A stretch of DNA of 64,000 nt from Herbidospora sakaeratensis (lineage in GTDB: Bacteria > Actinomycetota > Actinomycetes > Streptosporangiales > Streptosporangiaceae), in NCBI RefSeq assembly GCF_001570525.1, contig NZ_BBXC01000012.1, positions 438,576 through 502,575 on the forward strand, in the 5' to 3' direction. The position numbers were made by a program, and so were the translations under genes. Numbering within the stretch: position 1 is the first letter of the stretch; each line of letters starts with the position of its first letter. Below, in pieces: positions 1 through 64,000 of the stretch. The notes below the pieces were generated by a model. It did no database searches, was not told the DNA's origin, and was given only the letters and a program-made list of their open reading frames with translations.

Positions 1-210
1 CACGATCGCCAGCAGCGCGGCGACCGTGGTCAGCCAGACCTTCATGGCCAGCGGGCCGGAGAAGCCGGCCAGGCCGTAGGCGAAACCGGTCGGGGGGTGC
101 AGTTCGCCGTACACGCCGAGGGCGGCGGCGACCAGGCCGCCCGCGAGCACGGGGATGACGAGGACGGCGACGGCGCCACGGTTCTGTGGGGCGACTTGGG
201 TGTGAGACAT
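1..210 (-). CDS. DUF6529-like membrane protein (partial, N-terminal 70 residues)
   Basis: Only the first 70 codons are in the window; the gene runs off the left edge. It starts with ATG at 210. The visible protein has a first hydrophobic helix (about residues 14-33), then a short loop containing HPPTGFAYGLAGFSG, then the beginning of a second helix (MKVWLTTVAALLAIV). This hydrophobic pattern and the H-x-PTG...AGFSG loop resemble DUF6529, a family of small multi-helix membrane proteins in actinomycetes that I associate with haem or redox neighbours. The function is not established. It lies just downstream of the secreted protein at 244-972 on the same strand and may be co-transcribed with it. 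Confidence 0.6.
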   Translation of the reverse strand, partial: MSHTQVAPQNRGAVAVLVIPVLAGGLVAAALGVYGELHPPTGFAYGLAGFSGPLAMKVWLTTVAALLAIV

Positions 211-243
211 CTCAGGCTCTCAAGCGTTCGGGGGCGGCGGGGA

Positions 244-972
244 TCAGGAGGCGGGCGCCAGGAAGGCGTCGATGAACTGGTCGGGGTCCTGGGGGGTGAG
301 CGGGATGCCGTACCACTCCTGGACGCCGCCGTCGAAGGCGGCGGCGGGCTCGCCGGAGTTCTCGCCGAGCATGATGCGGCCGACCGACTGGCCGTTGGGG
401 AGCTTGATCCAGCCGCCGACGACACGGGCGCCGCGGACCTGGGCGGTGGCGCGGTAGAGGCCCGAGGGCTTCTTCACGGTGGCGGCCGAGAAGCGCCAGC
501 TCTTGTTCTTCCACTCGATGCGGCCCTGCGCCTTGCCGCCGCGCAGGGCGGCCGTGACCAGGGTGTCCTTGCCTTCGAGGGTGATCGTGTTGTCGGCGGC
601 GGTGCCCCGCAGCCACGCCTCGATCTTGCCGTCGCAGAAGTAGCCGACGACCTTGCCCTTCCTGATCGAGATCGCGATCAGGCCGCCGTTCTGGTCGACG
701 ACGCCGGCGTAGTCGGCCTTCTTCGGGGTGGGGTCCTCCTCCTGCTCGGGGGCGGCCACCTCTTCGGGTTCCTGGGTCGCGTCGGGGGTGGCCTCTTCCT
801 GGGCCTCGGGGGTCTCTTCGGGCGTGGCCAGCGGGTCGGCCCCGGCCCCGGCCGCCGCCGGGACGGCCGCGGTCTCCTGGATCTGGGGCGAGGCGGTCGC
901 GCTGGCCACCGTCAGGCCCGCGGTCATCACCACTCCGACGGCCAATGTGTAAATGGGTCCTAGCCGGCTCAT
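244..972 (-). CDS. Secreted hypothetical protein with acidic linker
   Basis: The protein has 242 residues. The ATG at 972 is chosen because AGGAGAG lies at the right distance upstream; a longer in-frame reading has no ribosome site. Residues 1-27 form a signal peptide (MSRLGP, hydrophobic core, then ASATA). Residues about 30-85 are a Pro/Glu/Ala-rich acidic linker, typical of a tether through the cell wall. The rest (about 86-242) looks like a compact beta-rich domain, beginning DYAGVVDQNGGLIAISIRKG and containing one Cys. I do not recognise the family. The downstream DUF6529-like gene starts 34 bases after its stop and may form an operon with it. Confidence 0.8.
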   Translation of the reverse strand: MSRLGPIYTLAVGVVMTAGLTVASATASPQIQETAAVPAAAGAGADPLATPEETPEAQEEATPDATQEPEEVAAPEQEEDPTPKKADYAGVVDQNGGLIAISIRKGKVVGYFCDGKIEAWLRGTAADNTITLEGKDTLVTAALRGGKAQGRIEWKNKSWRFSAATVKKPSGLYRATAQVRGARVVGGWIKLPNGQSVGRIMLGENSGEPAAAFDGGVQEWYGIPLTPQDPDQFIDAFLAPAS

Positions 973-1073
973 GTTCCGTCTCTCCTGGGTTTGTTTCCTG
1001 CCCCAGAGTGAATCGCGGCGGGCCGCGTCTGTCTGTGGACTAATGCGCACTCGTCTGGGATGAGAATGGGGGC

Positions 1074-2003
1074 GTGATCCAGCAGCCATCGCTCACGTCG
1101 TGGATCGTCCCGCCGCCTCCGGGTCTGCGGTACGACCAGCTCGCGCGCACCCCGGTCCACCGGTGGTGGCGGCCTCTGCTCGGGACCCTGCTGATCGTGG
1201 TCGTCTACGTCGCGCTGACGGCGGCGCTCGGTCTGGTCGCGATGCTCCTCATCGCCGTGTCGGGGGCCTCGCCGATGGGCTTGTCCCCCGGCCGGATCCT
1301 GTTCGAGGACCCGGTGCTCGACCTCGCGTTCCAGCTCGTGGCGATCGCGATCCTGATTCCGCTGGTGCTGGGGGCGGCCTGGCTGGTGCAACGACGTCCA
1401 CCCGGGACCCTTTCCTCGGTGGCGGGACGGCTGCGGTGGCGGTGGCTCCTGCGGTGCGTTCCATTGGCGATCCTCGCGGTGGTGCTGGGGGAGGTCGCCC
1501 AGAGCCTGGTCCTGCTGGCGACGGGGGTTTCTCCCGGATACGGCTGGGCGGGCTGGTCGGATCTGCTGGTGCCGTTGCTCGTCGTCCTTCTCCTCGTGCC
1601 CATGCAGGCGGCTGCAGAGGAGTACGCGTTCCGGGGCTGGGTGGTTCAGGCTTTCGGCGCCTATTTGCGCAATCCCTGGTGGGGGATCGTCATCTCGTCG
1701 GCCGTCTTCGCGGCGTTCCACGGGTACACCGACTTCGGAATCGCCTACACGTTCGGGTTCGGCGTGCTGATGGGATGGGTGTCGATCCGCACCGGCGGGC
1801 TTGAGGCCGCCATCGCGCTGCACGCGGTGAACAATGTGGGGGCGTTCGGGATCGCGGCGGTGGCGGGGGAGCTCGGGTCGGCGCTGGAGCAGGGTTCCCT
1901 GCCGTGGCAGACCCTGGTGGGGACGATTGTGCAATTTGGCGTTTTTGGGGTTGGTGTCGTGGTTTTGGCTCGTAAGTCGGGAATTTCGGTGGAGGGCGGA
2001 TAA
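1074..2003 (+). CDS. CPBP-family intramembrane glutamic endopeptidase
   Basis: This 309-residue multi-helix protein belongs to the CPBP (Abi/CAAX-protease-like) family. The signature residues are present: E182-E183-x-x-x-R187 (EEYAFRGW), H216 (FAAFHG) and H250-x-x-x-N254 (HAVNN). These are the intramembrane residues that in CAAX-type members bind metal or act as the catalytic glutamate system. Seven or eight hydrophobic helices are visible. The start is GTG at 1074; there is no Shine-Dalgarno sequence, but GAGAAT ends exactly six bases upstream, so the transcript is probably leaderless. It is transcribed divergently from the secreted protein at 244-972. The substrate is unknown; family members process prenylated proteins, act in bacteriocin self-immunity or cleave anti-sigma factors. 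Confidence 0.85.
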   Translation: MIQQPSLTSWIVPPPPGLRYDQLARTPVHRWWRPLLGTLLIVVVYVALTAALGLVAMLLIAVSGASPMGLSPGRILFEDPVLDLAFQLVAIAILIPLVLGAAWLVQRRPPGTLSSVAGRLRWRWLLRCVPLAILAVVLGEVAQSLVLLATGVSPGYGWAGWSDLLVPLLVVLLLVPMQAAAEEYAFRGWVVQAFGAYLRNPWWGIVISSAVFAAFHGYTDFGIAYTFGFGVLMGWVSIRTGGLEAAIALHAVNNVGAFGIAAVAGELGSALEQGSLPWQTLVGTIVQFGVFGVGVVVLARKSGISVEGG

Positions 2004-2013
2004 ATCTCACTAG

Positions 2014-2100
2014 AGAGGAGGTGATCGTGGGTTGCGGGAGGGGTATCAGAGGGATTGCGTCCCTCCCAGACATATGTGGAACGGTCCTGATAGAGGAGGT
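2014..2100 (+). promoter_or_regulatory. Leader of the repeat protein gene with two strong ribosome sites and a hairpin
   Basis: AGAGGAGGTGATC at 2014-2026 lies immediately before a GTG at 2027, and a second site, TAGAGGAGGT, at 2091-2100 lies before the GTG starts at 2103 and 2109. Between them GGGAGGG and CCCTCCC (about 2036-2067) can pair. The GTG at 2027 opens a frame of about 50 codons that runs out of frame into the downstream gene. Whether this upstream ORF is translated is unknown; the unusually good first ribosome site is what is seen. Confidence 0.4.
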
Positions 2101-2102
2101 AA

Positions 2103-5100
2103 GTGGCCGTGCCCCCCGAAGACGAGGAGCAGCCGGATGTGCCCCCGAAGCTCCACCACTCGCCACCGGGCCCTGCCACGACCCCTGAGGAGAGTCCCCG
2201 CCCGCGCACCTCACCCTGGGCCCTGCCCCCCTTCGCCGCGCCGACGCCGGAAGACCCTCCGGTCCGCGGCCGCCGTCCCTACGACGCCGACGAGCCGGAA
2301 CCCCGGCCGGGCGACCTAGAGACGACTCAGCCCCGGCGGGCGATCGGGTCGTTACCGTTCGAGGCCCTGGGCGAGCGGCGTCACGGGCCGATCGGGCCAC
2401 GGCCGGGCGAGCCTCAGGACCAGGTGATCTGGCCCCTGGGCAAATCCCCGTTACCCGTGCCGCCCGCGCCTGCCTCCGAGGGCGAGCCTGAGCGGCCCAG
2501 AGACGTGGCGGCAGTCGAGGGGCTGGGCGGCTCGCGGAACGCTGATCCTCATGGCGAGACCGACAAGCCGCGGGCCGACTCCTATGGCGAGGCCGGTCGG
2601 TCTGTCGGCGCGGTCGAGGGGCTGGGCGGGTCGCGAGGTGCTGATCCCTATGGCGACGTCGATCGGGCGCGAGGCGTGGATCCCTATGGTGAGGCCGGGC
2701 GGGCGCTGCCTGCGGTCGCCGGGCTGGGTGGGGCGGCTCACGATGATCTGTTGAATGATCCGCTCGGCTCGCGGGGGAACGCCGGGTCATCGGGGGGTGG
2801 AGCGGCTCTGCCGCCCGGGGTCGAGCCCATGTATCCCGTCGATCCCGCCATTCGCAGTGAAGAGGCCACGCCCGAGGGGATCTATCCGCCCGATCCCGCG
2901 CTGCGGCAGAGCCGGCCGTCTGATTTTCCGCCTCGGCATCATCGGCCCTACTCCACCCCTCAGCGGCCCGACGACGACGAGCGCGGCGGGCCCAGGGAGT
3001 ATCCCGACAAGCTGGTCGCCTCCGGGCCGCCACGGGAGCACGGGATCCGGGTCCGGCCGGCCATCGCGGCGGAGCCGGAGTTCGTCCCGGAGCCGGAGTT
3101 CGGGCCGGGGAGGCGGGAGAAGGACGTACCGGCGGCGGTGCCCGCTGTTCGGAAGGCGTCGCCTGAGCGGATCGGGAAGCCGCCCGGGGGGCGGCCGTTG
3201 CGGCCCGACGTGCTGGCCACGCTGGGGCCGCCCCGGGGCGGCAAGCACGGGCGCAGAGGGGTGCGGGCGCAGCGGCGGCGGCCGAGGATCGGGTTGCCGT
3301 TGCTGGTCATCGTGGCGGTCATCACGGCCGCGGCGTTCGGGTTGTTCGTGGTGCGGTGGGCGACCGCGCCGGCCACGTCGGGGATCCGGCTCGCGGTCGG
3401 CGACGGGCAGTCGGGCGACTCGGCGTTCCAGGCGCCGGGGTTGCCCGGCAACGGATCGCGGCAGGTGCTGACGTCGGTCGCGTCGTCGGGGTCGACGATC
3501 GTGGCGGTCGGCACCGACACCACCAGCGCCATCGCGCGGCCCCTGTTCATCGTCTCGGTCAACGACGGCAAGGACTGGACCCTCGGCGAGGTCAACGGGC
3601 CGCCCGGCTACGAGGCCGCGCCGGGGTCGCCCGGCCGGGTCGTCGGCAGCGGCGGGAAGTGGCTCGCCGTCAGCACCGACCCCGCCGGGCCCGAGGGCCG
3701 GGGCATGTGGACGTCGCCCGACGGCCAGGCGTGGGCGGCGGTCGACCCGGCCCGGCTCGGGATGTTCCTCGAATCCGACCGGGTGACCGATCTGGCCCGG
3801 ACCGCCACCGGGTTCGTCGCCGTCGGCAGCACCATGCAGGCCGACGGCACGCCGGGCGCGGTCGCCTGGACCTCCGCCGACGGCCAGGCGTGGACGCGGG
3901 TCGACACCCCGCGGATCGGCACGCCCGACATGATCCGCACCGTCAAGGCGGTCGTGGCCAAGGGAGACAAGGTCGTCGCCCTGGCCGAACCGGGGGCCGG
4001 CACCGCGACCGTGATCCTGCGATCGGACGACGGGGGGCGGTCGTGGCTGCGTACAGCGACGGCGCTGCCCGACATCAGGCCCGAGACGGGCGCGCTGGCC
4101 GCGTCGGGTGACGGCTTCGTGCTGGTGCCGACCGGGCAGCGGTTCTCCGGTCCGGGTGTACGGGTGCACTGCTCGCCCGAAGGCCAGAACTGGACCGCCT
4201 GCGGGACCATCGGGCCGCTCAGCCCGGCCGGGAGCGGCGTGCGCGGGCTGGCCGCCTCGGGGGCGGGCCTGGCCGCCGTCGTGGAGTCGGCCTGGGAGGA
4301 GTACGCCCTCTTCACCAGCGACGACGGCCGCGACTGGCGCAAACGGGCCGACCTCGGTCTCATCCCGGGGACGCTGCGCGGGCTGACCATCACCGACAGC
4401 GGGCGCCTGGTCGCCGGTGGCGACAAACGCGGCGCCGGCGACGTGGAGAACCTGCCGGTCCTGATGACGGCCGAGAAGGGCAAGGCCGCGCGGGCCGTGC
4501 CGCTGGAGAGCGTGCCGGGGCTGAACCGGCTGGCCCGCAACACCTCGGGCGTGCTGGCGGCCGGGGGCGCGTTCGTCGCGGTCGGCTCGGCCAACGGCGA
4601 CGCGGGCATCTGGACCAGCGGGAACAACGGCGCCAACTGGCGGGCGATCAACTCCCAGTGGCTCGGCGGGTCGGGCCGGCAGGCGCTCTCCGACGTCGCC
4701 CACGGCCCCAAGGGCTGGCTCGCCGTCGGCAGCACGATGGCCGACCTGCTGGTGACCAAGCCGCTGCTCGTGGTGTCGTCCGACGGAAAGGGCTGGCGGC
4801 CGGGGCCCGAGATGACCGCGCCCGAGGGCCACTACTACCTGGCGCCCCAGACGGTCGCCGCCGGGCCCAAGGGCTACGTGCTGGCCGGCGAAGACCAGAC
4901 CGGCGCCGGGATCGGCCCGGCGCTCTGGTTCACCGGCGACCTCAAGAAGTTCACCCGCGTGGGCGAACTGCCCGCAGGGGCGGCCGAGGTGCGCATCCAC
5001 GACGTGGCCGCGACCGACGACGGCTTCGTGGCCATCGGCGGGACCGGCCGGTCGGAGCGGGAGAACGGGGTCGTCTGGGTCTCCGCCGACGGGCTGAAGT

Positions 5101-5567
5101 GGGAGGCCAAGAACCGCGTCCTGCCCGACGACGCCCAGTCGGCCGGGCTGCGCCACATCGTCGCCCACGACGGAAAGCTGGTCGCGACCGGGACCGCCCT
5201 GACCGACGACGGCACCCGGCCCTTCTCGGCGGTGAGCGGCGACGGCGGCGACAGCTGGGAGTTCGCCTGGTTGCCCGCCGAGGCGCCGGCCGTGGTCCTC
5301 GACCTGACGGCCAGCGAGCGCGGCATCGTCGCCGTGGGCGCTCATGGCACCGGCAGCGAGGTCGACAGCTCGGTGTGGGCGTCGGAGGACGGGCTGGTGT
5401 GGGTCCGGCACGGGCTCGTCGAAGACGGGCTCGGCGGCGCGGGCGCCCAGTGGCTGGGGGCGGTGACGATCTCGGGCCAGCGGGTGATCGCGGTCGGCCG
5501 CTCGACGACGAGCAAGACCGACAACATCACCATCTGGCGCAGCACCCTGTCCTCGGGAGACGCGTGA
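2103..5567 (+). CDS. Large single-pass membrane protein with extracytoplasmic beta-propeller-like repeats
   Basis: This 1154-residue protein has three parts. Residues 1 to about 390 are Pro/Gly/Arg-rich, probably disordered and cytoplasmic, with imperfect tandem repeats (units like GEAGR...GLGGSR..DPYG, DNA about 2510-2740). About residues 395-418 form one membrane helix (GLPLLVIVAVITAAAFGLFV). About 430-1150 form an outside domain built of repeated sheets with motifs such as WTSADGQAW, WVSADGLKW and WASEDGLVW, which resemble Asp-box/BNR or sialidase-type propeller blades. No catalytic sialidase residues are apparent, so binding or sensing is more likely than hydrolysis. GTG at 2103 follows TAGAGGAGGT; GTG at 2109 is also possible. 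The N-terminal region varies more than the propeller and could interact with an intracellular partner. Confidence 0.8.
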   Translation: MAVPPEDEEQPDVPPKLHHSPPGPATTPEESPRPRTSPWALPPFAAPTPEDPPVRGRRPYDADEPEPRPGDLETTQPRRAIGSLPFEALGERRHGPIGPRPGEPQDQVIWPLGKSPLPVPPAPASEGEPERPRDVAAVEGLGGSRNADPHGETDKPRADSYGEAGRSVGAVEGLGGSRGADPYGDVDRARGVDPYGEAGRALPAVAGLGGAAHDDLLNDPLGSRGNAGSSGGGAALPPGVEPMYPVDPAIRSEEATPEGIYPPDPALRQSRPSDFPPRHHRPYSTPQRPDDDERGGPREYPDKLVASGPPREHGIRVRPAIAAEPEFVPEPEFGPGRREKDVPAAVPAVRKASPERIGKPPGGRPLRPDVLATLGPPRGGKHGRRGVRAQRRRPRIGLPLLVIVAVITAAAFGLFVVRWATAPATSGIRLAVGDGQSGDSAFQAPGLPGNGSRQVLTSVASSGSTIVAVGTDTTSAIARPLFIVSVNDGKDWTLGEVNGPPGYEAAPGSPGRVVGSGGKWLAVSTDPAGPEGRGMWTSPDGQAWAAVDPARLGMFLESDRVTDLARTATGFVAVGSTMQADGTPGAVAWTSADGQAWTRVDTPRIGTPDMIRTVKAVVAKGDKVVALAEPGAGTATVILRSDDGGRSWLRTATALPDIRPETGALAASGDGFVLVPTGQRFSGPGVRVHCSPEGQNWTACGTIGPLSPAGSGVRGLAASGAGLAAVVESAWEEYALFTSDDGRDWRKRADLGLIPGTLRGLTITDSGRLVAGGDKRGAGDVENLPVLMTAEKGKAARAVPLESVPGLNRLARNTSGVLAAGGAFVAVGSANGDAGIWTSGNNGANWRAINSQWLGGSGRQALSDVAHGPKGWLAVGSTMADLLVTKPLLVVSSDGKGWRPGPEMTAPEGHYYLAPQTVAAGPKGYVLAGEDQTGAGIGPALWFTGDLKKFTRVGELPAGAAEVRIHDVAATDDGFVAIGGTGRSERENGVVWVSADGLKWEAKNRVLPDDAQSAGLRHIVAHDGKLVATGTALTDDGTRPFSAVSGDGGDSWEFAWLPAEAPAVVLDLTASERGIVAVGAHGTGSEVDSSVWASEDGLVWVRHGLVEDGLGGAGAQWLGAVTISGQRVIAVGRSTTSKTDNITIWRSTLSSGDA

Positions 5568-5685
5568 CGGCCCATCAGCAGCCCGTTGCCGGCGCATGAG
5601 CCGTCGAGGCGCGGCCGAGGTGCGGCCCCCACGCGTGTCACCGGCTTGCGGGTGGAGATCCCGTCTGGCCGGACGGCCCTTCGGT

Positions 5686-6054
5686 TCAGGTGACCGGGAG
5701 GTCGTTCAGGAAGTCGAGGAGGCCGTTCGTCAGCGGGAGACGTACAAGATCATCGTCGGTGGCCCAGACGGCCGCCGCCGCGTCGTCGCCCGGTTTCAGG
5801 TCGCCGCCGGTCACGTGGGCGTGGTAGTCGAAGATGTCGTAGAAGCCGACCACGATCGTTCCCGCCAGGGCGCCCACCTGGATCTCCAGGCCGGTCTCCT
5901 CCCTGATCTCGCGGCGGAGGGCCTCGGCGTCGGTCTCGCCCTCTTCGACGCGGCCGCCGGGCAGGGACCACAGGCCCTCCGACGGCGGGTGGCCACGCTG
6001 GATGAGCAGGAGGCGACCCTCGGTGTCGCGGATGATCGCCCCAACGCAGCGCAT
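5686..6054 (-). CDS. Nudix hydrolase
   Basis: This 122-residue protein is a single Nudix domain. The Nudix box is complete: GGRVEEGETDAEALRREIRE followed by ETGLEI, matching G-x5-E-x7-REUxEExGU, so it should bind metal and cleave a nucleoside-diphosphate-linked substrate. The substrate cannot be told from sequence. The ATG at 6054 is preceded by TAATCT ending seven bases upstream (6062-6067) and has no ribosome site, indicating a leaderless mRNA. It is transcribed away from the DUF6758 gene at 6127. Confidence 0.85.
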   Translation of the reverse strand: MRCVGAIIRDTEGRLLLIQRGHPPSEGLWSLPGGRVEEGETDAEALRREIREETGLEIQVGALAGTIVVGFYDIFDYHAHVTGGDLKPGDDAAAAVWATDDDLVRLPLTNGLLDFLNDLPVT

Positions 6055-6126
6055 AACGCCAAGATTACGGCTAAAAGCCCCGGGGAGCCTTGACGGGTCC
6101 CGGGCATCGGAGCACGGTGAGTAACT

Positions 6127-6756
6127 GTGAGAGCCGCGCCCACCTGTCCCCGGTGCTTCGGCCCGCTGAGCGAACCCAATGTCTGGTCGAGCGCCTGGCG
6201 GTGCCTGGTGCACGGCGAGGTGCTGCCGCATCGCTCCCATCGGCCCGGCGCGGCCGCCGTCGAACTGGTCAAGGGCTCGGCGGTGCCCGCCTGGGTGCCG
6301 TGGCCGCTGCCCGCCGGATGGCTGGTGACCGGGTTCGCCGAGGCGGGCGACCGGGCCGCCGTGGTCGCGGTCTCGGGGCCCTCGCTCAGCTACGGGCCCG
6401 CCGACATGCTGATCATCTCGGAGGAGCCGGGGGTCGGACTCGGATCCGCCTACGCCGGCCTTCCTGGGCCCGACCCCGGTGACATCGTCACCGACGTGCC
6501 TCTCAGCAAGATCGAGGTCAACGGGCACTCCATCCCGCTCTGGGTGGTGACCGAGGGCGTGCCGGGAGACAGGGCCGTGTACGTCGGCGAGGCCGCCGGG
6601 TGCTGGCTCTGGACCGTCGCCTGGCCCGCCGAGGCCGGGAACCTGATCACTCTGATGCAGCTCGCGCTGGCCGATCTCCGCGATCTGGAGTGGGACGTGC
6701 CGTTCGGGGCGTTCTCTCCACGTCTGACGGGGGAAGGCGCGGCGGGAACGGGCTAG
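6127..6756 (+). CDS. DUF6758 family protein
   Basis: This 209-residue protein starts with a zinc-ribbon-like pair (CPRCFGP, then WRCLVHGE) followed by PAWVPWPLPAGWLVTGF, LGSAYAGLPGPDPG, PLWVV, and a C-terminal ALADLRDLEWDVPFGAFSPR. These are the conserved blocks of DUF6758 as I know it from Streptomyces, where the gene also sits next to an MBL-fold gene. The function is unknown. The GTG at 6127 gives the N-terminus that matches the family. Its stop lies 10 bases before the start of the next gene, so the two may be partly co-transcribed. Confidence 0.75.
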   Translation: MRAAPTCPRCFGPLSEPNVWSSAWRCLVHGEVLPHRSHRPGAAAVELVKGSAVPAWVPWPLPAGWLVTGFAEAGDRAAVVAVSGPSLSYGPADMLIISEEPGVGLGSAYAGLPGPDPGDIVTDVPLSKIEVNGHSIPLWVVTEGVPGDRAVYVGEAAGCWLWTVAWPAEAGNLITLMQLALADLRDLEWDVPFGAFSPRLTGEGAAGTG

Positions 6757-6766
6757 AGTGCTGTTC

Positions 6767-7483
6767 GTGACAGCGCGTATCGAGCGAGTGGTGACCTCGG
6801 GGGTCGTCGAGATCGACGACGTCGAGCACAAGGTTGAGAACAACACCTGGATCGTGGGTGACGACGACGAGGTCATCGTCATCGACCCCGCGCGCGACGC
6901 GGAGAAGATCCTGGAGAAGGTGGGCGAGCGGCAGGTCCTCGCCGTCATCTGCACCCACGGGCTGCCCGACCACGTCGGCGGCGCCATCGAGGTGGCCGCC
7001 CGCGACGAGGCCGTGATCGCCCTGAGCCCCAAAGACAAGCGTCTGTGGCGGCAGACCTGGGAAGACACCTGGCCCGACATCGAGATGGAGGACGAGGGCC
7101 TGTTCGCCGTCGCCGACACCGAACTCGAGGTCATGAACACCCCGGGCGTGACCGCGGGCGGCGTGTCGCTGCTGGCCGAGTCGCTGGGCGTGGTGTTCAC
7201 CGGCAAGACCCTGCTGGCCGACGGCCCGGGCAAGCTCGGCGGCGAATACCCGGCCCTGGCCGACCAGCTCACCTCGATCGGCGAGCGGCTCTTCACCCTT
7301 CCCGGTGACACCCGGGTGCTCCCCGCCCACGGCGAGGAGACCACGATCGGCGACCTGGAGCCCCTGTTCGACCGGTGGCTCTCCGGTTCGCTGACCGCCG
7401 ACCCCGAGGAGCAGCAGCAGGAGGGCCCGCTGACCGACGGCACCCGCGTGTCGGGCATCCGCCTCAACGCCAACGACGACTGA
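6767..7483 (+). CDS. Metallo-beta-lactamase-fold protein with degenerate metal site
   Basis: This 238-residue protein follows the actinobacterial MBL-fold hydrolase pattern (N-terminus TARIERVVTSG, then NNTWIVGDDDEVIVIDPARD) but lacks several zinc ligands. H-x-H-x-D-H reads H64-G-L66-P-D68-H69, so the second His is Leu. The HTPGH motif is NTPGV128. The TGDT motif is TGK147T. Only H64, D68, H69 and the C-terminal H188 (PAHGE) remain. It probably cannot hold the normal two-metal centre and may be non-catalytic or use another mechanism. GTG at 6767 is preferred over GTG at 6758 because TAGAGT ends seven bases upstream (leaderless pattern) and family homologues begin at this residue. Confidence 0.8.
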   Translation: MTARIERVVTSGVVEIDDVEHKVENNTWIVGDDDEVIVIDPARDAEKILEKVGERQVLAVICTHGLPDHVGGAIEVAARDEAVIALSPKDKRLWRQTWEDTWPDIEMEDEGLFAVADTELEVMNTPGVTAGGVSLLAESLGVVFTGKTLLADGPGKLGGEYPALADQLTSIGERLFTLPGDTRVLPAHGEETTIGDLEPLFDRWLSGSLTADPEEQQQEGPLTDGTRVSGIRLNANDD

Positions 7484-7488
7484 GCGCG

Positions 7489-8322
7489 GTGGAGCAGCTC
7501 CCCCTGGAAGGAATGCCGCGGCGGCTCTTCTCGTGTACGCCGTCGCGGCTCAACTCCTGGCTCGACTGCCGCCGGCGTTACCGGTTCACCTACCTCGACC
7601 GCCCCGCGCCCCAGAAGGGCCCGCCGTGGGCGCACAACAGCGTGGGCGCGTCGGTCCACAACGCGCTGGCGGCGTGGTGGCGGGAGCCCTACGAACGCCG
7701 CACCCCGCTGTCGGCCGCGATCCTGGTCTCCAACGGCTGGATCACCGAGGGCTTCCGCGACGCGGAGCAGTCGCTGAAATGGCGTGACCGGGCCCGCGAG
7801 ATGGTCTCGGGTTACACCGCCACCCTCGACCCCTCCGACGAGCCGGTCGGCGTGGAGCGCACCGTCGCGACCCGCACCTCGGTGATGGCCCTCTCGGGCC
7901 GCATCGACCGCCTCGACCGGCGCGGCGACGAACTGGTCGTGGTCGACTACAAGACCGGCCGCCGCCCGTTGACCAGCGACGACGCACGTGGGTCCCTGGC
8001 CCTGGCGGTCTACGCCGTCGCGGCGAGCCGGGTGTTACGCCGGCCCTGCCACCGGGTGGAGCTCCACCACCTGCCGACCGGCGAGGTCGTCGAGTGGGAG
8101 CACACCGACGAGTCGCTGGCCCGCCACCTGTCGCGGGCCGACCAGATCGCGGCCGAGGCGCAGGAGGCCGACGAGGCCTACCGCGCGGGCGAGGCGACCG
8201 ATGAAACGTTCGCGCCGTCGCCGGGCGTGCTGTGCTCGTGGTGCGACTTCCGCAAACACTGCCCGGAGGGTCAGGCCGCCGCCCCCGACAAGGAACCCTG
8301 GGACGGGCTGGCCCCCATCTAG
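7489..8322 (+). CDS. RecB-like PD-(D/E)XK nuclease family protein
   Basis: This 277-residue protein is a single RecB/Cas4-type nuclease domain. Visible core motifs: the GASVHNAL helix with the conserved His, LSGRIDRLD then LVVVDYKTGRRP (the D...D-x-K catalytic pair), and the QxxxY-like helix LALAVYAVAA. A Cys (WLDCRRRYRFTY) near the N-terminus and a C-terminal CSWCDFRKHC give four cysteines in the spacing of an iron-sulfur nuclease of the AddB/Cas4 type. It probably acts on DNA ends or flaps; no helicase partner lies next to it. GTG at 7489 is five bases after the stop of the MBL-fold gene, so the two are likely in one operon. Confidence 0.85.
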   Translation: MEQLPLEGMPRRLFSCTPSRLNSWLDCRRRYRFTYLDRPAPQKGPPWAHNSVGASVHNALAAWWREPYERRTPLSAAILVSNGWITEGFRDAEQSLKWRDRAREMVSGYTATLDPSDEPVGVERTVATRTSVMALSGRIDRLDRRGDELVVVDYKTGRRPLTSDDARGSLALAVYAVAASRVLRRPCHRVELHHLPTGEVVEWEHTDESLARHLSRADQIAAEAQEADEAYRAGEATDETFAPSPGVLCSWCDFRKHCPEGQAAAPDKEPWDGLAPI

Positions 8323-8330
8323 AGCAGGCG

Positions 8331-9206
8331 CTAACGGGACAGCATCGTGCTCTCGGCCGTGTTCCAGAAGCGGGTCAGGGCCGCCGCCGTCGTCTCCGGG
8401 GCCTCGACCGCGGGGGAATGGACCGCCCCCGGCACCACGACGCATTCGCAGTCGAGCCGGTCGGCCATCTCGGCCTGCAGGCGGGGCGGCCAGCCGTCGT
8501 CGTGCTCCCCGTAGAGGACCAGGGTCGCCAGGCCCGATTCGGCCAGTTCGTCGACGCGGTCGTCGGCGTCGAGGACCGCCCGGCCCATGGACTCCAGCCC
8601 CACCAGGGAGTTGGCGAACAGGCGGCGGCGGAGGAAGGCCACGATCTCCTCGGGGACCCCGGCGCGCAGCGCGTCGGGTTCCATCTTCTCGGTCCACATG
8701 GCTTCGAGGCCGAGCTCGGGCATCTTCGCCAGCATGCGCCGGCCGGCCGCCTCGCGGGCGCCGACCATGCCGGCCGGGCCGGAGCTCATGAGGGTGTACG
8801 ACGCCAGTTTGCCGGTGCCGTCGAGCACCGTCTCGCGGGTGACGAGGCCGCCGAACGAGTGGCCCAGCAGGTGGACGGGCTCTCCGCCGCCCACGACGGC
8901 CACCAGGGAGTCGACGTCGCGGCCCAGGGCCGCGCAGGTGTAGGCGGCGGGGTCGTCGGGGCCCGGCGTCTCGAACTGGCCGCGCAGATCGATGGCCACC
9001 ACGCGGCGGCCCGCCTGGGCCAGGGTCTGCAGCACCGAGAGGAAGTCTTCCTTGCTGCCCGTGTAGCCGGGCACCAGCAGGGCCGGCCACCGGTCGGGCA
9101 GCCCGCTGCCGGGCAGGGCCTCAAGGGCGGCGAACACCCCTTCAGGGGTTTCGATCCGCTTCGGGCTCACTCCGGGTGGCAGGTCCAGGAATCTCGGCGT
9201 ACTCAC
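8331..9206 (-). CDS. Alpha/beta-fold hydrolase
   Basis: This 291-residue protein shows the alpha/beta hydrolase order: oxyanion region LLVPGYTGSKEDF, strand RRVVAIDLRGQFETPGPDD, nucleophile elbow GHSFGG (Ser about 118), acid region LVLYGEHDDGWPP, and a C-terminal His in VPGAVHSPAVEAP. No cap domain allows a precise substrate. The start is GTG at 9206; TATCGT lies eight bases upstream with no ribosome site. It is convergent with the RecB-like gene (9 bases between stops) and lies downstream of the helicase terminator. Confidence 0.8.
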   Translation of the reverse strand: MSTPRFLDLPPGVSPKRIETPEGVFAALEALPGSGLPDRWPALLVPGYTGSKEDFLSVLQTLAQAGRRVVAIDLRGQFETPGPDDPAAYTCAALGRDVDSLVAVVGGGEPVHLLGHSFGGLVTRETVLDGTGKLASYTLMSSGPAGMVGAREAAGRRMLAKMPELGLEAMWTEKMEPDALRAGVPEEIVAFLRRRLFANSLVGLESMGRAVLDADDRVDELAESGLATLVLYGEHDDGWPPRLQAEMADRLDCECVVVPGAVHSPAVEAPETTAAALTRFWNTAESTMLSR

Positions 9207-9227
9207 GTGAAGCCACGATACTGAAAC

Positions 9228-9264
9228 CCGCAGGGCGCCGCAGATGAGCAGCGGAGCCCTGCGG
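9228..9264 (-). terminator. Hairpin terminator after the DEAD-box helicase gene
   Basis: CCGCAGGGC (9228-9236) and GCCCTGCGG (9256-9264) pair perfectly, and an inner CCGC/GCGG pair can extend the fold. It lies 9 bases beyond the helicase stop codon. There is no long T-run, which is normal in high-GC actinomycetes. Confidence 0.65.
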
Positions 9265-9272
9265 TGTCAGGG

Positions 9273-11021
9273 CTAGTTCCGGCGCGGACGCGGGCGGTTG
9301 CCGCCGGAGCCGGAGTGACGGCCGTTGCCGCGCGCGGCCTTGCGCTCGGTGGCGGCCGAGGGCGCGGGCAGGTCGTCTTCGGTGGCCAGGTCGGGCGAAC
9401 GGAAGACGATCGCGAACGGGCTGGCCGGGATGATCTTCTCGGGTTCGGCCGGCCGGGTGGTCTCCATGGGAGTCACCTCCACCTCTTCCTCAACTTCGTG
9501 AATCTCATCGTGAATCGGATCGAGGATGTCGCCCTCGAAGAGGGCGGGTGCCTCGGGAACCTCGGGGACCTCGACGACCTTGTCGGCCTCGACGACGTCG
9601 GCGATGGTCTCGGTGACCGTCTCGGCGACCGTCTCGGTGACATCGTCGGACGTGCGGCCGCCACGGGTGCGACGGCGGTTGCGGGCCGGGCGCTCCCTGC
9701 GCTCGTCCTTCTCCCTGTCGCGGTCCTTGTCGCGGTCACGGTCCTTGTCGCGGCGGCTGCGGGTGCGGCCGGTCTCGCCGAGGTCTTCGATCTCCTCGGC
9801 GTCGAGGCCGGCCCGCGAGCGGTTGGCGCGCGGCAGCACGCCCTTGGTGCCCGGCGGGATGCGCAGCTCTTCGAGCAGGTGGGGCGAGCTGGAGTAGGAC
9901 TCGGCCGGCTCGGGGTTGCCGAGGCCCAGCGCGTTGTTGATGACCTTCCAGCGGGTCATCTCGGTCCACTCCATGAACGTCACCGCGACGCCGGTGCGAC
10001 CGGCCCGGCCGGTCCGGCCGATGCGGTGGACGTAGGTCTTCTCGTCCTGCGGCAGGTCGTAGTTGACCACGTGGGTGACGTCGTCGATGTCGATGCCGCG
10101 GGCCGCCACGTCGGTGGCCACCAGCACGTCGATCTTGCCGTTGCGGAACGCCCGCAGGGCCTGCTCGCGCTGGCCCTGGCCGAGGTCGCCGTGGACGGCC
10201 GCCGCCGCGAACCCGCGGTCGCGCAACTGCTCGTGGACCATGTCGCAGGCCCGTTTGGTCTCGCAGAAGACCATCGTGAGGCCCCGGCCCTCGGCCTGCA
10301 GCAGCCGGGACAGGATCTCGATCTTGTCCATCCGGTGGGTGCGGTAGACGAACTGGGTGACCTGCGAGGGGGCGTCGTTCTCCGCCTCGGTGGTCTCCGC
10401 GCGCACGTGGATCGGACGGGTCAGGTAGCGCCGCGACAGGGCCACGATCTCGCCCGGCATGGTGGCCGAGAAGAGCATGGTCTGCCGCTGTTCCGGCACC
10501 AGCTTGATGATGCGTTCGATGTCGGGCAGGAAGCCCAGGTCGAGCATCCGGTCGGCCTCGTCGAGCACCATCATGGTGATCTGGCTGAGGTCGAGGTGCT
10601 TCTGCTTGATCAGGTCGAGCATCCGGCCCGGGGTGCCGACGATCACGTCGACCCCGCTCTTGAGCGCCTCGACCTGCGGCTCGTAGGCGCGCCCGCCGTA
10701 GACGGTCAGGATGCGGGAGCCGAGCTTCCCGGCGGCCAGGACCAAGTCTTCGGTCACCTGGAGAGCCAGCTCACGGGTCGGGACCAGAACGAGGCCCCGG
10801 GGCTTCTTGCGGTTCTTGCGTGGCTTCCCGACGGACTGGAGCATCGCGACGCCGAAGGCGTAGGTCTTGCCGGTGCCGGTGCGGGCCTGGCCGATGACAT
10901 CCTGGCCGGACAGCGCGAGGGGGAGAGCCATCTCCTGAATCGGGAAAGGTGAGACGATGCCCTCGGTCTCCAGGGCATCGGCGATCTCTGGGATGACACC
11001 CAGGTCTCGGAACGTCGTAAT
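9273..11021 (-). CDS. DEAD-box ATP-dependent RNA helicase, apparent ATT start
   Basis: This 582-residue protein has all superfamily-2 motifs: Q motif (FPIQEMALPLA), Walker A (ARTGTGKT), Ia (PTRELALQ), DEAD (VLDEADRMLDLGF), SAT (LFSATMP), and the second RecA domain to HRIGRTGRAG. A long Arg/Glu/Asp-rich tail (about residues 400-582) is typical of actinobacterial cold-shock/RNA-decay helicases. Homologues begin M-T-T-F-R-[DE]-L. Here that position is ATT-ACG-ACG-TTC (11021), with GAGG nine bases upstream and no in-frame ATG, GTG or TTG nearby. The alternative is GTG at 11186, which would add 55 residues that look non-coding. The first in-frame ATG downstream would delete part of the Q motif. 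Confidence 0.85.
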   Translation of the reverse strand: MTTFRDLGVIPEIADALETEGIVSPFPIQEMALPLALSGQDVIGQARTGTGKTYAFGVAMLQSVGKPRKNRKKPRGLVLVPTRELALQVTEDLVLAAGKLGSRILTVYGGRAYEPQVEALKSGVDVIVGTPGRMLDLIKQKHLDLSQITMMVLDEADRMLDLGFLPDIERIIKLVPEQRQTMLFSATMPGEIVALSRRYLTRPIHVRAETTEAENDAPSQVTQFVYRTHRMDKIEILSRLLQAEGRGLTMVFCETKRACDMVHEQLRDRGFAAAAVHGDLGQGQREQALRAFRNGKIDVLVATDVAARGIDIDDVTHVVNYDLPQDEKTYVHRIGRTGRAGRTGVAVTFMEWTEMTRWKVINNALGLGNPEPAESYSSSPHLLEELRIPPGTKGVLPRANRSRAGLDAEEIEDLGETGRTRSRRDKDRDRDKDRDREKDERRERPARNRRRTRGGRTSDDVTETVAETVTETIADVVEADKVVEVPEVPEAPALFEGDILDPIHDEIHEVEEEVEVTPMETTRPAEPEKIIPASPFAIVFRSPDLATEDDLPAPSAATERKAARGNGRHSGSGGNRPRPRRN

Positions 11022-11282
11022 CGTCGCCTGCCTCAGTCGTGTGGCGAAGGCGGTTTCGTGACCAAACGGGCTCGCGTGCCGGGTCCTTACGAAAGGCGCC
11101 TTCGACGTCGTACGCGACCGCGCGCAGCCAAACTCTCTGGGGGTTACCGGGAACAGATACCCCGGATCAACACAGTGCGGTCGCACTTCTCACCGAGCAG
11201 TCTACTCGATACCACAGCTGCTAACCGATTTGCGGCGTGTTTCGCATGTTTCTTCGAGAGACCCTGCCCCTACGCTGCTGCC

Positions 11283-11936
11283 ATGACCATTTCCCGGCCC
11301 GGTGTCGTCGACCTTCTGGGCGTGCTCGCCTACGCCGAGCTCACCGCGTTCCTCCGGATGGCGCAGGACGCCTCCGTGCTGGCCCCCTCGCTGACCGACA
11401 GGGCCGCGCTCGGCGACGTGGCGGCCACCGAATACGGCCACTTCCGGCTGGTGCGCGACCGGATCGCCGATCTCGGCGCCGACCCGGAGGAGGCGATGGC
11501 CCCGTTCGCCGACGCCCTCGACGCCTGGCACGAGCAGACCCAGCCGGGCGACTGGTACGAGGCCCTGGTGAAGGCCTACGTCGGCACCGGCCTGGCCGGC
11601 GACTTCTACCGGGTGGCCGCCCGCCGGGTCGACGAGGAGACCCAGAAACTGGTCGACCAGGCGCTGGCCGACGAGGCGCGCTCGGAACTGGTCGTCGAAC
11701 GCGTCAGGAAGGCGCTGGCGGAGGATCCGCGCCTGGGCGGCCGGCTGGCCCTGTGGGCGCGGCGGCTGGTCGGCGAGGCGCTGAGCCAGGCCCACCGGGT
11801 CGCCACGGCCCGGCCGGAACTGGCCGAACTGCTCGTCGACGGCGACGACCTGGCCGCCATCGGACGCATGTTCGCCCAGCTGACAGAGGAGCACGGCAAG
11901 CGGATGTCGGCGCTCGGGCTCACTCCCGGGGGCTGA
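11283..11936 (+). CDS. Ferritin-like fold protein (MiaE-like)
   Basis: This 217-residue, almost all-helical protein has acidic and His residues in the pattern of a ferritin-like diiron four-helix bundle: Glu in LAYAELTAF, E-x-x-H in ATEYGHF, Glu residues in RRVDEETQKLV and in DEARSELV, and a final TEEHGKRM. It corresponds to the ferritin-like/tRNA-hydroxylase-type proteins that lie next to a DEAD-box helicase in many actinomycetes; the real substrate is unknown. ATG at 11283 has TACGCT ending six bases upstream and no ribosome site, so the mRNA is probably leaderless. It diverges from the helicase gene across about 260 bases. Confidence 0.75.
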   Translation: MTISRPGVVDLLGVLAYAELTAFLRMAQDASVLAPSLTDRAALGDVAATEYGHFRLVRDRIADLGADPEEAMAPFADALDAWHEQTQPGDWYEALVKAYVGTGLAGDFYRVAARRVDEETQKLVDQALADEARSELVVERVRKALAEDPRLGGRLALWARRLVGEALSQAHRVATARPELAELLVDGDDLAAIGRMFAQLTEEHGKRMSALGLTPGG

Positions 11937-12182
11937 ATCAGGCGTCCCAGAGTAATGATCGAGAGGCGTGAAGGCGCCATTGGGTTGTACCGTGCGAGTT
12001 ATGAGGGCCTCGCGCCGCTACGGCAGTTCCTTGACAAGATGTGGACCGAACCGATGGGCCTCCCGCGCGGTGTTGCGCCGGGCGAGCTCAGGATGCCCGA
12101 CCATCAGCAGACGCAGGGACGACGCACACATCCCACGCAGACGTCCGCCGGGCTGTATCCACGGTCCCCGTTAGAAGCCAAT

Positions 12183-12209
12183 GGGCGCCGCCGTCCAAAA
12201 GCGGCGCCC
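12183..12209 (-). terminator. Perfect hairpin terminator after the DUF3107 gene
   Basis: GGGCGCCGC (12183-12191) pairs with GCGGCGCCC (12201-12209) around a nine-base loop that includes AAAA. It lies 12 bases past the DUF3107 stop codon. The rest of the 285-base space from 11937 to 12221 holds nothing I can identify. Confidence 0.75.
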
Positions 12210-12221
12210 GAAGGCGTTCAT

Positions 12222-12452
12222 CTAGAGAGTGCCGCCGAACCCGACCGAACGGCTGGCTCCCTCGCCGATCTCGATGAAGCCGAGCGCCGCTACGGGCACG
12301 ATCACCCGGTTTCCCTTGACGTCGGTGATGGAGAAGACGCCGCGGTCGGCCGCGAGCGCGTTGCGGATCTCCGCCTCGATCTCCTCGACGGTGAGGTCGG
12401 TCTCGACGACGAGTTCACGGTGCACCGACTGCACGCCGATCTTGATTTCCAT
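12222..12452 (-). CDS. DUF3107 family protein
   Basis: This 76-residue protein matches DUF3107 over its full length: MEIKIGVQSVHRELVVET, then a helix with VEEIEAEIRNALA, then NRVIVPVAALGFIEIGE and the C-terminal VGFGG. DUF3107 is a small, widespread actinobacterial family of unknown function. AAAGGGG lies a few bases before the ATG. The gene lies downstream of the TetR regulator gene on the same strand, an arrangement also found in Streptomyces, and is closed by the hairpin at 12183-12209. Confidence 0.85.
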   Translation of the reverse strand: MEIKIGVQSVHRELVVETDLTVEEIEAEIRNALAADRGVFSITDVKGNRVIVPVAALGFIEIGEGASRSVGFGGTL

Positions 12453-12532
12453 CTGGGCCCCTTTCGAGAGGGTTCCATCGTGGCCCCCGGAATCGCCGCG
12501 GCAGAGCCCTGATCGCGGCGGGCGTAAACCGG

Positions 12533-13153
12533 CTAGGTCGTGCGGGGGAAACCGCCGATGCCGCGCCAGGCGAGACGGGCGATGAGCCCGGCCGCGGCGT
12601 CTTTCGGGATCGCGCCGCCGCTGGTCAGCCAGTAGCGGGCGCTGACCTCGGCCATGCCGACGAGCCCGACGCCGAGCAGGTGGGCGTCTTCGCTGGAGCA
12701 GCCGGTGTCCTCCTGGATCACCTCGGCGATCGCGTCGGCGCTCTGCCGCAGCGAGCGTTCCATGCGCTCGCGCACGGCCGCGACGTTGCGCAGGTCGCTC
12801 TCGAAGACCAGGCGGAAGGCCTCGCCCTGGCTGGAGACGAAGTCGAAGAACGCGCCGATGGCGGCCTGGACACGCTGCTTGTTGTCGGTCGTGGAGGCCA
12901 GCGCCTCCTTGCAGCGCGAGACCATGTCGTCGACGTGGACGTCGAGCAGCGCCAGGTAGAGCTCGAGCTTGCCCGGGAAGTGCTGGTAGAGCACCGGCTT
13001 GCTGACGCCGGCCCGCTCGGCGATCTCGTCCATGGCGGCGGCGTGGTAGCCGTTCTCGACGAAGACCTCTTGGGCGGCGCTGAGCAGCTGGCGACGGCGG
13101 GCGAGCCGGGGCAGCCGGGTGCCCCGGGGCTTGGCGTCCGGGGTAGCGGTCAC
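12533..13153 (-). CDS. TetR/AcrR family transcriptional regulator
   Basis: This 206-residue protein has an N-terminal helix-turn-helix domain typical of TetR: LLSAAQEVFVENGYHAAAMD, IAERAGVSKPVLYQHFPGKL, ELYLALL. The C-terminal domain (about 75-206) would bind an unknown ligand. GTG at 13153 is selected because AAGGAGAG ends five bases upstream; a GTG 15 bases earlier lies before the ribosome site. The sequence around ASTTDNKQRV and FRLVFESDLRN matches a conserved actinobacterial TetR group near the DUF3107 gene. Direct targets are not evident; no clear palindrome is seen between the start and the next gene. Confidence 0.9.
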   Translation of the reverse strand: MTATPDAKPRGTRLPRLARRRQLLSAAQEVFVENGYHAAAMDEIAERAGVSKPVLYQHFPGKLELYLALLDVHVDDMVSRCKEALASTTDNKQRVQAAIGAFFDFVSSQGEAFRLVFESDLRNVAAVRERMERSLRQSADAIAEVIQEDTGCSSEDAHLLGVGLVGMAEVSARYWLTSGGAIPKDAAAGLIARLAWRGIGGFPRTT

Positions 13154-13228
13154 GGCCTCTCCTTGCACGCGGGCTTCATCGATCGGGTTTCCTGGCGGGG
13201 GCCACCATCCTACGGCTGGGCCACCAGG

Positions 13229-13414
13229 TCAGCGATAGTCGTCCTCGTCGTCGGCGTATGTCCGGTTCTGGTCGGTGGCGTCCGCCGGGTCGGCCTCCAG
13301 GGGCAGATCTTCCGGCCAGGGGTTTTCTTCGGGTTCGTCGTCGAGGGGGCGGTTCTGCTCGGCGACGTCGGCCTCGGTGGCCTCGCTGGTGGCTTCGCTT
13401 CCGCTCTCGGACAT
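13229..13414 (-). CDS. Small acidic hypothetical protein
   Basis: This 61-residue protein (MSESGSEATSEATEADVAEQ at the start) is rich in Glu, Asp and Ala and is predicted to be disordered. Its support is the ribosome site, GAGAGGAGG, five bases before the ATG at 13414. It lies between the NHEJ polymerase gene and the TetR gene, all on the same strand. I do not recognise a family. Confidence 0.6.
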   Translation of the reverse strand: MSESGSEATSEATEADVAEQNRPLDDEPEENPWPEDLPLEADPADATDQNRTYADDEDDYR

Positions 13415-13436
13415 GGCGTCCTCCTCTCGGCCCACA

Positions 13437-14303
13437 CTACGGGAACAGGTCTCCGGACGCCTCGACCCGTGCCAGCACATCGGACGTGGTGAACCTGAGC
13501 TGGTCGGGGTGGTCGCAGCCGGCCACTTCTTCCCAGGTCAGCGGGGTGGAGACGGTCGGATGCGGGTTGGCGCGCATCGAGTAGACGGCGACGGTGGTCT
13601 TGGCCGGGTTGTTCTGGCTCCAGTCGATGAACACCTTCCCCGGGCGTTCGCGTCTAGCCATCACGGCGGTGACGAAGTCGTGCCGGCGGGCCAGCCGTTC
13701 GGCGATCGCCCTGGCGAACTCCGAGGTGCTCACCTCCGAGGTCCACGGCACGTGGAGCTGCATGCCCTTGTTGCCGCTGGTCTTGGCGAAGCAGTCGAGG
13801 CCCTCGCCGGCCAGGGTGTCGCGCAGCAGCAGCGCCACCTCGCAGCACTCGACGATCGTCGCCGGGGCCCCCGGGTCGAGGTCGAAGACCAGCAGGTCGG
13901 GCGGCAGCGGGTCGCCGTCGGGGGAGACCCGCCACATGGGCACGTGCAGTTCCAGGGCGGCCAGGTTGGCGTAGTAGACCAGAGTCGGCAGGTCGTCGAC
14001 GATCGCGAAGTCGATGGTCTCGCGGTCCTTGGTGCTGCCGGGGACGGGCAGACGTACACGGCGGACCCACGACGGCGTGTGGGCGGGCGCGTTCTTCTCG
14101 AAGAAGAAGGCCCCGCCGACGCCGTTCGGGTAGCGCTTCACGGTGAGCGGGCGCCCGCGCAGATGGGGGAGCAGGACCGGCGCGATCCGGGTGTAGTAGT
14201 CGATCACCTCGGCCTTGGTGAACCCGGCCTCCGGGTAGAGGGTCTTGCCGAGGTTGGTCAGCACCAGGTCACGGCCCTCGACCTGGACGGGCACCTTCTT
14301 CAC
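13437..14303 (-). CDS. ligD-pol: NHEJ primase/polymerase (LigD polymerase domain, stand-alone)
   Basis: This 288-residue protein is the archaeo-eukaryotic primase-type polymerase domain of LigD. Visible features: LTNLGKTLYPEAGFTKAEVI at the N-terminus, LRGRPLTVKRYPNGV, the metal-binding D-x-D in LLVFDLDPG, AKTSGNKGMQLHVP, and VFIDWSQNN (third acidic residue) with KTTVAVYSMRA. In NHEJ it adds (ribo)nucleotides at broken ends before sealing. The GTG at 14303 overlaps the TGA of the ligase gene (GTGA), indicating translational coupling. No 3'-phosphoesterase domain is fused to it or encoded nearby. Confidence 0.9.
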   Translation of the reverse strand: MKKVPVQVEGRDLVLTNLGKTLYPEAGFTKAEVIDYYTRIAPVLLPHLRGRPLTVKRYPNGVGGAFFFEKNAPAHTPSWVRRVRLPVPGSTKDRETIDFAIVDDLPTLVYYANLAALELHVPMWRVSPDGDPLPPDLLVFDLDPGAPATIVECCEVALLLRDTLAGEGLDCFAKTSGNKGMQLHVPWTSEVSTSEFARAIAERLARRHDFVTAVMARRERPGKVFIDWSQNNPAKTTVAVYSMRANPHPTVSTPLTWEEVAGCDHPDQLRFTTSDVLARVEASGDLFP

Positions 14304-15229
14304 AACCGCACCTCCGCCGGGATCTTGTCCGGCCGCAGGCCGCGCCAGGCGGGGGCGCGCAGGCGTCCCTCGGTGGTCTGGTTGGCGTAGGCGACCTCGC
14401 CGACGATCTCGGGGCGCACCCAGCGCGCGTCTCTGGCGATCTCCCGGGGCAGTTCTCTCGTGTACGCGCTGCGCGGGATCTCCAGCGGTGCGAGCAACGC
14501 GTGAAGCTCGTCGAGGGCGGCGTCGCTGAACCCCGTGCCGACATGACCCAGGAAGACGAAGCCGTCGGGGCCGAAGGCCCCCATCAGCAGCGACCCGATG
14601 CCGCCCGATCTGCGGCCCTTGCCCGGCCGCCAGCCGCCGATGACGACCTCGCGTTCGGTCACGTTCTTCACCTTGACCCACCAGGGTGACCGGGTGCCCG
14701 GTCGGTACCGCGAGTCGACGTGCTTGGCCACCACCCCTTCGAGCCCCTGCTCGACGGTGGCCGCCACCACGTCGGGGTGGCAGGGAAAGGTGGGCGCGAC
14801 CGTGATGCCGAGCGACTCCAGCAGCGCCCGCCGTTCGTGGTAGGGCCGGTCGAGCAGCGCCTCGCCGTCGAGGGCGAGCAGATCGAAGGGCATGTACGTC
14901 ACCGGCACTGCCCGCAGCAGCCCGTGGGCGCCCGGGTCGCCGACGTGCATGCGCCGCTGGATCAGCTCGAACGAGGGTTTCCCGTCGTGGTCGAACGCGA
15001 CGACCTCCCCGTCGAGCACGACCGAGCGGCCGGGCACCTCCAGGCCGGCGACCTCGGGATAACGCCCGGTGACCTCGACGCCCCTGCGGCCGAACAGCCG
15101 GGGCGAGCCCTCCAGGTAGGCGAGCACCCGGATGCCGTCCCACTTGACCTCGAGCACGTAATGGGCGCCGTCCGACGGCAGCGGGCCGGGGACGGCGAGC
15201 ATCGGTTCGACCGGGTATGGCAGTGCCAC
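14300..15229 (-). CDS. ligD-lig: ATP-dependent DNA ligase (LigD ligase domain, stand-alone)
   Basis: This 309-residue protein is an ATP-dependent ligase of the LigD type. The adenylation motif I is E-V-K29-W-D-G-I-R, with K29 as the lysine that takes AMP. Downstream are LDGEVVAFD (motif III region), LEGVVAKHVDSRY (motif IV) and WVKVKN (motif V), then the OB-fold with GHVGTGFSDAALDEL. It seals broken ends in Ku-dependent NHEJ. GTG at 15229 starts the gene. It diverges from ku with about 77 bases between the starts, so both are probably controlled from one short promoter region. Confidence 0.9.
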   Translation of the reverse strand: MALPYPVEPMLAVPGPLPSDGAHYVLEVKWDGIRVLAYLEGSPRLFGRRGVEVTGRYPEVAGLEVPGRSVVLDGEVVAFDHDGKPSFELIQRRMHVGDPGAHGLLRAVPVTYMPFDLLALDGEALLDRPYHERRALLESLGITVAPTFPCHPDVVAATVEQGLEGVVAKHVDSRYRPGTRSPWWVKVKNVTEREVVIGGWRPGKGRRSGGIGSLLMGAFGPDGFVFLGHVGTGFSDAALDELHALLAPLEIPRSAYTRELPREIARDARWVRPEIVGEVAYANQTTEGRLRAPAWRGLRPDKIPAEVRL

Positions 15230-15306
15230 AGGGGGTATGTGCCCATTAGGTAAGTCATCTGAATCCCGACATGGCGGTATTCGAACACAGAGACGAGAAT
15301 GTGGCT

Positions 15307-16137
15307 ATGCGCAGCATCTGGAAGGGCGCCATCTCGTTCGGCCTGGTGACGATCCCCGTGAAGCTCTACTCGGCGACCGAGCAGAAGGACGTCTCCTTCC
15401 ACCAGGTGCACCGTGAGGACGGCGGCCGGATCAGATACAAGCGCGTGTGCACCGTCGACGGCGAAGAGGTCGCCTACGCCGACATCGCCAAGGGCTACGA
15501 ACTGCCCACCGGCGACATGGTGGTGCTGACCGACGACGACTTCGCCGACCTGCCGCTGTCGAGCTCCCGCCGCATCGACGTCCTCCAGTTCACCCCGGTG
15601 GAGCAGATCGACCCCATCTACTTCGCCAAGTCCTACTTCCTGGAGCCCGACGCCCAGGGCGCGAAGCCCTACGTGCTGCTGCGCGACGCGCTGGAGCGGT
15701 CGGGCCAGGTCGCGATCGTGAAGGTCGCGCTGCGTCAGCGCGAGTCGCTGGCCACCCTGCGGGTACGCGACGGGATCTTCGTCCTGGAGACGATGCTCTG
15801 GCCCGACGAGGTGCGCACCGCCGACTTCCCGTTCCTCGACGAGGACATCGACCTGCGCCCGCAGGAGCTCAAGATGGCCGAGTCGCTGATCGAGACGATG
15901 GTGGGCGACTTCGACCCGGGCGAGTACAAGGACGCGTACAGAGAGGCGCTCCAGGAGGTCATCGACGCCAAGGTGGCCGGGCGCGAGGTGATCCAGGCCG
16001 AGGCGCCGGCCGAGGCGGGCCCCGCCGTCGATCTCATGGCCGCCCTGCGGGCCAGCGTCGACGCCGCGAAGCGCGAACGCGAGGGCGTCCAGAAGAAGAA
16101 GGCGGAGCCCAAGAAGAAGACCCGCAAGACCGCCTAG
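15307..16137 (+). CDS. ku: Non-homologous end-joining protein Ku
   Basis: This 276-residue protein is a bacterial Ku: RSIWKGAISFGLVTIPVKLY, FHQVHREDGGRIRYKRVC, ILQF-like DVLQFTPVEQIDPIYF, YFLEPD, and FPFLDEDIDLRPQELKMAESL. It forms the homodimeric ring that binds DNA ends and recruits LigD. The last 25 residues are Lys-rich (KKKAEPKKKTRKTA), like the basic tails that help Ku bind DNA. ATG at 15307 is favoured because the family starts at this residue and GAGAAT ends exactly six bases before it (leaderless pattern); GTG at 15301 is the alternative. Confidence 0.95.
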   Translation: MRSIWKGAISFGLVTIPVKLYSATEQKDVSFHQVHREDGGRIRYKRVCTVDGEEVAYADIAKGYELPTGDMVVLTDDDFADLPLSSSRRIDVLQFTPVEQIDPIYFAKSYFLEPDAQGAKPYVLLRDALERSGQVAIVKVALRQRESLATLRVRDGIFVLETMLWPDEVRTADFPFLDEDIDLRPQELKMAESLIETMVGDFDPGEYKDAYREALQEVIDAKVAGREVIQAEAPAEAGPAVDLMAALRASVDAAKREREGVQKKKAEPKKKTRKTA

Positions 16138-16493
16138 TAGCGCTCACTGAGCAGCAGGTCGAGCTCGAACTTGTTGCCTCGCCTCAGATAGCCGGCCTGG
16201 GTGTAGCCCACGCGGCCGTTGCCGACGCCGACGACCCGGCGCCACGTGTTCTCCTCGCCGAAGAGCCGGCAGCTGCCGGTGATGAAGTCGCCGAGGTTGT
16301 AGAGGTCGTCAATGATCTTGCTCTTGACGTCGGGCGCCGTGTGGACGGGGGCCGCCGCGTTGAACATGCTCTTGGCCCCCCTCATGAGCTGATACGAGCA
16401 GACCTCCGCGTTCGCGGGGGCCGCCGCCGCGGTCACGAGGGTGCCGGAGGCCAGGGCCGCCGCGACGGCGATACCAGTCAGACGGGTTATCAT
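16134..16493 (-). CDS. Small secreted protein, SH3-like
   Basis: This protein has 119 residues from the ATG at 16493, which follows AGGAG by five bases; two further in-frame start codons lie within six bases upstream. It has a signal peptide ending around APANA, then a mature domain of about 88 residues with two Cys (VCSYQLMRG, GSCRLFG), a VHTAPDVKSKII...LGDFITG stretch and WRRVVGVGNGRVGYTQAGYL. The latter pattern is like an SH3b wall-binding domain, but this is only a resemblance. It overlaps the end of ku by four bases, tail to tail. Confidence 0.7.
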   Translation of the reverse strand: MITRLTGIAVAAALASGTLVTAAAAPANAEVCSYQLMRGAKSMFNAAAPVHTAPDVKSKIIDDLYNLGDFITGSCRLFGEENTWRRVVGVGNGRVGYTQAGYLRRGNKFELDLLLSERY

Positions 16494-16552
16494 CATCACT
16501 CCTAGTAATCATCGTGATCCTTTCGGTGATAACCCTGTGTGACCAAACGAAA

Positions 16553-16584
16553 CGTGCCGCGATGACCGGAGTCATCGCGGCACG
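16553..16584 (-). terminator. Perfect 14-bp hairpin terminator
   Basis: CGTGCCGCGATGAC (16553-16566) pairs without mismatch with GTCATCGCGGCACG (16571-16584) around a CGGA tetraloop. It lies 53 bases past the stop of the His-rich gene and before the next minus-strand gene, so it most likely ends the His-rich transcript. Confidence 0.8.
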
Positions 16585-16637
16585 ATCGTCGCTGGGATCT
16601 CAGAAGACCACTCAGGTCATTCCGTGATCAGGTCCTG

Positions 16638-17213
16638 CTAGTTGCGGTGCCAGCGGTACTGCTTGTGGAGGTGCCAGCCCTCCGTGAAGCCGCTGCGCGG
16701 GCTCCAGCGGTGACGCTTGAAGTGCGACTTGACCTTGTGGAAGTGGTGGCCGCCGTGGAAGCCGTGGCCCCAGCTGCCGCCGTCGCCGCCCCAGTCGCCG
16801 CCGCCGTCGCCGTCCCAGCCGCCGCCCCAGCCGCCACCGCCGTGGTGGTGGTGGCCGCGGACCGGGTGGCACTTACCGATGGTGTAACCACCGGAGTGCA
16901 GGTAGCCGACGATCCGGCTGCGGTGCCACGGGCGGTGGTAGACCCGCACGTAGTGACGGAAGCGGCCCGCCGGGAAGGCGCCGTGGTGCAGCTTCGGGTC
17001 CGCGTGGTGCGAGCCGTGCCGCACCTTGAAGACGCAGGTGTGGTTGTGGAAGTGGTGGTGACCGTGGTGACCGTGGTGCCCGTGGCCCCAGTCGTCACCC
17101 GACCACTCGTGGCCACCGCCGTCGGCGGCGGCGGGAGTCGCGATGGCGAGGACGGCGCCGCCGCCGACGAGGGCGGCGGTAGCCAGGGTGCTGGCGAGCT
17201 TCTTGAGCTGCAT
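16638..17213 (-). CDS. Histidine/glycine-rich secreted protein
   Basis: This 191-residue protein has a signal peptide (MQLKKLASTLATAALVGG ... ATPAAA). The mature part is extraordinary: His-rich runs such as HGHHGHHGHHHFHNH, a Gly/Asp/Trp-rich middle (GGGGWGGGWDGDGGG) and a basic C-terminus. Between the His runs is a short domain with two Cys (NHTCVFKVR, IGKCHPVRG) that resembles the small domain of the neighbouring secreted protein (GYLHSGGYTIG versus GYTQAGYLRRG). Metal binding or a wall-associated role is plausible but inferred. ATG at 17213 follows AAGGAG by six bases. It ends at its own strong hairpin, so it is a single-gene unit. Confidence 0.75.
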   Translation of the reverse strand: MQLKKLASTLATAALVGGGAVLAIATPAAADGGGHEWSGDDWGHGHHGHHGHHHFHNHTCVFKVRHGSHHADPKLHHGAFPAGRFRHYVRVYHRPWHRSRIVGYLHSGGYTIGKCHPVRGHHHHGGGGWGGGWDGDGGGDWGGDGGSWGHGFHGGHHFHKVKSHFKRHRWSPRSGFTEGWHLHKQYRWHRN

Positions 17214-17361
17214 CAATTACTCCTTGTGATTGGCTGGTGCCTGATCGTGTTATGTCCTCACTCTGCGTGACAAAACGGGCAGTATCCGGCTTTTGCGGTC
17301 ACTTAGCGTAGCCATGGAGTACGATGGGGTGGATTGTCCGTAAACGGCGGGAGGACGTGGC

Positions 17362-18285
17362 GTGACAAGCCCGATTTCTGCGGAGATTCCGGGCCCGGTG
17401 CCCGACTGGCCGAGCGACCGGGTCGATCTTGGCGATCTGCGGCTCAATTACCGATTTACGCCTGACGGGCCCCGGGAGAAGGCCGTGATGATCCACGGCC
17501 TGGCGGGCTCGGCGACCAACTGGACCGACCTCTCTGACCTGCTCAAAGACCAGGTGCGCACGTTCGCGCCCGACCTGCCCGGCGCCGGGTGGTCACCCGA
17601 GCCCGAAGACCGCGACTACTCGGTGTCCGCGCACGCGCGGGCCATGGTGCGGTTCATCGAGTGGGCAGGCGGGCCGGTCCACCTGTTCGGCAACTCGCTG
17701 GGCGGGGCGGTGTCCGTACGGGTGGCCGCGTGGCGTCCCGATCTGGTGAAGTCGCTGACGCTGGTCTCGCCGGCCCTGCCCGACCTGCTGCCGCGGGTGG
17801 GCCCGGCCCGGGTGGCGCTGTCGGCGGTGCCCGGCGTGGCCGAGTTCGTGGTCCGGCACATGTCGGTGACGGTGCCGCCGGAGAAGCGCATCCAGGCGAC
17901 CATCTCCATGTGTTACGGCGACCTCGACTGCGTCCACCCCGACCGGCTGGCCGCCGCCGTCAAGGAGTTGCGCCGCCGCGACGACCTGCCCTACTCCGCC
18001 TCGGCCATGATCGGTTCGGCCCGGGGCATCGTGCGCGAGTACTTCCGGCCCGACCTCTGGCGTGAGGCGGCCCGGGTCGAGGCCCCCACCCTGGTCATCC
18101 ACGGGCGCCGCGACCGCATCGTCGACGCGCGCATGGCCTCCCGCGCCTCGCGCGCCTTCCGGGACGTGCGCATCGTGACGCTGCCCTGGGCGGGCCACGT
18201 GGCCCAGATGGAGTCGCCTCAGATCGTCGCCCGCGAGGCCGGAGCGCTGATTCGGGAATGCGCGGACGCGCCGGTTAGGTTGTGA
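17362..18285 (+). CDS. Alpha/beta-fold hydrolase
   Basis: This 307-residue protein has the classic order: HGLAGSATNW (oxyanion hole), DLPGAGWS, nucleophile elbow GNSLGG (Ser about 112), VIHGRRDRIVD (acid), and the final His in LPWAGHVAQMESP. A cap region of about 70 residues follows the nucleophile strand. It is like the serine hydrolases found just upstream of moeZ in other actinomycetes; the substrate is not known. GTG at 17362 has GGGAGGACG upstream. A TACGAT about 40 bases before the start could be its -10 element. Confidence 0.85.
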   Translation: MTSPISAEIPGPVPDWPSDRVDLGDLRLNYRFTPDGPREKAVMIHGLAGSATNWTDLSDLLKDQVRTFAPDLPGAGWSPEPEDRDYSVSAHARAMVRFIEWAGGPVHLFGNSLGGAVSVRVAAWRPDLVKSLTLVSPALPDLLPRVGPARVALSAVPGVAEFVVRHMSVTVPPEKRIQATISMCYGDLDCVHPDRLAAAVKELRRRDDLPYSASAMIGSARGIVREYFRPDLWREAARVEAPTLVIHGRRDRIVDARMASRASRAFRDVRIVTLPWAGHVAQMESPQIVAREAGALIRECADAPVRL

Positions 18286-18350
18286 TGTGGAGCGCGCCCC
18301 TCCGGGGGCGCGAGCCTTACCCTCGAACGCCCTGAAACGGGAGTGGAACT

Positions 18351-19532
18351 GTGTCGTTGCCACCGCTGGTCGAGCCGGCCCCCGAGCTCACCGTCGACGA
18401 GGTGCGCCGCTACTCGCGCCACCTGATCATCCCCGACGTCGGGATGACCGGGCAGAAGCGGCTGAAGAACGCCAAGGTCCTGTGTGTGGGCGCCGGCGGT
18501 CTCGGTTCCCCGGCCCTGATGTATCTGGCCGCGGCGGGCGTGGGCACGCTCGGCATCATCGACTTCGACGTCGTCGACGAGTCGAACCTGCAGCGTCAGA
18601 TCATCCACGGCCAGTCCGACGTCGGCCGCCTCAAGGCCGAGTCGGCCGCGGCGACCGTGCGCGAGATCAACCCGCTCGTCAACGTGGTGATCCACAACGT
18701 GGCCCTCACCACCGACAACGTGATGGACGTCTTCTCGGGCTACGACCTGATCGTCGACGGCACCGACAACTTCGCCACCCGCTACATGGTGAACGACGCG
18801 GCCGTGCTGCTCGGCAAGCCCTACGTGTGGGGCTCGATCTACCGCTTCGACGGCCAGGCCAGCGTCTTCTGGGCCGAGCACGGTCCCTGCTACCGCTGCC
18901 TCTACCCGGAGCCCCCGCCCCCCGGCATGGTGCCCTCGTGCGCCGAGGGCGGCGTGCTCGGTGTGCTCTGCGCCTCGATCGGCTCGATCCAGGTCAACGA
19001 GGCCATCAAGCTGCTGACCGGCATCGGCGACCCGCTGGTGGGCCGTCTGATGATCTACGACGCGCTCGAGATGAAGTACCGCGACGTGAAGGTCCGCAAG
19101 GACCCCGAGTGCGTGTTGTGCGGCAAGAACCCGACGGTCACCGCGCTGCTCGACGACTACGAGGCGTTCTGCGGCGTCGTGTCCGACGAGGCCCAGCAGG
19201 CCGCGCAGGGCTCGACCATCACCGCGCTGGAGCTCAAGAAGTGGCAGGACGACGGCGAGAACATCTACCTCGTCGACGTCCGCGAGCAGGGCGAGTACGA
19301 GATCGTCAACATCCCCGGCGCGACCCTGATCCCCAAGGGCGAGTTCCTCAACGGCTCGGCCCTGGAGAAGATGCCGCAGGACAAGAAGATCGTCCTGCAC
19401 TGCAAGTCGGGCGCGCGCTCGGCCGAGGTGCTCGCGGTGCTGAAGAGCGCCGGGTTCTCCGACGCCGTCCACGTCGGCGGAGGCGTGCTGAGCTGGGTCA
19501 AGACGGTAGACCCGTCTCAGCCGACTTACTGA
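18351..19532 (+). CDS. moeZ: Adenylyltransferase/sulfurtransferase MoeZ
   Basis: This 393-residue protein joins an E1-like ThiF/MoeB domain to a C-terminal rhodanese. The N-terminal domain has the ATP loop GAGGLGSPALMYLAAAGVG, DFDVVDESNLQRQ, and two zinc CxxC pairs (CYRC and CVLC). The rhodanese (about 280-393) has HCKSGARS, with the Cys that carries persulfide. MoeZ adenylates the C-terminus of small sulfur carriers (for Moco, thiamine or cysteine routes) and turns them into thiocarboxylates. GTG at 18351 follows GGGAGTGG. The moaE gene at 58.7 kb is the only other obvious Moco gene in the window. Confidence 0.95.
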   Translation: MSLPPLVEPAPELTVDEVRRYSRHLIIPDVGMTGQKRLKNAKVLCVGAGGLGSPALMYLAAAGVGTLGIIDFDVVDESNLQRQIIHGQSDVGRLKAESAAATVREINPLVNVVIHNVALTTDNVMDVFSGYDLIVDGTDNFATRYMVNDAAVLLGKPYVWGSIYRFDGQASVFWAEHGPCYRCLYPEPPPPGMVPSCAEGGVLGVLCASIGSIQVNEAIKLLTGIGDPLVGRLMIYDALEMKYRDVKVRKDPECVLCGKNPTVTALLDDYEAFCGVVSDEAQQAAQGSTITALELKKWQDDGENIYLVDVREQGEYEIVNIPGATLIPKGEFLNGSALEKMPQDKKIVLHCKSGARSAEVLAVLKSAGFSDAVHVGGGVLSWVKTVDPSQPTY

Positions 19533-19564
19533 TACGACCCATCTGGGCCGGTTACAGTCGGTCC

Positions 19565-20284
19565 GTGACGGAAAGACGCAGTTGGCCGGCGCTCGTCGTG
19601 GCGTCGGCCCTCACCGTGAGCTGCGCGGTCGTCGCGGGGGTGGGGGTCAGTTCGGCGATGACCGAGCTGACCCGTGGCCCCACCAAGCAGGAACGCCGCG
19701 CCGCCGCCGCCGAGGAACTGGCCCGCCGCTGGCGCACCTGGCCGGCCGGCAAGATCTTCCCCGAGCGGCTCGGCTACACCTCCGAGCAGGGCGGCCGTGA
19801 GGTCGCCCGCCGGGTCGGCATCGGCCCCGAGACCGACTGCGCGCGGGCCGTCGACGCCGCGCTGCGCACCGCGATGGACGACGCCGGCTGCCGGGGCCTC
19901 ATCCGCGCCACCTATCTCGACGCCGTCGAGGGCGTCGTGGTCACCATCGGGGTGGCCGCCTTCCGCGACGCCGCCGCCGTGATGGCCGCCACCACCGCGC
20001 TGCCCCGCGAACACCGCCCCTCTCCGGGCCTGCGGCCCCTGACGTTCGCCAAGACCGCCACCGAGCGGTTCACCGCCGCCGGCCGCCAGTACGGCACCTA
20101 CCACCGGGCCGGGCCCTATCTCGTGATGGTCACCGCCGGGCAGGCCGACGGCCGCCCCGCCAAGGCCCTCGACCGCCCGATGACCTCGATGTTCACCTTC
20201 ACCGACGAGCTCTCGGAGCAGATCGCCCGCGGCCTGGTCGCGCCCGAGCCCGCGACCTGCGAGTCGGAGGGCTTCCTGTGCTGA
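19565..20284 (+). CDS. Membrane-anchored protein paired with mycosin-like protease (copy 1)
   Basis: This 239-residue protein has one N-terminal membrane helix (about 8-30) and an outside domain with ARRWRTWPAGKIFPE, GREVARRVGIGPETDC, CRGLIRATYLDAVEGVVVTIGV and a C-terminal pair of Cys (CESEGFLC). The protein at 21530-22363 is a clear paralogue with the same blocks. GTG at 19565 has TACAGT ending six bases upstream and no ribosome site, indicating a leaderless transcript. The next gene's GTG lies inside its last codons (overlap of seven bases), so the protein and the protease are coupled. The family is unknown to me; a role as partner or inhibitor of the protease is inferred from the arrangement. 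Confidence 0.75.
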   Translation: MTERRSWPALVVASALTVSCAVVAGVGVSSAMTELTRGPTKQERRAAAAEELARRWRTWPAGKIFPERLGYTSEQGGREVARRVGIGPETDCARAVDAALRTAMDDAGCRGLIRATYLDAVEGVVVTIGVAAFRDAAAVMAATTALPREHRPSPGLRPLTFAKTATERFTAAGRQYGTYHRAGPYLVMVTAGQADGRPAKALDRPMTSMFTFTDELSEQIARGLVAPEPATCESEGFLC

Positions 20285-21477
20285 TCCGGGCCCTCGCGGC
20301 GGCGCTCCCGCTGCTCCTCCTGTCCGTCCCGGCCTACGCCGACGGCGTGCGGGGCGGCCAGACCGGCACGCTCGGCATGATCGGCATCAACCAGGCCTGG
20401 CGCGAGACCAAGGGCGACGGCGTCCTGGTGGCCGTGCTCGACTCGGGCGTCGACCCCGACCACCGCGACCTCGCGGGGTCGGTCAGGGTGGGCCGCGACT
20501 TCACCAAGGGCGCCAACCCGGCCGGCGTGCGGCCCCAGCGGCTGCACGGGACGTACATGGCCTCGCTGGTCGCCGGGCACGGCCACGGGCCCGGCGGGCG
20601 CGACGGCGTGATCGGGGTCGCCCCGGAGGCCGAGATCCTGTCGGTCCGGGTGATCCTGGAGGACGACGAACCCGGCTTCAAGAAGTTCAACATGGACGAG
20701 CGCTACGAGAGCGTGATGGCCAAGGGCATTCGGTACGCCGTCGAAGAGGGCGCCGACGTGATCAACCTGTCGATCGCCAAGGGCGCCGCGACGGAGGACG
20801 ACCGGGCGGCGGTGGCGTACGCGATCTCCCGGAACGTGGTGCTGGTCGCGGCGGCCGGGAACGACGGCGCCGAGGACGCCGGGGGCCACTACTCCTACCC
20901 GGCCTCGCTGCCCGGGGTGATCTCGGTCGCGGCGGTGACCGGAACGATGCAACGGGCCTTCTTCTCCACCCGCAACGCCTCGGTGATGCTGGCCGCGCCG
21001 GGGGTCGACATCCTCGGGGCCGGGCCCGGCGACGAATACTGGGTCGGCCGGGGCACGTCCCAGGCGACGGCGCTGGTGTCCGGGGTGGCCGCCTTGATAA
21101 AGGCGAAATATCCGAAGATGTCGCCCGCGTTGGTGGCCCAGGCCCTCGCCGGCTCGGCCGTCGCCCCCAAGGGCGCCGGCTACAACACCGGCACCGGCTT
21201 CGGCGTCGTCAACGCCGGCCGCGCGCTGACCGCGGCGGCCCGGCTCGCCGGGCATAGACCGACCGCTTCGGGGAAGGAGGCCCACGATCCCGACCGCCCC
21301 TTCTCCGCCGCCTCCCCGCAGCCGATCGCCATGGTGAAACGCGACCGCCGGATGATCACCTTCTACGGCGCGGCGGGCGTCGCCGGGCTCCTCGGCGCAG
21401 GTGGCAGCGTCGCCGTGATCGTCGTCTGCGCCCGCCGCGCGCGGCGCAGGGAGGCTTCACCAGAAATCGCCACCTAG
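20278..21477 (+). CDS. S8 subtilisin-like serine protease, mycosin-like (active copy)
   Basis: This 399-residue protein has a signal peptide (about 1-21), a subtilase domain and a C-terminal membrane helix (about 355-378) followed by an Arg-rich tail. This is the layout of mycosins, the membrane-bound proteases of type VII secretion systems. The catalytic triad is intact: D55 (VLDSGVD), H90 (LHGTYMAS) and S261 (GTSQATALVSG), with the oxyanion Asn at N195 (AAGND). No ESX core genes (eccB/C/D, WXG100) are in the window, so a T7SS link is by family likeness only. The GTG start overlaps the stop of the membrane protein gene before it. Confidence 0.9.
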   Translation: MLIRALAAALPLLLLSVPAYADGVRGGQTGTLGMIGINQAWRETKGDGVLVAVLDSGVDPDHRDLAGSVRVGRDFTKGANPAGVRPQRLHGTYMASLVAGHGHGPGGRDGVIGVAPEAEILSVRVILEDDEPGFKKFNMDERYESVMAKGIRYAVEEGADVINLSIAKGAATEDDRAAVAYAISRNVVLVAAAGNDGAEDAGGHYSYPASLPGVISVAAVTGTMQRAFFSTRNASVMLAAPGVDILGAGPGDEYWVGRGTSQATALVSGVAALIKAKYPKMSPALVAQALAGSAVAPKGAGYNTGTGFGVVNAGRALTAAARLAGHRPTASGKEAHDPDRPFSAASPQPIAMVKRDRRMITFYGAAGVAGLLGAGGSVAVIVVCARRARRREASPEIAT

Positions 21478-21529
21478 GAGACCTCTACCGAATCGTTGGC
21501 GTATGGAGTCTTCGGCGTAACATTGAGGA

Positions 21530-22363
21530 ATGTCGCCACAGCAGCCGCGAGCCCAGCGAACGCGGGTGCGCGCATGGCCGGCCACACGTGGGCGCGCGGC
21601 GGCGGTCCAGGAGGCCAAGGAGCGGCGGGAGCTCGAGAAGGGCGTCCGCCGCCGCGGCATCGTCACGAGCCTGCTGACGGCCGCGGTGCTGGTGGCGGCC
21701 GTCAACGCGGTGATCGCCGGGGTGGGCATCGTCCAGGAGACCCGGTCCCGGCCCCTGACCGGCCAGGAACGCGCCGACTACGTGAAAGAGGACGTCGCGC
21801 GCCGCTGGCACGACTGGCCGGCCTCGATGGTCTTCCCCGACGAGCTCGAATACGTCGGCCTGGCCCGCTCGCAGCAGTTCGCCCGCCGGGTCGGCATCGC
21901 CCCCGAGATCCCCTGCTGGGCGGGGGTCGACCGCTCGGTCGCCTCGGTCTTCCGCGAGGTGTCGTGCCGGTCGCTGCTCCGGGCGACCTACGTCGACCAG
22001 TCGGGCGCGTTCGCGATCACCATCGGCGTGGCCGTCATGGCCGACGAGGACGCCCGCACCGCCGCCGCCGCGAAACTGCCGATCGACGACCGGGTCGGGG
22101 TGCGGCCGGTGGCCTTCCCGGGCACCGTGACCGACCTGTTCGGCGCGGCCCAGCGGCAGCGCTCGGGCTGGGTCGGGGTGGGGCCGTACATCGTCTTCTA
22201 CACCGCCGGGTACACCGACGGACGCACCCGTGACGCGATCCCGCAGGAGGAGCTGTTGCACAGCGAGCTGTGGCCGACCGCGCAGGCCCTCGGCGGCCGG
22301 GTGGCCCGGTCGCTGGGCGAGGAGCCCGAGGTGCCGCGCTGCACCCAGGGGAACGAGTGCTGA
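21530..22363 (+). CDS. Membrane-anchored protein paired with pseudo-mycosin (copy 2)
   Basis: This 277-residue protein is the paralogue of the protein at 19565-20284, with a longer basic N-terminal cytoplasmic part (about 1-42), a membrane helix (about 43-68) and the same outside domain: ARRWHDWPASMVFPDELEY, FARRVGIAPEIPC, CRSLLRATYVD, VTIGV-like AITIGVAV, and a final Cys pair (CTQGNEC). A promoter TTGGCG (21496-21501), 16-base spacer, TAACAT (21518-21523) ends six bases before the ATG, so the mRNA is predicted to start at the initiation codon. The following gene starts within its last codons, repeating the architecture of copy 1. Confidence 0.75.
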   Translation: MSPQQPRAQRTRVRAWPATRGRAAAVQEAKERRELEKGVRRRGIVTSLLTAAVLVAAVNAVIAGVGIVQETRSRPLTGQERADYVKEDVARRWHDWPASMVFPDELEYVGLARSQQFARRVGIAPEIPCWAGVDRSVASVFREVSCRSLLRATYVDQSGAFAITIGVAVMADEDARTAAAAKLPIDDRVGVRPVAFPGTVTDLFGAAQRQRSGWVGVGPYIVFYTAGYTDGRTRDAIPQEELLHSELWPTAQALGGRVARSLGEEPEVPRCTQGNEC

Positions 22364-23484
22364 GGGCGGCCGCCCTGGCGGCGGCCGCGCTGCTGGCCGT
22401 CGCGGCGGCCCCGCCCCCGCTCGACGACCTCGGCGTCGACGCCGCCTGGGCCGAGACCAAGGGCGCCGGGGTGACGGTGGCGCTGCTCCACGACCGCGTC
22501 GGCGAGCCGGCCGGGCTGAAGGGCCGCGTCGTCCAGGCCCCCGACATGACAGGAACGTTCTTCGAGGGCGACGAGATGCGCACCAACGACTACTCGACCG
22601 TCCTGGCCGGGCTGGTCGCGGGGAACGGGACCGGCGGCGGCCCCCAGGGCACCGCGCCCGAGGCCACCGTGTTGTCGGTGCCGATCACCTCGATGCCCCT
22701 CGAAGGCGGTCTGGTCGACCCCGAGGGCGCCCAGGGCACCCCGCTCGACAGCCCGATCGCCCGCGGCGTGCGCTACGCCGTCAACCACGGCGCCCAGGTG
22801 ATCGTGGTCCCGATGGGCATCTTCGGCGTCGGCCGGGTCGAGCGCGACGCCGTGGCCTACGCCCTCCAGCGCGACGTGGTGATCGTCTCGGGGGCGGGCG
22901 ACATCGGCCAGTGGCCCTCGTCCACCACCAACGGCACCTCCTACTGGCAGTTCCCGGCGGGCTTCCCCGGCGTGATCGGGGTGGCCGCCGTCGACGACGC
23001 GGGTGTGCGCGCCCCCGCGAGCTCCGACAACCTCTCGGTGCTGGTCGCCGCCCCGGGCGTGCGCATCCCGGCGGGTCAGACCGGCGGGCGGCCCTTGGCG
23101 GTGAACGGCACCCAGGCGGCCAGCGCCCTCGTGGGAGGGGTGGCCGCCCTGATCCGGGCCGAACACCCCCGGTTGCCCGCTGAACTGGTCGCCCGGTCGG
23201 TGTCCGACTCGGCCGGGCCCCACCCCGGCAACGGCTACGACGACAAGGTCGGCTTCGGCGTGGTGAACGCGGGCAAGGCGCTGGCCCGCGCGGGAGAGCT
23301 GGCGAAATACCAGGAAGAGGTGCCGGTGGGCGGCGACCTCCACTTCGGCGGGGGGCCGAAGTCGGCCGGTCCGCAACCGCCCGGCCCCGACCCGCTCCGC
23401 TTGTGGGTGTACGGTGCGGGCGCGGTGGTGAGCCTGGCCGCCTTCGGCCTTCTCGCCGGGCTGCTGGCCCGCAGACGGAGATGA
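22357..23484 (+). CDS. Mycosin-like subtilase with lost catalytic triad (pseudoprotease)
   Basis: This 375-residue protein is a paralogue of the active protease at 20278-21477: signal peptide, subtilase-like domain, C-terminal membrane helix and Arg tail. All the catalytic positions have changed. The Asp is His45 (VALLHDRVG against VAVLDSGVD), the His aligns with Tyr79, the Ser is Gln253 (GTQAASALVGG against GTSQATALVSG), and the oxyanion Asn is Asp182. The fold-determining stretches (GVGFVN-like VGFGVVNAGKAL, GVAALIRAEHP) are well kept and the reading frame is intact, so it is maintained as a protein without protease activity. GTG at 22357 overlaps the preceding gene's end by seven bases. 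Confidence 0.85.
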   Translation: MLRAAALAAAALLAVAAAPPPLDDLGVDAAWAETKGAGVTVALLHDRVGEPAGLKGRVVQAPDMTGTFFEGDEMRTNDYSTVLAGLVAGNGTGGGPQGTAPEATVLSVPITSMPLEGGLVDPEGAQGTPLDSPIARGVRYAVNHGAQVIVVPMGIFGVGRVERDAVAYALQRDVVIVSGAGDIGQWPSSTTNGTSYWQFPAGFPGVIGVAAVDDAGVRAPASSDNLSVLVAAPGVRIPAGQTGGRPLAVNGTQAASALVGGVAALIRAEHPRLPAELVARSVSDSAGPHPGNGYDDKVGFGVVNAGKALARAGELAKYQEEVPVGGDLHFGGGPKSAGPQPPGPDPLRLWVYGAGAVVSLAAFGLLAGLLARRRR

Positions 23485-23551
23485 CGACTTAGAGGGAAAC
23501 TTGCCCTTTCTCATCACAACAAGGGGCAAAGGTTCGCTATCGTCGCGCCTC

Positions 23552-23911
23552 ATGGGTTACGAGCTGCGCGTCGAGCGTGAATCACCGCTCGCCTACGCCG
23601 AACTCGTCCGCGCGTTGTCGGGCCATTCCGACCTCGAGGTGCGCGGATCGGCCGAGGCGGGAGAGGTCGTCGCGCGGCATGGCGACGACGGCCACCGGGT
23701 CGCCGAGTGGTCGGGCCGGCTGTTCGGCTCGCCCGAATCCGACTGGCACCTCGCCCACCTGGCGCGCGTCGCCGAGCTGCTGGGCGGACGGCTGGTCGGC
23801 GAGGACGGCGAGGTCTACGGCGTCCGCGACGGCATTCTGGAACAGGGCGACGTCGAGTTCGGCAAGGTGGAGGACCTCCTCTACGCCGGACCGACAAGCT
23901 GGAGCCAATGA
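23552..23911 (+). CDS. Hypothetical protein
   Basis: This 119-residue soluble protein starts MGYELRVERESPLAYAELVR and contains VAEWSGRLFGSPESDWHLAHL and LLGGRLVGEDGEVYGV. It looks like a small alpha/beta domain. I do not recognise the family. Its ATGA overlap with the alkyltransferase-like gene shows the two are one transcript. ATG at 23552 lies eight bases after a TATCGT -10-like hexamer. An imperfect inverted repeat (TTGCCCTT ... AAGGGGCAA, about 23501-23529) lies upstream and could be an operator. Confidence 0.7.
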   Translation: MGYELRVERESPLAYAELVRALSGHSDLEVRGSAEAGEVVARHGDDGHRVAEWSGRLFGSPESDWHLAHLARVAELLGGRLVGEDGEVYGVRDGILEQGDVEFGKVEDLLYAGPTSWSQ

Positions 23912-24213
23912 ACGATCACCCGCCGCCGTTCGCCGACCGGGTCCTCGACCTGGTCGAACGGATCCCGCCCGGGAGGGTCATGTCGTACGGCGACGTGGCC
24001 GAATATCTCGGTGAGGGCGGGCCCCGGCAAGTGGGGCGGGTGATGGCCACCTGGGGCGGCGCCGTCCCGTGGTGGCGCGTGATCAGAACCGATGGGAGCC
24101 CGCCGCCGGGCCTGGAGGCCGAATGTCTCCGCAGGTGGCGTACGGAAGGAACACCGGTGAAAGGGGAACGCGCATTGATGCGTGAGGCACGATGGGACGG
24201 AATCCCCCTTTAA
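23908..24213 (+). CDS. Alkyltransferase-like (ATL) / MGMT-family DNA-binding protein
   Basis: This 101-residue protein is the DNA-binding domain of O6-alkylguanine DNA alkyltransferases: FADRVLDLVERIPPGRVMSY, VGRVMATWGGAVPWWRVIRT. The active-site motif PCHR is PWWR here, so the alkyl-accepting Cys is missing and replaced by Trp. That is the mark of ATL proteins, which bind alkylated guanine and hand the lesion to nucleotide excision repair. Its ATG overlaps the stop of the preceding gene (ATGA). The two-gene unit suggests that the unknown 119-residue protein may work with it. Confidence 0.85.
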   Translation: MNDHPPPFADRVLDLVERIPPGRVMSYGDVAEYLGEGGPRQVGRVMATWGGAVPWWRVIRTDGSPPPGLEAECLRRWRTEGTPVKGERALMREARWDGIPL

Positions 24214-24264
24214 CCGGCATTACCATTTCTGAAACACCGGTCATCCGAAGGGTGGTGCCCCCTT

Positions 24265-27153
24265 ATGACACCCGCTCGCCAGGGCGATTCCGTCGCCGAT
24301 CGACTGCGGGCTGTCCAGGAGCTCTATGACAGGGGCGAGCCACTCGACGCCCTCGTGGAGCTCATCCGCGCGGAGGGTCTGAGCAGCGCCGAACGCGCCC
24401 GGCTCGACGCCGAGGTGCTGGCCGGTTGCCTGGGCGCCCGGCTCGACGCCGCCGCCAAGCGCGGCCCCGCCCGCAGGGCCCAGGCCATCGAGGTGCTGCG
24501 CCCCTATCTCGCCACCGTCGACCCGAAGGTCAAGCGCGACCTGCCGGTCGGCCGGCGGGTGGCCTTCCACCTGGTCGAGACCGCCGACACCAAGACACTC
24601 GCCGACGGCGACGCGCTGGCCAAGCTGGCCGCCGCGGCCGCCGAGCCGTCCCGCCGCGTCCGCAAGGGCCTGCGCTGGTACGCCGACCTCCCCGTCGAGG
24701 TCCCCGACCAGTCGCTGCTGCGGCTGCGTCCCGCCGACATGGTGCCCGTCACCCGGATCGACGACATCACCTGGGAGGGCGGCAAGCTCCGCATCACCGG
24801 CCACGCCTACCTGGCGGGCCTGTCGGTGCGGTCGCGGCGCTTCAACCGGGCGACGGTCGTCCTGCGCGGTCCGCGCTGGTTGCCGCCGGTCACCCTCAGG
24901 ACCACCCGGGTCTTCCGGCCCGAGGCCACCCACGACGCCCGCGAACCCGGCTGCAACTACGACTGGGCCGGCTTCCAGGCCGAGCTCAACCCGTTCTCGC
25001 TGCGCTGGCGGGCGGGCGTGCGGGCGATGGTCCGCGGCGCCAAGCGGATGATCAAGCGCCGGCACACCGTCCAGGACACCACCACCTGGCGGGCCGAGAT
25101 CGTGATCTGGTCGCGCGCCGCCCGCGCCAAGGGCGTGCTGCGCGGCCCGTCGATCGGCCGGGTCGAGCGGCCCGCCGGACGCCGGACCCGCGACCGCTGG
25201 TGGGTGCGGCCCGTCTGGACGTCCGACAAGGCGCTCCAGGTCGTGCTCCAGCCCACCCGGGCTGAGCTGACCGGGGTCAAGATCGACGGCGAGACGGTCG
25301 AGCTGACCGGCTTCCTGCCCGGACGCGCTGTCGACAAGGGCAAGGCCCGCGTCGGCGGCCACCGCATGCCGGCCGAGTTCACCCCCGCCGAGGGCGGCAG
25401 CGTCTTCTCGCTCTCGCTGGGCGTGCAGACCCTGCTGACCGCCGACGCGCGGCGGCTCTGGGTCGAGCCGAAGGGCGACCCGGCGGCCTCGGTCATGCTG
25501 GAGGGCACTCCGGAGACCCGGCTGCTGCTGGGCGACCGCGAGATCACCGTCCAGGGCGACCGGCGCGACCGCGTGGTCATCTCCGGCCACAAGGTGCTGC
25601 CCGTCATCAAGGCGATGGCCTGGCACGACGGCGCCCTCAAGCTCAGCGGCGAATACCCGGCCGAGGCCGGCGAGCGCGACCTGGTGCTGCGGCACCGGGG
25701 CGGGCTGACCTACCGGGTGCCGCTGCGCCGCGAGGGCACCGCCTTCGAGGTGGAGTTCGCGCCCGGCGCGATGCCCCGCTTCGGCGACACCACCCCGCTG
25801 GTCGAGGGCACCTGGACGATGTCGGTCGCCCCGCCCGGCAAGTACGGCCCAGCGATGGTGCCCGTCCGGGTCGACCACGCCGCCCTCGACACCATCGACG
25901 AGGAGCAGCGCACGGTCGGCGGCCGGGTCTACCGGTTCGTGGCCACCCGCTACGACGTGCCCGTCCTGGTGGCGGCCGAGGAGCGGCCCGGCGACGAGCG
26001 CAGCGCGGCCGGGGTGTGGGCGCTCAGCCGCACGTTCTACCCGGCCGAGAAGGCCAAGCCGATCCGCCAGGCCACCGTCTACGCCTCCTTCGACGGCCGG
26101 TCCTACTCCGACAACCCGCGCGCCATCTACGAGGAGCGGCTGCGCCGGGGCGACGAGGGCGAGCACATCTGGGTCGTGCGCGACGGCGCGTTCACGCCGC
26201 CGGGCTCGGCCGAGCTGGGCCTCGGCGAGGGCATCGTGCCGACGGTGGTCCGCGAGGGCAGCCGGGAGCACTACGAGGCCCTGGCCCGCGCCCGCTACAT
26301 CGTGGCCAACCAGTTCCTGCCGCCGTGGTTCCGGGCCCGCGACGACCAGGTCTACGTCCAGACCTGGCACGGCACCCCGGTCAAGCACATCGGCCGCGAC
26401 CTGCCCCACATGCGGCGCGAGCCGCGTCCGCCGGTGTACGCCCGGCAGACCACCGAGGTCCGCCAGTGGGACCTGCTGATCTCCCAGTCGCCGTGGGCGT
26501 CGGGCGTGCTGCGCAAGGCGTTCGGCTACGAGGGCGAGCTGCTGGAGTGCGGCAACCCGCGCAACGACGTGCTGTTCCACCGCGACGCGCTGGCCCCGGC
26601 CATCCGCCGCCGGCTGGGCGTCCCGGAGGGGAAGCGGGTCGTCCTGTACGCGCCCACCTTCCGCGACTGGGACCGCCGCAACGCGGCCGTCAAGCTCGAC
26701 CTGGCCGACGCGCAGCGGGCGCTGGGCGACGACCACGTGGTTCTGGTCCGCGGGCACATGATGCAGGCGTTCCCGCACGTCCAGTCGCTGGGCGGGTTCG
26801 CGATCGACGTCACGACCTACCCCGACATGGCCGACCTGCTGGTCATCGCCGACGTGCTGGTCACCGACTACTCGTCGTCGATGTTCGACTTCGTCGCGAC
26901 CGGACGGCCGATCGTGTTGTTCACGCCCGACATCGACAAGTACAAGAACAGCCGGGGCCTCTACCTCGACCTGGAGGCCCAGCGGCCCGGCCCGCGCCTG
27001 GCCAGCTCGGCCGAGGTGGTCGAGGTGCTGCGCACCATCGACTCGGTGTCGGTCCGGCTCGCCGACCGCTACGCGGCCTTCGCCCGCACGTACGCCCCGC
27101 ACGACTCCGGTAAGGCCACCGCCCGCCTGGTCGACCACGTCTTCACCGGCTAG
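24265..27153 (+). CDS. CDP-glycerol glycerophosphotransferase family protein (TagF-like)
   Basis: This 962-residue protein has a C-terminal half (about 560-960) of the TagF/CDP-glycerol:polyglycerophosphate transferase type: YVQTWHGTPVKHIGRD, NPRNDVLF, VVLYAPTFRDW, VLVTDYSSSMFDF and the final Arg/His region. It would add glycerol-phosphate (or another polyol-phosphate) units to a wall teichoic-acid-type polymer at the inner membrane face. The N-terminal half is not a standard glycosyltransferase: residues 1-140 are helical, then several beta-sandwich-like segments. The ATG at 24265 has a purine-rich GAAGGG upstream. No other teichoic-acid genes are near; the substrate is uncertain. Confidence 0.85.
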   Translation: MTPARQGDSVADRLRAVQELYDRGEPLDALVELIRAEGLSSAERARLDAEVLAGCLGARLDAAAKRGPARRAQAIEVLRPYLATVDPKVKRDLPVGRRVAFHLVETADTKTLADGDALAKLAAAAAEPSRRVRKGLRWYADLPVEVPDQSLLRLRPADMVPVTRIDDITWEGGKLRITGHAYLAGLSVRSRRFNRATVVLRGPRWLPPVTLRTTRVFRPEATHDAREPGCNYDWAGFQAELNPFSLRWRAGVRAMVRGAKRMIKRRHTVQDTTTWRAEIVIWSRAARAKGVLRGPSIGRVERPAGRRTRDRWWVRPVWTSDKALQVVLQPTRAELTGVKIDGETVELTGFLPGRAVDKGKARVGGHRMPAEFTPAEGGSVFSLSLGVQTLLTADARRLWVEPKGDPAASVMLEGTPETRLLLGDREITVQGDRRDRVVISGHKVLPVIKAMAWHDGALKLSGEYPAEAGERDLVLRHRGGLTYRVPLRREGTAFEVEFAPGAMPRFGDTTPLVEGTWTMSVAPPGKYGPAMVPVRVDHAALDTIDEEQRTVGGRVYRFVATRYDVPVLVAAEERPGDERSAAGVWALSRTFYPAEKAKPIRQATVYASFDGRSYSDNPRAIYEERLRRGDEGEHIWVVRDGAFTPPGSAELGLGEGIVPTVVREGSREHYEALARARYIVANQFLPPWFRARDDQVYVQTWHGTPVKHIGRDLPHMRREPRPPVYARQTTEVRQWDLLISQSPWASGVLRKAFGYEGELLECGNPRNDVLFHRDALAPAIRRRLGVPEGKRVVLYAPTFRDWDRRNAAVKLDLADAQRALGDDHVVLVRGHMMQAFPHVQSLGGFAIDVTTYPDMADLLVIADVLVTDYSSSMFDFVATGRPIVLFTPDIDKYKNSRGLYLDLEAQRPGPRLASSAEVVEVLRTIDSVSVRLADRYAAFARTYAPHDSGKATARLVDHVFTG

Positions 27154-27165
27154 CCGTGTCTGCCT

Positions 27166-27220
27166 GCCCCGCCTCCCGGCGGGGCGGGCACCTGTTCGCC
27201 TGCCCCGCCTTCGGCGGGGC
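27166..27220 (+). terminator. Two tandem GC-rich hairpins after the glycerophosphotransferase gene
   Basis: GCCCCGCC/GGCGGGGC occurs twice, at 27166-27185 (loop TCCC) and 27202-27220 (loop TTC). The pair begins 13 bases after the stop codon. Each is a perfect 8-bp stem, so they look like a double terminator. Confidence 0.7.
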
Positions 27221-27222
27221 GG

Positions 27223-27313
27223 GCTCGGGCGCCTTCAGTCCGTGTCTTCCCTCGTCGCTCCGGTTCGCTTCGCTCTCCTGCGCTCCTCAGTCCAGACACG
27301 GACGCGCCCGAGC
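27223..27313. repeat. Long bipartite inverted repeat (palindromic intergenic element)
   Basis: The left arm is GCTCGGGCGC (27223-27232), a five-base bulge, then GTCCGTGTCT (27238-27247). The right arm is AGACACGGAC (27294-27303) followed directly by GCGCCCGAGC (27304-27313). Twenty bases pair exactly around a 46-base CT-rich loop. It lies between the tandem terminators and the hexosaminidase gene. It could be a scattered intergenic repeat or a structured 5' leader. Confidence 0.6.
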
Positions 27314-27329
27314 GGGCACCATATGGGTT

Positions 27330-28811
27330 ATGTGGCGTCGGCTTTTCGTGGGGCTGGTGATGGTGGTGACAGCGTGTGGCCAGGAGACACCTGAAGTGGG
27401 GGCTCCTCTGCCGTTGGTGCCTCTTCCGGCGTCGGTGACCCGGCTGGAGCAGAGCTTCACCCTCGAACCCGGCGACACGGTCGCCTCGGCCGAGCCGTCG
27501 GTCGGGGCTTTGCTCGTCGCCGGGCTGAAAGCCGACACCGGTCTCGAACTGTCGACCGGCCCCCGGGGCCGCGTCAGGCTCGACCTCGACGCGCCCCAGG
27601 CCGGCGCCGAGGGGTACGAGCTCACCGTCGGGGCCGACGGCGCCCGCATCAGCGCGGCGACGCCCGAGGGCCTGTTCCGGGGCGCGCAGACCTTCCGGCA
27701 GCTGGCCCGCGAGCGCGAGGTGCCCGGCGTGCGGGTCAGCGACCGGCCCCGTTACGCCTGGCGCGGCGCGATGCTCGACGTCGCCCGCCACTTCCGCCCG
27801 GTCGCCGACGTCAAGCGGTTCGTCGACCTGATGGCGGCGTACAAGCTGAACGTGCTGCACCTGCACCTGACCGACGACCAGGGCTGGCGCATCGCCGTGC
27901 CCGGCTGGCCCAAGCTGACCACGGTCGGCGCGTCGACCGAGGTGGGCGGCGGGCCGGGCGGCTTCTACACGGCCGCCGACTACCGCGAGATCGTCCGGTA
28001 CGCCCAGGAACGTTTCGTCCGCGTCGTGCCCGAGGTCGACGTGCCCGGCCACACCAACGCCGCCCTGGCCGCCCATCCGGAGCTCACCTGCGACGGGGTG
28101 GCGCCCGAACCGTACACGGGCGTCAAGGTCGGTTTCTCGGCCCTGTGCCCCGGCAGACCCGAGACGGCCCGGTTCCTGAACGACGTGCTGAAGGAGCTCG
28201 CCGCGCTGACCCCCGGCCACCACCTGCACATCGGCGGCGACGAGGTCGAGAAGCTGAGCGAGCGCGAGTACGCCCAGATCGTCGAGCTCGCGTCCAAGGC
28301 GGTGACCGCCAACGGCAAGGAGGTCGTCGGCTGGCAGGAGGCCGGCGCGACCGTGCTGCCCCCGAACTCGCTGGTGCAGTACTGGCAGACCAACGGCGGG
28401 CCCGAAGACGTCGAACGCGCGGTGGCCCAGGGCGCGAGGGTCATCATGTCCCCGGCCAGCCGGGTCTACCTCGACATGAAGTACGACGACGCCACCCGGA
28501 TCGGCCAGACCTGGGCCGGCACCACCGAGGTCGACGACGCCTACGACTGGGACCCGGCGACCCTGATCGACGGGATCGGGGAGGAGAAGATCGAGGGCGT
28601 CGAGATGGCCCTGTGGACCGAGACCGTCGTCACCATGAACGACGTCGAGCTGCTGACCTTCCCGCGCCTGCCGGCCATCGCCGAGGTCGCCTGGACCCCG
28701 CAGGCGCAACGTTCGTTCGACGCGTTCGCGGCCCGCCTGGCCCCGATGGCGACCGTCTGGGACCGATGGGGGGTCGACTACCACCGTTCGCCGCGCATCA
28801 GCTGGCCGTGA
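27330..28811 (+). CDS. GH20 beta-N-acetylhexosaminidase, lipoprotein
   Basis: This 493-residue protein has a lipoprotein signal peptide with lipobox VTAC (Cys16), so it is anchored on the outside of the membrane. Residues about 28-125 form the GH20 N-terminal domain (LPLVPLPASV...), then the catalytic barrel with RPRYAWRGAMLDVARHF, HLHLTDDQGWRI, VPEVDVPGHTNAALAAHPEL, and the catalytic pair D304-E305 in HIGGDEVE. It ends with WTETV and the W-x-P region. It should remove terminal GlcNAc or GalNAc from chitin or wall fragments. The ATG at 27330 has no clear ribosome site. Confidence 0.9.
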   Translation: MWRRLFVGLVMVVTACGQETPEVGAPLPLVPLPASVTRLEQSFTLEPGDTVASAEPSVGALLVAGLKADTGLELSTGPRGRVRLDLDAPQAGAEGYELTVGADGARISAATPEGLFRGAQTFRQLAREREVPGVRVSDRPRYAWRGAMLDVARHFRPVADVKRFVDLMAAYKLNVLHLHLTDDQGWRIAVPGWPKLTTVGASTEVGGGPGGFYTAADYREIVRYAQERFVRVVPEVDVPGHTNAALAAHPELTCDGVAPEPYTGVKVGFSALCPGRPETARFLNDVLKELAALTPGHHLHIGGDEVEKLSEREYAQIVELASKAVTANGKEVVGWQEAGATVLPPNSLVQYWQTNGGPEDVERAVAQGARVIMSPASRVYLDMKYDDATRIGQTWAGTTEVDDAYDWDPATLIDGIGEEKIEGVEMALWTETVVTMNDVELLTFPRLPAIAEVAWTPQAQRSFDAFAARLAPMATVWDRWGVDYHRSPRISWP

Positions 28812-28819
28812 CGTGTTGA

Positions 28820-29998
28820 CCTCGTCTCGCGGCGGGTGAGACGTTCCTGCTTCACCATCGGCCGCCCGCACGAGACAACGCTCGTCCGGGTCCTCTGCCG
28901 ACTCCACAGGCGTTTTGCCTGTCCGCCAGCCCGGCGGCCAAGATGTTCCTCGCGGCGTTCACGTCGCGATCGTGGGAGACGCCGCAGTCGCAGGTCCAGG
29001 TGCGGACCCGCAACGGGAGCTTCGGCCGGACGGCTCCACATGCGCTGCAGAGCTTGGAGCTAGGCAACCAGCGATCGGTCACGAGGAGCTCGCGCCCGTA
29101 TCTCCCTGAGCTGCCGCCAGCTCGCGTCGCTGATGGCCCGAGCCAGCGGGCGGTTTTTCACCAGATTGCGCACGGTGAGGTCTTCCACGGCGATCACTTG
29201 GTTCTCGCGGATCAGCCGGGTCGAGAGTTTGTGCAGGAAGTCGCGGCGACGGTCACTCGTTCGTGCGGTCAACCGGGCGACCTTCGACCGCGCCTTGGCC
29301 CGATTCGCCGACCCCTCCGACTTCCTGGCCAGGGCTCGACGGGCTCGGGCCGGCCTGCGGGCGTCCGAACGTTCGAACTTCGGGTTGTCGATCTCGTCGC
29401 CGTTGGACAACGTGGCCAGAGTCGTGACTCCCATGTCCACGCCCACCGTGGCCGGCACGGGCGCCAGGGGAGTGATCTCCTCCTCTACCAGGATGCAGAC
29501 GAACCAGCGACCGGCCGAGTCCTTCGAGACGGTCACCGTCGACGGCTGGGCGTCGTCGGGCAGTGGGCGCGACCAGACGATGGCCAGCGGGGCGTCCATC
29601 TTGGCCAGTGTCAGGGTGCCGTTCCGCCAGCGGAAGGCCGAGCGGGTGTACTCGGCCGTCAGCCGTGATCTCTTGCGGGACTTGTAAGCGGGGTAACCCG
29701 CCCGCCTATCGAAGAAGTTCGCGAATGCCGGCTGGAGATGCCGCAGCGCCTGCTGGAGCGGGACGGATGAGACCTCCCTGAGGAACGACAACTCCGGGGA
29801 CCTCTTCCAGGCCGTGAGGGCCGCCGAGGAATCCGCGTAGGAGACCTTCCGGCCCTCTGATCGGTAGGCGCGGGTCCTCTCGTCGAGAGCTTTGTTGTAG
29901 ACGAGCCGCACGCAACCGAAGGTGCGGATAAACTCCTCGGCCTGTCCCGAGGTCGGGTAGAAACGGTACTTGTATGTCCGCTTCACCCTCCGCCCCAT
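28820..29998 (-). pseudogene. tnpB: Decayed TnpB (IS200/IS605-family) gene
   Basis: The N-terminal 260 codons (from ATG at 29998) are intact and typical of TnpB: TYKYRFYPTSGQAEEFIRTFG, the RuvC Asp in GVDMGVTTLATLSNG, and the Glu in AVEDLTVRNL. After [10 protein letters not shown] the frame changes: the next residues (RA..., stop near 29060) are wrong, while [22 protein letters not shown] continues in another frame, with about seven or eight codons missing between. The zinc finger is also damaged (CSAC ... CDC rather than two CxxC). [14 protein letters not shown] holds the last RuvC Asp. A further shift after SRAGGR seems to have altered the tail (MVKQE in another frame). No TnpA is nearby. 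It fills the space between the hexosaminidase and adnB genes. Confidence 0.85.
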
Positions 29999-30069
29999 GG
30001 TTAACGTTATAACCCAACGTCCGCACGCTTGTCGTGCGTTTGTTCGAAAGTTTTGTCGAGAGGGACCCG

Positions 30070-33000
30070 ATGAACTACCGGCTGGTGCGGCGCGGGGGCG
30101 TGGGGCGCGGGCCCGGTCCCGTGCTCGACGAGCATCAGCGGGCTGTGGTGGCCCATGAGAGCGGACCGCTGCTGGTGCTGGCGGGCCCCGGGGCCGGGAA
30201 GACGACCACCATAGTCGAGAGCGTCGTCGACCGGGTCGAATCGCACGGCGTCGACCCCGAGCGCATCCTGGTCCTCACCTTCAGCCGCCGGGCCGCCGGA
30301 GACCTGCGGGACCGCGTCACCGCCCGGTTGCGCCGCACCACTCGCACCCCCCTGGCGCTGACCTTCCACAGCTACGCCTACGCCCTGCTGCGCCGCGAGG
30401 CCCTGGAGGCGGGCCAGCCGCCGCCGCGCCTGCTGACCGGCCCCGAGCAGCTGCTCGAAGTCCGCCGCCTGCTGCACGGCGAGCTCGAAGACGGCGCCAC
30501 GCGGTGGCCCGAGGCGATGCGCGAGTGGCTCAAGACGCGGGGCTTCGCCGAGGAGGTCCGCGACTTCCTGGCCCGCGCCCGGGAACGCGGCCTCGACGGG
30601 CCCGCGCTCGTCGAGCTCGGCCACACCCACGGCCGGTCCGACTGGGTGGCGGTGGGCCGGTTCGCGGCCCGCTACCAGGAGCGTTTCGACCTCGACCCGG
30701 TCTGGACGCTCGACTACGCCGAGCTGATCAGGGAGGCGGCCGCGCTGCTGGCCGACGGTCCGGTCAGAGACCGCGAGCGGGCCGCCTACGACGTCGTGTT
30801 CGTCGACGAATACCAAGACACCGACCCGGCGCAGGAGGACCTGCTGCGCGGGCTGGCCGGCGACGGGCGCGACCTGGTCGTGGTCGGCGACCCCGACCAG
30901 GCCATCTACGGGTTCCGCGGCGCCGAGGTCCGCAACATCCTCGACTTCCCCGAACGTTTCCGGACCGCCGCCGACGGGCCCGCGCCGATCGTGGCGCTGC
31001 GCACCTGCCGCCGCAGCGGCGAAGACCTGCTGGCCGCCTCGCGCCGGATCGCGAACCGGCTGCCGGTGCCGCCCGGCTGGCGCGACACCTCCCACCGCGA
31101 CCTGCACGCCGTCGACGGGCTGGAGCCGGGCGAGGTCCGCGTCGTGATCGCCGACAGCGTGTCGCAGGAGGCCGCCGTGGTCGCCGACACGCTGCGCCGG
31201 GCCCACCTGCTCGACGGCGTGCCGTGGCAGCGCATGGCCGTGCTGGTGCGCAGCGCGACCCGGCAGGTGCCGATGCTCCGGCGGGCCCTGCACACCGCCG
31301 GGGTGCCGGTGGTCGTCACCGGCGACGAGGGGCCGCTGATCACCGAACCGGGCGTGCGCCCGCTGATCCTGCTGCTCAAGGCGGCGGCCCGGCCCGAGTC
31401 GCTCGACGTCGCCACAGCCGAGGAGCTGCTCACCGGCCCGCTGGGGGGCACCGACATGATCGGCGTCCGCCGTCTCCGGCGCGGCCTGCGCATCGCCGAG
31501 CACGAGGCGGGCATCGTGCCGCCCCGGTCGAGCGACGAGCTCATCGTGGCCGCGGTGCAGGCCCCCAACGAGCTCACCCTGCTCGAACCCCACGTCGCCG
31601 CGCCCGCGCAGCGGCTGGCCAACCTGCTGGCCACGGCGCGGCAGACGGTGGCCAAGGAGCTCACCGCGGAAGACGCCCTGTGGGAGGTCTGGAAGGCCAG
31701 CGGCCTGTCGGAGCGCTGGACCCATTCGAGCCTCGGCGGCGGCGCGCGCGGCGGCCAGGCCGACCGCGACCTCGACGCGGTGGTGAACCTGTTCGACTAC
31801 GCCGCCAAGTTCGTCGACCGGCTGCCGCAGGCCGGCGTCGAGGTGTTCGTCGACGACCTGATGGCCCAGGAGATCCCGGCCGACTCGCTGGCCGCCCAGG
31901 CGCCCGACGGCGAGGCGGTGCGCATCCTGACCGCCCACCGGGCCAAGGGCCTCGAATGGGACGTCGTGGTGGCCGCCGGCGTGCAGGAGGGCGTCTGGCC
32001 CGACCTGCGGGTGCGCGGCTCGCTGCTCGGGGTCGAGTCGCTGGTCGAGGTCGCGGGCGGGATCGCGCTCGACGGCACCGAGGCCGAGAAGTACGCGCTC
32101 GGCGCCAAGATGCTGGCCGAGGAGCGGCGGTTGTTCTACGTCGCCGCCACCCGGCCGCGCGCCCGGCTGGTCGTGACGGCGGTCGGCGGCGAGGACGCCG
32201 ACGAGCGCCCCTCGCGCTTCCTCAACGAACTCGTCCCCGGCGGCCTGGAGAACGCGACCGTCGACGACCGGGCCCGCTGGCTCAGCATGCCCGCGCTGGT
32301 CGCCGACCTGCGCGCGGCCGTCTGCGACCCGACCCGCCCCGAGCCGATGCGCCGCGCCGCCGCCCGCCACCTGGCCCGGCTCGCCGACGAGGGCGTGCCG
32401 GGGGCCGACCCGTCGTCGTGGTACGCCCTCACCGAGATCTCCGACGACCGCCCGCTCGCCTGGCCCGAGGGTGTCGTGCAGATCTCGCCGTCGGCGGTCG
32501 AGAAGTTCACCAAGTGCGGCCTGCGGTGGGTGCTGGAGACCGCGGTCGGCACCGGCGGCGAGAGCGTGCCCCAGGTCTTCGGCAACGTCATCCACGCCAT
32601 CGCCGTGCTCGCGGCCGAGGAGCACACCACCGACGAGCTGGCCAAACGCCTCGACGACGTGTGGGACGACCTCGACTTCGGCGGGATCTGGTTCAACCGC
32701 AAGCAGCGCCACGTGGCCGAGAAGATGGTCGACCGTTTCCTCACCTGGCACCGCGAGAACCCGCGCGAGCTGGTCGGCTTCGAGGAGTCGTTCACCCAGG
32801 TCGTCTCCGACGGGATCGTCATCAAGGGCCGGGTCGACCGGGTCGAGCGCGACGGCGACAACCGGGCCGTGATCATCGACATCAAGACCGGCACCGCCAA
32901 GCCGCGCGACGACGAGCTCGACCGCCACCCGCAGCTCGGCGTCTACCAGCTCGCGACCGTCCTGGGCGCGTTCGAGCGCCACGGCATGACCGAACCCGGG

Positions 33001-33234
33001 GGAGCCGCGCTGCTCCAGGTCGGCAAGGCCGCCGGGACCGGCCCGCTGGCCAAGGAGCAGTCGCAGATCCCTCTCGCCGACGACGTGAATCCCGAGTGGG
33101 CGCAGGACCTGGTCACCACGGTCGCCGCCGGCATGTCGGCCAACCTGTTCGTCGCCAAGGTCAACGACGGGTGCCGCACCTGCGCGGCCCGGTTCTCGTG
33201 CCCGGTGAACGACGGCGGGGGCCAGGTGTGCTGA
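30070..33234 (+). CDS. adnB: AdnB-like helicase-nuclease subunit
   Basis: This 1054-residue protein joins a UvrD-type superfamily-1 helicase to a C-terminal RecB-like nuclease. Walker A is AGPGAGKT (K44), motif II is VFVDEYQD, and late helicase motifs include TAHRAKGLEW and EERRLFYVAATRPR. The nuclease has VIIDIKTGTA (D-x-K) and HPQLGVYQLA. Cysteines in FTKCGLRW and CRTCAARFSC give a four-Cys iron-sulfur site like that of AddB. With AdnA it forms the end-processing motor of recombination repair in mycobacteria. ATG at 30070 follows GAGAGGGA. The adnA start lies inside its last codons. Confidence 0.9.
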   Translation: MNYRLVRRGGVGRGPGPVLDEHQRAVVAHESGPLLVLAGPGAGKTTTIVESVVDRVESHGVDPERILVLTFSRRAAGDLRDRVTARLRRTTRTPLALTFHSYAYALLRREALEAGQPPPRLLTGPEQLLEVRRLLHGELEDGATRWPEAMREWLKTRGFAEEVRDFLARARERGLDGPALVELGHTHGRSDWVAVGRFAARYQERFDLDPVWTLDYAELIREAAALLADGPVRDRERAAYDVVFVDEYQDTDPAQEDLLRGLAGDGRDLVVVGDPDQAIYGFRGAEVRNILDFPERFRTAADGPAPIVALRTCRRSGEDLLAASRRIANRLPVPPGWRDTSHRDLHAVDGLEPGEVRVVIADSVSQEAAVVADTLRRAHLLDGVPWQRMAVLVRSATRQVPMLRRALHTAGVPVVVTGDEGPLITEPGVRPLILLLKAAARPESLDVATAEELLTGPLGGTDMIGVRRLRRGLRIAEHEAGIVPPRSSDELIVAAVQAPNELTLLEPHVAAPAQRLANLLATARQTVAKELTAEDALWEVWKASGLSERWTHSSLGGGARGGQADRDLDAVVNLFDYAAKFVDRLPQAGVEVFVDDLMAQEIPADSLAAQAPDGEAVRILTAHRAKGLEWDVVVAAGVQEGVWPDLRVRGSLLGVESLVEVAGGIALDGTEAEKYALGAKMLAEERRLFYVAATRPRARLVVTAVGGEDADERPSRFLNELVPGGLENATVDDRARWLSMPALVADLRAAVCDPTRPEPMRRAAARHLARLADEGVPGADPSSWYALTEISDDRPLAWPEGVVQISPSAVEKFTKCGLRWVLETAVGTGGESVPQVFGNVIHAIAVLAAEEHTTDELAKRLDDVWDDLDFGGIWFNRKQRHVAEKMVDRFLTWHRENPRELVGFEESFTQVVSDGIVIKGRVDRVERDGDNRAVIIDIKTGTAKPRDDELDRHPQLGVYQLATVLGAFERHGMTEPGGAALLQVGKAAGTGPLAKEQSQIPLADDVNPEWAQDLVTTVAAGMSANLFVAKVNDGCRTCAARFSCPVNDGGGQVC

Positions 33235-36200
33235 CCCCGTTCGACCTGGCGGCCACGCTGGCTGTGCCGCCGCCCACGCACGAGCAGGCCGGGGTGATCT
33301 CCGCCGACCTCGGGCCGATGGTCGTCATCGCCGGGGCCGGGTCGGGCAAGTCCGAGACCATGGCCGGGCGGGTCGTCTGGCTGGTCGCCAACGGGTTCGC
33401 CAAACCCGAGCAGATCCTCGGCCTCACCTTCACCCGCAAGGCGGCGGCCGAGCTGGCCGAACGTGTGCACAAGCGGCTGACGACGCTGGCCGAGAAGACC
33501 GAGACCCCGATGGACCTGGAGGTGGAGCCGACGATCTCCACCTACCACGCCTACGCCGCCCGCCTGGTCACCGACCACGCCCTCCGCGAGGCCATGGAGC
33601 CCACGATGCGGCTGGTCACCCCGGCCGTCGCCTGGCAGATGGCGGCCCGCGTCGTCGGCCAGTACGACGGCCCGATGGACCAGATCGACCTCGGCCCGCC
33701 GAGCGTCACCGCCGCCGTGCTCGACCTGGCCGGGGAGATGGCCGAGCACCTGGCCACCGCCGACGAGGTGCGCGACCACGGCCGGCGCTGGTCCGAGCGG
33801 CTGGCGCTGCTGCCGGGCCGGGTCACCAACGCCCAGCGCAGGCCGGTGCAGGTGCACGCCGTGCGGGAGCAGCTGCTGCCGCTCGTGGAGGCGTACCAGA
33901 AGCTCAAGCGGGCCCGTGAGGTGATCGACTACGGCGACCAGATGGCGCTGGCCGCCCAGATCGCCTCCCGGCACGAGGAGGTCGGCGAGATCGAGCGCGC
34001 CCGGTTCACCGTGGTGCTGCTCGACGAATACCAGGACACCAGCCACGCGCAGCTGGTGCTGCTGCGGTCGCTCTTCGGCGGCGGGCATCCCGTCACGGCC
34101 GTCGGCGACCCGTGCCAGTCGATCTACGGCTGGCGGGGGGCCTCGGCGGGCAACCTGTCGCGGTTCCCGCACGACTTCCCGACCGCGCAGGGCGAGCCGG
34201 CGCCGGTCCGGCAGTTGTCGGTCAGCTTCCGCAACGGCGAGCGGGTGCTCGACGTCGCCGCCCGCATCCAGACCGACCTGCGCCGCGAGAGCGCCGAGGT
34301 GCCGGTGCTGACGCCGGGGGAGAACCGGGCCGACCGGGGCCGGGTGGTGTGCGCCTACCACGCCACGGCCCACGACGAGGCCGAGTGGATCGCGGAGGGC
34401 GTACAGAAGCAACTGGGCCTGGAGCTCGCGCCCGACGGGCTTCCGTGGGGCGAGGGCGAGCGGAGCAAGCCCCGGCAGGGCCCGGCCCTGCAGCCGGGCG
34501 ACGTGGCGATCCTGGCCCGCAAACGCTCGCAGTTCCCCACGCTCCGCAAGGCGCTGGAGGCGCGCGGCATCCCGGTCGAGGTGGTCGGGCTCGGCGGGCT
34601 CCTCACCGTGCCCGAGGTGGCCGACATCGTCTCCACCCTCCGGGTCATGTACGACCCCACCGCCGGCGACGCCCTGATCAGACTGCTGGCCGGGCCCCGC
34701 TGGCGCATCGGCCCCGCCGACCTGAAGCAACTCGGCGACCAGGCCAGGGAGCTCAACCGCGAGCGCGACGAACGCGGCGGACGCCCCAGCGACCCCCTAG
34801 ACCAGGTCGTCGCCGACCTGGAGGCCGAACGCGGCAGCATCATCGACGCCCTCGACGAGCTGCCCGACCGCCCCGACTGGCTCGACCCCTACTCCCCGCT
34901 GGCCCGCGAGCGGCTGCCGAAGCTCGCCGAGGAACTGCGGCTGCTGCGCTCCCACGCCGGGTTGCCGCTGCCCGACCTGATCTCCGAGGTGGAGCGCCGG
35001 ACCGGCCTCGACGTCGAGGTGGCCGCACGCGGCGGCAGCCCGCTGGCCGCCCGCGCCGACCTCGACGCCTTCCTCGACGCGGCGGCCCGCTTCGCCGGCG
35101 ACGCCGAAGACCCGACGCTCGGCGCGTTCCTCGCCTACCTCAAGGCGGCCGAGACCGAGGAGTTCGGCCTCGAAGGCGGCCGGGTCGGCGAGACCAACAG
35201 CGTCAAGCTGATGACCGTGCACGCCTCCAAGGGCCTCGAATGGCCCGTCGTGGTCGTGCCCGGCCTGTCGGAGGTCACCACGGCGGCCGGCAGGCTGGCC
35301 CGGGGCAGCGTCTTCCCGGCCACGCCGGTCACCAACTCGCGCTGGACCGACAACCCGCGCAAACTGCCCTACGCGCTGCGGGGCGACGCCCGCGACCTGC
35401 CCGCCCTCGAAGGGCTGACCAAGGAGGAACTGGCCGACTTCGACGCCGCCAGCCGGGAACGCGACCTGCGCGAGGAGCGCCGCCTGGCCTACGTGGCGGT
35501 GACCCGGGCCCACTACCTGCTGATCGCCTCGGGCTACCGGTGGGGCAGCGCGTCGCGTCCGCTGGAGCCGTCGCGGTTCCTGCTGGAGGTCCGCGACCAG
35601 GCGTCGTCGGTCGCCGTCTGGACCGAGGACGACGCCGTGGAGAACCCGCTGCTGGCCGAGCCTGCCGAGGCGGCCTGGCCGTCCGTGGCGGTCCGCGACG
35701 GCATCGCCGAAGGCGCCAGGTTCGTCCGGGAGGCCCTCGACGGGCTCGACGACGAGGGTGTCGGCGAGGTGCGCCAGTGGGAGCAGGAGCGGATGCAGTC
35801 GTGGGCCCGCGACACCACGCTGCTGCTGCGCGAGCGCGACCGGCGGCGCGAGGGCAACCTCGTCGAGCTGCCGCTGCGCCTGTCGGTCTCGTCGCTGGTC
35901 TCCCTGGCCAAGGACCCGTCGGCCTACGCCCGCGAGGTACGCCGCCCGCTGCCCCACAAGCCCGCCCCCTTGGCCCGGCGGGGCACCTCGTTCCACCGCT
36001 GGCTGGAGACGAGATGGGGCCAGCAGCGGCTCATCGACGAACTCGACCTGCCCGGCGCGGCCGACGACCTCAACGAGGCCGACGAGCAGCTGCGCGTGCT
36101 GCAGGCCCGGTTCGAGGAGAGCGAGTGGGCCGAGCGCACCCCGATCGACCTGGAGGTGCCGTTCGAGACCGTCATCGCCGACCGGCTGGTGCGCGGCCGC

Positions 36201-36464
36201 ATGGACGCCGTGTTCCCCTGGAACGACGGCTACGTCGTGGTCGACTGGAAGACCGGCAACCGGCCGCGCGGCTCGGCCGCCGCCCGCATCCAGGCCATCC
36301 AGCTGGCCGCCTACCGGCTGGCCTGGGCGAAGCTGGCCGAGGTGCCGCTGACCCGCGTCAGCGCGGCCTTCCACTACGTGCTGGAGAACCGCACCGTCAG
36401 GCCGGTCGACCTCATGGACCTCGACGACCTGACGGCGCTGATCTACGGCATCCCCGAGACGTAG
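33228..36464 (+). CDS. adnA: AdnA-like helicase-nuclease subunit
   Basis: This 1078-residue protein has the same plan as its partner: Walker A AGAGSGKS, motif II VLLDEYQD, GDPCQSIYGWRGA, TVHASKGLEWPVV, EERRLAYVAVTRAHYL, then a C-terminal nuclease domain with GTSFHRWLE, GRMDAVFPWNDGYVVVDWKT and AIQLAAYRLAW. Unlike AdnB it has no clear iron-sulfur cysteine set. The GTG at 33228 overlaps the adnB stop by seven bases. Its 3' end overlaps the convergent decarboxylase gene by 22 bases. Confidence 0.9.
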   Translation: MLTPFDLAATLAVPPPTHEQAGVISADLGPMVVIAGAGSGKSETMAGRVVWLVANGFAKPEQILGLTFTRKAAAELAERVHKRLTTLAEKTETPMDLEVEPTISTYHAYAARLVTDHALREAMEPTMRLVTPAVAWQMAARVVGQYDGPMDQIDLGPPSVTAAVLDLAGEMAEHLATADEVRDHGRRWSERLALLPGRVTNAQRRPVQVHAVREQLLPLVEAYQKLKRAREVIDYGDQMALAAQIASRHEEVGEIERARFTVVLLDEYQDTSHAQLVLLRSLFGGGHPVTAVGDPCQSIYGWRGASAGNLSRFPHDFPTAQGEPAPVRQLSVSFRNGERVLDVAARIQTDLRRESAEVPVLTPGENRADRGRVVCAYHATAHDEAEWIAEGVQKQLGLELAPDGLPWGEGERSKPRQGPALQPGDVAILARKRSQFPTLRKALEARGIPVEVVGLGGLLTVPEVADIVSTLRVMYDPTAGDALIRLLAGPRWRIGPADLKQLGDQARELNRERDERGGRPSDPLDQVVADLEAERGSIIDALDELPDRPDWLDPYSPLARERLPKLAEELRLLRSHAGLPLPDLISEVERRTGLDVEVAARGGSPLAARADLDAFLDAAARFAGDAEDPTLGAFLAYLKAAETEEFGLEGGRVGETNSVKLMTVHASKGLEWPVVVVPGLSEVTTAAGRLARGSVFPATPVTNSRWTDNPRKLPYALRGDARDLPALEGLTKEELADFDAASRERDLREERRLAYVAVTRAHYLLIASGYRWGSASRPLEPSRFLLEVRDQASSVAVWTEDDAVENPLLAEPAEAAWPSVAVRDGIAEGARFVREALDGLDDEGVGEVRQWEQERMQSWARDTTLLLRERDRRREGNLVELPLRLSVSSLVSLAKDPSAYAREVRRPLPHKPAPLARRGTSFHRWLETRWGQQRLIDELDLPGAADDLNEADEQLRVLQARFEESEWAERTPIDLEVPFETVIADRLVRGRMDAVFPWNDGYVVVDWKTGNRPRGSAAARIQAIQLAAYRLAWAKLAEVPLTRVSAAFHYVLENRTVRPVDLMDLDDLTALIYGIPET

Positions 36465-37480
36465 TGGAACTCCGGCTTCGGGTGCATCAGGAAGTCGTGG
36501 TGGGAGATGTTGTACGCGTAGGCCCCGGCCATCGCGAAGGCGACGACGTCTCCCGGGCTCAGCGCCGCTCTGACCCGGCGGGCGAACACGTCCTTCGGGG
36601 TGCAGAGTTGCCCGACGAGCGTGACCTCCTCTTCGGGGCCGCCTGATCCGAAGACGGTGAAGGGCTGGTCGTGGCCCTTCGTGACGGGCGTGCGGAGGTG
36701 GTGGGTGCCGCCGGTGAGGACGGCGAACAGCTCGCCGTGCACGCGCTTCACGTCGAGCACCTTCGCCAGGTACCAGCCGCAGTAGGCGGTCATGGCCCGG
36801 CCGGGCTCGATCCTCAAGATGTCGCGCCCGAGTCCGCGCAGCCCTTCACCGTAGGACTCCCAGTCGAAGGTGCGGCCGGGGTCGGCGTAGTCGACGGCCA
36901 TTCCGCCGCCCACGCACACCTCTTCGCCCGGCAGGGCGTGGTCGATGATCGTCTTAGCCAGGCTCGTCAGGGCGGGCGCGTCGAGCCCGCTGGCGAGGTG
37001 CGCGTGGACGCCCGCGATCCGGGCGTTCCCCGGTTTCTCGCGGCACGCCGCCACCATCTCCGGGTCCATCCCGAACGGCCCGCTCATCGTCAGCGCAGCG
37101 CCGTCGACCTCCGCCTTCAGGTTCAGCCGCAGCAGCACGTCCCCCCGGAGCAGATCGAGCTCCCGGGGGCTCTCGACGTGGAACCGGTAGGGCCTGCGCG
37201 TCAGGTCGGCGGCGGTCTTGCCCGGCCCGCCGAACGCCAGCCGCCTGCCCGGGAACAGCGCCGAGACGTGGTCGAACTCGCCGCCCGACGACACCTCGAA
37301 CCCGTCGACATGGGGCGCCAGCGTGCGCAGGATCGCCGGGTCGGGGTTGGCCTTCACCGCGTAGTAGAGCTCGACCCCTTCGGTCGCCGCCCGGATCCGG
37401 GCCGCGTGGGCGTCGAGCGCCGCCAGGTCGTAGACGTAGGCCGGCACGTCGCCCAGACGCCCGGCGATCTCCTCGATCAT
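36443..37480 (-). CDS. Type III PLP-dependent decarboxylase of a siderophore operon
   Basis: This 345-residue protein is of the ornithine/DAP decarboxylase fold III group: YAVKANPDPAIL (PLP lysine), FEVSSGGEFDHV, HLASGLDA, GGGMAVDYADP, EPGRAMTAYCGWY, and the C-terminal GQLCTPKDVFARR plus GAYAYNISHHDFL. It is shorter than housekeeping LysA (about 420) and sits last in an operon with two IucA/IucC synthetases. It therefore resembles SbnH-type enzymes that decarboxylate an amino-acid-citrate intermediate during siderophore assembly. The ATG at 37480 overlaps the stop of the preceding synthetase gene (ATGA), showing coupling. The exact substrate is unknown. Confidence 0.85.
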   Translation of the reverse strand: MIEEIAGRLGDVPAYVYDLAALDAHAARIRAATEGVELYYAVKANPDPAILRTLAPHVDGFEVSSGGEFDHVSALFPGRRLAFGGPGKTAADLTRRPYRFHVESPRELDLLRGDVLLRLNLKAEVDGAALTMSGPFGMDPEMVAACREKPGNARIAGVHAHLASGLDAPALTSLAKTIIDHALPGEEVCVGGGMAVDYADPGRTFDWESYGEGLRGLGRDILRIEPGRAMTAYCGWYLAKVLDVKRVHGELFAVLTGGTHHLRTPVTKGHDQPFTVFGSGGPEEEVTLVGQLCTPKDVFARRVRAALSPGDVVAFAMAGAYAYNISHHDFLMHPKPEFHYVSGMP

Positions 37481-38982
37481 GCGACCACCAGCGGGTTCGC
37501 GACCGGCACGTAGGTCGCGGCCCGGTCGGCCCGCCGCTCCCACCGCACGGTCAGGTTGGCCTTGGCGGGCAGCGGCGCCCCCGACATCAGCCGGACCAGC
37601 GGCTCGGGCCACCCGATCGAGTCACCGTAGGCGCCGATCACCTCGGCGGCCACCCGCCACAACGTCTCCAGCGGCGCGCCGACCGAGGCCGCGATCTCGG
37701 CCAGATGGTTCACGACCAGGCAGTAGACCACCCGGTCCCAGCCCTTCTCCGGCGTGTACGTCATCGCCCGCGCCACCTCCTCGCGCACCCCGGCCAGGTC
37801 GTGCCCGACCAGCTTCGTGCCCTCCAGGTCGCGGAACACCGCTTGCGCCGGCCGCCCGGCGGCGTCGAGCCCGACCAGCACGTTCTGGAGATGCGGTTCG
37901 AGCACCACTCCGTGCGTCAGGAAGGCCTCCAGCACCGGCAGCGCGACCACCTCGACGTACGAGCGCCACCACCCGACCGGGTCGTCGCCCCCGAGGTCGC
38001 GCAGCGCCAGCGCCCCCGCCAGCACCGGCGTGACGTCGGGCCCGCACCGGCCGCGCGGGCTGCACCGCACCAGCACGCCGAGCCCTTCGAACAACTCCCG
38101 GCCCAGGTCGACGGTCCGGTAGCCGGGCTCGGGCAACCACCGGGTGCCCGGGAATCGCTCGGTGAGTGCGGCGAAGACCGGGGCCAGCCGCCGCGACAAC
38201 TCGACCCCGCCCGCCAGCTCGTACCAGGCGTTCTTGCGCACGCAGTTGGTGATCCGCACGTCGAGGGAGAACTTCAGGCACTTGTCGAGCAGGGGGTCGT
38301 AGACGGTGCGCACCGACGAGGTCGGCAGCACGTCGTGCTGGGCCGGGCCGAGGTCGATCAGCCGGTCGCCGTCGACGGGGGGCCGGATCAGCTCGTACTG
38401 CCACGGGTGCACCGGCAGCAGCCGGTAGCCCGGCGGCACGTCCGCCGGGAGGCCGTCGAGGGCGCTCACGTCGCCCTCCTCGACGACCAGGTCCTCGCGC
38501 ACCGCCAGCAGCCGCAGCGGGAACCGGGCGTACGCCTCGGGCGCGTACGCCAGCCAGTCGCCCCGGGCCGCCTCGCGGGCCTTGGGCGCGGGATGGAACG
38601 CATGCCCGAACACGAGGTCCTGCTCCGAGGCCAGCCACTCGTCCCGGGGCGGCTTGCCCTGGGCGCGGGCCGCCAGCAGCCGCTCGACGACCTCCCGGCT
38701 CCCGGCCACCTGCGCCGCGAACTCCCCGTTCACCCCGGGCAGCTCGCGCGCGACCAGGGCGACCAGGTCGTCGGAGGTCAGCGGCTCCCAGGCGGTGCCG
38801 GTCAGGCGCTCGGGCTCGGCGATGCGCAGGGCGGCGCCCCCGCTCGTCCTCGCCCGCAACCACACCCCGCCGACCCGCACCATCGTGTGGGGCCCGGCCG
38901 GGAACGCCTGGCCGGGCAGTTCGCGGATGCAGCACCGGAGGAGGGCCGCGACGGTGGCGTGCTCCGCGACGTTCACGTACAT
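37477..38982 (-). CDS. IucA/IucC-family NIS siderophore synthetase (second)
   Basis: This 501-residue protein has the motifs of NRPS-independent siderophore synthetases: FGHAFHPAPKAREG-type (GHAFHPAPKAREAARG), LLPVHPWQYE, LPTSSVRTV, CLKFSLDVRITNCVRKN, EPHLQNVLV and FRDLEGTKLVG. These enzymes use ATP to adenylate a carboxylate, usually of citrate, and condense it with an amine or alcohol. The ATG at 38982 lies 10 bases inside the end of the preceding gene, so the two synthetases are coupled. It is much closer to the standard family pattern than its neighbour, so the two probably act at different steps. Confidence 0.9.
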   Translation of the reverse strand: MYVNVAEHATVAALLRCCIRELPGQAFPAGPHTMVRVGGVWLRARTSGGAALRIAEPERLTGTAWEPLTSDDLVALVARELPGVNGEFAAQVAGSREVVERLLAARAQGKPPRDEWLASEQDLVFGHAFHPAPKAREAARGDWLAYAPEAYARFPLRLLAVREDLVVEEGDVSALDGLPADVPPGYRLLPVHPWQYELIRPPVDGDRLIDLGPAQHDVLPTSSVRTVYDPLLDKCLKFSLDVRITNCVRKNAWYELAGGVELSRRLAPVFAALTERFPGTRWLPEPGYRTVDLGRELFEGLGVLVRCSPRGRCGPDVTPVLAGALALRDLGGDDPVGWWRSYVEVVALPVLEAFLTHGVVLEPHLQNVLVGLDAAGRPAQAVFRDLEGTKLVGHDLAGVREEVARAMTYTPEKGWDRVVYCLVVNHLAEIAASVGAPLETLWRVAAEVIGAYGDSIGWPEPLVRLMSGAPLPAKANLTVRWERRADRAATYVPVANPLVVA

Positions 38983-40538
38983 GGGCCAGAAGACCCCTTT
39001 CGCAGATAGTTCGGGCCGCTGGTCCCGTAGAACTTGTTGATGTCCTTCGCGCCGCTCCTGGCCTTGGAGACGAGGCTCCCGGCGGTGACCATGCTCTTGC
39101 CGACCAGCCGGGCGGCCTCCAGCGTGCGGTTGCGCAGCAGCCGGGCCATCGGGTGGTCGCCGTGCTCGTCGAGGGCCTGCGCCAGGGCGGCCCGCACCAG
39201 GTCGGGCCGGAGCGTCACCGCGGCGGCGGCCAGGTGGAGGGTGATCGTCACGAACACGTCGGCCAGCGCGTGCGGATCGCCGGTCAGCATGCGCTCGTCG
39301 GCGAAGCCGGGCGCCGCGATCCCGGCCGCCGCCAGGTGGTCGGGGGAGGCCAGCAGCCCGTCGTTGTCCTTGACCAGCAGCCGCATCGGCCCGTCGCCGA
39401 AGACCAGCGCGAGGTTCTGCTGGTGCGCCTCCAGCGCGACGCCGTAGCGGACGAAGAGCGTGACGTTCCAGGTCAGCAGCGCCCGCAGGTAGTCGGTGAG
39501 CAGCGCCTCGGCGTCGCCCCGGTAGTGGCGGCCGGCCAGCGCGTCGAGCACGCCGGGCGCGTTCAGCGCGGCCACCGAGACGATCTCGCCCTCGGGCAGC
39601 CGCCGCGCCATCCAGGCCAGGAACTCGTTGCCCGAGTGGGCGAACTCCTGCTCCCCGGCGAGCCGGACGGGCAGGCCGGGCTGCCGGTCGAGCACCTCGT
39701 GCAGCAGCCGCTCGGCCCGCGCGCCGTCGTCGAGCACGCCCGGTTTGATCGACCGCCGGTTGCGCACCCCGAGCGTCGCCGTGGCGAGCGGCATCTTCAG
39801 GTGGGTACGCGGTGACACCTCGACCGTGCGCATCGACAACGTGGGGCGTACCGGAAGGAAGTCGAGCGGCGCGACCACGGCGTTCACCTGCGGCAACGAC
39901 AGCGGGTGCACCGGGAACAGGCGGTGGGTCGCGGCCAGGCCGGCCGGCAGGCCGACCGCGGCGAACGACGGGAAGAACTCCGGGACCGGCCCGGTCCCCG
40001 GCACGGCCGCCCAGCGCAACGTGAAGCGCGGCGCGAACTCGGGCGCGTAGGCGAGCAACTGCTCCTCGGTCAGGCCGTGGCGGCAGCGGGCGGTCGGATA
40101 GACCGGATGGTCGCTGAACGCGGCCAGCACCTCGTAGCCGATCGGGCCCAGCTCGGGCAGCCGGTCCTCGACCGAGGCGCGGTGGCGGTCGAGCAGCTCC
40201 AGGCCGGTCAGCGTCTGGCGGCACTCCTCGCGGAAGGCGGCCACCCCTTCGGCGTCGGCCGGGTCGGCGATCCTGGCCAGCGTCGCCAGCACCTCGCGCA
40301 GCCGCACGGTCTCGCCGGGGGCCACGGTGAAGTCCTGGAAGAGCCCTTCGAGGCCGCCCGAGGGGAACCCCGGGGCCAGCCGCACCCGCCGCGAGGCCGA
40401 CAGCGGCACGTACGCGCCCGCCTTGTCCCAGCTCAGCCGGCCGGCCAGGCCGCCGACGTCCTCTCTGATCAGGGCGTTGAGCACCCGCGCCGCCAGGTAG
40501 CCGTCGCGGCCCACCCGCACCGCCGTGGCGCTGGTCAC
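38973..40538 (-). CDS. IucA/IucC-family NIS siderophore synthetase (first)
   Basis: This 521-residue protein belongs to the same family but is more divergent: FPSFAAVGLPAGL, LFPVHPLSLPQVNAVV, PTLSMRTVEVSPRTHLKMPL, FAHSGNEFLAWMARR, EAHQQNLALVFGDGP and a basic C-terminal ferric-reductase-like absent region. It should carry out one of the two condensations of the pathway. The GTG at 40538 overlaps the TGA of the ATP-grasp gene (GTGA). A longer in-frame reading towards 41585 is only antisense or overlapping sequence of the ATP-grasp gene and is not used. Confidence 0.9.
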   Translation of the reverse strand: MTSATAVRVGRDGYLAARVLNALIREDVGGLAGRLSWDKAGAYVPLSASRRVRLAPGFPSGGLEGLFQDFTVAPGETVRLREVLATLARIADPADAEGVAAFREECRQTLTGLELLDRHRASVEDRLPELGPIGYEVLAAFSDHPVYPTARCRHGLTEEQLLAYAPEFAPRFTLRWAAVPGTGPVPEFFPSFAAVGLPAGLAATHRLFPVHPLSLPQVNAVVAPLDFLPVRPTLSMRTVEVSPRTHLKMPLATATLGVRNRRSIKPGVLDDGARAERLLHEVLDRQPGLPVRLAGEQEFAHSGNEFLAWMARRLPEGEIVSVAALNAPGVLDALAGRHYRGDAEALLTDYLRALLTWNVTLFVRYGVALEAHQQNLALVFGDGPMRLLVKDNDGLLASPDHLAAAGIAAPGFADERMLTGDPHALADVFVTITLHLAAAAVTLRPDLVRAALAQALDEHGDHPMARLLRNRTLEAARLVGKSMVTAGSLVSKARSGAKDINKFYGTSGPNYLRKGSSGPCT

Positions 40539-41668
40539 GCGACCACCCACGGGTGGGCGTCCAGGAAGACCTTCGCGGCCGTGTCGACGGCCTCGCGGGT
40601 GGGGCCGACGGCCCGCAGCAACGCCAGGTAGTCGCGGTTGGTGTGGGTCACCACGACCGGCTGCCCGGCCTCCTTGAGCGGCAGGTGCCAGAGCCGCACG
40701 TCCTCGTGGGCTCCGGTGAGCTCCTTCGGCGCCTTCACGATCGTGCCCGGCCGGGTGGCCAGCACGCTGATCGCCGCCGCGTGCCCGCCCGGCCGGGGCG
40801 CCTGCGGCGCCGGTTCGCCCGCGTGCACCCGCAGGATCCACTCGAACAGCGGCACGTCGAGGTGGTCGGCCAGCAGCAGGTCGCAGTTGTCGCCGATGAC
40901 CCGGTAGTTGACCTCGACGACACGCGGCCCCTTCTCGGTCAGCACGTATTCGGTGTGACAGGCCCCGAATCCGACCCCGAGTGTCGCCAGCTGGGCGAGC
41001 ACCTCCTCGGACCCGGGGAGGCCGGGCGACCAGTCGAGGCGTTCCTCCACGAAGTGGGGCAGCGGCCCCAGCGTGGTCTGGAACCCGCCCAGCACCCTGG
41101 TCGTGACGCCGTCGCCGAGGGTCTCCAGGGTCATCAGGGGCCCTTCGAGATACTCCTCCGCGACCAGCACCGCCCCCGGGCGGCGTGTCCAGACGTCCCG
41201 CGCCGCCGCGCCGAGGTCGTCCCTGACCAGGACGACGTCCTCGCTGGCCACCCCCTCGCGCGGCTTCACCACGACGGGGTAGCCGACGTCGGGCAGCGGC
41301 TCGCCGGGCACCACCCGGGCCGAGCGCACGTCGCCGAGCGCACGCCGGGTGAGCGCCTTGTTCTTGGTCGTGAGACAGGCCCGCCAGTCCTTGCCGGGCA
41401 GGCCGAAGTAGTCGGCGGCCAGGGCGGTCTCGACCTGGAGGTGGTCGGAGTTGGAGAAGATCACGTCGGGCCGGTGGTGGCGCGCGATCACGTCGACGAC
41501 GGTTTTCGGGTCGCGTACGTCGGCCGGGATCGTCTCGTGGCCGGGATAACCCTCCGGTTGATCGGTCAGGATGGTGACCTCCCACCCGAGGGCCTTCGCG
41601 GCGGGCAGGAAACCCCGCGTGACCGAGTCGGTGGGGTTGAGCGTGGTGAGGTACAGCCGCAAGTGCAT
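40535..41668 (-). CDS. ATP-grasp ligase, first gene of the siderophore operon
   Basis: This 377-residue protein has an ATP-grasp domain: TTKNKALTRRALGDV, YPVVVKPREGVASEDVVLV, VLVAEEYLEGPLMTLETLGDG, VGFGACHTEYVLT and RVVEVNYRVIGDNCDLLLA (metal and ATP ligands). These enzymes form an acyl-phosphate and join it to an amine. In this operon it would make or attach a building block to the citrate-type core; this is inferred from neighbours. The ATG at 41668 lies directly after an iron box (41673-41691), so expression should rise when iron is low. Confidence 0.85.
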   Translation of the reverse strand: MHLRLYLTTLNPTDSVTRGFLPAAKALGWEVTILTDQPEGYPGHETIPADVRDPKTVVDVIARHHRPDVIFSNSDHLQVETALAADYFGLPGKDWRACLTTKNKALTRRALGDVRSARVVPGEPLPDVGYPVVVKPREGVASEDVVLVRDDLGAAARDVWTRRPGAVLVAEEYLEGPLMTLETLGDGVTTRVLGGFQTTLGPLPHFVEERLDWSPGLPGSEEVLAQLATLGVGFGACHTEYVLTEKGPRVVEVNYRVIGDNCDLLLADHLDVPLFEWILRVHAGEPAPQAPRPGGHAAAISVLATRPGTIVKAPKELTGAHEDVRLWHLPLKEAGQPVVVTHTNRDYLALLRAVGPTREAVDTAAKVFLDAHPWVVA

Positions 41669-41672
41669 CCCC

Positions 41673-41705
41673 TGAGGTAAGGCTTACCTAACCTCTAGAA
41701 CCTTA
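41673..41705 (-). promoter_or_regulatory. Iron box (DtxR/IdeR/DmdR-type) and promoter of the siderophore operon
   Basis: TGAGGTAAGGCTTACCTAA (41673-41691) is a 19-bp interrupted palindrome; read on the minus strand, 15 of 19 bases agree with the DtxR/IdeR consensus TTAGGTTAGGCTAACCTAA. A -10-like TAAGGT (minus strand, 41705-41700) lies eight bases before it, so the box would cover the transcription start and block RNA polymerase when Fe2+-repressor is bound. The ATG follows four bases after the box. Confidence 0.85.
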
Positions 41706-41748
41706 CTGGGGAACGGGCGGCCGCGTGGGCCGATGAAAGAATATCCCC

Positions 41749-42663
41749 GTGGACATCACCGAGGGACTCCTGGGGCCCCTGCTACTCAGCCGCAGCACCA
41801 TCGACCGTTCCGCCCAGCTCCGCCACGACCCCGACTGGCTCGACCGGGTCTGGCACGACCCGTCCACACGCGTCCTCGTCATCAGCGACGGCCAGACCAT
41901 GGTCAAACGATCGGGCGACGAGGCCGAGATCGTCCTGCTGACCCCCGCCGAGGCCCCCGAGGGCCAGCGCCACCTGCTCGGCGTCGCCGACGGCGTGGCC
42001 TACTTCTCCGTCTCCGCCAAACTTCCTGACGACGCCGACTCCGCCGGCCTGCGCGAGGCCGGTTCGATCCTGAGCGACCGCGACGCCGGCCTGTTCACCT
42101 ACGCCGTGGCACTGGAGTCGTGGCACGCCACCCACCGCTTCTGCCCCCAGTGCGGCGCCGAGACCGCCGTCACCCAGGGCGGCCACGTGCGCGTCTGCCC
42201 CAACGACGGCTCCCAGCACTTCCCCCGCGTCGACCCCGCCGTCATCATGCTGATCCGCGACCCCGACGACCGCATCCTGCTCGCCCGCGGCCCCCAGTGG
42301 CCCGAGGGCCGCATGTCGGTTCTGGCGGGCTTCGTCGAACCCGGCGAGTCCCTGGAGGCGGCCCTGGCCAGGGAGGTCTTCGAAGAGGTCGGTGTACGGG
42401 TTTCCGACCCCCGCTACCTCGGCAGCCAGCCCTGGCCCTTCCCCCGCAGCCTCATGCTGGGCTTCTTCGCCCGCGCCCTCACCAGCGACCTGACCCTCGA
42501 CCCGAAGGAGATCGCCGAGGCCCGCTGGTTCACCCGGGAGGAGCTGCGCGTGGCCATCATGACCGGCGAACTGCGCGTCCCGCCCCCGGTCTCGATCGCC
42601 CGCAGACTCATCGAGACCTGGTACGGATCGGCCATCGACGACCAGGGATCGTGGGGCCGCTGA
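41749..42663 (+). CDS. nudC: NAD+ diphosphatase NudC
   Basis: This 304-residue protein has the NudC layout: N-terminal domain, zinc ribbon (FCPQCG, VCPNDG about residues 131-150), Nudix box (GFVEPGESLEAALAREVFEE followed by VGV), and the family signature SQPWPFPRSLM. It cleaves NAD(H) to NMN(H) and AMP and may remove NAD caps from RNA. GTG at 41749 has GAATAT close upstream and no ribosome site. In M. tuberculosis nudC also lies between adnA and the mycoredoxin gene. Confidence 0.95.
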   Translation: MDITEGLLGPLLLSRSTIDRSAQLRHDPDWLDRVWHDPSTRVLVISDGQTMVKRSGDEAEIVLLTPAEAPEGQRHLLGVADGVAYFSVSAKLPDDADSAGLREAGSILSDRDAGLFTYAVALESWHATHRFCPQCGAETAVTQGGHVRVCPNDGSQHFPRVDPAVIMLIRDPDDRILLARGPQWPEGRMSVLAGFVEPGESLEAALAREVFEEVGVRVSDPRYLGSQPWPFPRSLMLGFFARALTSDLTLDPKEIAEARWFTREELRVAIMTGELRVPPPVSIARRLIETWYGSAIDDQGSWGR

Positions 42664-42669
42664 CCCGGG

Positions 42670-43044
42670 TCATCCTCCGATGGCGCGGGCCAGCAGCATG
42701 CCGCAGGCTCCGGCCCCCAGGCCGCCCGCGATGCTGACCACCACGTTCGCGGCCGCCGCCAGCCGGGCGCCGTCCTCGGCCAGGCGCAGCGTCTCGTAGC
42801 TGAAGGTCGAATACGTCGTCAGCGCGCCGCAGAAGCCCGTCCCGGCCAGGGCCGTGAACGTGTGGTCGGCCGGCAGCGTGACCAGGAAGCCGAGCAGGGC
42901 CGAGCCCGTCAGGTTGACCCCGAACGTCCCCCACGGGAACACGCCGTCGTGCTTCGACTGGATCAGCCGGTCGGTCAGGTAGCGCAGGGGAGCGCCGATC
43001 GCCGCCCCCGCCGCCACGAGCAGGGCGGTCAGCAAGCCCGTCAC
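42670..43044 (-). CDS. crcB: Fluoride channel CrcB/Fluc (second subunit)
   Basis: This 124-residue protein has four membrane helices and the CrcB motifs: [50 protein letters not shown]. It forms a dual-topology channel that exports fluoride. The GTG at 43044 overlaps the DUF190 gene's stop by four bases. Together with the other crcB copy it may form a heterodimer of oppositely oriented subunits, as in organisms with paired crcB genes. Confidence 0.95.
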
Positions 43045-43370
43045 CGGGGCCGCCCGCCGTAGTGGCGGACCTCGACCTCGTCCACCATGACCAGGCCCTC
43101 GCCGATCAGCCCGTCGAGCTCCGGCAGGAACGCGCGTACCCGCTCGGGCTCGTCGACGATGACGATCGCCACCGGCAGGTCGTCCGACAACGACAGCAGG
43201 CGGGTGGTGTGGATGTGGTTGGAGGCGCCGTAGCCCTCGATGCCGCGGAAGACGCTGGCCCCGGCCAGCCCGGCGGCGTGGGCGCGGTGCACGATCTCGT
43301 GGTAGAGCGGCCGGTGATGACTGGTGTCGGTCTCGCCGACGAAGATGGTCAGCCGCAGCGCGGGTGTCAT
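43041..43370 (-). CDS. DUF190 family protein
   Basis: This 109-residue protein has the DUF190 pattern: [72 protein letters not shown]190 proteins have a PII/GlnB-like fold and are often encoded beside crcB, so a regulatory role on the fluoride channel is likely but unproven. The ATG at 43370 overlaps the upstream crcB stop (four bases). Confidence 0.9.
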
Positions 43371-43765
43371 GTGCGCCTCCCCAGTCGCCGGGCCCCCGCC
43401 CGGGTGGCGGCCGTGCCGGCCCACACGGCGGCCAGCGCCAGCAGCGGCGTCACCACCAGGTAGACCAGCGCCGACCGGGGCACGCCGCCCGCGACCAGCA
43501 GGCCGATGTCCGCGATGTAGGTGGAGAACGTGGTGTAGCCGCCCAGCACCCCGACCCCCAGAAGGGGGCGTACCCAGGTGGGAGCGGCCCAGATCTCGGT
43601 GATGGCCACCATCAGCACGCCGATCAGCAGGCATCCGGTGACGTTGATGAACAGGGTCGTCCACGGGAACCCGGGGGCGCTCGGGAAGAGCACCCCCAGC
43701 CCGTAGCGGACGAGAGATCCCGCGACCCCTCCGGCCGAGATCGCGAGGAGGATTCGGACGGGCAT
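43367..43765 (-). CDS. crcB: Fluoride channel CrcB/Fluc (first subunit)
   Basis: This 132-residue protein has four membrane helices and the motifs [32 protein letters not shown], and [19 protein letters not shown]. It is distinct from the second copy in the same operon, which fits heterodimeric channels made of two antiparallel subunits. The ATG at 43765 follows AGGAGG. The leader contains a candidate fluoride riboswitch. Confidence 0.95.
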
Positions 43766-43770
43766 CGGTT

Positions 43771-43844
43771 CCTCCTACCGGTGAAGGTAGGGACCGTCGG
43801 CAGAGATCTGCGGTTACCCGGATGGGGCGGTGGGCCCCACCACC
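43771..43844 (-). promoter_or_regulatory. Candidate fluoride (crcB-motif) riboswitch
   Basis: On the minus strand the leader of the crcB operon reads GGTGGTGGGGCCCACC (first stem-loop, from 43844), TAACCGC (43816-43810) and GCCGACGGTCCCTACC (43801-43786). These match in order the conserved parts of the fluoride aptamer (GGnGAUGG...CC, AACCGC, GCUGAUGGC-CCUAC) with GC-favouring changes. The following CTACC-TTCACC-GGTAG hairpin (43790-43775) overlaps the AGGAGG ribosome site (43776-43771), a possible translation switch. Confidence 0.65.
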
Positions 43845-43857
43845 GCTCAGAACCCCA

Positions 43858-44109
43858 CTATATCGACTGGCCCATCGTCGCCAGGCGACGCTTGACCTCG
43901 ATCACCGAAGGGTTGGTCGCCGCGCTGCCGTCGGGGAACACGACGGTCGGGACCACGCGGTTGCCCTTGTTGACACTCTCGACGAACGACGCCGCCTGGG
44001 GGTCGGCCTCGACGTCGACCTCCTCATAAGCGATGCCTTCGCGGGTCAGCTGGCTCTTGAGCCGCTTGCAGGGCCCACACCACGAAGCGGTGTATACCGT
44101 GAGCGCCAT
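43858..44109 (-). CDS. mrx1: Mycoredoxin
   Basis: This 83-residue glutaredoxin-like protein has the redox motif W10-C11-G-P-C14, followed by [19 protein letters not shown], the cis-Pro stretch [10 protein letters not shown] and a final TNPS. In actinobacteria such proteins use mycothiol to reduce mixed disulfides. The gene lies next to nudC and uvrD2, as Rv3198A does in M. tuberculosis. The usual mycoredoxin motif is C-x-x-C; both cysteines are kept here. Confidence 0.9.
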
Positions 44110-44168
44110 TGTCGTCCCTTTCTGTCGGCAGTCATTGCCAACACGACGGATGGTGCTCATCTTCCCAT

Positions 44169-45104
44169 CTAGTACGCGAGATGTCCGATCACCCACGCCT
44201 GGATCGTCTCGGCGACGCCGGGCTCCCGGAACAGGGGCGAGCTGTGGTAGCGGCCGGGGTAGGACCGGACCGACATGTCGACGCCGTAGACGGCGAGCGA
44301 CTCGCGCAGCAGCTCGCTCTGGTAGGGCGGCACGAACTCGCGGGCCGAGTGGACGCTGAGCATCGGCGCGTCGCCGTAGGAGGCGTGGAACGGCACCTCC
44401 ATGCTCGACCAGATCCGGGGGCACTTGTTGGGGCCGCAGCCCCCGGCCAGGGCCACCGCCGCCTGGCGCAGCTTGCGCTGCTCGTGGGTGGCGCCGTGGC
44501 CGCCGTCAGAGTAGGCGGTCAGCGGGGAGATCACCGGCGAGACGCCGACGACGGCCCGTAACCCGGGCTGCCCGTCGCCGTAGGTGCCCACCGACGCCGC
44601 GATGTGCCCGCCGGCCGAGAAGCCGATGATCGCGTAGCGGTTGGGGTCGAGGCCGAACTCCGAGGCCATGCGCCGGGTGGTCGCGATGGCCTCAAGGGCG
44701 TCGTCGCGCTGCGCCGGCCACCGCGCGTCGCCGGAGAGCCGGTAGTTGACGTTGACCACGACGTAGCCGAGGTCGAAGTAGCTGCGGGTGACGGCCTTCA
44801 TGTACGCCTTGTCGCCGCCCGACCACCAGCCGCCGTGGATCATGAACACGACCGGGCGGATCAGCGGGTCGTTGGCGCGCCAGTAGACGTCCATGCGCTG
44901 CTTCACGTGGCGGCCGTACTTCACGAGCGTCTTGCGCTCCTGCACCGGCGGCGGCGTGGACGACGTGGTCGGCGAAGGCGAGGAGACCGGCGTCGGCGAG
45001 GCCGTGGCGGCCGGCTGCGGGCTGACGGCGTGCGCCCCCGCGCTCATGGGAGCGCAGAGGACGGCGGCGAGTGCGAGCGCACCGGCGACGGCCGCTTTCT
45101 TCAA
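44169..45104 (-). CDS. Secreted alpha/beta-hydrolase (BD-FAE/esterase-like)
   Basis: This 311-residue protein starts with TTG at 45104 (GGGGAGG 11 bases upstream). It has a signal peptide (to about AGA24), a Pro/Ser/Thr linker (about 28-55) and an esterase domain with MIHGGWWSGGDK (oxyanion hole), VNVNYRLSGDARWPAQRDD, GFSAGG (nucleophile), MLSVHSAREFVPP, and a final His in GRYHSSPLF. This is the pattern of hormone-sensitive-lipase/feruloyl-esterase-like carbohydrate esterases. It interrupts the mycoredoxin-uvrD2 pair and has no equivalent at this place in mycobacteria, as far as I recall. Confidence 0.85.
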   Translation of the reverse strand: MKKAAVAGALALAAVLCAPMSAGAHAVSPQPAATASPTPVSSPSPTTSSTPPPVQERKTLVKYGRHVKQRMDVYWRANDPLIRPVVFMIHGGWWSGGDKAYMKAVTRSYFDLGYVVVNVNYRLSGDARWPAQRDDALEAIATTRRMASEFGLDPNRYAIIGFSAGGHIAASVGTYGDGQPGLRAVVGVSPVISPLTAYSDGGHGATHEQRKLRQAAVALAGGCGPNKCPRIWSSMEVPFHASYGDAPMLSVHSAREFVPPYQSELLRESLAVYGVDMSVRSYPGRYHSSPLFREPGVAETIQAWVIGHLAY

Positions 45105-45253
45105 GGGTCTGAAACCTCCCCGCGCGGCCCCCGTCGTGCCCTCCGGGGACGCTCCCTCTTTGCCTTCGGCGACCCGGCTCTTGAGACGCGCTTGGCCGGG
45201 TGCTGGAAGGATGATGCCAGCAGATCACCCGCCGCGCACGTTGGAGGCCGCAT

Positions 45254-47296
45254 TTGGACGTCCTTTCGGGCCTCGATCCCGAACAGCGGGCGGTGGCCGA
45301 AACGCTGCGGGGTCCGGTGTGCGTGCTGGCCGGAGCAGGTACCGGCAAGACTCGGGCGATCACCCACAGAATCGCCCATGCGGTACGAACCGGTATCGCC
45401 GACGCGCCGAGCGTGCTCGCTGTGACGTTCACCACCCGGGCCGCCGGAGAGCTCCGCCACCGGCTGCGCGAACTGGGCGCCCCGGGCGTGCAGGCCCGTA
45501 CCTTCCACGCCGCCGCGCTGCGCCAGCTCACCTACTTCTGGCCGCGCGTCATCGGCGGCGACGCCCCCCAGGTGATCGAGTCGAAGCTGCCGCTGCTGGT
45601 CGAGGCGGCCCGCATGCTGCGCCGCAACCCCGACCGCGCCGAACTCCGCGATGTCGCCAGTGAGATCGAGTGGGCCAAGGTCACCCAGCACGCGCCCGAG
45701 GACTATCCGGCCGCCGCCCTGAAGGCCCGCCGCACCCCGCCGATCCCGGCCGACGACGTCGCCCGCCTCTTCGACCAGTACGAGAAGCTGCGCCGCGCCC
45801 GCCACCTGGTCGACTTCGAGACCATCCTCGAACTCACCGCGGCCGTGATGACCGAGCACCGCGAGGTCGCCAACCAGATCCGGTCGCAGTACCGCTACTT
45901 CGTGGTCGACGAATACCAGGACGTCAACCCGCTCCAGAAGCTGCTGCTCGACACCTGGCTCGGCGGCCGCGACGACGTCTGCGTCGTCGGCGACCCCAAC
46001 CAGACGATCTACAGCTTCACCGGCGCCAGCCCCCACTTCCTGACGAGCTTCGGCGTCGAACACCCGGGCGCGGCGGTGGTGAAGCTGGTCCGCGACTACC
46101 GCTCGACCCCCGAGGTCGTCACCCTGGCCAACCGGGTGATGGCCCGCAGCCCCCACCGGCTGGAGCTGGTCGCCCAGCGCGAGCGGGGCCCCGAGCCGGT
46201 CTTCACCGAATACGACGACGAGCCCGCCGAGGCCATGGGCGTGGCGCTCCGGGTCAAGAAGCTGATGGCCGACGGGGTGCCGACCAGGGAGATCGCGGTC
46301 CTGTTCCGGGTGAACGCCCAGTCGGAGGCGTACGAACAGGCCTTCACCCAGGCCGGCGTGCCCTATCTGCTGCGCGGCGCCGAGCGTTTCTTCGAACGTC
46401 CCGAGGTGCGCCAGGCGGTCGTGCTGCTGCGCGGCGCGGCCCGTTCCGCCAACGACGAGGAGCCGCTGGCGCCGGCCGTCCACGCGATCCTGGCCGGCAT
46501 CGGCCTGACCCCCGAGCGGCCCGGCGGCGGCGCCGCCCGCGCCAAGTGGGAGTCGCTGAACGCCATCGCCGAACTCGCCGAAGACCTGGCCGCCAAGGGC
46601 GGCGACCTGCCCGCGTTCGTCGCCGACCTCGAACGCCGCGCCGCCGAGCAGCACGCCCCGCCGGTCGAGGGCGTCACCCTGGCCTCGCTCCACGCCGCCA
46701 AGGGCCTCGAATGGGACGCCGTCTTCCTGATCGGCCTCACCGAGGGCATGCTCCCGATCGTGTACGCCGAGACTCCCGACCAGATCGAGGAGGAACGCCG
46801 CCTCCTCTATGTGGGCATCACCCGGGCCCGCGTCCACCTCAACCTGTCGTGGGCGCTGGCCCGCTCCCCGGGCGGCCGGAGGTCGCGCCGCCCGTCGCGT
46901 TTCGTGGAGTCGCTGGCCGGCACGCCGGCGACCCAGCCCTCCTTCCCCTCCCCGCAGCCCGCCCGCCGCAGCGTCGCCGCCCCCGCGACCTGCCGGATCT
47001 GCGCCCGCACGCTGGCCACCGGCCCCGAGCAGAAGCTCGGCCGCTGCGCGACCTGCCCCGCCGAGTACGACGAGGCGCTGCTGGAGGAACTGAAGGCGTG
47101 GCGCGCCGAGGCGGCCAAAGAGGCCAAGGTGCCGAGCTACGTCGTCTTCACCGACGTCACCCTGCAGGCCATCGCCGAACGCGCCCCCGCGACCGAGGAG
47201 GCCCTCCTCGCCATAGCCGGGATCGGCCGCGTCAAACTGGAGCGATACGGTCAAGCCGTACTCTCCCTCGTCCGACGCCGTCTGGAGGCCTCGTGA
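45254..47296 (+). CDS. uvrD2: ATP-dependent DNA helicase UvrD2
   Basis: This 680-residue protein is a UvrD-type helicase: LAGAGTGKT, VVDEYQDVNPLQ, GDPNQTIYSFTGA, LVRDYRSTPEVV, SLHAAKGLEWDAV and EERRLLYVGITRAR. After the motor it has a four-cysteine motif (CRICARTL ... CATCP) and a C-terminal HRDC domain (about 600-680). That order is the mark of mycobacterial UvrD2, whose helicase activity needs the tetracysteine motif and which is essential in M. tuberculosis. TTG at 45254 is the start that gives the family's N-terminus. The thioesterase start overlaps its stop. Confidence 0.95.
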   Translation: MDVLSGLDPEQRAVAETLRGPVCVLAGAGTGKTRAITHRIAHAVRTGIADAPSVLAVTFTTRAAGELRHRLRELGAPGVQARTFHAAALRQLTYFWPRVIGGDAPQVIESKLPLLVEAARMLRRNPDRAELRDVASEIEWAKVTQHAPEDYPAAALKARRTPPIPADDVARLFDQYEKLRRARHLVDFETILELTAAVMTEHREVANQIRSQYRYFVVDEYQDVNPLQKLLLDTWLGGRDDVCVVGDPNQTIYSFTGASPHFLTSFGVEHPGAAVVKLVRDYRSTPEVVTLANRVMARSPHRLELVAQRERGPEPVFTEYDDEPAEAMGVALRVKKLMADGVPTREIAVLFRVNAQSEAYEQAFTQAGVPYLLRGAERFFERPEVRQAVVLLRGAARSANDEEPLAPAVHAILAGIGLTPERPGGGAARAKWESLNAIAELAEDLAAKGGDLPAFVADLERRAAEQHAPPVEGVTLASLHAAKGLEWDAVFLIGLTEGMLPIVYAETPDQIEEERRLLYVGITRARVHLNLSWALARSPGGRRSRRPSRFVESLAGTPATQPSFPSPQPARRSVAAPATCRICARTLATGPEQKLGRCATCPAEYDEALLEELKAWRAEAAKEAKVPSYVVFTDVTLQAIAERAPATEEALLAIAGIGRVKLERYGQAVLSLVRRRLEAS

Positions 47297-48159
47297 ACTC
47301 CGCCCTCAAGGAGTTGCTCGACCTGCTCGACCTGGAGCAGATCGAACTCGACATCTTCCGCGGCCGCAGTCCCGAGGAGCGCATCCAGCGGGTCTTCGGC
47401 GGCCAGGTCGCCGCCCAGGCCCTCATGGCGGCGGCCCGCACGGTCGGCGCCGAACGCCAGGTCCACTCGCTGCACGCCTACTTCATCCGGCCGGGCGACC
47501 CGGCGATCCCGATCGTCTACACGGTCGACCGCGTGCGCGACGGCCGCTCGTTCAGCACCCGCCGGGTGGTCGCCGTCCAGCACGGCAAGGTCATCTTCAC
47601 CATGTCGGCCTCCTTCCACATCGAGGAGGAGGGCGTGCACCACCAGGCGGCGGTGATGCCCGACGTACCGAGCCCCGAAAGCCTGGCCCCCCTCCAGGAC
47701 CGGCTGCGCAAACTCATCGGCGACGACCCCGAGTGGTCGGGCTGGTTGTCGCGCCCCCGCCCCCTCGACGCCCGCTACGTCACCCCGCTGACGTGGGAGG
47801 CCAACCGCGACCCGAGCCTGATCGGCCCGGAGAACCAGGTCTGGTTCCGCTACGACGCCGACCTGCCCGACGACCCGCTGCTCCATGTCGTGCTGGCCGC
47901 CTACGCCTCCGATTACACCCTCGTCGACACGGTGCTGCTCGCCCACGGCCTGGCGTGGGGCCCGTCGAACATCTCCGGCGCCTCTCTCGACCACGCGATG
48001 TGGTTCCACCGCAGGTTCCGCGCCGACGACTGGATCCTGTACGCGCAGGAATCCCCCTGGTCCGGTGGCGCCCGCGGCCTCGCCCAGGGGCAGATGTTCA
48101 CCGCGTCCGGAGAGCTGGCCGTGTCGGTCGTCCAGGAGTGCCTCATCCGGGTTGGCTGA
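47293..48159 (+). CDS. tesB: Acyl-CoA thioesterase II (TesB-like)
   Basis: This 288-residue protein is a double hot-dog thioesterase: IFRGRSPEERIQRVFGGQVA, SLHAYFIRPGDPAIPIVY, RDGRSFSTRRVVAVQHGKVI, AYASDYTLVDTVLLAHG (Asp of the catalytic trio) and SLDHAMWFHRRFRADDWILY with GARGLAQGQMFTASGELAVS. It hydrolyses acyl-CoA to fatty acid and CoA. The GTG overlaps the uvrD2 stop (GTGA), indicating one transcript. Confidence 0.95.
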   Translation: MNSALKELLDLLDLEQIELDIFRGRSPEERIQRVFGGQVAAQALMAAARTVGAERQVHSLHAYFIRPGDPAIPIVYTVDRVRDGRSFSTRRVVAVQHGKVIFTMSASFHIEEEGVHHQAAVMPDVPSPESLAPLQDRLRKLIGDDPEWSGWLSRPRPLDARYVTPLTWEANRDPSLIGPENQVWFRYDADLPDDPLLHVVLAAYASDYTLVDTVLLAHGLAWGPSNISGASLDHAMWFHRRFRADDWILYAQESPWSGGARGLAQGQMFTASGELAVSVVQECLIRVG

Positions 48160-48190
48160 ACCCGGAAAATTTCTGTGTAATCGCAGGTCG

Positions 48191-48228
48191 AAAATGTGTT
48201 GCCCACTCGGCAGGTTGCCGTTTAGGGT
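48191..48228 (+). promoter_or_regulatory. whiB7 promoter, WhiB7-autoregulated type
   Basis: A TTGCCC -35 (48199-48204), an 18-base spacer and a TAGGGT -10 (48223-48228) are seen. An AT-rich AAAAT (48191-48195) lies exactly three bases before the -35. That spacing is the reported binding arrangement for WhiB7 with the primary sigma factor, so the promoter is probably self-activated. Transcription would begin near 48235. Confidence 0.75.
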
Positions 48229-48292
48229 CATGCACATGCGAGTCGGACGCTACTGTCCGGCCCCCCGAGAAAGTCACCAGGAGGTGAGCCCA

Positions 48293-48511
48293 GTGCTGAG
48301 CATCAGAATCTCGACCGCCACGCCGTGGCTCACCGTCGCATGCCCTGCCACCGATGCCGCCGCTTATGGCCCGCAGGCCAAACTGCGCGTCGATGGCGCC
48401 TTCGCGCCGAACCAGCTAGTCCGGCGTATGCGTATCGAGCAGACCAGCCACACCACCACCGGTGGAGTGGGGCGTCCGCGTCCTGCCTGGAGTAGACCAG
48501 TCACAACCTGA
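48293..48511 (+). CDS. Upstream ORF (leader peptide) of whiB7
   Basis: This 72-codon ORF starts with GTG at 48293 behind a near-perfect ribosome site (AGGAGGTGAG, 48279-48288). An in-frame ATG at 48236, seven bases after the promoter's -10, would give 91 residues and a leaderless start. The peptide ends PAWSRPVTT, with a W-x-x-P pattern near its stop like the WxEP motif reported for whiB7 leader peptides. The last codons (TGG-AGT) lie in the left arm of the antiterminator. Ribosome slowing here would let whiB7 be read. Confidence 0.65.
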   Translation: MLSIRISTATPWLTVACPATDAAAYGPQAKLRVDGAFAPNQLVRRMRIEQTSHTTTGGVGRPRPAWSRPVTT

Positions 48512-48571
48512 CCGGTCAGTCAGCCTCCAGGCCGCGGATCCCCACATCGGATCCGCGGCCTTCGTGTTTTT
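48485..48571 (+). terminator. whiB7 attenuator: terminator with competing antiterminator
   Basis: Terminator: GGCCGCGGATCC (48530-48541), loop CCACATC, GGATCCGCGGCC (48549-48560), then TTCGTGTTTTT, a rare U-rich tail for this GC content. Antiterminator: GCCTGGAG (48485-48492) pairs with CTCCAGGC (48525-48532), which uses the first three bases of the terminator stem. A self-complementary TGACCGGTCA (48509-48518) lies between. The terminator lies 65 bases before the whiB7 start. Confidence 0.85.
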
Positions 48572-48635
48572 CCCGGCCCGTATCCCCCCACTGCAGAGGA
48601 CAACGACCAACCCGATTCACAAAGAGGTGACGCAG

Positions 48636-48899
48636 ATGGCGGCCCCGGTCATGGACCTGATCGAAGCCGAGATCCCCTGTCGTACCGACCCCGACCTCTG
48701 GTTCGCCGAGTCTCCCGAAGACGTCGAGTTCGCCAAGGCGCTCTGCGGCGGCTGCCCCATCAGGGAGACCTGCCTGGCCCGGGCCCTCGAGCGTGAGGAG
48801 CCCTGGGGCGTCTGGGGCGGCGAGCTGATCCTGCGAGGCACCGTGGTTCCGCGCAAGCGGCCCCGTGGTCGTCCCCGCAAGACCCCGCTCCCGCTCTGA
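48636..48899 (+). CDS. whiB7: WhiB7-family transcriptional activator of drug resistance
   Basis: This 87-residue protein has the four WhiB cysteines (C15, C37, C40, C46) for a 4Fe-4S cluster, the GVWGGE turn (58-63) that contacts sigma, and a C-terminal AT-hook (PRGRPRK, about 76-82) found only in WhiB7. It activates promoters with an AT-rich element before the -35 and switches on intrinsic resistance to ribosome inhibitors. ATG at 48636 follows AAAGAGGTG. It lies beside uvrD2 and an ABC1 kinase gene, as in M. tuberculosis. Confidence 0.95.
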   Translation: MAAPVMDLIEAEIPCRTDPDLWFAESPEDVEFAKALCGGCPIRETCLARALEREEPWGVWGGELILRGTVVPRKRPRGRPRKTPLPL

Positions 48900-48951
48900 C
48901 GAACGACCGACAGACAACCCGACCCGAAGACCTGCAGAAAAGAGAAGTGCG

Positions 48952-49134
48952 ATGACCTTCCACACCTCCACCGCGCCACATCTGTTCCAGGAACTGGTAG
49001 ATGAGCGAATACGAGGGCTCCAGCGGGAAGCCGCGGAGCACCGCCTCGCCAGCCGGGTGGCCAACGCGAACAAAGCCCGCGAGCGGGCCGCCCGCGCCAC
49101 CGCCGCCCTCCAGGCGGCACTGTCGAGGCTCTAA
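48952..49134 (+). CDS. Small helical hypothetical protein downstream of whiB7
   Basis: This 60-residue protein (MTFHTSTAPHLFQELVDERI at its start) is nearly all helix, rich in Arg and Ala (LASRVANANKARERAARATA). It begins 52 bases after whiB7 and ends just before a strong hairpin, so it is probably read from the whiB7 promoter. I do not recognise a family. The ribosome site is weak (AGAGAAG). Confidence 0.6.
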   Translation: MTFHTSTAPHLFQELVDERIRGLQREAAEHRLASRVANANKARERAARATAALQAALSRL

Positions 49135-49149
49135 CGGCCACTTGTAGAA

Positions 49150-49185
49150 AAAGGCCCGGGTGTACCACTACACACCCGGGCCTTT
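49150..49185 (+). terminator. Perfect 14-bp terminator of the whiB7 unit
   Basis: AAAGGCCCGGGTGT (49150-49163) pairs with ACACCCGGGCCTTT (49172-49185) around an eight-base loop. It lies 15 bases past the stop of the small helical protein gene, and with A and T runs at its ends it can work on both strands. Confidence 0.9.
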
Positions 49186-49201
49186 CTGCATGCTGCTGGC
49201 C

Positions 49202-49876
49202 ATGACCGACTTCCTCGCCACCACCCGGGCGGCCTACGACACCGTCGCCGCCGACTACGCCCGCGACATCCCGGAGCGTTACCACTCCAGCCCGCTGGCC
49301 CACGCGATGATCCCGGTCTTCGCCGAACTGGTGACCGCCGGGGGAGGCGGCCCGGTGGCGGACGTCGGCTGCGGCCCCGGCCACGTGACCGCCCACCTGT
49401 CCACGCTGGGCGTGACCGCGTTCGGCGTCGACGTGTCACCGGAGATGATCGCTCTCGCCCGGGCGGCCCACCCGGACCTGCGTTTCGAGGTGGGCACGAT
49501 GAACGCCCTCACCGCCGCCGACGCGACGCTGGCGGGCGTGGTGGCCAACTACTCCATCATCCACACCCCGCCCGAGGCCCTCCCCGCGACCTTCGCGGAA
49601 TTCCACCGCGTGCTCGCCCCCGGCGGCCACCTGTTGCTCGGCTTCCGGGCCTACGACGACGCCACCCGCCTGGGCGAACTCTTCGACCACTCGGTGACCC
49701 CGGCCCACCGCTATTCCCCCGACCGCATCGCGGCCTTACTCGGCGAGGTGGGCCTGACCGAAGTGGCCAGGCTGACCATCGCCCCCGGCGAGGACGCCAA
49801 ACGGGGCTTCCCGCAGGCGTACCTCATCGCCCGCCGCCCGATCGAGGTCCCGGACGACCACGTCTCGGCGCGATGA
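49202..49876 (+). CDS. Class I SAM-dependent methyltransferase
   Basis: This 224-residue protein has the SAM-binding GxGxG motif VADVGCGPGHVTAHL (about 60-74), the acidic end of strand 2 in FGVDVSPEMI, and the motif IV region VVANYSIIHTPPE. It is a small-molecule type methyltransferase with unknown substrate. ATG at 49202 lies 16 bases past the terminator; an in-frame GTG inside the hairpin is not used. Its nearness to whiB7 raises the idea of a resistance role, but nothing in the sequence shows this. Confidence 0.8.
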   Translation: MTDFLATTRAAYDTVAADYARDIPERYHSSPLAHAMIPVFAELVTAGGGGPVADVGCGPGHVTAHLSTLGVTAFGVDVSPEMIALARAAHPDLRFEVGTMNALTAADATLAGVVANYSIIHTPPEALPATFAEFHRVLAPGGHLLLGFRAYDDATRLGELFDHSVTPAHRYSPDRIAALLGEVGLTEVARLTIAPGEDAKRGFPQAYLIARRPIEVPDDHVSAR

Positions 49877-49887
49877 TCACTACCGGA

Positions 49888-51219
49888 TCAGGAGGCGGTG
49901 GCCGGTTGTTCGTTGTCGTCGGCGAAGCCGGGGACCCAGGTCAGGACCTCGTCGCGGAAGCGGGCCGTCGTGCCCAGCTGGCACAGGACGCCCACGCCCG
50001 CCGCGTGGACCCGGTGGATCAGCACGTAGGTCGCCGGCAGGTTGAGGTGGCGGACCACGTTCGTCGGGCGGAGGTCGGTCGCGCTGGCCGCCTGGGCCTG
50101 GAGCCACTCCCGGCTGAAGCTGAACTCCTCGACCTGGGTCGGTTCCACGTAGGGGGCCAGGAACGCCCGCAACGCCTCGACGTCGATCTCGATGTGGGGG
50201 CGGATGAAGCCCTCGGCCCGCAGGCCGTCGACGACCGTGGACATGTCGCCCTGGTTGAACAGGCGCACCAGGCGGCCGAACACCGGAGGGTAGCCCTCGG
50301 GCAGCCGGTTGACCGCGCCGAAGTCGAGCACGCCCAGACGGCCGTCGGGCAACATGCGGAAGTTGCCGGGGTGCGGGTCGGCGTGCAGCATGCCCACGCG
50401 GGCGGGGGAGCTGAACAGGAACCGGGTCAGCAGCAGACCGGCGCGGTCGCGCTGCTCCTGGTCGCCGTCGGTGATCACCTTCGACAGGGGAATGCCGTCG
50501 ATCCACTCGGTCACCAGGACGTGCTCGTTGGCGGCGATCACGTCGGGGACGCGGAAGTCGGGGTCGTCCTTGAAGGCGACCGCGAACGCGTGTTGCGCCT
50601 CGGCCTCCAGGAAGTAGTCGAGCTCCTCGACCACCCGGTCTTTCAGCTCGGCCAGCACGGCCTTGACGTCGAGGCCCGGCAGCAGCGCCCCGAACAGCTT
50701 GCCCAGCCGGGCGAGCTGGTTGAAGTCGGAGATCAGCGCCTTGCCCGCGCCCGGATACTGGATCTTCACGGCGACCTCGCGGCCGTCGTGCCAGACCGCC
50801 CGGTGGACCTGCCCGATCGAGGCGGCGGCGGCCGGCCGGTCGTCGAAGGACAGGAAGTTCTCCCGCCAGTCGTCGCCCAGTTCCTCGCCGAGCACCCGGT
50901 GCACCGTCGCGGCGGGCAGCGGGGGCGCGGCGTCCTGAAGTCTGGTCAGGGTGGCCCGGTAGGGGCCGGCGATCTCGGTCGGCAGCGCCGCCTCGAAGAT
51001 CGACAACGCCTGCCCGAGCTTCATCGCCCCGCCCTTGAGCTCACCGAGGATCTTGAAAATCTGCGCCGCGGTACGCTCCTGGATCTCCTGGGCGACGATT
51101 TCCGCGGACTTTCCGCCGATCCGTTTCCCCAGGCCGAGAGCGGTGCGCCCGGCGAACCCCAGGGGCAGGGCCGCCAGTTTCGCCGAGCGCGTCACGGCGT
51201 TGCGCGGAAGGTCACTCAC
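49888..51219 (-). CDS. ABC1/UbiB-type atypical kinase
   Basis: This 443-residue protein has the UbiB/ADCK signature: LGELKGGAMKLGQALS (K-x-G-Q motif), AAASIGQVHRAVWHDGREVAVKIQYPG (Ala-rich loop and lysine), VTEWIDGI, MLHADPHPGNFRMLPDGRLGVLDFGAV (catalytic and metal-binding loop). These proteins are ATPases linked to lipid or quinone metabolism. The GTG at 51219 overlaps the stop of the ThiF-like gene by four bases. The M. tuberculosis counterpart (Rv3197) also adjoins whiB7. Confidence 0.9.
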   Translation of the reverse strand: MSDLPRNAVTRSAKLAALPLGFAGRTALGLGKRIGGKSAEIVAQEIQERTAAQIFKILGELKGGAMKLGQALSIFEAALPTEIAGPYRATLTRLQDAAPPLPAATVHRVLGEELGDDWRENFLSFDDRPAAAASIGQVHRAVWHDGREVAVKIQYPGAGKALISDFNQLARLGKLFGALLPGLDVKAVLAELKDRVVEELDYFLEAEAQHAFAVAFKDDPDFRVPDVIAANEHVLVTEWIDGIPLSKVITDGDQEQRDRAGLLLTRFLFSSPARVGMLHADPHPGNFRMLPDGRLGVLDFGAVNRLPEGYPPVFGRLVRLFNQGDMSTVVDGLRAEGFIRPHIEIDVEALRAFLAPYVEPTQVEEFSFSREWLQAQAASATDLRPTNVVRHLNLPATYVLIHRVHAAGVGVLCQLGTTARFRDEVLTWVPGFADDNEQPATAS

Positions 51220-52328
51220 GCGACCATTGTTAGCCCAGCCTGGTCGTTTCGACTACAACGGCATCGGGGATGACGCGGCCACACCCGGCGCCGCCACTGT
51301 AAATCGGGCAGGATTTCGGCCGTTCCGACGGCGTCGACCGCACGTCTGTCGAGGAAGGCGAGCGCCTGCCCGGCGGCCTGACCCGCGACCAGGCCCGAGG
51401 TGATGGTGTCGCATCCCGACTGCCCCCTGATGGCGGCCCGGACCGTCGGCCAGCCCGGATCGCGGTCGCGCCGGGTCAGCTCGATGCACGCCAGGCACGG
51501 CGACTGCCCCGGCACGACCAGCGGCCCGACGGTCCCGCACCCCTCGGCGCACGTCGCGAGCAGATGGGGGATGCCCAGCGTGGTGAGATCGTGGGCCAGC
51601 AGCGGATCGGGCGCGCCGGTGGGAGCCAGCACGACCAGGTCGGGCCCGGCCGCGCCGTCCATGAGCCCGGCGGCGGCGCGGCCCGCCCAGGCCGTGACGC
51701 TCGGCGCGACCGAGGCGGCCACCGCCACCGCGCCCTCCTCGCGGGGTTTGCCCACGTGCGCCCAGCCGAGCCCGCCCGGCACCACGTCTTCGGCTCGCGC
51801 GCACTCGGGATCGAGCACGCAGATCCGCCCGACCCCGGCGGCCGCGAGCAGCACGGCCACACGCGCCCCTATGCGCCCGGCGCCGTAAATCCGGACATAA
51901 GACCTTCTTCTGCCTTCAAAGGCCGTCAGGCCGCCGTCCAGGGCCGGAGGAGAGGACTTCTGCCCGGAGGCCGTCTCGGGCAGTTCGTAGACCGTGGGCG
52001 GGAGCGACAGCGCCTCCAGGTCGGGCCTGAGCCGGTCGCGTTCCTCGCGGCTGAGGGTGGTGAGCGGGGCCGGCCCCGAGACGTCGTCGAGCAGCCCCCG
52101 CCCGGCGAGGAGTTCGACGATGCGTGTGGCGACCGTCTCGTCGGCGCGGGAGTCGGCGATGGCCTGCGCCAGCGTCCTGGTTCCGTCGAGGCTCGCCACG
52201 AAGCGCCGCCCCCGTTCGTCGAGGCCGGTCAGCAGCACGGCCCGCGCGGGGTGCAGCCCGAACTGCAGCGTCTCCTCGTCGCGCGTCGCCACTCCGACGG
52301 CGGGTTTCACCCGCGGCCGGCTGGCCAT
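51216..52328 (-). CDS. ThiF/MoeB-like protein, leader-peptide-binding type
   Basis: This 370-residue protein has an N-terminal winged-helix-like domain (about 15-120: FGLHPARAVLLTGLDERGRRFV, LDGTRTLAQAI) resembling the peptide-binding part of TOMM/SagC-type partners, then a Rossmann ThiF-like domain with IYGAGRIGARVAVLLAAAGVG, and zinc-type cysteines in PCLACIEL and HPRCRCSR. The adenylating Arg/Asp residues of true E1 enzymes are not clearly present, so activity is uncertain. No precursor peptide gene was found nearby. The family is conserved next to the ABC1 gene in actinobacteria. ATG at 52328 fits homologues; ATG at 52346 is possible. Confidence 0.75.
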   Translation of the reverse strand: MASRPRVKPAVGVATRDEETLQFGLHPARAVLLTGLDERGRRFVASLDGTRTLAQAIADSRADETVATRIVELLAGRGLLDDVSGPAPLTTLSREERDRLRPDLEALSLPPTVYELPETASGQKSSPPALDGGLTAFEGRRRSYVRIYGAGRIGARVAVLLAAAGVGRICVLDPECARAEDVVPGGLGWAHVGKPREEGAVAVAASVAPSVTAWAGRAAAGLMDGAAGPDLVVLAPTGAPDPLLAHDLTTLGIPHLLATCAEGCGTVGPLVVPGQSPCLACIELTRRDRDPGWPTVRAAIRGQSGCDTITSGLVAGQAAGQALAFLDRRAVDAVGTAEILPDLQWRRRVWPRHPRCRCSRNDQAGLTMVA

Positions 52329-52775
52329 ACCCAAGGGTTGTGTCATGGCCCGGAAACTGTCACACGCCGCGAGCCGCCCGAGCCGCTTTCCCGCCGCCTG
52401 TGGATAACCCGCCGACGGCTCGGCCTCGAATTTCGCCGACTCAGGATTCAATGATCAATAACGACGTCGAGGAGATATTGATCATTTCGCCGTCGTCGCC
52501 CGGTGTGCGCCGCCCCTGGGGGTGCGTCCGCACAGGTCAGGGCCACCCTGGTCCGCCGTCGCAGGTTTTACTTTTGCGCCGCCGCCCATATCCATTCGTT
52601 GTCCCGCAATCAGGAAACCTGCCGCACATCGGCCTTCCCGGGCGCTCTCACCTGGTCTCCTTCGGGATGCCACTGGGGCCGGTGTGCCGGTTTAACGTGC
52701 GGGAAACGTTGATTGACCAGCGGGAACGTCGGTGACCCCCTGTGGAATTCCGCGCGTGTCGAGTACCGTGCATAT
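52329..52775. other. Divergent intergenic region, 447 bases
   Basis: No gene is supported here. It holds the AT-rich inverted repeat at 52450-52486. The stretch 52487-52700 is GC-rich with several short open frames lacking ribosome sites. A -10-like TACCGT at 52764-52769 belongs to the metallopeptidase gene. Confidence 0.6.
52450..52486. repeat. AT-rich perfect inverted repeat, candidate operator
   Basis: AATGATCAATA (52450-52460) and TATTGATCATT (52476-52486) are exact reverse complements, 11 bp each, separated by 15 bases. Such an AT-rich palindrome stands out in this genome and lies between divergent genes, as expected for a repressor or activator site. Confidence 0.7.
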
Positions 52776-53291
52776 GTGCCCCCCGAGACAGTCGAGGTTC
52801 GTCGGAGCGCACGACGGCGGCGAACCGTTTCCGCGTACCGCGATGGAGACAAGACCATCGTGCTGCTGCCTGCCGGTCTGAGCACGACCGACGAGGAGCA
52901 GTGGGTACGCCGCATGCTCGAACGCCTGGCGGCGAAGGAGCAGCGTAAAAGACCCAGTGACGACGACCTGCTCGATCGCGCCCGGGAACTGTCGGCCCGC
53001 TACCTCGACGGACGGGCCGCGCCATCGAGTGTGCGCTGGGTCGAGAACCAGCTCCACCGATGGGGGTCGTGCACTCCAGATCATGGCACGATCCGATTGT
53101 CGGCCAGACTCCGGGGGATGCCCGCGTGGGTCGTAGACTACGTGATCATGCATGAGCTGGTGCACCTGCTGGTGCCGAGCCACGGCCCCCGGTTCTGGGC
53201 GCTGGTCGAACGTTACCCCAAGGCCGAACGCGCGCGCGGATTCCTCGAGGGATTCTCCATGGCCGCGAGCGGCACCCCGGAGGAATGTTGA
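52776..53291 (+). CDS. YgjP/WLM-like M48-type metallopeptidase
   Basis: This 171-residue protein has RRSARRRRTVSAYRDGDKTI at the N-terminus, WGSCTPDHGTIRLSARLRGMP, and the zinc motif HELVHLLVPSHGPRFWALV (HExxH with a third His). It belongs to the small YgjP-like metallopeptidase group; the substrate is unknown. GTG at 52776 is chosen because TACCGT ends exactly six bases upstream (leaderless pattern) and the homologous N-terminus starts here; the longer in-frame reading from 52713 has no support. The next gene overlaps its stop by seven bases. Confidence 0.85.
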   Translation: MPPETVEVRRSARRRRTVSAYRDGDKTIVLLPAGLSTTDEEQWVRRMLERLAAKEQRKRPSDDDLLDRARELSARYLDGRAAPSSVRWVENQLHRWGSCTPDHGTIRLSARLRGMPAWVVDYVIMHELVHLLVPSHGPRFWALVERYPKAERARGFLEGFSMAASGTPEEC

Positions 53292-53869
53292 CCGAACGGC
53301 TGGTGGCCGTCCTGGTGACCCCGTCGTGCGGTGACGCCGCGCCACCGGGGGTCGGCCGCGAGGAGTTCCTCCGTGCCGTGGCCGAGGACACGTACGAGAT
53401 GGTCGCGGGCCTCGACCTGGTGACCCCGGTGATCCTATCGGTTGGAGTCCCAGATTTGGAGGAGATCGCCTGGCCGGGCACGCCGGTGATCTCCGTCGAC
53501 TCCGTGAGCCGGGCCTTCGCCGCGCTGCCGCCGGCCGACCAGGCCGTGGTGGTCTGCGGTGACGCGCCCGATCTGCCGCCGCTGCTGATCGGGAAGTTGT
53601 TCCGCGAGCTCGGCCGCGCCGAGATCGCCGTCTGCCCGGCCGACAACGGGGGAGCGGTCGCGGTCGCCGCCCATCTGCCGTTCCCCGAGTGGGCGACCCT
53701 CGACGTCGACCACCCCGAGGTCGTCAAGGCGCTGCGCGCGCAGGCCCCCGGGCCCCGCAAGGTCGCCACCGGGCCGGGCTGGCACCGCCTGCGCACACCC
53801 GGCGACCTCGCCCGCCTCGACCCGGGCCTGGAAGGGTGGGACTCCACCCGGGCGTTGGTGATGGCGTGA
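53285..53869 (+). CDS. Hypothetical protein, possible GT-A/DUF2064-like fold
   Basis: This 194-residue protein has VAVLVTPSCGD near the start, VVVCGDAPDLPPLLIGKLFREL and AEIAVCPADNGGAVAVAAHLP, and a C-terminal HRLRTPGDLARLDPGLEGWD. The stretch GDAPDLPP...PADNGG resembles the nucleotide-sugar site of DUF2064/CofC-like proteins (DxPxL ... P..DGG), which suggests a nucleotidyl- or glycosyl-transferase-like fold, with low confidence. ATG at 53285 lies inside the end of the metallopeptidase gene, and the AraC gene overlaps its end (GTGA). Confidence 0.65.
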   Translation: MLTERLVAVLVTPSCGDAAPPGVGREEFLRAVAEDTYEMVAGLDLVTPVILSVGVPDLEEIAWPGTPVISVDSVSRAFAALPPADQAVVVCGDAPDLPPLLIGKLFRELGRAEIAVCPADNGGAVAVAAHLPFPEWATLDVDHPEVVKALRAQAPGPRKVATGPGWHRLRTPGDLARLDPGLEGWDSTRALVMA

Positions 53870-54291
53870 ACCGCGACGACCTCGTCCGGCTGCGCAAGGT
53901 CCGCGACCTGATGGACCGCGACTACGCCAGCCCCCTCGACGTGCCCGCCCTGGCCCAGGCCGCCCTCATGTCACCCGGCCACTTCTCCCGCAGCTTCCGG
54001 GCGGCCTACGGCGAGACGCCGTACAGCTACCTGATGACCCGCCGCATCGAGCGCGCCAAGGCGCTGCTCCGCAACGGCGACCTGTCGGTCACCGACGTCT
54101 GCTTCGCGGTCGGCTGTACGTCGCTCGGCTCCTTCAGCACCCGCTTCACCGAGCTGGTCGGCGAGAGCCCCAGCGCCTACCGCGCCCGCTCCCACGACGA
54201 GGCCGCCGCCATCCCCGCCTGCATCGCGAAGATCCACACCAGACCGGTCAGGAACGGAGAAGCCAACGCCGCCGGTCGCCCTCTAGCGTGA
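53866..54291 (+). CDS. AraC-family transcriptional regulator (short form)
   Basis: This 141-residue protein is an AraC/XylS DNA-binding domain (two helix-turn-helix units, about 8-108) without a sensor domain: LAQAALMSPGHFSRSFRAAY, TPYSYLMTRRIERAKALL, SVTDVCFAVGCTSLGSFSTR, FTELVGESPSAYR. It lies directly before a VOC-family gene, an arrangement in which the regulator normally controls the dioxygenase-fold neighbour. The start GTG overlaps the preceding stop, so all four genes 52776-54291 form one transcript. Confidence 0.9.
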   Translation: MNRDDLVRLRKVRDLMDRDYASPLDVPALAQAALMSPGHFSRSFRAAYGETPYSYLMTRRIERAKALLRNGDLSVTDVCFAVGCTSLGSFSTRFTELVGESPSAYRARSHDEAAAIPACIAKIHTRPVRNGEANAAGRPLA

Positions 54292-54296
54292 GAAGC

Positions 54297-54719
54297 ATGG
54301 ACATCAAACTGCACACCTGCTTCCTCGCGGTCGACGACCACGACACCGCGCTCGCCTTCTACCGCGACGTGCTCGGCATGGAGGTCCGCAACGACGTCTC
54401 CTACGAGGGCATGCGCTGGGTGACCGTCGGCTCCCCCTCGCAGCCCGAGGTCGAGATCGTGCTCGAACCGCCGCTGGCCGACCCCAACGCCTCGGCGGAG
54501 GACAAGGAGACCATGTCCGAGCTGCTGGCCAAGGGCCTGCTGCGCGGCCTGATCTTCAGCACGGACGACTGCGACGCCACCTTCGAGAAGATCGCCGAAG
54601 CGGGCGCCGAAGTCCTCCAGGAGCCGATCGACCAGTTCTACGGCGTCCGCGACTGCGCCTTCCGCGACCCGTCGGGCAACATGCTGCGGTTCAACCAGCC
54701 GCTGAAGAAGGAAGCCTGA
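54297..54719 (+). CDS. VOC-family (glyoxalase-like) protein
   Basis: This 140-residue protein is one vicinal-oxygen-chelate unit pair: KLHTCFLAVDDHDTALAFYRDVLG, MRWVTVGSP, EIVLEPP, then GLIFSTDDCDATFEKIAEAGA, FYGVRDCAFRDPSGNMLRF. Metal ligands (His6, Glu and the C-terminal Glu/Asp region) are only partly conserved, so the substrate is open. ATG at 54297 has TAGCGT ending seven bases upstream and so probably its own leaderless transcript, besides read-through from the AraC gene. Its end overlaps the convergent endonuclease-like gene by 29 bases. Confidence 0.85.
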   Translation: MDIKLHTCFLAVDDHDTALAFYRDVLGMEVRNDVSYEGMRWVTVGSPSQPEVEIVLEPPLADPNASAEDKETMSELLAKGLLRGLIFSTDDCDATFEKIAEAGAEVLQEPIDQFYGVRDCAFRDPSGNMLRFNQPLKKEA

Positions 54720-55701
54720 GCACGGTGAAGAGCGCCCGGTGGTCGGTGCCGGCGACGTCGTGGACGCGCGCGTGCGCGACCGCCACCCGGGGGTCGACCA
54801 GCACGTGGTCGATGGTGATGAGGGGCGGCAGCCGCCGTCCGGCCGCCCAGGTCGTGATCAGGCCCTTGCCCGTGGCGTCGGCGGCGTCGACCCACCCGTG
54901 ACCCAGCACCGCGCGGAACTCCGCGTGGTCGAACGTGGCGTTGTAGTCGCCCGCCAGGACGCGGATCGTGCCGGCCTCGGGCCGGGGCAGTGACCGCAAC
55001 CCGTCGCGCCACAACCCCAGGTCACGCCCCAGCGGGGCCACCGTGTGCACGTCGGCCAGCTCGACCGGCGGACCGCCGGGAACCTCGATCCGCACGTACG
55101 GCATCCGGTGCCCGTCGCCCGGCGCGAAGGGCGCCAGCGGGGTCACCGGGAGGCGCGAGTAGATCCCCGAGCCCGCCGCGCTCCAGTGCGGCTCCAGATG
55201 GGTGTACGGCATCAGGGACCCCAGCCCCGCCGCGGCCAGCCCGTCGACCGCCCGGGGACTCAGTTCCTGCACCGAGATGACATCGGGGCGCGCGGAACGT
55301 ACCAGAGCCATGAGAGAAGAGACGTCGGCGCGCCCGAAGCGCATGTTGACCGACAGTACCCGGAGCGACGGCCCGTCGGCCGGGGGCTGCGCCGAGGGCA
55401 GCGCCCGCGGCAGCACCACGAACGACAAGGCGACGACCGACGCCAGCGAGAGCGCGGCGGCCCGCGGGGCCCGCGCCAGCACGGCGACCAGGACCGCCAC
55501 GACCGCCCCGAGAACCGCATAGGGCGTGCCCGTGGACAGGAGGGTCCCGAAGCCGGTGAGCTCCGTCCCGGTCAGCCGGAAGACCGTCCAGACCACGCTG
55601 ATCCCGGCCAGCAGCCAGGCGAACGCCCGCCGCTTGCGCCCCGGGGAAGGGGCGGGCGGGCGGATCTCCCCGCCGACCTCGACGCCTACCTGAGTGTCCA
55701 C
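54691..55701 (-). CDS. Membrane-anchored endonuclease/exonuclease/phosphatase-family protein
   Basis: This 336-residue protein has three hydrophobic helices (about 25-110) and then an EEP domain: LRVLSVNMRFG, VISVQELSP (catalytic Glu), GDYNATFDHAEF (Asp/Asn pair), TIDHVLVDPRV and GTDHRALFTVL (final His). The domain is probably outside the cell. Family members cleave phosphodiester bonds in DNA, lipids or sphingomyelin-like substrates. GTG at 55701 is chosen over GTG at 55710 because TAGGGT ends seven bases before it. Confidence 0.85.
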   Translation of the reverse strand: MDTQVGVEVGGEIRPPAPSPGRKRRAFAWLLAGISVVWTVFRLTGTELTGFGTLLSTGTPYAVLGAVVAVLVAVLARAPRAAALSLASVVALSFVVLPRALPSAQPPADGPSLRVLSVNMRFGRADVSSLMALVRSARPDVISVQELSPRAVDGLAAAGLGSLMPYTHLEPHWSAAGSGIYSRLPVTPLAPFAPGDGHRMPYVRIEVPGGPPVELADVHTVAPLGRDLGLWRDGLRSLPRPEAGTIRVLAGDYNATFDHAEFRAVLGHGWVDAADATGKGLITTWAAGRRLPPLITIDHVLVDPRVAVAHARVHDVAGTDHRALFTVLRLPSSAAG

Positions 55702-55741
55702 CCGGGCCACCCTAATCAGCGGTGCGCAGGGCAGGGGTAAG

Positions 55742-56296
55742 TCAGTTGTGAAGATCGTGTGCGAGCATCGCGCGGGCCCTGCGCGCGAGCCGGCGGGTGG
55801 CCAGGTCGCTCGGCTCGGGGATGTCGTCGACCGGGAACCACTCGAGCGCCAGCGACTCCTCGCTGATCACCTTCTCGGCCCCGGGCGGCGCCACCGCGCC
55901 GAACTCCACGTCGAGATGCCAGCACTGCGGCGGGTGACACCACACCTCGTGCCGGTCGAGCGCCAGCGGGCCGGGCAGCAGGGTCAGGCCGGGGATGCCC
56001 GACTCCTCGACCGCCTCCCGCAGCGCCACATCGGGCAGCGTCAGGTCGCCGGGCTCGCAGTGGCCGCCCATCGGCAACCACAGTTTCGCCTTCGGGTGGT
56101 GGGTGAGCAGCACCTTCGCGCCGTCGTGGGACAACACCGCCGTCGTGGCGGTCAGATGCCCAGGTACGCACGAACGCCACATGCCGTCGTTGTGTTCGGC
56201 CAGATGGCGCAGGAAGTCGAGACGCAGCGCCTCTTCGTCGGGGGTCGGGCCGGTCCAGGCCGCGAGCAGCGCCGCGGCTTCGTCGCGCAGGGTCAC
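55742..56296 (-). CDS. Nudix hydrolase
   Basis: This 184-residue protein has a Nudix box GGHCEPGDLTLPDVALREAV followed by EESGIPGL, close to consensus (G-x5-E-x7-[RE]EUxEE). An N-terminal helical part (about 1-45) precedes it. The substrate is unknown. The GTG at 56296 overlaps the stop of the DUF2342 gene (GTGA), so the two are translated together. Confidence 0.85.
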   Translation of the reverse strand: MTLRDEAAALLAAWTGPTPDEEALRLDFLRHLAEHNDGMWRSCVPGHLTATTAVLSHDGAKVLLTHHPKAKLWLPMGGHCEPGDLTLPDVALREAVEESGIPGLTLLPGPLALDRHEVWCHPPQCWHLDVEFGAVAPPGAEKVISEESLALEWFPVDDIPEPSDLATRRLARRARAMLAHDLHN

Positions 56297-57552
56297 TTGT
56301 CTTCGTCGTCGTTTTCTTCGAGGAACTTGAGCAGGCCGAGGTCGAAGTCCTCCTTGCCGGCCACGAACGCCTCGGGGTTGTCGAGGTCGTCGGAGGTCGG
56401 CATGAGGTCGGGGTGGCCCCACACCGCGTCGCGCTCGTCGACGCCGCGCGCGTCGCCCAGCGCCTTCCACAACGCCGCCGCCTCGCGCAGCCGCCGGGGC
56501 CGCAACTCCAGGCCGACCAGCGTCGAGAAGGTGAGCTCGGCCGGTCCGCCCGAGGCCCGGCGGCGCCGGACCGTCTCGCCCAGCGCGCCCGCCGACGGCA
56601 GCTTGCCCGCCGCCGCGGCGTCGACGACCGTGGCGACCCAGCCCTCGACCAGCGCGAGCGTGGTCTCCAGGCGGGCCAGGGCGGCCTTCTGCCGCTCGGT
56701 CTCGGCGGGCTTGAGCAGGTCGCCGCCAGAAAGGATCTCCTGGAGCCGCGACGGGTCGTTGATGTCGAGCCCCTGGAGTTTGTCCTGCAGGGCCGAGACG
56801 TCGACGGTGATGCCGCGGGCGTATTCCTCGATCGCCCCGAGCAGGTGTGACTTCAGCCACGGCACGTGCTGGAACAGCCGGTGGTGGGCCGCCTCACGCA
56901 GCGCCAGGTAGAGGCGGATCTCCTCGGCGGGCAGTTCGAGCCCCTGGCTGAACGCCGCGATCCCGCCGGGCAGCAGCGCGGCGGTGTCGGACAGCGGCAG
57001 GCCGATGTCGCTGGTGCCGATGACCTCGCGGGCGAGGGTGCCGAGGGCCTGGCCGATCTGCTGACCGACCATCATGCCGCCCATCTGCTTCAGCATGCCC
57101 ATCAGCGGCCCCGCCATGGCCTGCGCCTCGGCCGGGAGCCCGGCGGCGCCGAGGCTGCCGCCCATGGTCTCGACCATCTTGGCGGCCACCGGGTCGCACA
57201 GCTGGCCCCAGATCGGCGCGGTCTTCTCGATCCATTCGGACCGGCTCCACGCCTGCGGGTTCGACACGCCGCTCGGCAACGACGTGGCCTCGTTGAGCCA
57301 CAGGTCGGCCAGGTTCAGCGCGTCGACGACCTGACGTCGCTCCCCTTCCATCACGCTGGGATCACCGCCGTCGGCGACCACGGCGTGGCGGGCGATGTTC
57401 TTCGCCATCTCCCAGTTCACCGGGCCGGAGCCGGGTGGGGCCGAGAGCATGTCGGCGAACTGGCGCATCGCCTGGGCCATCTGCTCGGGGTTGCCGAACA
57501 TGGCGAACGGGTTCTCGTTAGGATCGTTTTCGCGACCTGGCAGGTCAGTCAC
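56293..57552 (-). CDS. DUF2342 zinc-dependent metalloprotease-like protein
   Basis: This 419-residue protein starts with low-complexity NPEQMAQAMRQFADML and has the DUF2342 zincin-like helix LALREAAHHRLFQHVPWL, where E-A-A-H-H stands where HExxH lies in classical zincins. It also has LLGAIEEYARGITVD, and a C-terminal ERDAVWGHPDLMPTSDDLDNPEAF. This is the family of Rv3195. Whether it is a working protease is not known, as the first His of HExxH is absent. GTG at 57552 follows GAGGTGG. Confidence 0.85.
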   Translation of the reverse strand: MTDLPGRENDPNENPFAMFGNPEQMAQAMRQFADMLSAPPGSGPVNWEMAKNIARHAVVADGGDPSVMEGERRQVVDALNLADLWLNEATSLPSGVSNPQAWSRSEWIEKTAPIWGQLCDPVAAKMVETMGGSLGAAGLPAEAQAMAGPLMGMLKQMGGMMVGQQIGQALGTLAREVIGTSDIGLPLSDTAALLPGGIAAFSQGLELPAEEIRLYLALREAAHHRLFQHVPWLKSHLLGAIEEYARGITVDVSALQDKLQGLDINDPSRLQEILSGGDLLKPAETERQKAALARLETTLALVEGWVATVVDAAAAGKLPSAGALGETVRRRRASGGPAELTFSTLVGLELRPRRLREAAALWKALGDARGVDERDAVWGHPDLMPTSDDLDNPEAFVAGKEDFDLGLLKFLEENDDEDK

Positions 57553-57634
57553 CGCGCCACCTCGTGCAGGATGGAGGAGTCCACATCCGCCACGTTATCC
57601 GTCGTGGGGCGTGTCAGCGCAAAGTGAGGACCGC

Positions 57635-58705
57635 GTGCCAGTCTCGAAACGCCATCGTCCGCCCGTCGTCGCCGTCACCGGCGCGGCCTCGGGAGTAGGC
57701 AGGGCGTTCCTGTCGAAAGTCGCCTCGTCTGCGGATTTCCGCCGTGTGGTGGCGATCGACGCGCAACGCGGCGACGTCACCGACGTGACCTGGCGGGTGC
57801 TCGACATCCGCGATCCGCTCTTGGCGAACCGGATCTCCGACGTCGACGTGCTGGTCCATCTGGCGGGCGACTTCTCGCTCGACGGCGACCCCGCCGAACG
57901 CCGGGCCTACAACCTGCGGGCCGCCCAGACCGTCCTGACCGCCTCGGCCGCCGCCCGGGTGCGCCGGGTCGTGCTGGTCACCAGCGCCATGGTGTACGGC
58001 GCCGACGCCGACAACCCCGTCCCGCTGCCCGAAGACGCCCCCGTGGCGGCCGAACCCGACACCGGGGTCGTGGGCGACCACCTCGAGATCGAGTCGCTGG
58101 TCCGCCGCTCGCTGCGGGCCCACCCCGGCCTGGAGGTCGTGGTGCTGCGCCCGGCAGCCCTGGTCGGGCCCGAGGTCGACACCGTGGTCACCCGCCACTT
58201 CGAGGCCCCGCGGCTGCTCGTGGTCAAGGGCTGCCTGCCCCGCTGGCAGTTCTGCCACGTCGACGACCTGGTCTCGGCCCTCGAACTGGCCGCCCTCGGC
58301 CACGTCAACGGCGTGGTCGCGGTGGGCTCCGAGGGCTGGCTGGAGATGGAGCAGGCCGAGGAGGTCTCCGGCGTGCGTCGCTTCGAGCTCCCGGCGGGCC
58401 TGACCTTCTCCACCGCCCAGCGCCTCCACCGCCTGGGCATCACCCCGGCCCCGGCCACCGACCTCCACTACGTCGTCTACCCCTGGGTGGTCGACTGCGC
58501 GACCCTGCGGAACGCGGGCTGGAAGCCGGCCTGGACGAACGAGGCCGCCCTGCGCGAGCTGATGACCTACCGCGAGGGCAAGCACGCCGTCGTCGGCCGC
58601 CGCCTGTCCGGCAAGGACGCCACCCTGACCGCCGCCGGCGCCACCGTCGCGGTGATCGGCACGGCCGCGATCGTCCGCGCGGCCCGGCGGAAGAAGAAGA
58701 TTTAA
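57635..58705 (+). CDS. NAD-dependent epimerase/dehydratase-like SDR protein
   Basis: This 356-residue protein has a Rossmann nucleotide-binding motif VAVTGAASGVGRAFL, VLVHLAGDF, a Y-x-x-x-K-like site weakened to VYGADADN (SAMVYG kept) and an extended SDR body to about 320, then a C-terminal helix with a basic end (RAARRKKKI). The catalytic Lys of Y-x-x-x-K is not evident, so it may bind NAD(P) without catalysing the usual reaction. GTG at 57635 follows GTGAGGA. Confidence 0.8.
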   Translation: MPVSKRHRPPVVAVTGAASGVGRAFLSKVASSADFRRVVAIDAQRGDVTDVTWRVLDIRDPLLANRISDVDVLVHLAGDFSLDGDPAERRAYNLRAAQTVLTASAAARVRRVVLVTSAMVYGADADNPVPLPEDAPVAAEPDTGVVGDHLEIESLVRRSLRAHPGLEVVVLRPAALVGPEVDTVVTRHFEAPRLLVVKGCLPRWQFCHVDDLVSALELAALGHVNGVVAVGSEGWLEMEQAEEVSGVRRFELPAGLTFSTAQRLHRLGITPAPATDLHYVVYPWVVDCATLRNAGWKPAWTNEAALRELMTYREGKHAVVGRRLSGKDATLTAAGATVAVIGTAAIVRAARRKKKI

Positions 58706-58723
58706 AAGATTTAGACTCGTCGG

Positions 58724-59146
58724 GTGGACGTCATCCGCCTCCTGGCCATCCGCGAGACCCCGCTCTCCGTCGACGAGGTGGTCGCCGCCGTCGGCGACCA
58801 CGCGGCCGGGGGCACCACGCTCTTCATCGGCACCGTCCGCGACCTCGACGAGGGCCGCGACGTCGAGCTGCTGTCCTACTCGGCCCACCCGAGCGCCGAG
58901 GCGGAGCTCCGGCGGGTGGCCGAGAAGGTGGCCGCCGACTTCCCGGTGACCGCGCTGGCGGCCGTCCACCGGGTCGGCGACCTGGAGCTCGGCGACATCG
59001 CGGTGATCGTCGCGGTGGCCTGCCCCCACCGGGGCGAGGCGTTCGCCGCGTCCCGGCGGCTGATCGACGACCTCAAGCACGAGGTGCCGATCTGGAAGAA
59101 CCAGCGCTTCGCCGACGGATCGGCCGAGTGGGTCGGCGCCTGTTAG
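58724..59146 (+). CDS. moaE: Molybdopterin synthase catalytic subunit MoaE
   Basis: This 140-residue protein matches MoaE along its length: GGTTLFIGTVRD, YSAHPSAEAELRRV, AAVHRVGDLELGDIAVIVAV, CPHRGEAFAASRRLIDDLK118HEVPIWK125. The two lysines correspond to the catalytic lysines of E. coli MoaE. It transfers sulfur from thiocarboxylated MoaD to make molybdopterin. No moaD is adjacent. GTG at 58724 has TAGACT ending exactly six bases upstream and no ribosome site. Confidence 0.95.
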   Translation: MDVIRLLAIRETPLSVDEVVAAVGDHAAGGTTLFIGTVRDLDEGRDVELLSYSAHPSAEAELRRVAEKVAADFPVTALAAVHRVGDLELGDIAVIVAVACPHRGEAFAASRRLIDDLKHEVPIWKNQRFADGSAEWVGAC

Positions 59147-59180
59147 CCGCTCCTTATCGGCGAGCCCTTAGAGTTCAGGC

Positions 59181-60224
59181 ATGTCCCGACGTGCCCTCAC
59201 CCTGCTCGTGGCGGGTTTCCTCACACTCGCGCTGGCTGTGGGCGGCGCGATGCTCCCCGTCCCCTACGTCGTGCTGTCACCCGGCCCGACCGAGAACACG
59301 ATCGGCGACGTGAAGGGCAAGCCGGTGATCACCGTCACCGGCCACCAGGTCTATCCCACGAGCGGCATGCTCAGCATGGTCACCGTCGCCTACCAGGGCG
59401 GCCCCGGCAACCGCATCGGCCTGCTGACCGCGCTGCGCGGCTGGCTCGACGACACCATCGCGGTCGTGCCGGAAGAGACGATCTTCCCCAGGGAGCAGAC
59501 CGTCGAGGAGGTCGAAGAGGAGAACAGCGCCGAGATGGCCACCTCCCAGGAGACCTCCACCGCCGCCGCCCTGCGCGAGCTCAAGATCGCCTACCAGAAC
59601 GTGGTCGAGGTCGCCACCACCGACAAGGGCTCGCCGGCCGAGGGCAAACTGCTGCCCGGCGACGTGATCACCACCGTCGACGGCGCTCCGGCCACCGACA
59701 TGGAGACCGTGGCCTCCCTGGTCCGCAAGCACACCCCCGGCCAGGACGTCACCTTCGGCGTCGACCGCAAGAACGCCAAGCAGGACGTCACGGTCAAGAC
59801 CGTGAAGGGCCCCAACGGCCAGGCGATCGTCGGCGTGCGCATGGGGATGTCGTACAAGTTCCCCTTCACCGTCAACATCAGCGTCGGCGACGTCGGCGGC
59901 CCGAGCGCGGGCCTGATGTTCTCCCTGGGCATCTACGACAAGCTCACCCCCGGCCCGCTGACCGGCGGCAAGGCCATCGCCGGCACCGGCACGATGGACG
60001 GCGAGGGCAACGTCGGGGCCATCGGCGGCATCGAGCAGAAGATGGTCGGCGCGAAGAAGGCCGGCGCGACGGTGTTCCTGACGCCCTCGGCGAACTGCCC
60101 GGCCGCCGCCGCGGCCGTGCCGGCCGGATTGCGCCTGGTCAAGGTCGACACTCTGAACGGCGCCATCAAGGCGATCGACGCGATTCGCACCGGATCGGGA
60201 TCCGTCCCCGCCTGCACTTCCTGA
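59181..60224 (+). CDS. PDZ and Lon-type protease (YlbL-like), membrane-anchored
   Basis: This 347-residue protein has an N-terminal membrane helix (about 5-28), a PDZ domain (about 140-215: KGSPAEGKLLPGDVITTVDG) and a C-terminal Lon-type protease domain with Ser242 (GGPSAGLMFSLG) and Lys287 (GGIEQKMVGAKKAG) as catalytic dyad. It is expected to degrade proteins at the outer membrane face, and is the counterpart of Rv3194c. ATG at 59181 has TAGAGT ending six bases upstream (leaderless pattern). Confidence 0.95.
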   Translation: MSRRALTLLVAGFLTLALAVGGAMLPVPYVVLSPGPTENTIGDVKGKPVITVTGHQVYPTSGMLSMVTVAYQGGPGNRIGLLTALRGWLDDTIAVVPEETIFPREQTVEEVEEENSAEMATSQETSTAAALRELKIAYQNVVEVATTDKGSPAEGKLLPGDVITTVDGAPATDMETVASLVRKHTPGQDVTFGVDRKNAKQDVTVKTVKGPNGQAIVGVRMGMSYKFPFTVNISVGDVGGPSAGLMFSLGIYDKLTPGPLTGGKAIAGTGTMDGEGNVGAIGGIEQKMVGAKKAGATVFLTPSANCPAAAAAVPAGLRLVKVDTLNGAIKAIDAIRTGSGSVPACTS

Positions 60225-60322
60225 ACACTTTCCTGAGGGGATTCTGGAAGCGCAGCACTGCCGAACGCGGTGTAGGTTGCCAGGCACAGACCGTTTGTGC
60301 TTTTGACCAAAGGGGTTTGGCG

Positions 60323-63310
60323 TTGAGCTTCCGGAGCCCCGGAGCCGGTCGGGCGATGCGCGTGCCCCGCCGGCCCCGCCTGCTCATTCCCGTGGGAATC
60401 GCGATCGTCGCGGTCGTGATCGTCCTCTACATCTTCGCCGGTTTCTACACCGACTATCTCTGGTACGACTCGGTGAAATTCAGCTCGGTCTTCTCGACCA
60501 TGCTGATCACCCAGATCCTGTTGTTCATCGTCGGCGCCGCCCTGATGGTCGGCATCGTCGGCGGCAACATGGCGCTGGCGTTCCGGGTTCGTCCCATGTT
60601 CGGCCCCGGCATGTTCGGCAACGCCCAGGGCGCCGACCGCTACCGCCTGGCCATCGACCCGCACCGGAAGATCATCTTCCTGATCGGCATGGCGATCCTC
60701 GCCCTGTTCGCCGGGTCGTCGACCTCGGGCCAGTGGAAGACCTGGCTGCTGTTCCAGAACGCCACGCCGTTCGGCAAGGTCGACGCCGAGTTCGGCATGG
60801 ACCTGTCGTTCTTCACGTTCACCTATCCGTTCCTGCGGATGGTGCTGAACTTCCTGTTCATCGCGGTCGTCCTGTCGGCCATCGCGGCGGCGCTGGTCCA
60901 CTACCTCTACGGCGGCTTCCGCGTCCAGACCCCGGGAGGCGTGCACGCCTCCCGCGGCGCGCGGGCCCACCTGTCGGTGCTGCTGGGCGTGTTCGTGCTG
61001 CTGAAGGCCGTGGCCTACTGGCTCGACCGGTTCGGCCTGGTCTTCTCCGACCGGGGCAAGGTCTACGGCGCCTCGTTCACCGACGTCAACGCGGTGCTCC
61101 CGGCCAAGACCATCCTCGCGTTCATCGCGCTGATCTGCGCCGCGTTGTTCTTCGCGGGGGTCGTGCGGGCCGGCGGCATGCTGCCGGGCGTCGCGCTCGG
61201 CCTGCTCGTGCTGTCGGCGGTCCTGATCGGCGGCGTCTACCCGGCGCTCGTCGAGCAGTTCCAGGTCAAGCCGAACCAGCAGGCCAAGGAGCGCGACTAC
61301 ATCGACCGCAACATCAAGGCGACGCGAGCCGCCTACGGGGTCGACAACGCGACGGTCACCCAATACGGCGCCGAGACCGAGGCCAAGCCCGAGGTGCTCC
61401 AGGCCGAGTCGTCGGCGATCCCGGGCCTGCGCCTGCTCGACCCGACCGTGCTCAGCCCGACCTACCAGCAGCTGCAGCAGATCCGCGGCTACTACCAGTT
61501 CCCCGAGCAGCTCGACATCGACCGCTACAAGAACCCGGCCACCGGCAAGATCCAGGACACGGTCGTGGCGGTCCGCGAGATGGGCGCCCCGCCCAGCGCG
61601 CAGAGCAACTGGATCAACGACCACCTCGTCTACACCCACGGCTTCGGCTTCGTCGCCGCCCCGGGAAGCGCGGTCGACGGCAGCGGCGTGCCCAGCTTCA
61701 ACGAGAAGGACATCCCGCCCACCCAGGCCCTCGGCAAGTACGAGCCCCGGATCTACTTCGGCGAGAACTCGCCCGAATACTCGATCGTCGGCGGCCCGCA
61801 GGGCAGCAACCCGGTCGAGCTCGACTACCCCGAGCAGAGCACCAGCGGCCAGAAGAACAACACCTACGCCGGCACCGGCGGCGTCCCGGTCGGCGGGATC
61901 TTCACCCGGTTCCTCTACGCCCTGAAGTACGGCGAGACGAACCTGCTGCTGAACTCCAGCATCAACGCCGACTCGAAGATCATGTACATCCGTAAGCCGA
62001 TCGAGCGCATCCAGGCGGTCGCCCCGTTCCTGACGCTCGACCGCGACCCCTACCCGGCCATCGTCGACGGCCGGATCAAGTGGATCGTGGACGCCTACAC
62101 CACGTCCGACGCCTACCCCTACTCCGAGCCCCACAGCCTGGAGAGCCTCACGACCGACGTGACCTCCTCGCTCCAGCCCGGCGTGCCGCAGGTGCCGCGC
62201 GACAACATCAACTACATCCGCAACTCGGTGAAGGCCACCGTCGACGCCTACGACGGCACGGTGACCCTCTACGCGTGGGACGACACCGACCCCGTGCTGA
62301 AGACCTGGCAGAAGGCCTTCGGCACCATCGTCAAGCCCGCCTCCGACATCTCGCCGGAGCTCCGTGAGCACCTGCGCTACCCGGCCGACCTGTTCAAGGC
62401 CCAGCGCGAGATCCTCACGCAGTACCACGTGACCGACCCCGACTCGTTCTTCGGCGGCCAGGACTTCTGGAAGGTCCCGGAGGACCCGGCGACCAAGAAG
62501 AGCAAGCAGCCGCCCTACTACGTGACCATGAAGATGCCGGGCGTCACCCAGGAGAAGTTCTCCCTGACGACCACGTTCGTCCCGAACAACCGGCAGAACA
62601 TGGCCGCGTTCATGGCGGTCGACGCCACGGCCGACGCGAAGAACGCCAAGCTGGAGATCCTCCAGCTGCCGAGCACGACGACGATCCAGGGTCCGCCCCA
62701 GGCGCAGAACACGTTCCTGACCGACCCGACCGTCTCCGCGCAGCTCAACATCCTGAGAGGCAGCGGCGGCGCGACCGACGTCATCTTCGGCAACCTGCTC
62801 ACTCTCCCGTTCGGCGGCGGCCTGCTCTACGTGGAGCCGGTCTACATCCAGCCGAAGGACGAGGCGGCCGGCCGCTTCCCAACCCTGCAGAAGGTGCTGG
62901 TCCTCTACGGCCAGCGCGTCGGCTTCGGCGACGACCTGGAGACCGCGCTGAAGCAGGTCTTCGGCGAGGCGGGCACGGCCCAACCGGCCGAGCAGAACGA
63001 GGAACAGACCCAGCCGACGCAGAACGAGCAAGCCGAGACCCCCGCGCAGCAGGCGTCGGTCTCCACGGCCCTCGGCAAGGCGCAGAAGGCCTACGAGGAC
63101 GCCCAGGCGGCCCTGTCGGCCAACCCGCCCAATTGGCAGGCCTACGGCACTGCCCAGGCGGCGCTGAAGGCCGCCCTCGACGAGCTGGCCGCCGCCCAGG
63201 GCGCGGCGAACCCGGCCCCGTCAGCGAGCCCGTCACCGACCCCGGCGGCGTCCGGATCGGCGACGCCGACACCCACGCCGACACCCTCGACACCACCGCA
63301 AGCGCCCTGA
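60323..63310 (+). CDS. UPF0182 family membrane protein
   Basis: This 995-residue protein has about seven hydrophobic helices in its first 310 residues (LLIPVGIAIVAVVIVLYIFA and following), then a large outside domain (about 310-880) with DRNIKATRAAYGVDN, LTLDRDPYPAIVDGRIKWIV, and IQPKDEAAGRFPTLQKVLV. The C-terminus (about 890-995) is Gln/Glu/Ala-rich and Pro/Ser/Thr-rich. It is the COG1615/UPF0182 family, of unknown function, and the counterpart of Rv3193c. TTG at 60323 is chosen since AAGGGG lies seven bases upstream; TTG at 60317 is too close to the ribosome site. Confidence 0.9.
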   Translation: MSFRSPGAGRAMRVPRRPRLLIPVGIAIVAVVIVLYIFAGFYTDYLWYDSVKFSSVFSTMLITQILLFIVGAALMVGIVGGNMALAFRVRPMFGPGMFGNAQGADRYRLAIDPHRKIIFLIGMAILALFAGSSTSGQWKTWLLFQNATPFGKVDAEFGMDLSFFTFTYPFLRMVLNFLFIAVVLSAIAAALVHYLYGGFRVQTPGGVHASRGARAHLSVLLGVFVLLKAVAYWLDRFGLVFSDRGKVYGASFTDVNAVLPAKTILAFIALICAALFFAGVVRAGGMLPGVALGLLVLSAVLIGGVYPALVEQFQVKPNQQAKERDYIDRNIKATRAAYGVDNATVTQYGAETEAKPEVLQAESSAIPGLRLLDPTVLSPTYQQLQQIRGYYQFPEQLDIDRYKNPATGKIQDTVVAVREMGAPPSAQSNWINDHLVYTHGFGFVAAPGSAVDGSGVPSFNEKDIPPTQALGKYEPRIYFGENSPEYSIVGGPQGSNPVELDYPEQSTSGQKNNTYAGTGGVPVGGIFTRFLYALKYGETNLLLNSSINADSKIMYIRKPIERIQAVAPFLTLDRDPYPAIVDGRIKWIVDAYTTSDAYPYSEPHSLESLTTDVTSSLQPGVPQVPRDNINYIRNSVKATVDAYDGTVTLYAWDDTDPVLKTWQKAFGTIVKPASDISPELREHLRYPADLFKAQREILTQYHVTDPDSFFGGQDFWKVPEDPATKKSKQPPYYVTMKMPGVTQEKFSLTTTFVPNNRQNMAAFMAVDATADAKNAKLEILQLPSTTTIQGPPQAQNTFLTDPTVSAQLNILRGSGGATDVIFGNLLTLPFGGGLLYVEPVYIQPKDEAAGRFPTLQKVLVLYGQRVGFGDDLETALKQVFGEAGTAQPAEQNEEQTQPTQNEQAETPAQQASVSTALGKAQKAYEDAQAALSANPPNWQAYGTAQAALKAALDELAAAQGAANPAPSASPSPTPAASGSATPTPTPTPSTPPQAP

Positions 63311-63324
63311 TCGCAGCATTCGGT

Positions 63325-63353
63325 TTGCCGCATCACCCCGCGCCGGATAGTCT
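63325..63353 (+). promoter_or_regulatory. Promoter of the first initiator tRNA gene
   Basis: TTGCCG (63325-63330), a 17-base spacer and TAGTCT (63348-63353) lie just before the tRNA. The same pattern precedes the second copy. Confidence 0.65.
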
Positions 63354-63366
63354 TAAGACACACCGA

Positions 63367-63440
63367 CGCGGGGTGGAGCAGCTCGGTAGCTCGCTGGGCT
63401 CATAACCCAGAGGTCGCAGGTTCAAATCCTGTCCCCGCTA
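63367..63440 (+). tRNA. tRNA-fMet (CAT), no encoded CCA
   Basis: The 74-base sequence folds into a full cloverleaf with anticodon CAT. The three G:C pairs in the anticodon stem (CTGGG...CCCAG) and the unpaired C1/T72 end mark it as the initiator tRNA. The three bases after the discriminator A are CTC, so the CCA end must be added by enzyme. Confidence 0.97.
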
Positions 63441-63446
63441 CTCTGT

Positions 63447-63480
63447 CAAAAGGCCCGGAGATCACTCTCCGGGCCTTTTG
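63447..63480 (+). terminator. Terminator of the first initiator tRNA
   Basis: CAAAAGGCCCGGAG (63447-63460) pairs perfectly with CTCCGGGCCTTTTG (63467-63480) around ATCACT, with T-rich ending. It lies seven bases past the tRNA. Confidence 0.9.
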
Positions 63481-63482
63481 AT

Positions 63483-63511
63483 TTGCGTTAGCCGACGTTC
63501 ATGGATAGTGT
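63483..63511 (+). promoter_or_regulatory. Promoter of the second initiator tRNA gene
   Basis: TTGCGT (63483-63488), a 17-base spacer and TAGTGT (63506-63511) lie before the second tRNA copy. The -10 regions of the two copies share GGATAGT. Confidence 0.65.
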
Positions 63512-63524
63512 TCTTACATACCGA

Positions 63525-63601
63525 CGCGGGGTGGAGCAGCTCGGTAGCTCGCTGGGCTCATAACCCAGAGGTCGCAGGTTCAAATCCTGTCCCCGCTACC
63601 A
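63525..63601 (+). tRNA. tRNA-fMet (CAT), CCA encoded
   Basis: It is identical to the first copy over all 74 bases and is followed by CCA (63599-63601). It shows the same initiator features (three G:C pairs in the anticodon stem, C1/T72 mismatch). Confidence 0.97.
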
Positions 63602-63603
63602 AG

Positions 63604-63641
63604 AAAGTGGCCCGGTTCCGGTTCTGGAACCGGGCCACTTT
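63604..63641 (+). terminator. Terminator of the second initiator tRNA
   Basis: AAAGTGGCCCGGTTCC (63604-63619) pairs perfectly with GGAACCGGGCCACTTT (63626-63641) around GGTTCT, followed by TGTTTT. The 16-bp stem begins two bases past the CCA end. Confidence 0.9.
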
Positions 63642-64000
63642 GTTTTCTCCCGTGTACGGGATGCGTTTCCCGGCGCAAATGCTCTGAAGTGGAATTCGAG
63701 CTGGTCGAATCGGGAATTTGCGAAATTTCCGTGGGGCTGGCCTGAGTCAGTGGGCGAGGATCGCGACAGGAGCCGGCGTCAGCGGCCGACTGGGCGCGGG
63801 TTCGCGGTGTGACGCTCACCACGTCGATTGCCTGACGGTGGTGCATTTGGGGGCATGCGTGGCGAGCTGCGCTGCATGAGGCCCTCCTACCGGTACGACG
63901 GATCGCGGACTCGGCTGATCGAGGGCGGTTCGTTTCGGCAAAGCACCTGGAGGGTCGGACCGCCATGCGGGCAGGGCGCGTCAGCCCCCGCGCGATGTAC
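63642..64000. other. No gene identified at the right edge
   Basis: This 359-base stretch after the tRNA genes has no frame with a ribosome site or recognisable product. Some frames are open, but their composition does not look coding. It might hold the beginning of a gene outside the window. Confidence 0.5.

Follow-up and report, generated by a model that had tools for sequence, protein, structure and literature searches.

A tandem array of mycosin-like subtilases whose second member appears to have lost catalysis and been kept

What keeps a protease gene in place once its catalytic residues are gone? The question is raised by a Herbidospora locus, contained in a stretch of 64,000 nucleotides (the window), in which a two-gene unit occurs twice in succession. 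Each unit encodes a putative membrane protein (P) followed by a mycosin-like subtilase (M), and the pair of units, P1-M1 and then P2-M2, is bracketed by moeZ on one side and by a 116-residue reading frame and an MGMT-like gene on the other. The features, in window positions, are as follows.

18351..19532, + strand: moeZ, conserved upstream flank, outside the system
19553..19558, + strand: TACAGT, a TANNNT-type box and candidate leaderless-type promoter, 6 nt 5' of the P1 GTG
19565..20284, + strand: P1, putative membrane partner; sequence-predicted membrane helix at the N-terminus followed by an extracytoplasmic domain; four conserved Cys, with Cys as the last residue; weak PknH_C match (0.0087)
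20278..20284, + strand: GTGCTGA, shared by the end of P1 (Cys codon and stop) and the beginning of M1
20278..21477, + strand: M1, membrane subtilase of mycosin-like type with an intact triad and oxyanion Asn (D55, H90, N195, S261)
21518..21523, + strand: TAACAT box, candidate leaderless-type promoter, 6 nt 5' of the P2 ATG; CGTA-R-CAT in 9/9 aligned
21530..22363, + strand: P2, putative membrane partner, modelled at pLDDT 86 with a long helix near the N-terminus (17-71) and a domain at 78-263; C-terminus CTQGNEC
22357..22363, + strand: GTGCTGA, shared by the end of P2 (Cys codon and stop) and the beginning of M2
22357..23484, + strand: M2, predicted pseudoprotease; subtilisin fold, C-terminal membrane helix 346-374; H45, Y79, D182 and Q253 at the catalytic places
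23561..23911, + strand: X, conserved 116-residue neighbour, unmatched in Pfam and NCBIfam
23908..24213, + strand: putative MGMT-like gene (named from a first look at the sequence), conserved downstream flank

Two coupled units in tandem

In both units of the window the GTG start of the protease overlaps the last codon and stop of its partner (TGC TGA). We examined this arrangement in the named set, made up of the 80 best loci out of 106 confirmed. The order P1-M1-P2-M2 was found in 79 of the 80, the contig of the remaining one beginning inside P2. A C-terminal Cys was present in every P1 (79/79) and P2 (80/80), and the protease frame was open from the overlap in 76/79 M1 and 80/80 M2. The duplication of the unit is old, since M1 and M2 share only 38% identity, as do P1 and P2 over their aligned part. 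By sequence, the locus is an ancient tandem array in which each of the two coupled units joins an extracytoplasmic partner P to a mycosin-like subtilase M, both anchored in the membrane. The initial annotation had assigned each protease a dedicated membrane partner. Coupling to an own P in 79/80 named loci bears this out for the array, but it is not general, as three copies of a further dead lineage, M3 (see below), share one P in locus L217.

The P proteins themselves gave few matches. The window P1 scored 16.4 bits against PknH_C (PF14032), below the cut-off of 27, and P2 gave no match. Weak matches occurred in 10 of 59 P members (best 4e-7), and comparable ones were obtained from control genomes. 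A P profile matched no PDB sequence at E≤10, and Foldseek returned nothing at 0.001, the best hit being 0.035. The PknH sensor domain is described as having two disulfides and a cleft (PMC4118811, citing Cavazos et al.). The four conserved Cys of P and the scattered profile matches resemble such a domain, whereas the sub-threshold score of P1, the lack of a match for P2 and the lack of PDB or Foldseek support do not, which leaves the identification of P with this domain as a hint only.

Each unit had also been credited with its own leaderless promoter. A TANNNT box lies 5-8 nt 5' of an in-frame start of P1 in 60/79 loci and of P2 in 52/80, compared with 354 of 36,521 (1%) of all ATG or GTG codons in the same loci; the fair background is somewhat above 1% because the box count tried several starts per locus. 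The box before P2 is missing in Nonomuraea. A scan for E. coli-type consensus promoters gave no match.

Loss of the catalytic residues in M2

Both proteases matched Pfam Peptidase_S8 (M1 1.2e-44, M2 2.6e-17). Their scores against the NCBIfam model T7SS_mycosin (TIGR03921), 263 and 159 bits, fall under its cut-off of 278.75. Two of four ESX-locus mycosins of the same family likewise fell below it, making this cut-off useless here as a test for ESX mycosins. M1 carries the Asp-His-Ser triad and oxyanion Asn (DHNS) of an active S8 peptidase in 80/80 loci, and the window M2 has H, Y, D and Q at these places. The coordinates and residues reported by the initial annotation (D55/H90/N195/S261 in M1, H45/Y79/D182/Q253 in M2) all proved right. 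Loss of the M2 triad is not a chance event, as M2 reads HYDQ and M1 reads DHNS in all seven genomes of the genus Herbidospora. The predicted structure of M2 is a subtilisin fold (pLDDT 82), which Foldseek matched to subtilisin at 4e-22 and to MycP1 (4m1z) at 6e-20. With the Pfam match, this model classes M2 as a predicted subtilase-fold non-peptidase homologue.

Across the named set the triad was intact in all M1 (80/80) and in 52 of 81 M2. The 29 triad-less M2 belong to six named genera and to a MAG and fall into one clade, with SH-aLRT support of 97 in a tree of the 81 M2 and 97/93 when more genera were included. This single clade points to one old loss of the triad and not to recent decay. 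Orthologues with an intact second triad, which the initial annotation had named as a sign of recent random loss, do exist (the 52 live M2), but all dead copies lie apart from them. By sequence, M2 started out as an intact enzyme. Its catalytic machinery disappeared a single time, in the ancestor of Herbidospora, Acrocarpospora, Planotetraspora, Microtetraspora, Microbispora, Sphaerimonospora and relatives, after which purifying selection kept the gene.

The dead M2 retain the frame, the anchor and the start-stop overlap. Median dN/dS values of dead M2 in four genera were 0.22, 0.31, 0.26 and 0.27, compared with 0.20-0.24 for M1 of the same genera. The M2/M1 distance ratio was 1.45 in dead-dead and 1.40 in live-live pairs, showing no acceleration of M2 after the loss. 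Among 132 live enzymes 47 columns are invariant, and 38 of these are kept in at least 93% of dead M2. Those lost are D55, H90, M94, S165, N195 and S261, with A191, A227 and A289 lost in part; the D, H, N and S losses follow from the definition of a dead copy, whereas those of M94 and S165 do not. Judged by its sequence, the second protease thus appears to be dead, as had been claimed, and its gene kept rather than decaying; a triad missing throughout a clade under purifying selection would make it a pseudoprotease maintained by selection.

Sixteen columns are fixed at 93% or more in dead M2 and differ or vary in live M2. S165P was found in 28/29 named dead M2 and N195D in 29/29. We rejected the Asn-to-Asp exchange as a hallmark of the dead clade because the dead copy in locus L204 has Asn. 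The triad places themselves vary among dead copies (HYDQ, HYDG, SYDG, GDDG, GADP, DEDG, DHDD and others).

A further dead lineage, M3, was found elsewhere in the GTDB family, in 14 other genera. The loci were taken from the best 30 of a 250-genome search, of which 18 had M3 and 12 had M1. A common origin of dead M2 and dead M3 was rejected (AU p 0.021, with the caveat of long branches), and M3 therefore probably arose separately. A live P-M unit lay within the stretch read in 10/18 M3 loci; four loci (L187, L189, L190 and L191) had none within ~5 kb, and as many as three dead M3 stood alongside two live M in a single locus.

Relation to ESX secretion

The initial annotation had noted the lack of ESX (type VII) secretion genes, and this holds genome-wide as far as tested. 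A profile search found no EccB in this genome, the same model matching 17/60 relatives, and EccD gave no match in a search in which no control matched either. Among the first 60 genomes, EccB was present in 8/8 tandem-locus genomes with live M2 and in 0/9 with dead M2. In a wider test covering 49 of the 80 named loci, however, EccB was found in 6/26 genomes with dead M2 and in 15/23 with live M2. The tie between triad loss and ESX loss, perfect in the first genomes, is thus broken by dead copies with EccB (6/26) and live copies without it (8/23). EccB is also missing in five genomes with a live single-copy protease of the M2 lineage (G008, G017, G023, G030 and G035).

The array proteases resemble the ESX mycosins MycP1 and MycP5 in being subtilases with a signal peptide and a C-terminal membrane helix and in having T7SS_mycosin as their top NCBIfam match; the M2 model further resembles MycP1 itself. 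In contrast to the ESX mycosins, they are coupled to a P protein, stand in tandem with a conserved dead member, and occur here without EccB, which the array does not require in relatives. In a quick tree the proteases of P-M units formed a clade of their own (SH-aLRT 98), with the four ESX-locus mycosins of the same family on the opposite side at 100. The array is best read as a putative ESX-independent, mycosin-like envelope assembly.

Possible work of a non-catalytic subtilase

The retention of the dead copy since an old loss suggests a job that needs the shape of M2 and not its chemistry. The reading that we favour, although we regard it as an even call, is that M1 cuts while M2 serves non-catalytically in one ESX-independent envelope assembly; we infer the complex itself. 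The main work of M2 would already have been non-catalytic before the triad was lost, which would explain why catalysis could go while the body of the protein stayed. This work would most likely be structural, M2 associating with M1 in the way that the MycP5 subunits of ESX-5 join one another, in a position outside the membrane and on or next to the P proteins. There M2 might hold, cap or gate the assembly, or present substrate, while M1 cuts, the system operating without the ESX secretion apparatus.

This reading draws on the constant M1 triad, on the single clade, the constraint and the subtilisin fold of the dead M2, on the separate M3 lineage, on precedents among ESX mycosins and on correlations within the array. 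PMC5082899 reports that ESX secretion can do without MycP catalysis or substrate binding, although the protein is needed for complex stability, and PMC8131196 describes MycP5 as a trimer. The strongest residual co-evolution (partial r) was seen for M1-M2 (0.38) and P1-P2 (0.35), values that could also reflect shared family-specific rates or sequence composition. P1-M2 (0.25) exceeded P1-M1 (0.17), which speaks against the assembly, and the residuals favour no own-partner P-M pairing over the pairing of like with like. Also against it, only 10/18 M3 loci have a live unit in the stretch read. The 16 columns fixed in dead M2 could mean a new role instead of an old one, although common descent would look no different. 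Since both members are live in 52/81 loci, the array as such can do without an inactive partner.

The alternative that survives best, which we nevertheless consider unlikely, is that M2, with P2, gained a ligand- or substrate-sensing role after losing its triad and switches M1 on or off, like CspA/CspC for CspB. The Csp proteins show the same evolutionary pattern (PMC12880746), and the residues fixed in dead copies, S165P and N195D among them, together with the weak PknH_C matches in some P members, could be read as traces of such a sensor. However, the rate of M2 did not change upon triad loss, in 52/81 loci a live M2 stands in this very position beside its P2, N195D is not universal, and the PknH_C signal is sub-threshold in the window P1, absent from P2 and paralleled in control genomes.

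It is still less probable that M2 and P2 stand alone as an envelope binding or scaffold protein, unlinked to M1 and kept next to it through common descent. A conserved promoter-like box of its own precedes P2, and P2 is as conserved as P1 or more (mean distance in dead-dead pairs 0.27 vs 0.33), and at least four M3 loci have no live unit nearby; the near-constant gene order (79/80) and the M1-M2 and P1-P2 residuals argue against such independence.

That M2 is an ESX mycosin, or lost its triad along with ESX, is very improbable: the mycosin-type sequence and the EccB pattern of the first 60 genomes favour it, but the wider test contradicts it as a strict rule, and both the live single-copy genomes without EccB and the separate P-M clade oppose it. 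Equally little credit is due to M2 as an enzyme still working through shifted residues or other chemistry, for although an Asp is fixed at the oxyanion place of all 29 named dead copies, the nucleophile place holds G, Q, D or P with no replacing Ser common to all, His is gone in 28/29, and the pocket Ser has become Pro in 28/29. A decaying relic of recent random loss, to which the differing triad residues might point, is refuted by a single clade that spans six named genera plus a MAG, with open frames, dN/dS of 0.22-0.31 and retained fold invariants.

To our knowledge, conserved sets of active and dead subtilases in bacteria are mainly the clostridial Csp proteins, and our literature searches on mycosins and on pseudoproteases found no paper on dead mycosins. 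The array would add a second such case, membrane-anchored, present in many genera and arisen at least twice. Close relatives with an intact second member offer a natural experiment on the non-cutting role of mycosins: a protein that can be compared in its catalytic and non-catalytic forms, at an unchanged gene order, among non-pathogenic soil bacteria that have or lack ESX. It is possible, although we lean somewhat against it, that P-M arrays constitute an ESX-independent envelope proteolysis system not described before, in which a protease subunit turned permanently non-catalytic at least twice (M2 and M3), and that ESX mycosins owe their scaffold role to an older property, general to this subtilase branch.

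The closest precedents for the array, by analogy, would be the ESX mycosins and Clostridioides CspB with its pseudoproteases CspA/CspC. As PMC12880746 describes them, the Csp subtilases are coded together, one active and two dead; all members are active in some clostridia, and the dead ones derive from active ones in one lineage, the Peptostreptococcaceae, where CspA and CspC act as a sensing heterodimer and are essential parts of signalling. Unlike M1 and M2, they are soluble spore proteins of another subtilase family, with neither a membrane anchor nor a P partner, and the NCBIfam exception models for Csp proteins matched the array proteases weakly (M1 1e-7, M2 0.11).

A live and a dead protease in tandem

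Two like units lie head to tail in the window, each a membrane partner gene (P) followed by a mycosin-like subtilase gene (M), and the coordinates initially proposed for them were confirmed:

19565-20284, P1, partner of unit 1
20278-21477, M1, protease of unit 1
21530-22363, P2, partner of unit 2
22357-23484, M2, protease of unit 2

M1 and M2 are 38% identical (365 columns), as are P1 and P2 (208 columns). Both proteases have T7SS_mycosin as their top NCBIfam model and match the Pfam subtilase family (M1 1.2e-44; M2 2.6e-17). The catalytic-site residues had been read correctly as D55, H90, N195 and S261 in M1 (DHNS, here called live) and H45, Y79, D182 and Q253 in M2, which is dead. M2 also retains its signal peptide, fold and anchor, as the initial annotation held: its model (pLDDT 82, helix 346-374) was matched by Foldseek to subtilisin BPN' (4e-22) and MycP1 (6e-20).

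Six same-genus and 10 other-genus genomes among the first 60 relatives share the gene order ABH-moeZ-P1-M1-P2-M2-X-MGMT (L039-L054). From a search with a P2 alignment we took the best 80 of 106 loci (the named loci); 79 carry P1-M1-P2-M2 and 76 the whole moeZ-to-MGMT stretch, with contig ends interrupting L076, L131, L133 and L139. X (23561-23911, 116 aa), a gene without Pfam or NCBIfam match, lies between M2 and MGMT in about 78 of the 80, L139 stopping ahead of it; L055-L062, where the locus is single-copy, showed no X. Elsewhere in the window are a His/Gly-rich, secreted-looking 192-aa frame (16638-17216, minus strand) and frames resembling, by eye, a LigD-type ligase/polymerase and Ku (13437-16137).

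M1 is DHNS in 80/80 cases (79 named loci plus the window). M2 is DHNS in 52/81 (80 named loci plus the window) and non-DHNS in 29/81: Herbidospora 7, Planotetraspora 6, Acrocarpospora 5, Microtetraspora 5, Microbispora 3, Sphaerimonospora 2 and one MAG. A further 20 family loci, from genomes partly shared with the named set, gave M1 DHNS in 20/20 and M2 dead in 8 of the 18 possessing M2; the dead M2 of L204 reads EANE, retaining the oxyanion Asn. M2 of 'Microtetraspora sp. NBRC 13810' (L082, L087) is live and clusters with Spongiactinospora and Streptosporangium sp. KLBMP 9127, apart from other Microtetraspora; a genus label may be wrong here.

Age of the loss and constraint on dead M2

In a quick tree of 81 M2 and 15 M1, with catalytic columns excluded, all 29 dead M2 formed a single clade (SH-aLRT 97), and in a careful tree with added genera 22 dead M2 rows stayed in one group (97/93). 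The least certain member is the MAG, which has a long branch in the quick tree and whose M1 is placed elsewhere (82); a second genome of its kind grouped with it in the careful tree. Orthologues with an intact triad exist, yet the dead copies are one clade, and on these trees the triad loss is one old event.

Dead M2 has been maintained by selection. Its median NG86 dN/dS was 0.22 in Herbidospora, 0.31 in Acrocarpospora, 0.26 in Planotetraspora and 0.27 in Microtetraspora (M1: 0.21, 0.20, 0.24 and 0.21, respectively); live M2 gave 0.29 in Nonomuraea, 0.48 in Streptosporangium and 0.49 in Planobispora (one pair). The M2/M1 distance ratio was 1.45 for dead-dead (347 pairs) versus 1.40 for live-live comparisons (1320 pairs). 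Across 132 live enzymes 47 columns are invariant, and 38 of these stay at least 93% kept in dead M2. The less-kept columns are D55 (21%), H90 (3%), N195 (0%) and S261 (0%), where a difference is expected because they define 'dead', M94 (10%) and S165 (0%), where it is not, and A191 (41%), A227 (59%) and A289 (79%). S165 is presumably the S1-pocket serine (subtilisin Ser125).

The partner and coupling between units

The P2 model (pLDDT 86) has a long N-terminal helix (17-71) followed by a domain reaching residue 263. Across 59 P rows 34 columns are invariant, including four Cys (P2 C129, C146, C271, C277); the C-terminal Cys is present in 79/79 P1 and 80/80 P2 of the named loci. The protease frame is open from the overlap with the P stop in 76/79 M1 (exceptions L117, L121, L143) and 80/80 M2. 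Of the 59 P rows, 10 gave a Pfam PknH_C match with E<=0.1, the lowest being 4e-7, and window P2 is not among them; window P1 scored 16.4 bits where the cut-off is 27, and 3/14 control genomes likewise give weak matches. No relative was found with the P profile in the PDB, nor a Foldseek match at 0.001. Two other envelope proteins with P-like domains occur on contig 11 of the window's genome (L152 1400-1935; L153 1300-1800), one domain ending a long Pro-rich protein, with no adjoining protease in the stretch read. In another family of the class, L066 and other f20 genomes have a single live P-M-like pair whose P is without the terminal Cys.

A TANNNT box lies 5-8 nt upstream of a start in 60/79 P1 and 52/80 P2, versus 1% of all ATG/GTG, and CGTARCAT ahead of P2 has the same form in 9/9 aligned loci. 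Such a box would fit the proposal that each unit has its own leaderless-type promoter; in Nonomuraea P2 has no box.

Co-evolution was measured in 76 genomes after the contribution of moeZ, MGMT, ABH and X had been removed by regression. Partial correlations were highest for M1-M2 (0.38) and P1-P2 (0.35), followed by P1-M2 (0.25), P2-M2 (0.23), P1-M1 (0.17) and M1-P2 (-0.09). These values hint that the two units work together; they give no strict own-partner pairing. At the level of sequence, the comparisons show that the pseudoprotease is old and has been kept, that the live protease next to it has been kept as well, and that a membrane partner is coupled to each. The favoured reading is a joint assembly of the units in which M1 would cut and M2 would contribute through its structure.

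MycP is the best parallel for a protease body useful without chemistry: excerpts of PMC5082899 describe its catalysis and substrate pocket as dispensable for ESX-1/ESX-5 secretion and the protein as stabilising the complex, and an excerpt of PMC8131196 places it as a trimer above EccB5. For a live/dead protease set the best precedent is Csp (PMC12880746, excerpt). No paper on dead mycosins was found in the open-licence PubMed Central literature.

A second dead lineage and the relation to ESX

A profile from three other dead copies was searched against 250 family genomes, and the best 30 loci comprised 18 with a second dead lineage, M3 (14 genus codes, 19 dead copies), and 12 with live M1. M3 (100/100) and dead M2 (94/93) are separate clades; one joint group of all 26 dead rows was rejected (AU p 0.021). 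A live P-M unit lies near M3 in the stretch read in 10/18 loci and is absent within ~5 kb in 4/18; in the remaining 4/18 the stretch around M3 is truncated. L217 (G139, 5000-13200) has the order moeZ, P1, live M1, P3 (the partner beside M3), three dead M3, P2, live M2, MGMT. With one P common to three consecutive dead M3, a dedicated partner for every protease fails as a general rule. An M3 copy (L175/L218) reads SERS, the catalytic Ser being retained and Asp, His and Asn gone, and is perhaps an intermediate.

That ESX (type VII secretion) genes are missing was borne out for the two genes searched: EccB is absent from the window's whole 8.6 Mb genome, and EccD was not found there by a search without positive control. 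In the first tandem-locus genomes EccB accompanied live M2 in 8/8 and dead M2 in 0/9. A strict rule that dead M2 means ESX lost is refuted by the 49 named genomes (EccB in 15/23 live, 6/26 dead), which leave a statistical lean of EccB toward live M2 that tracks clades. Proteases of the P-M units form one clade (98), separate from four ESX-locus mycosins of the same family.
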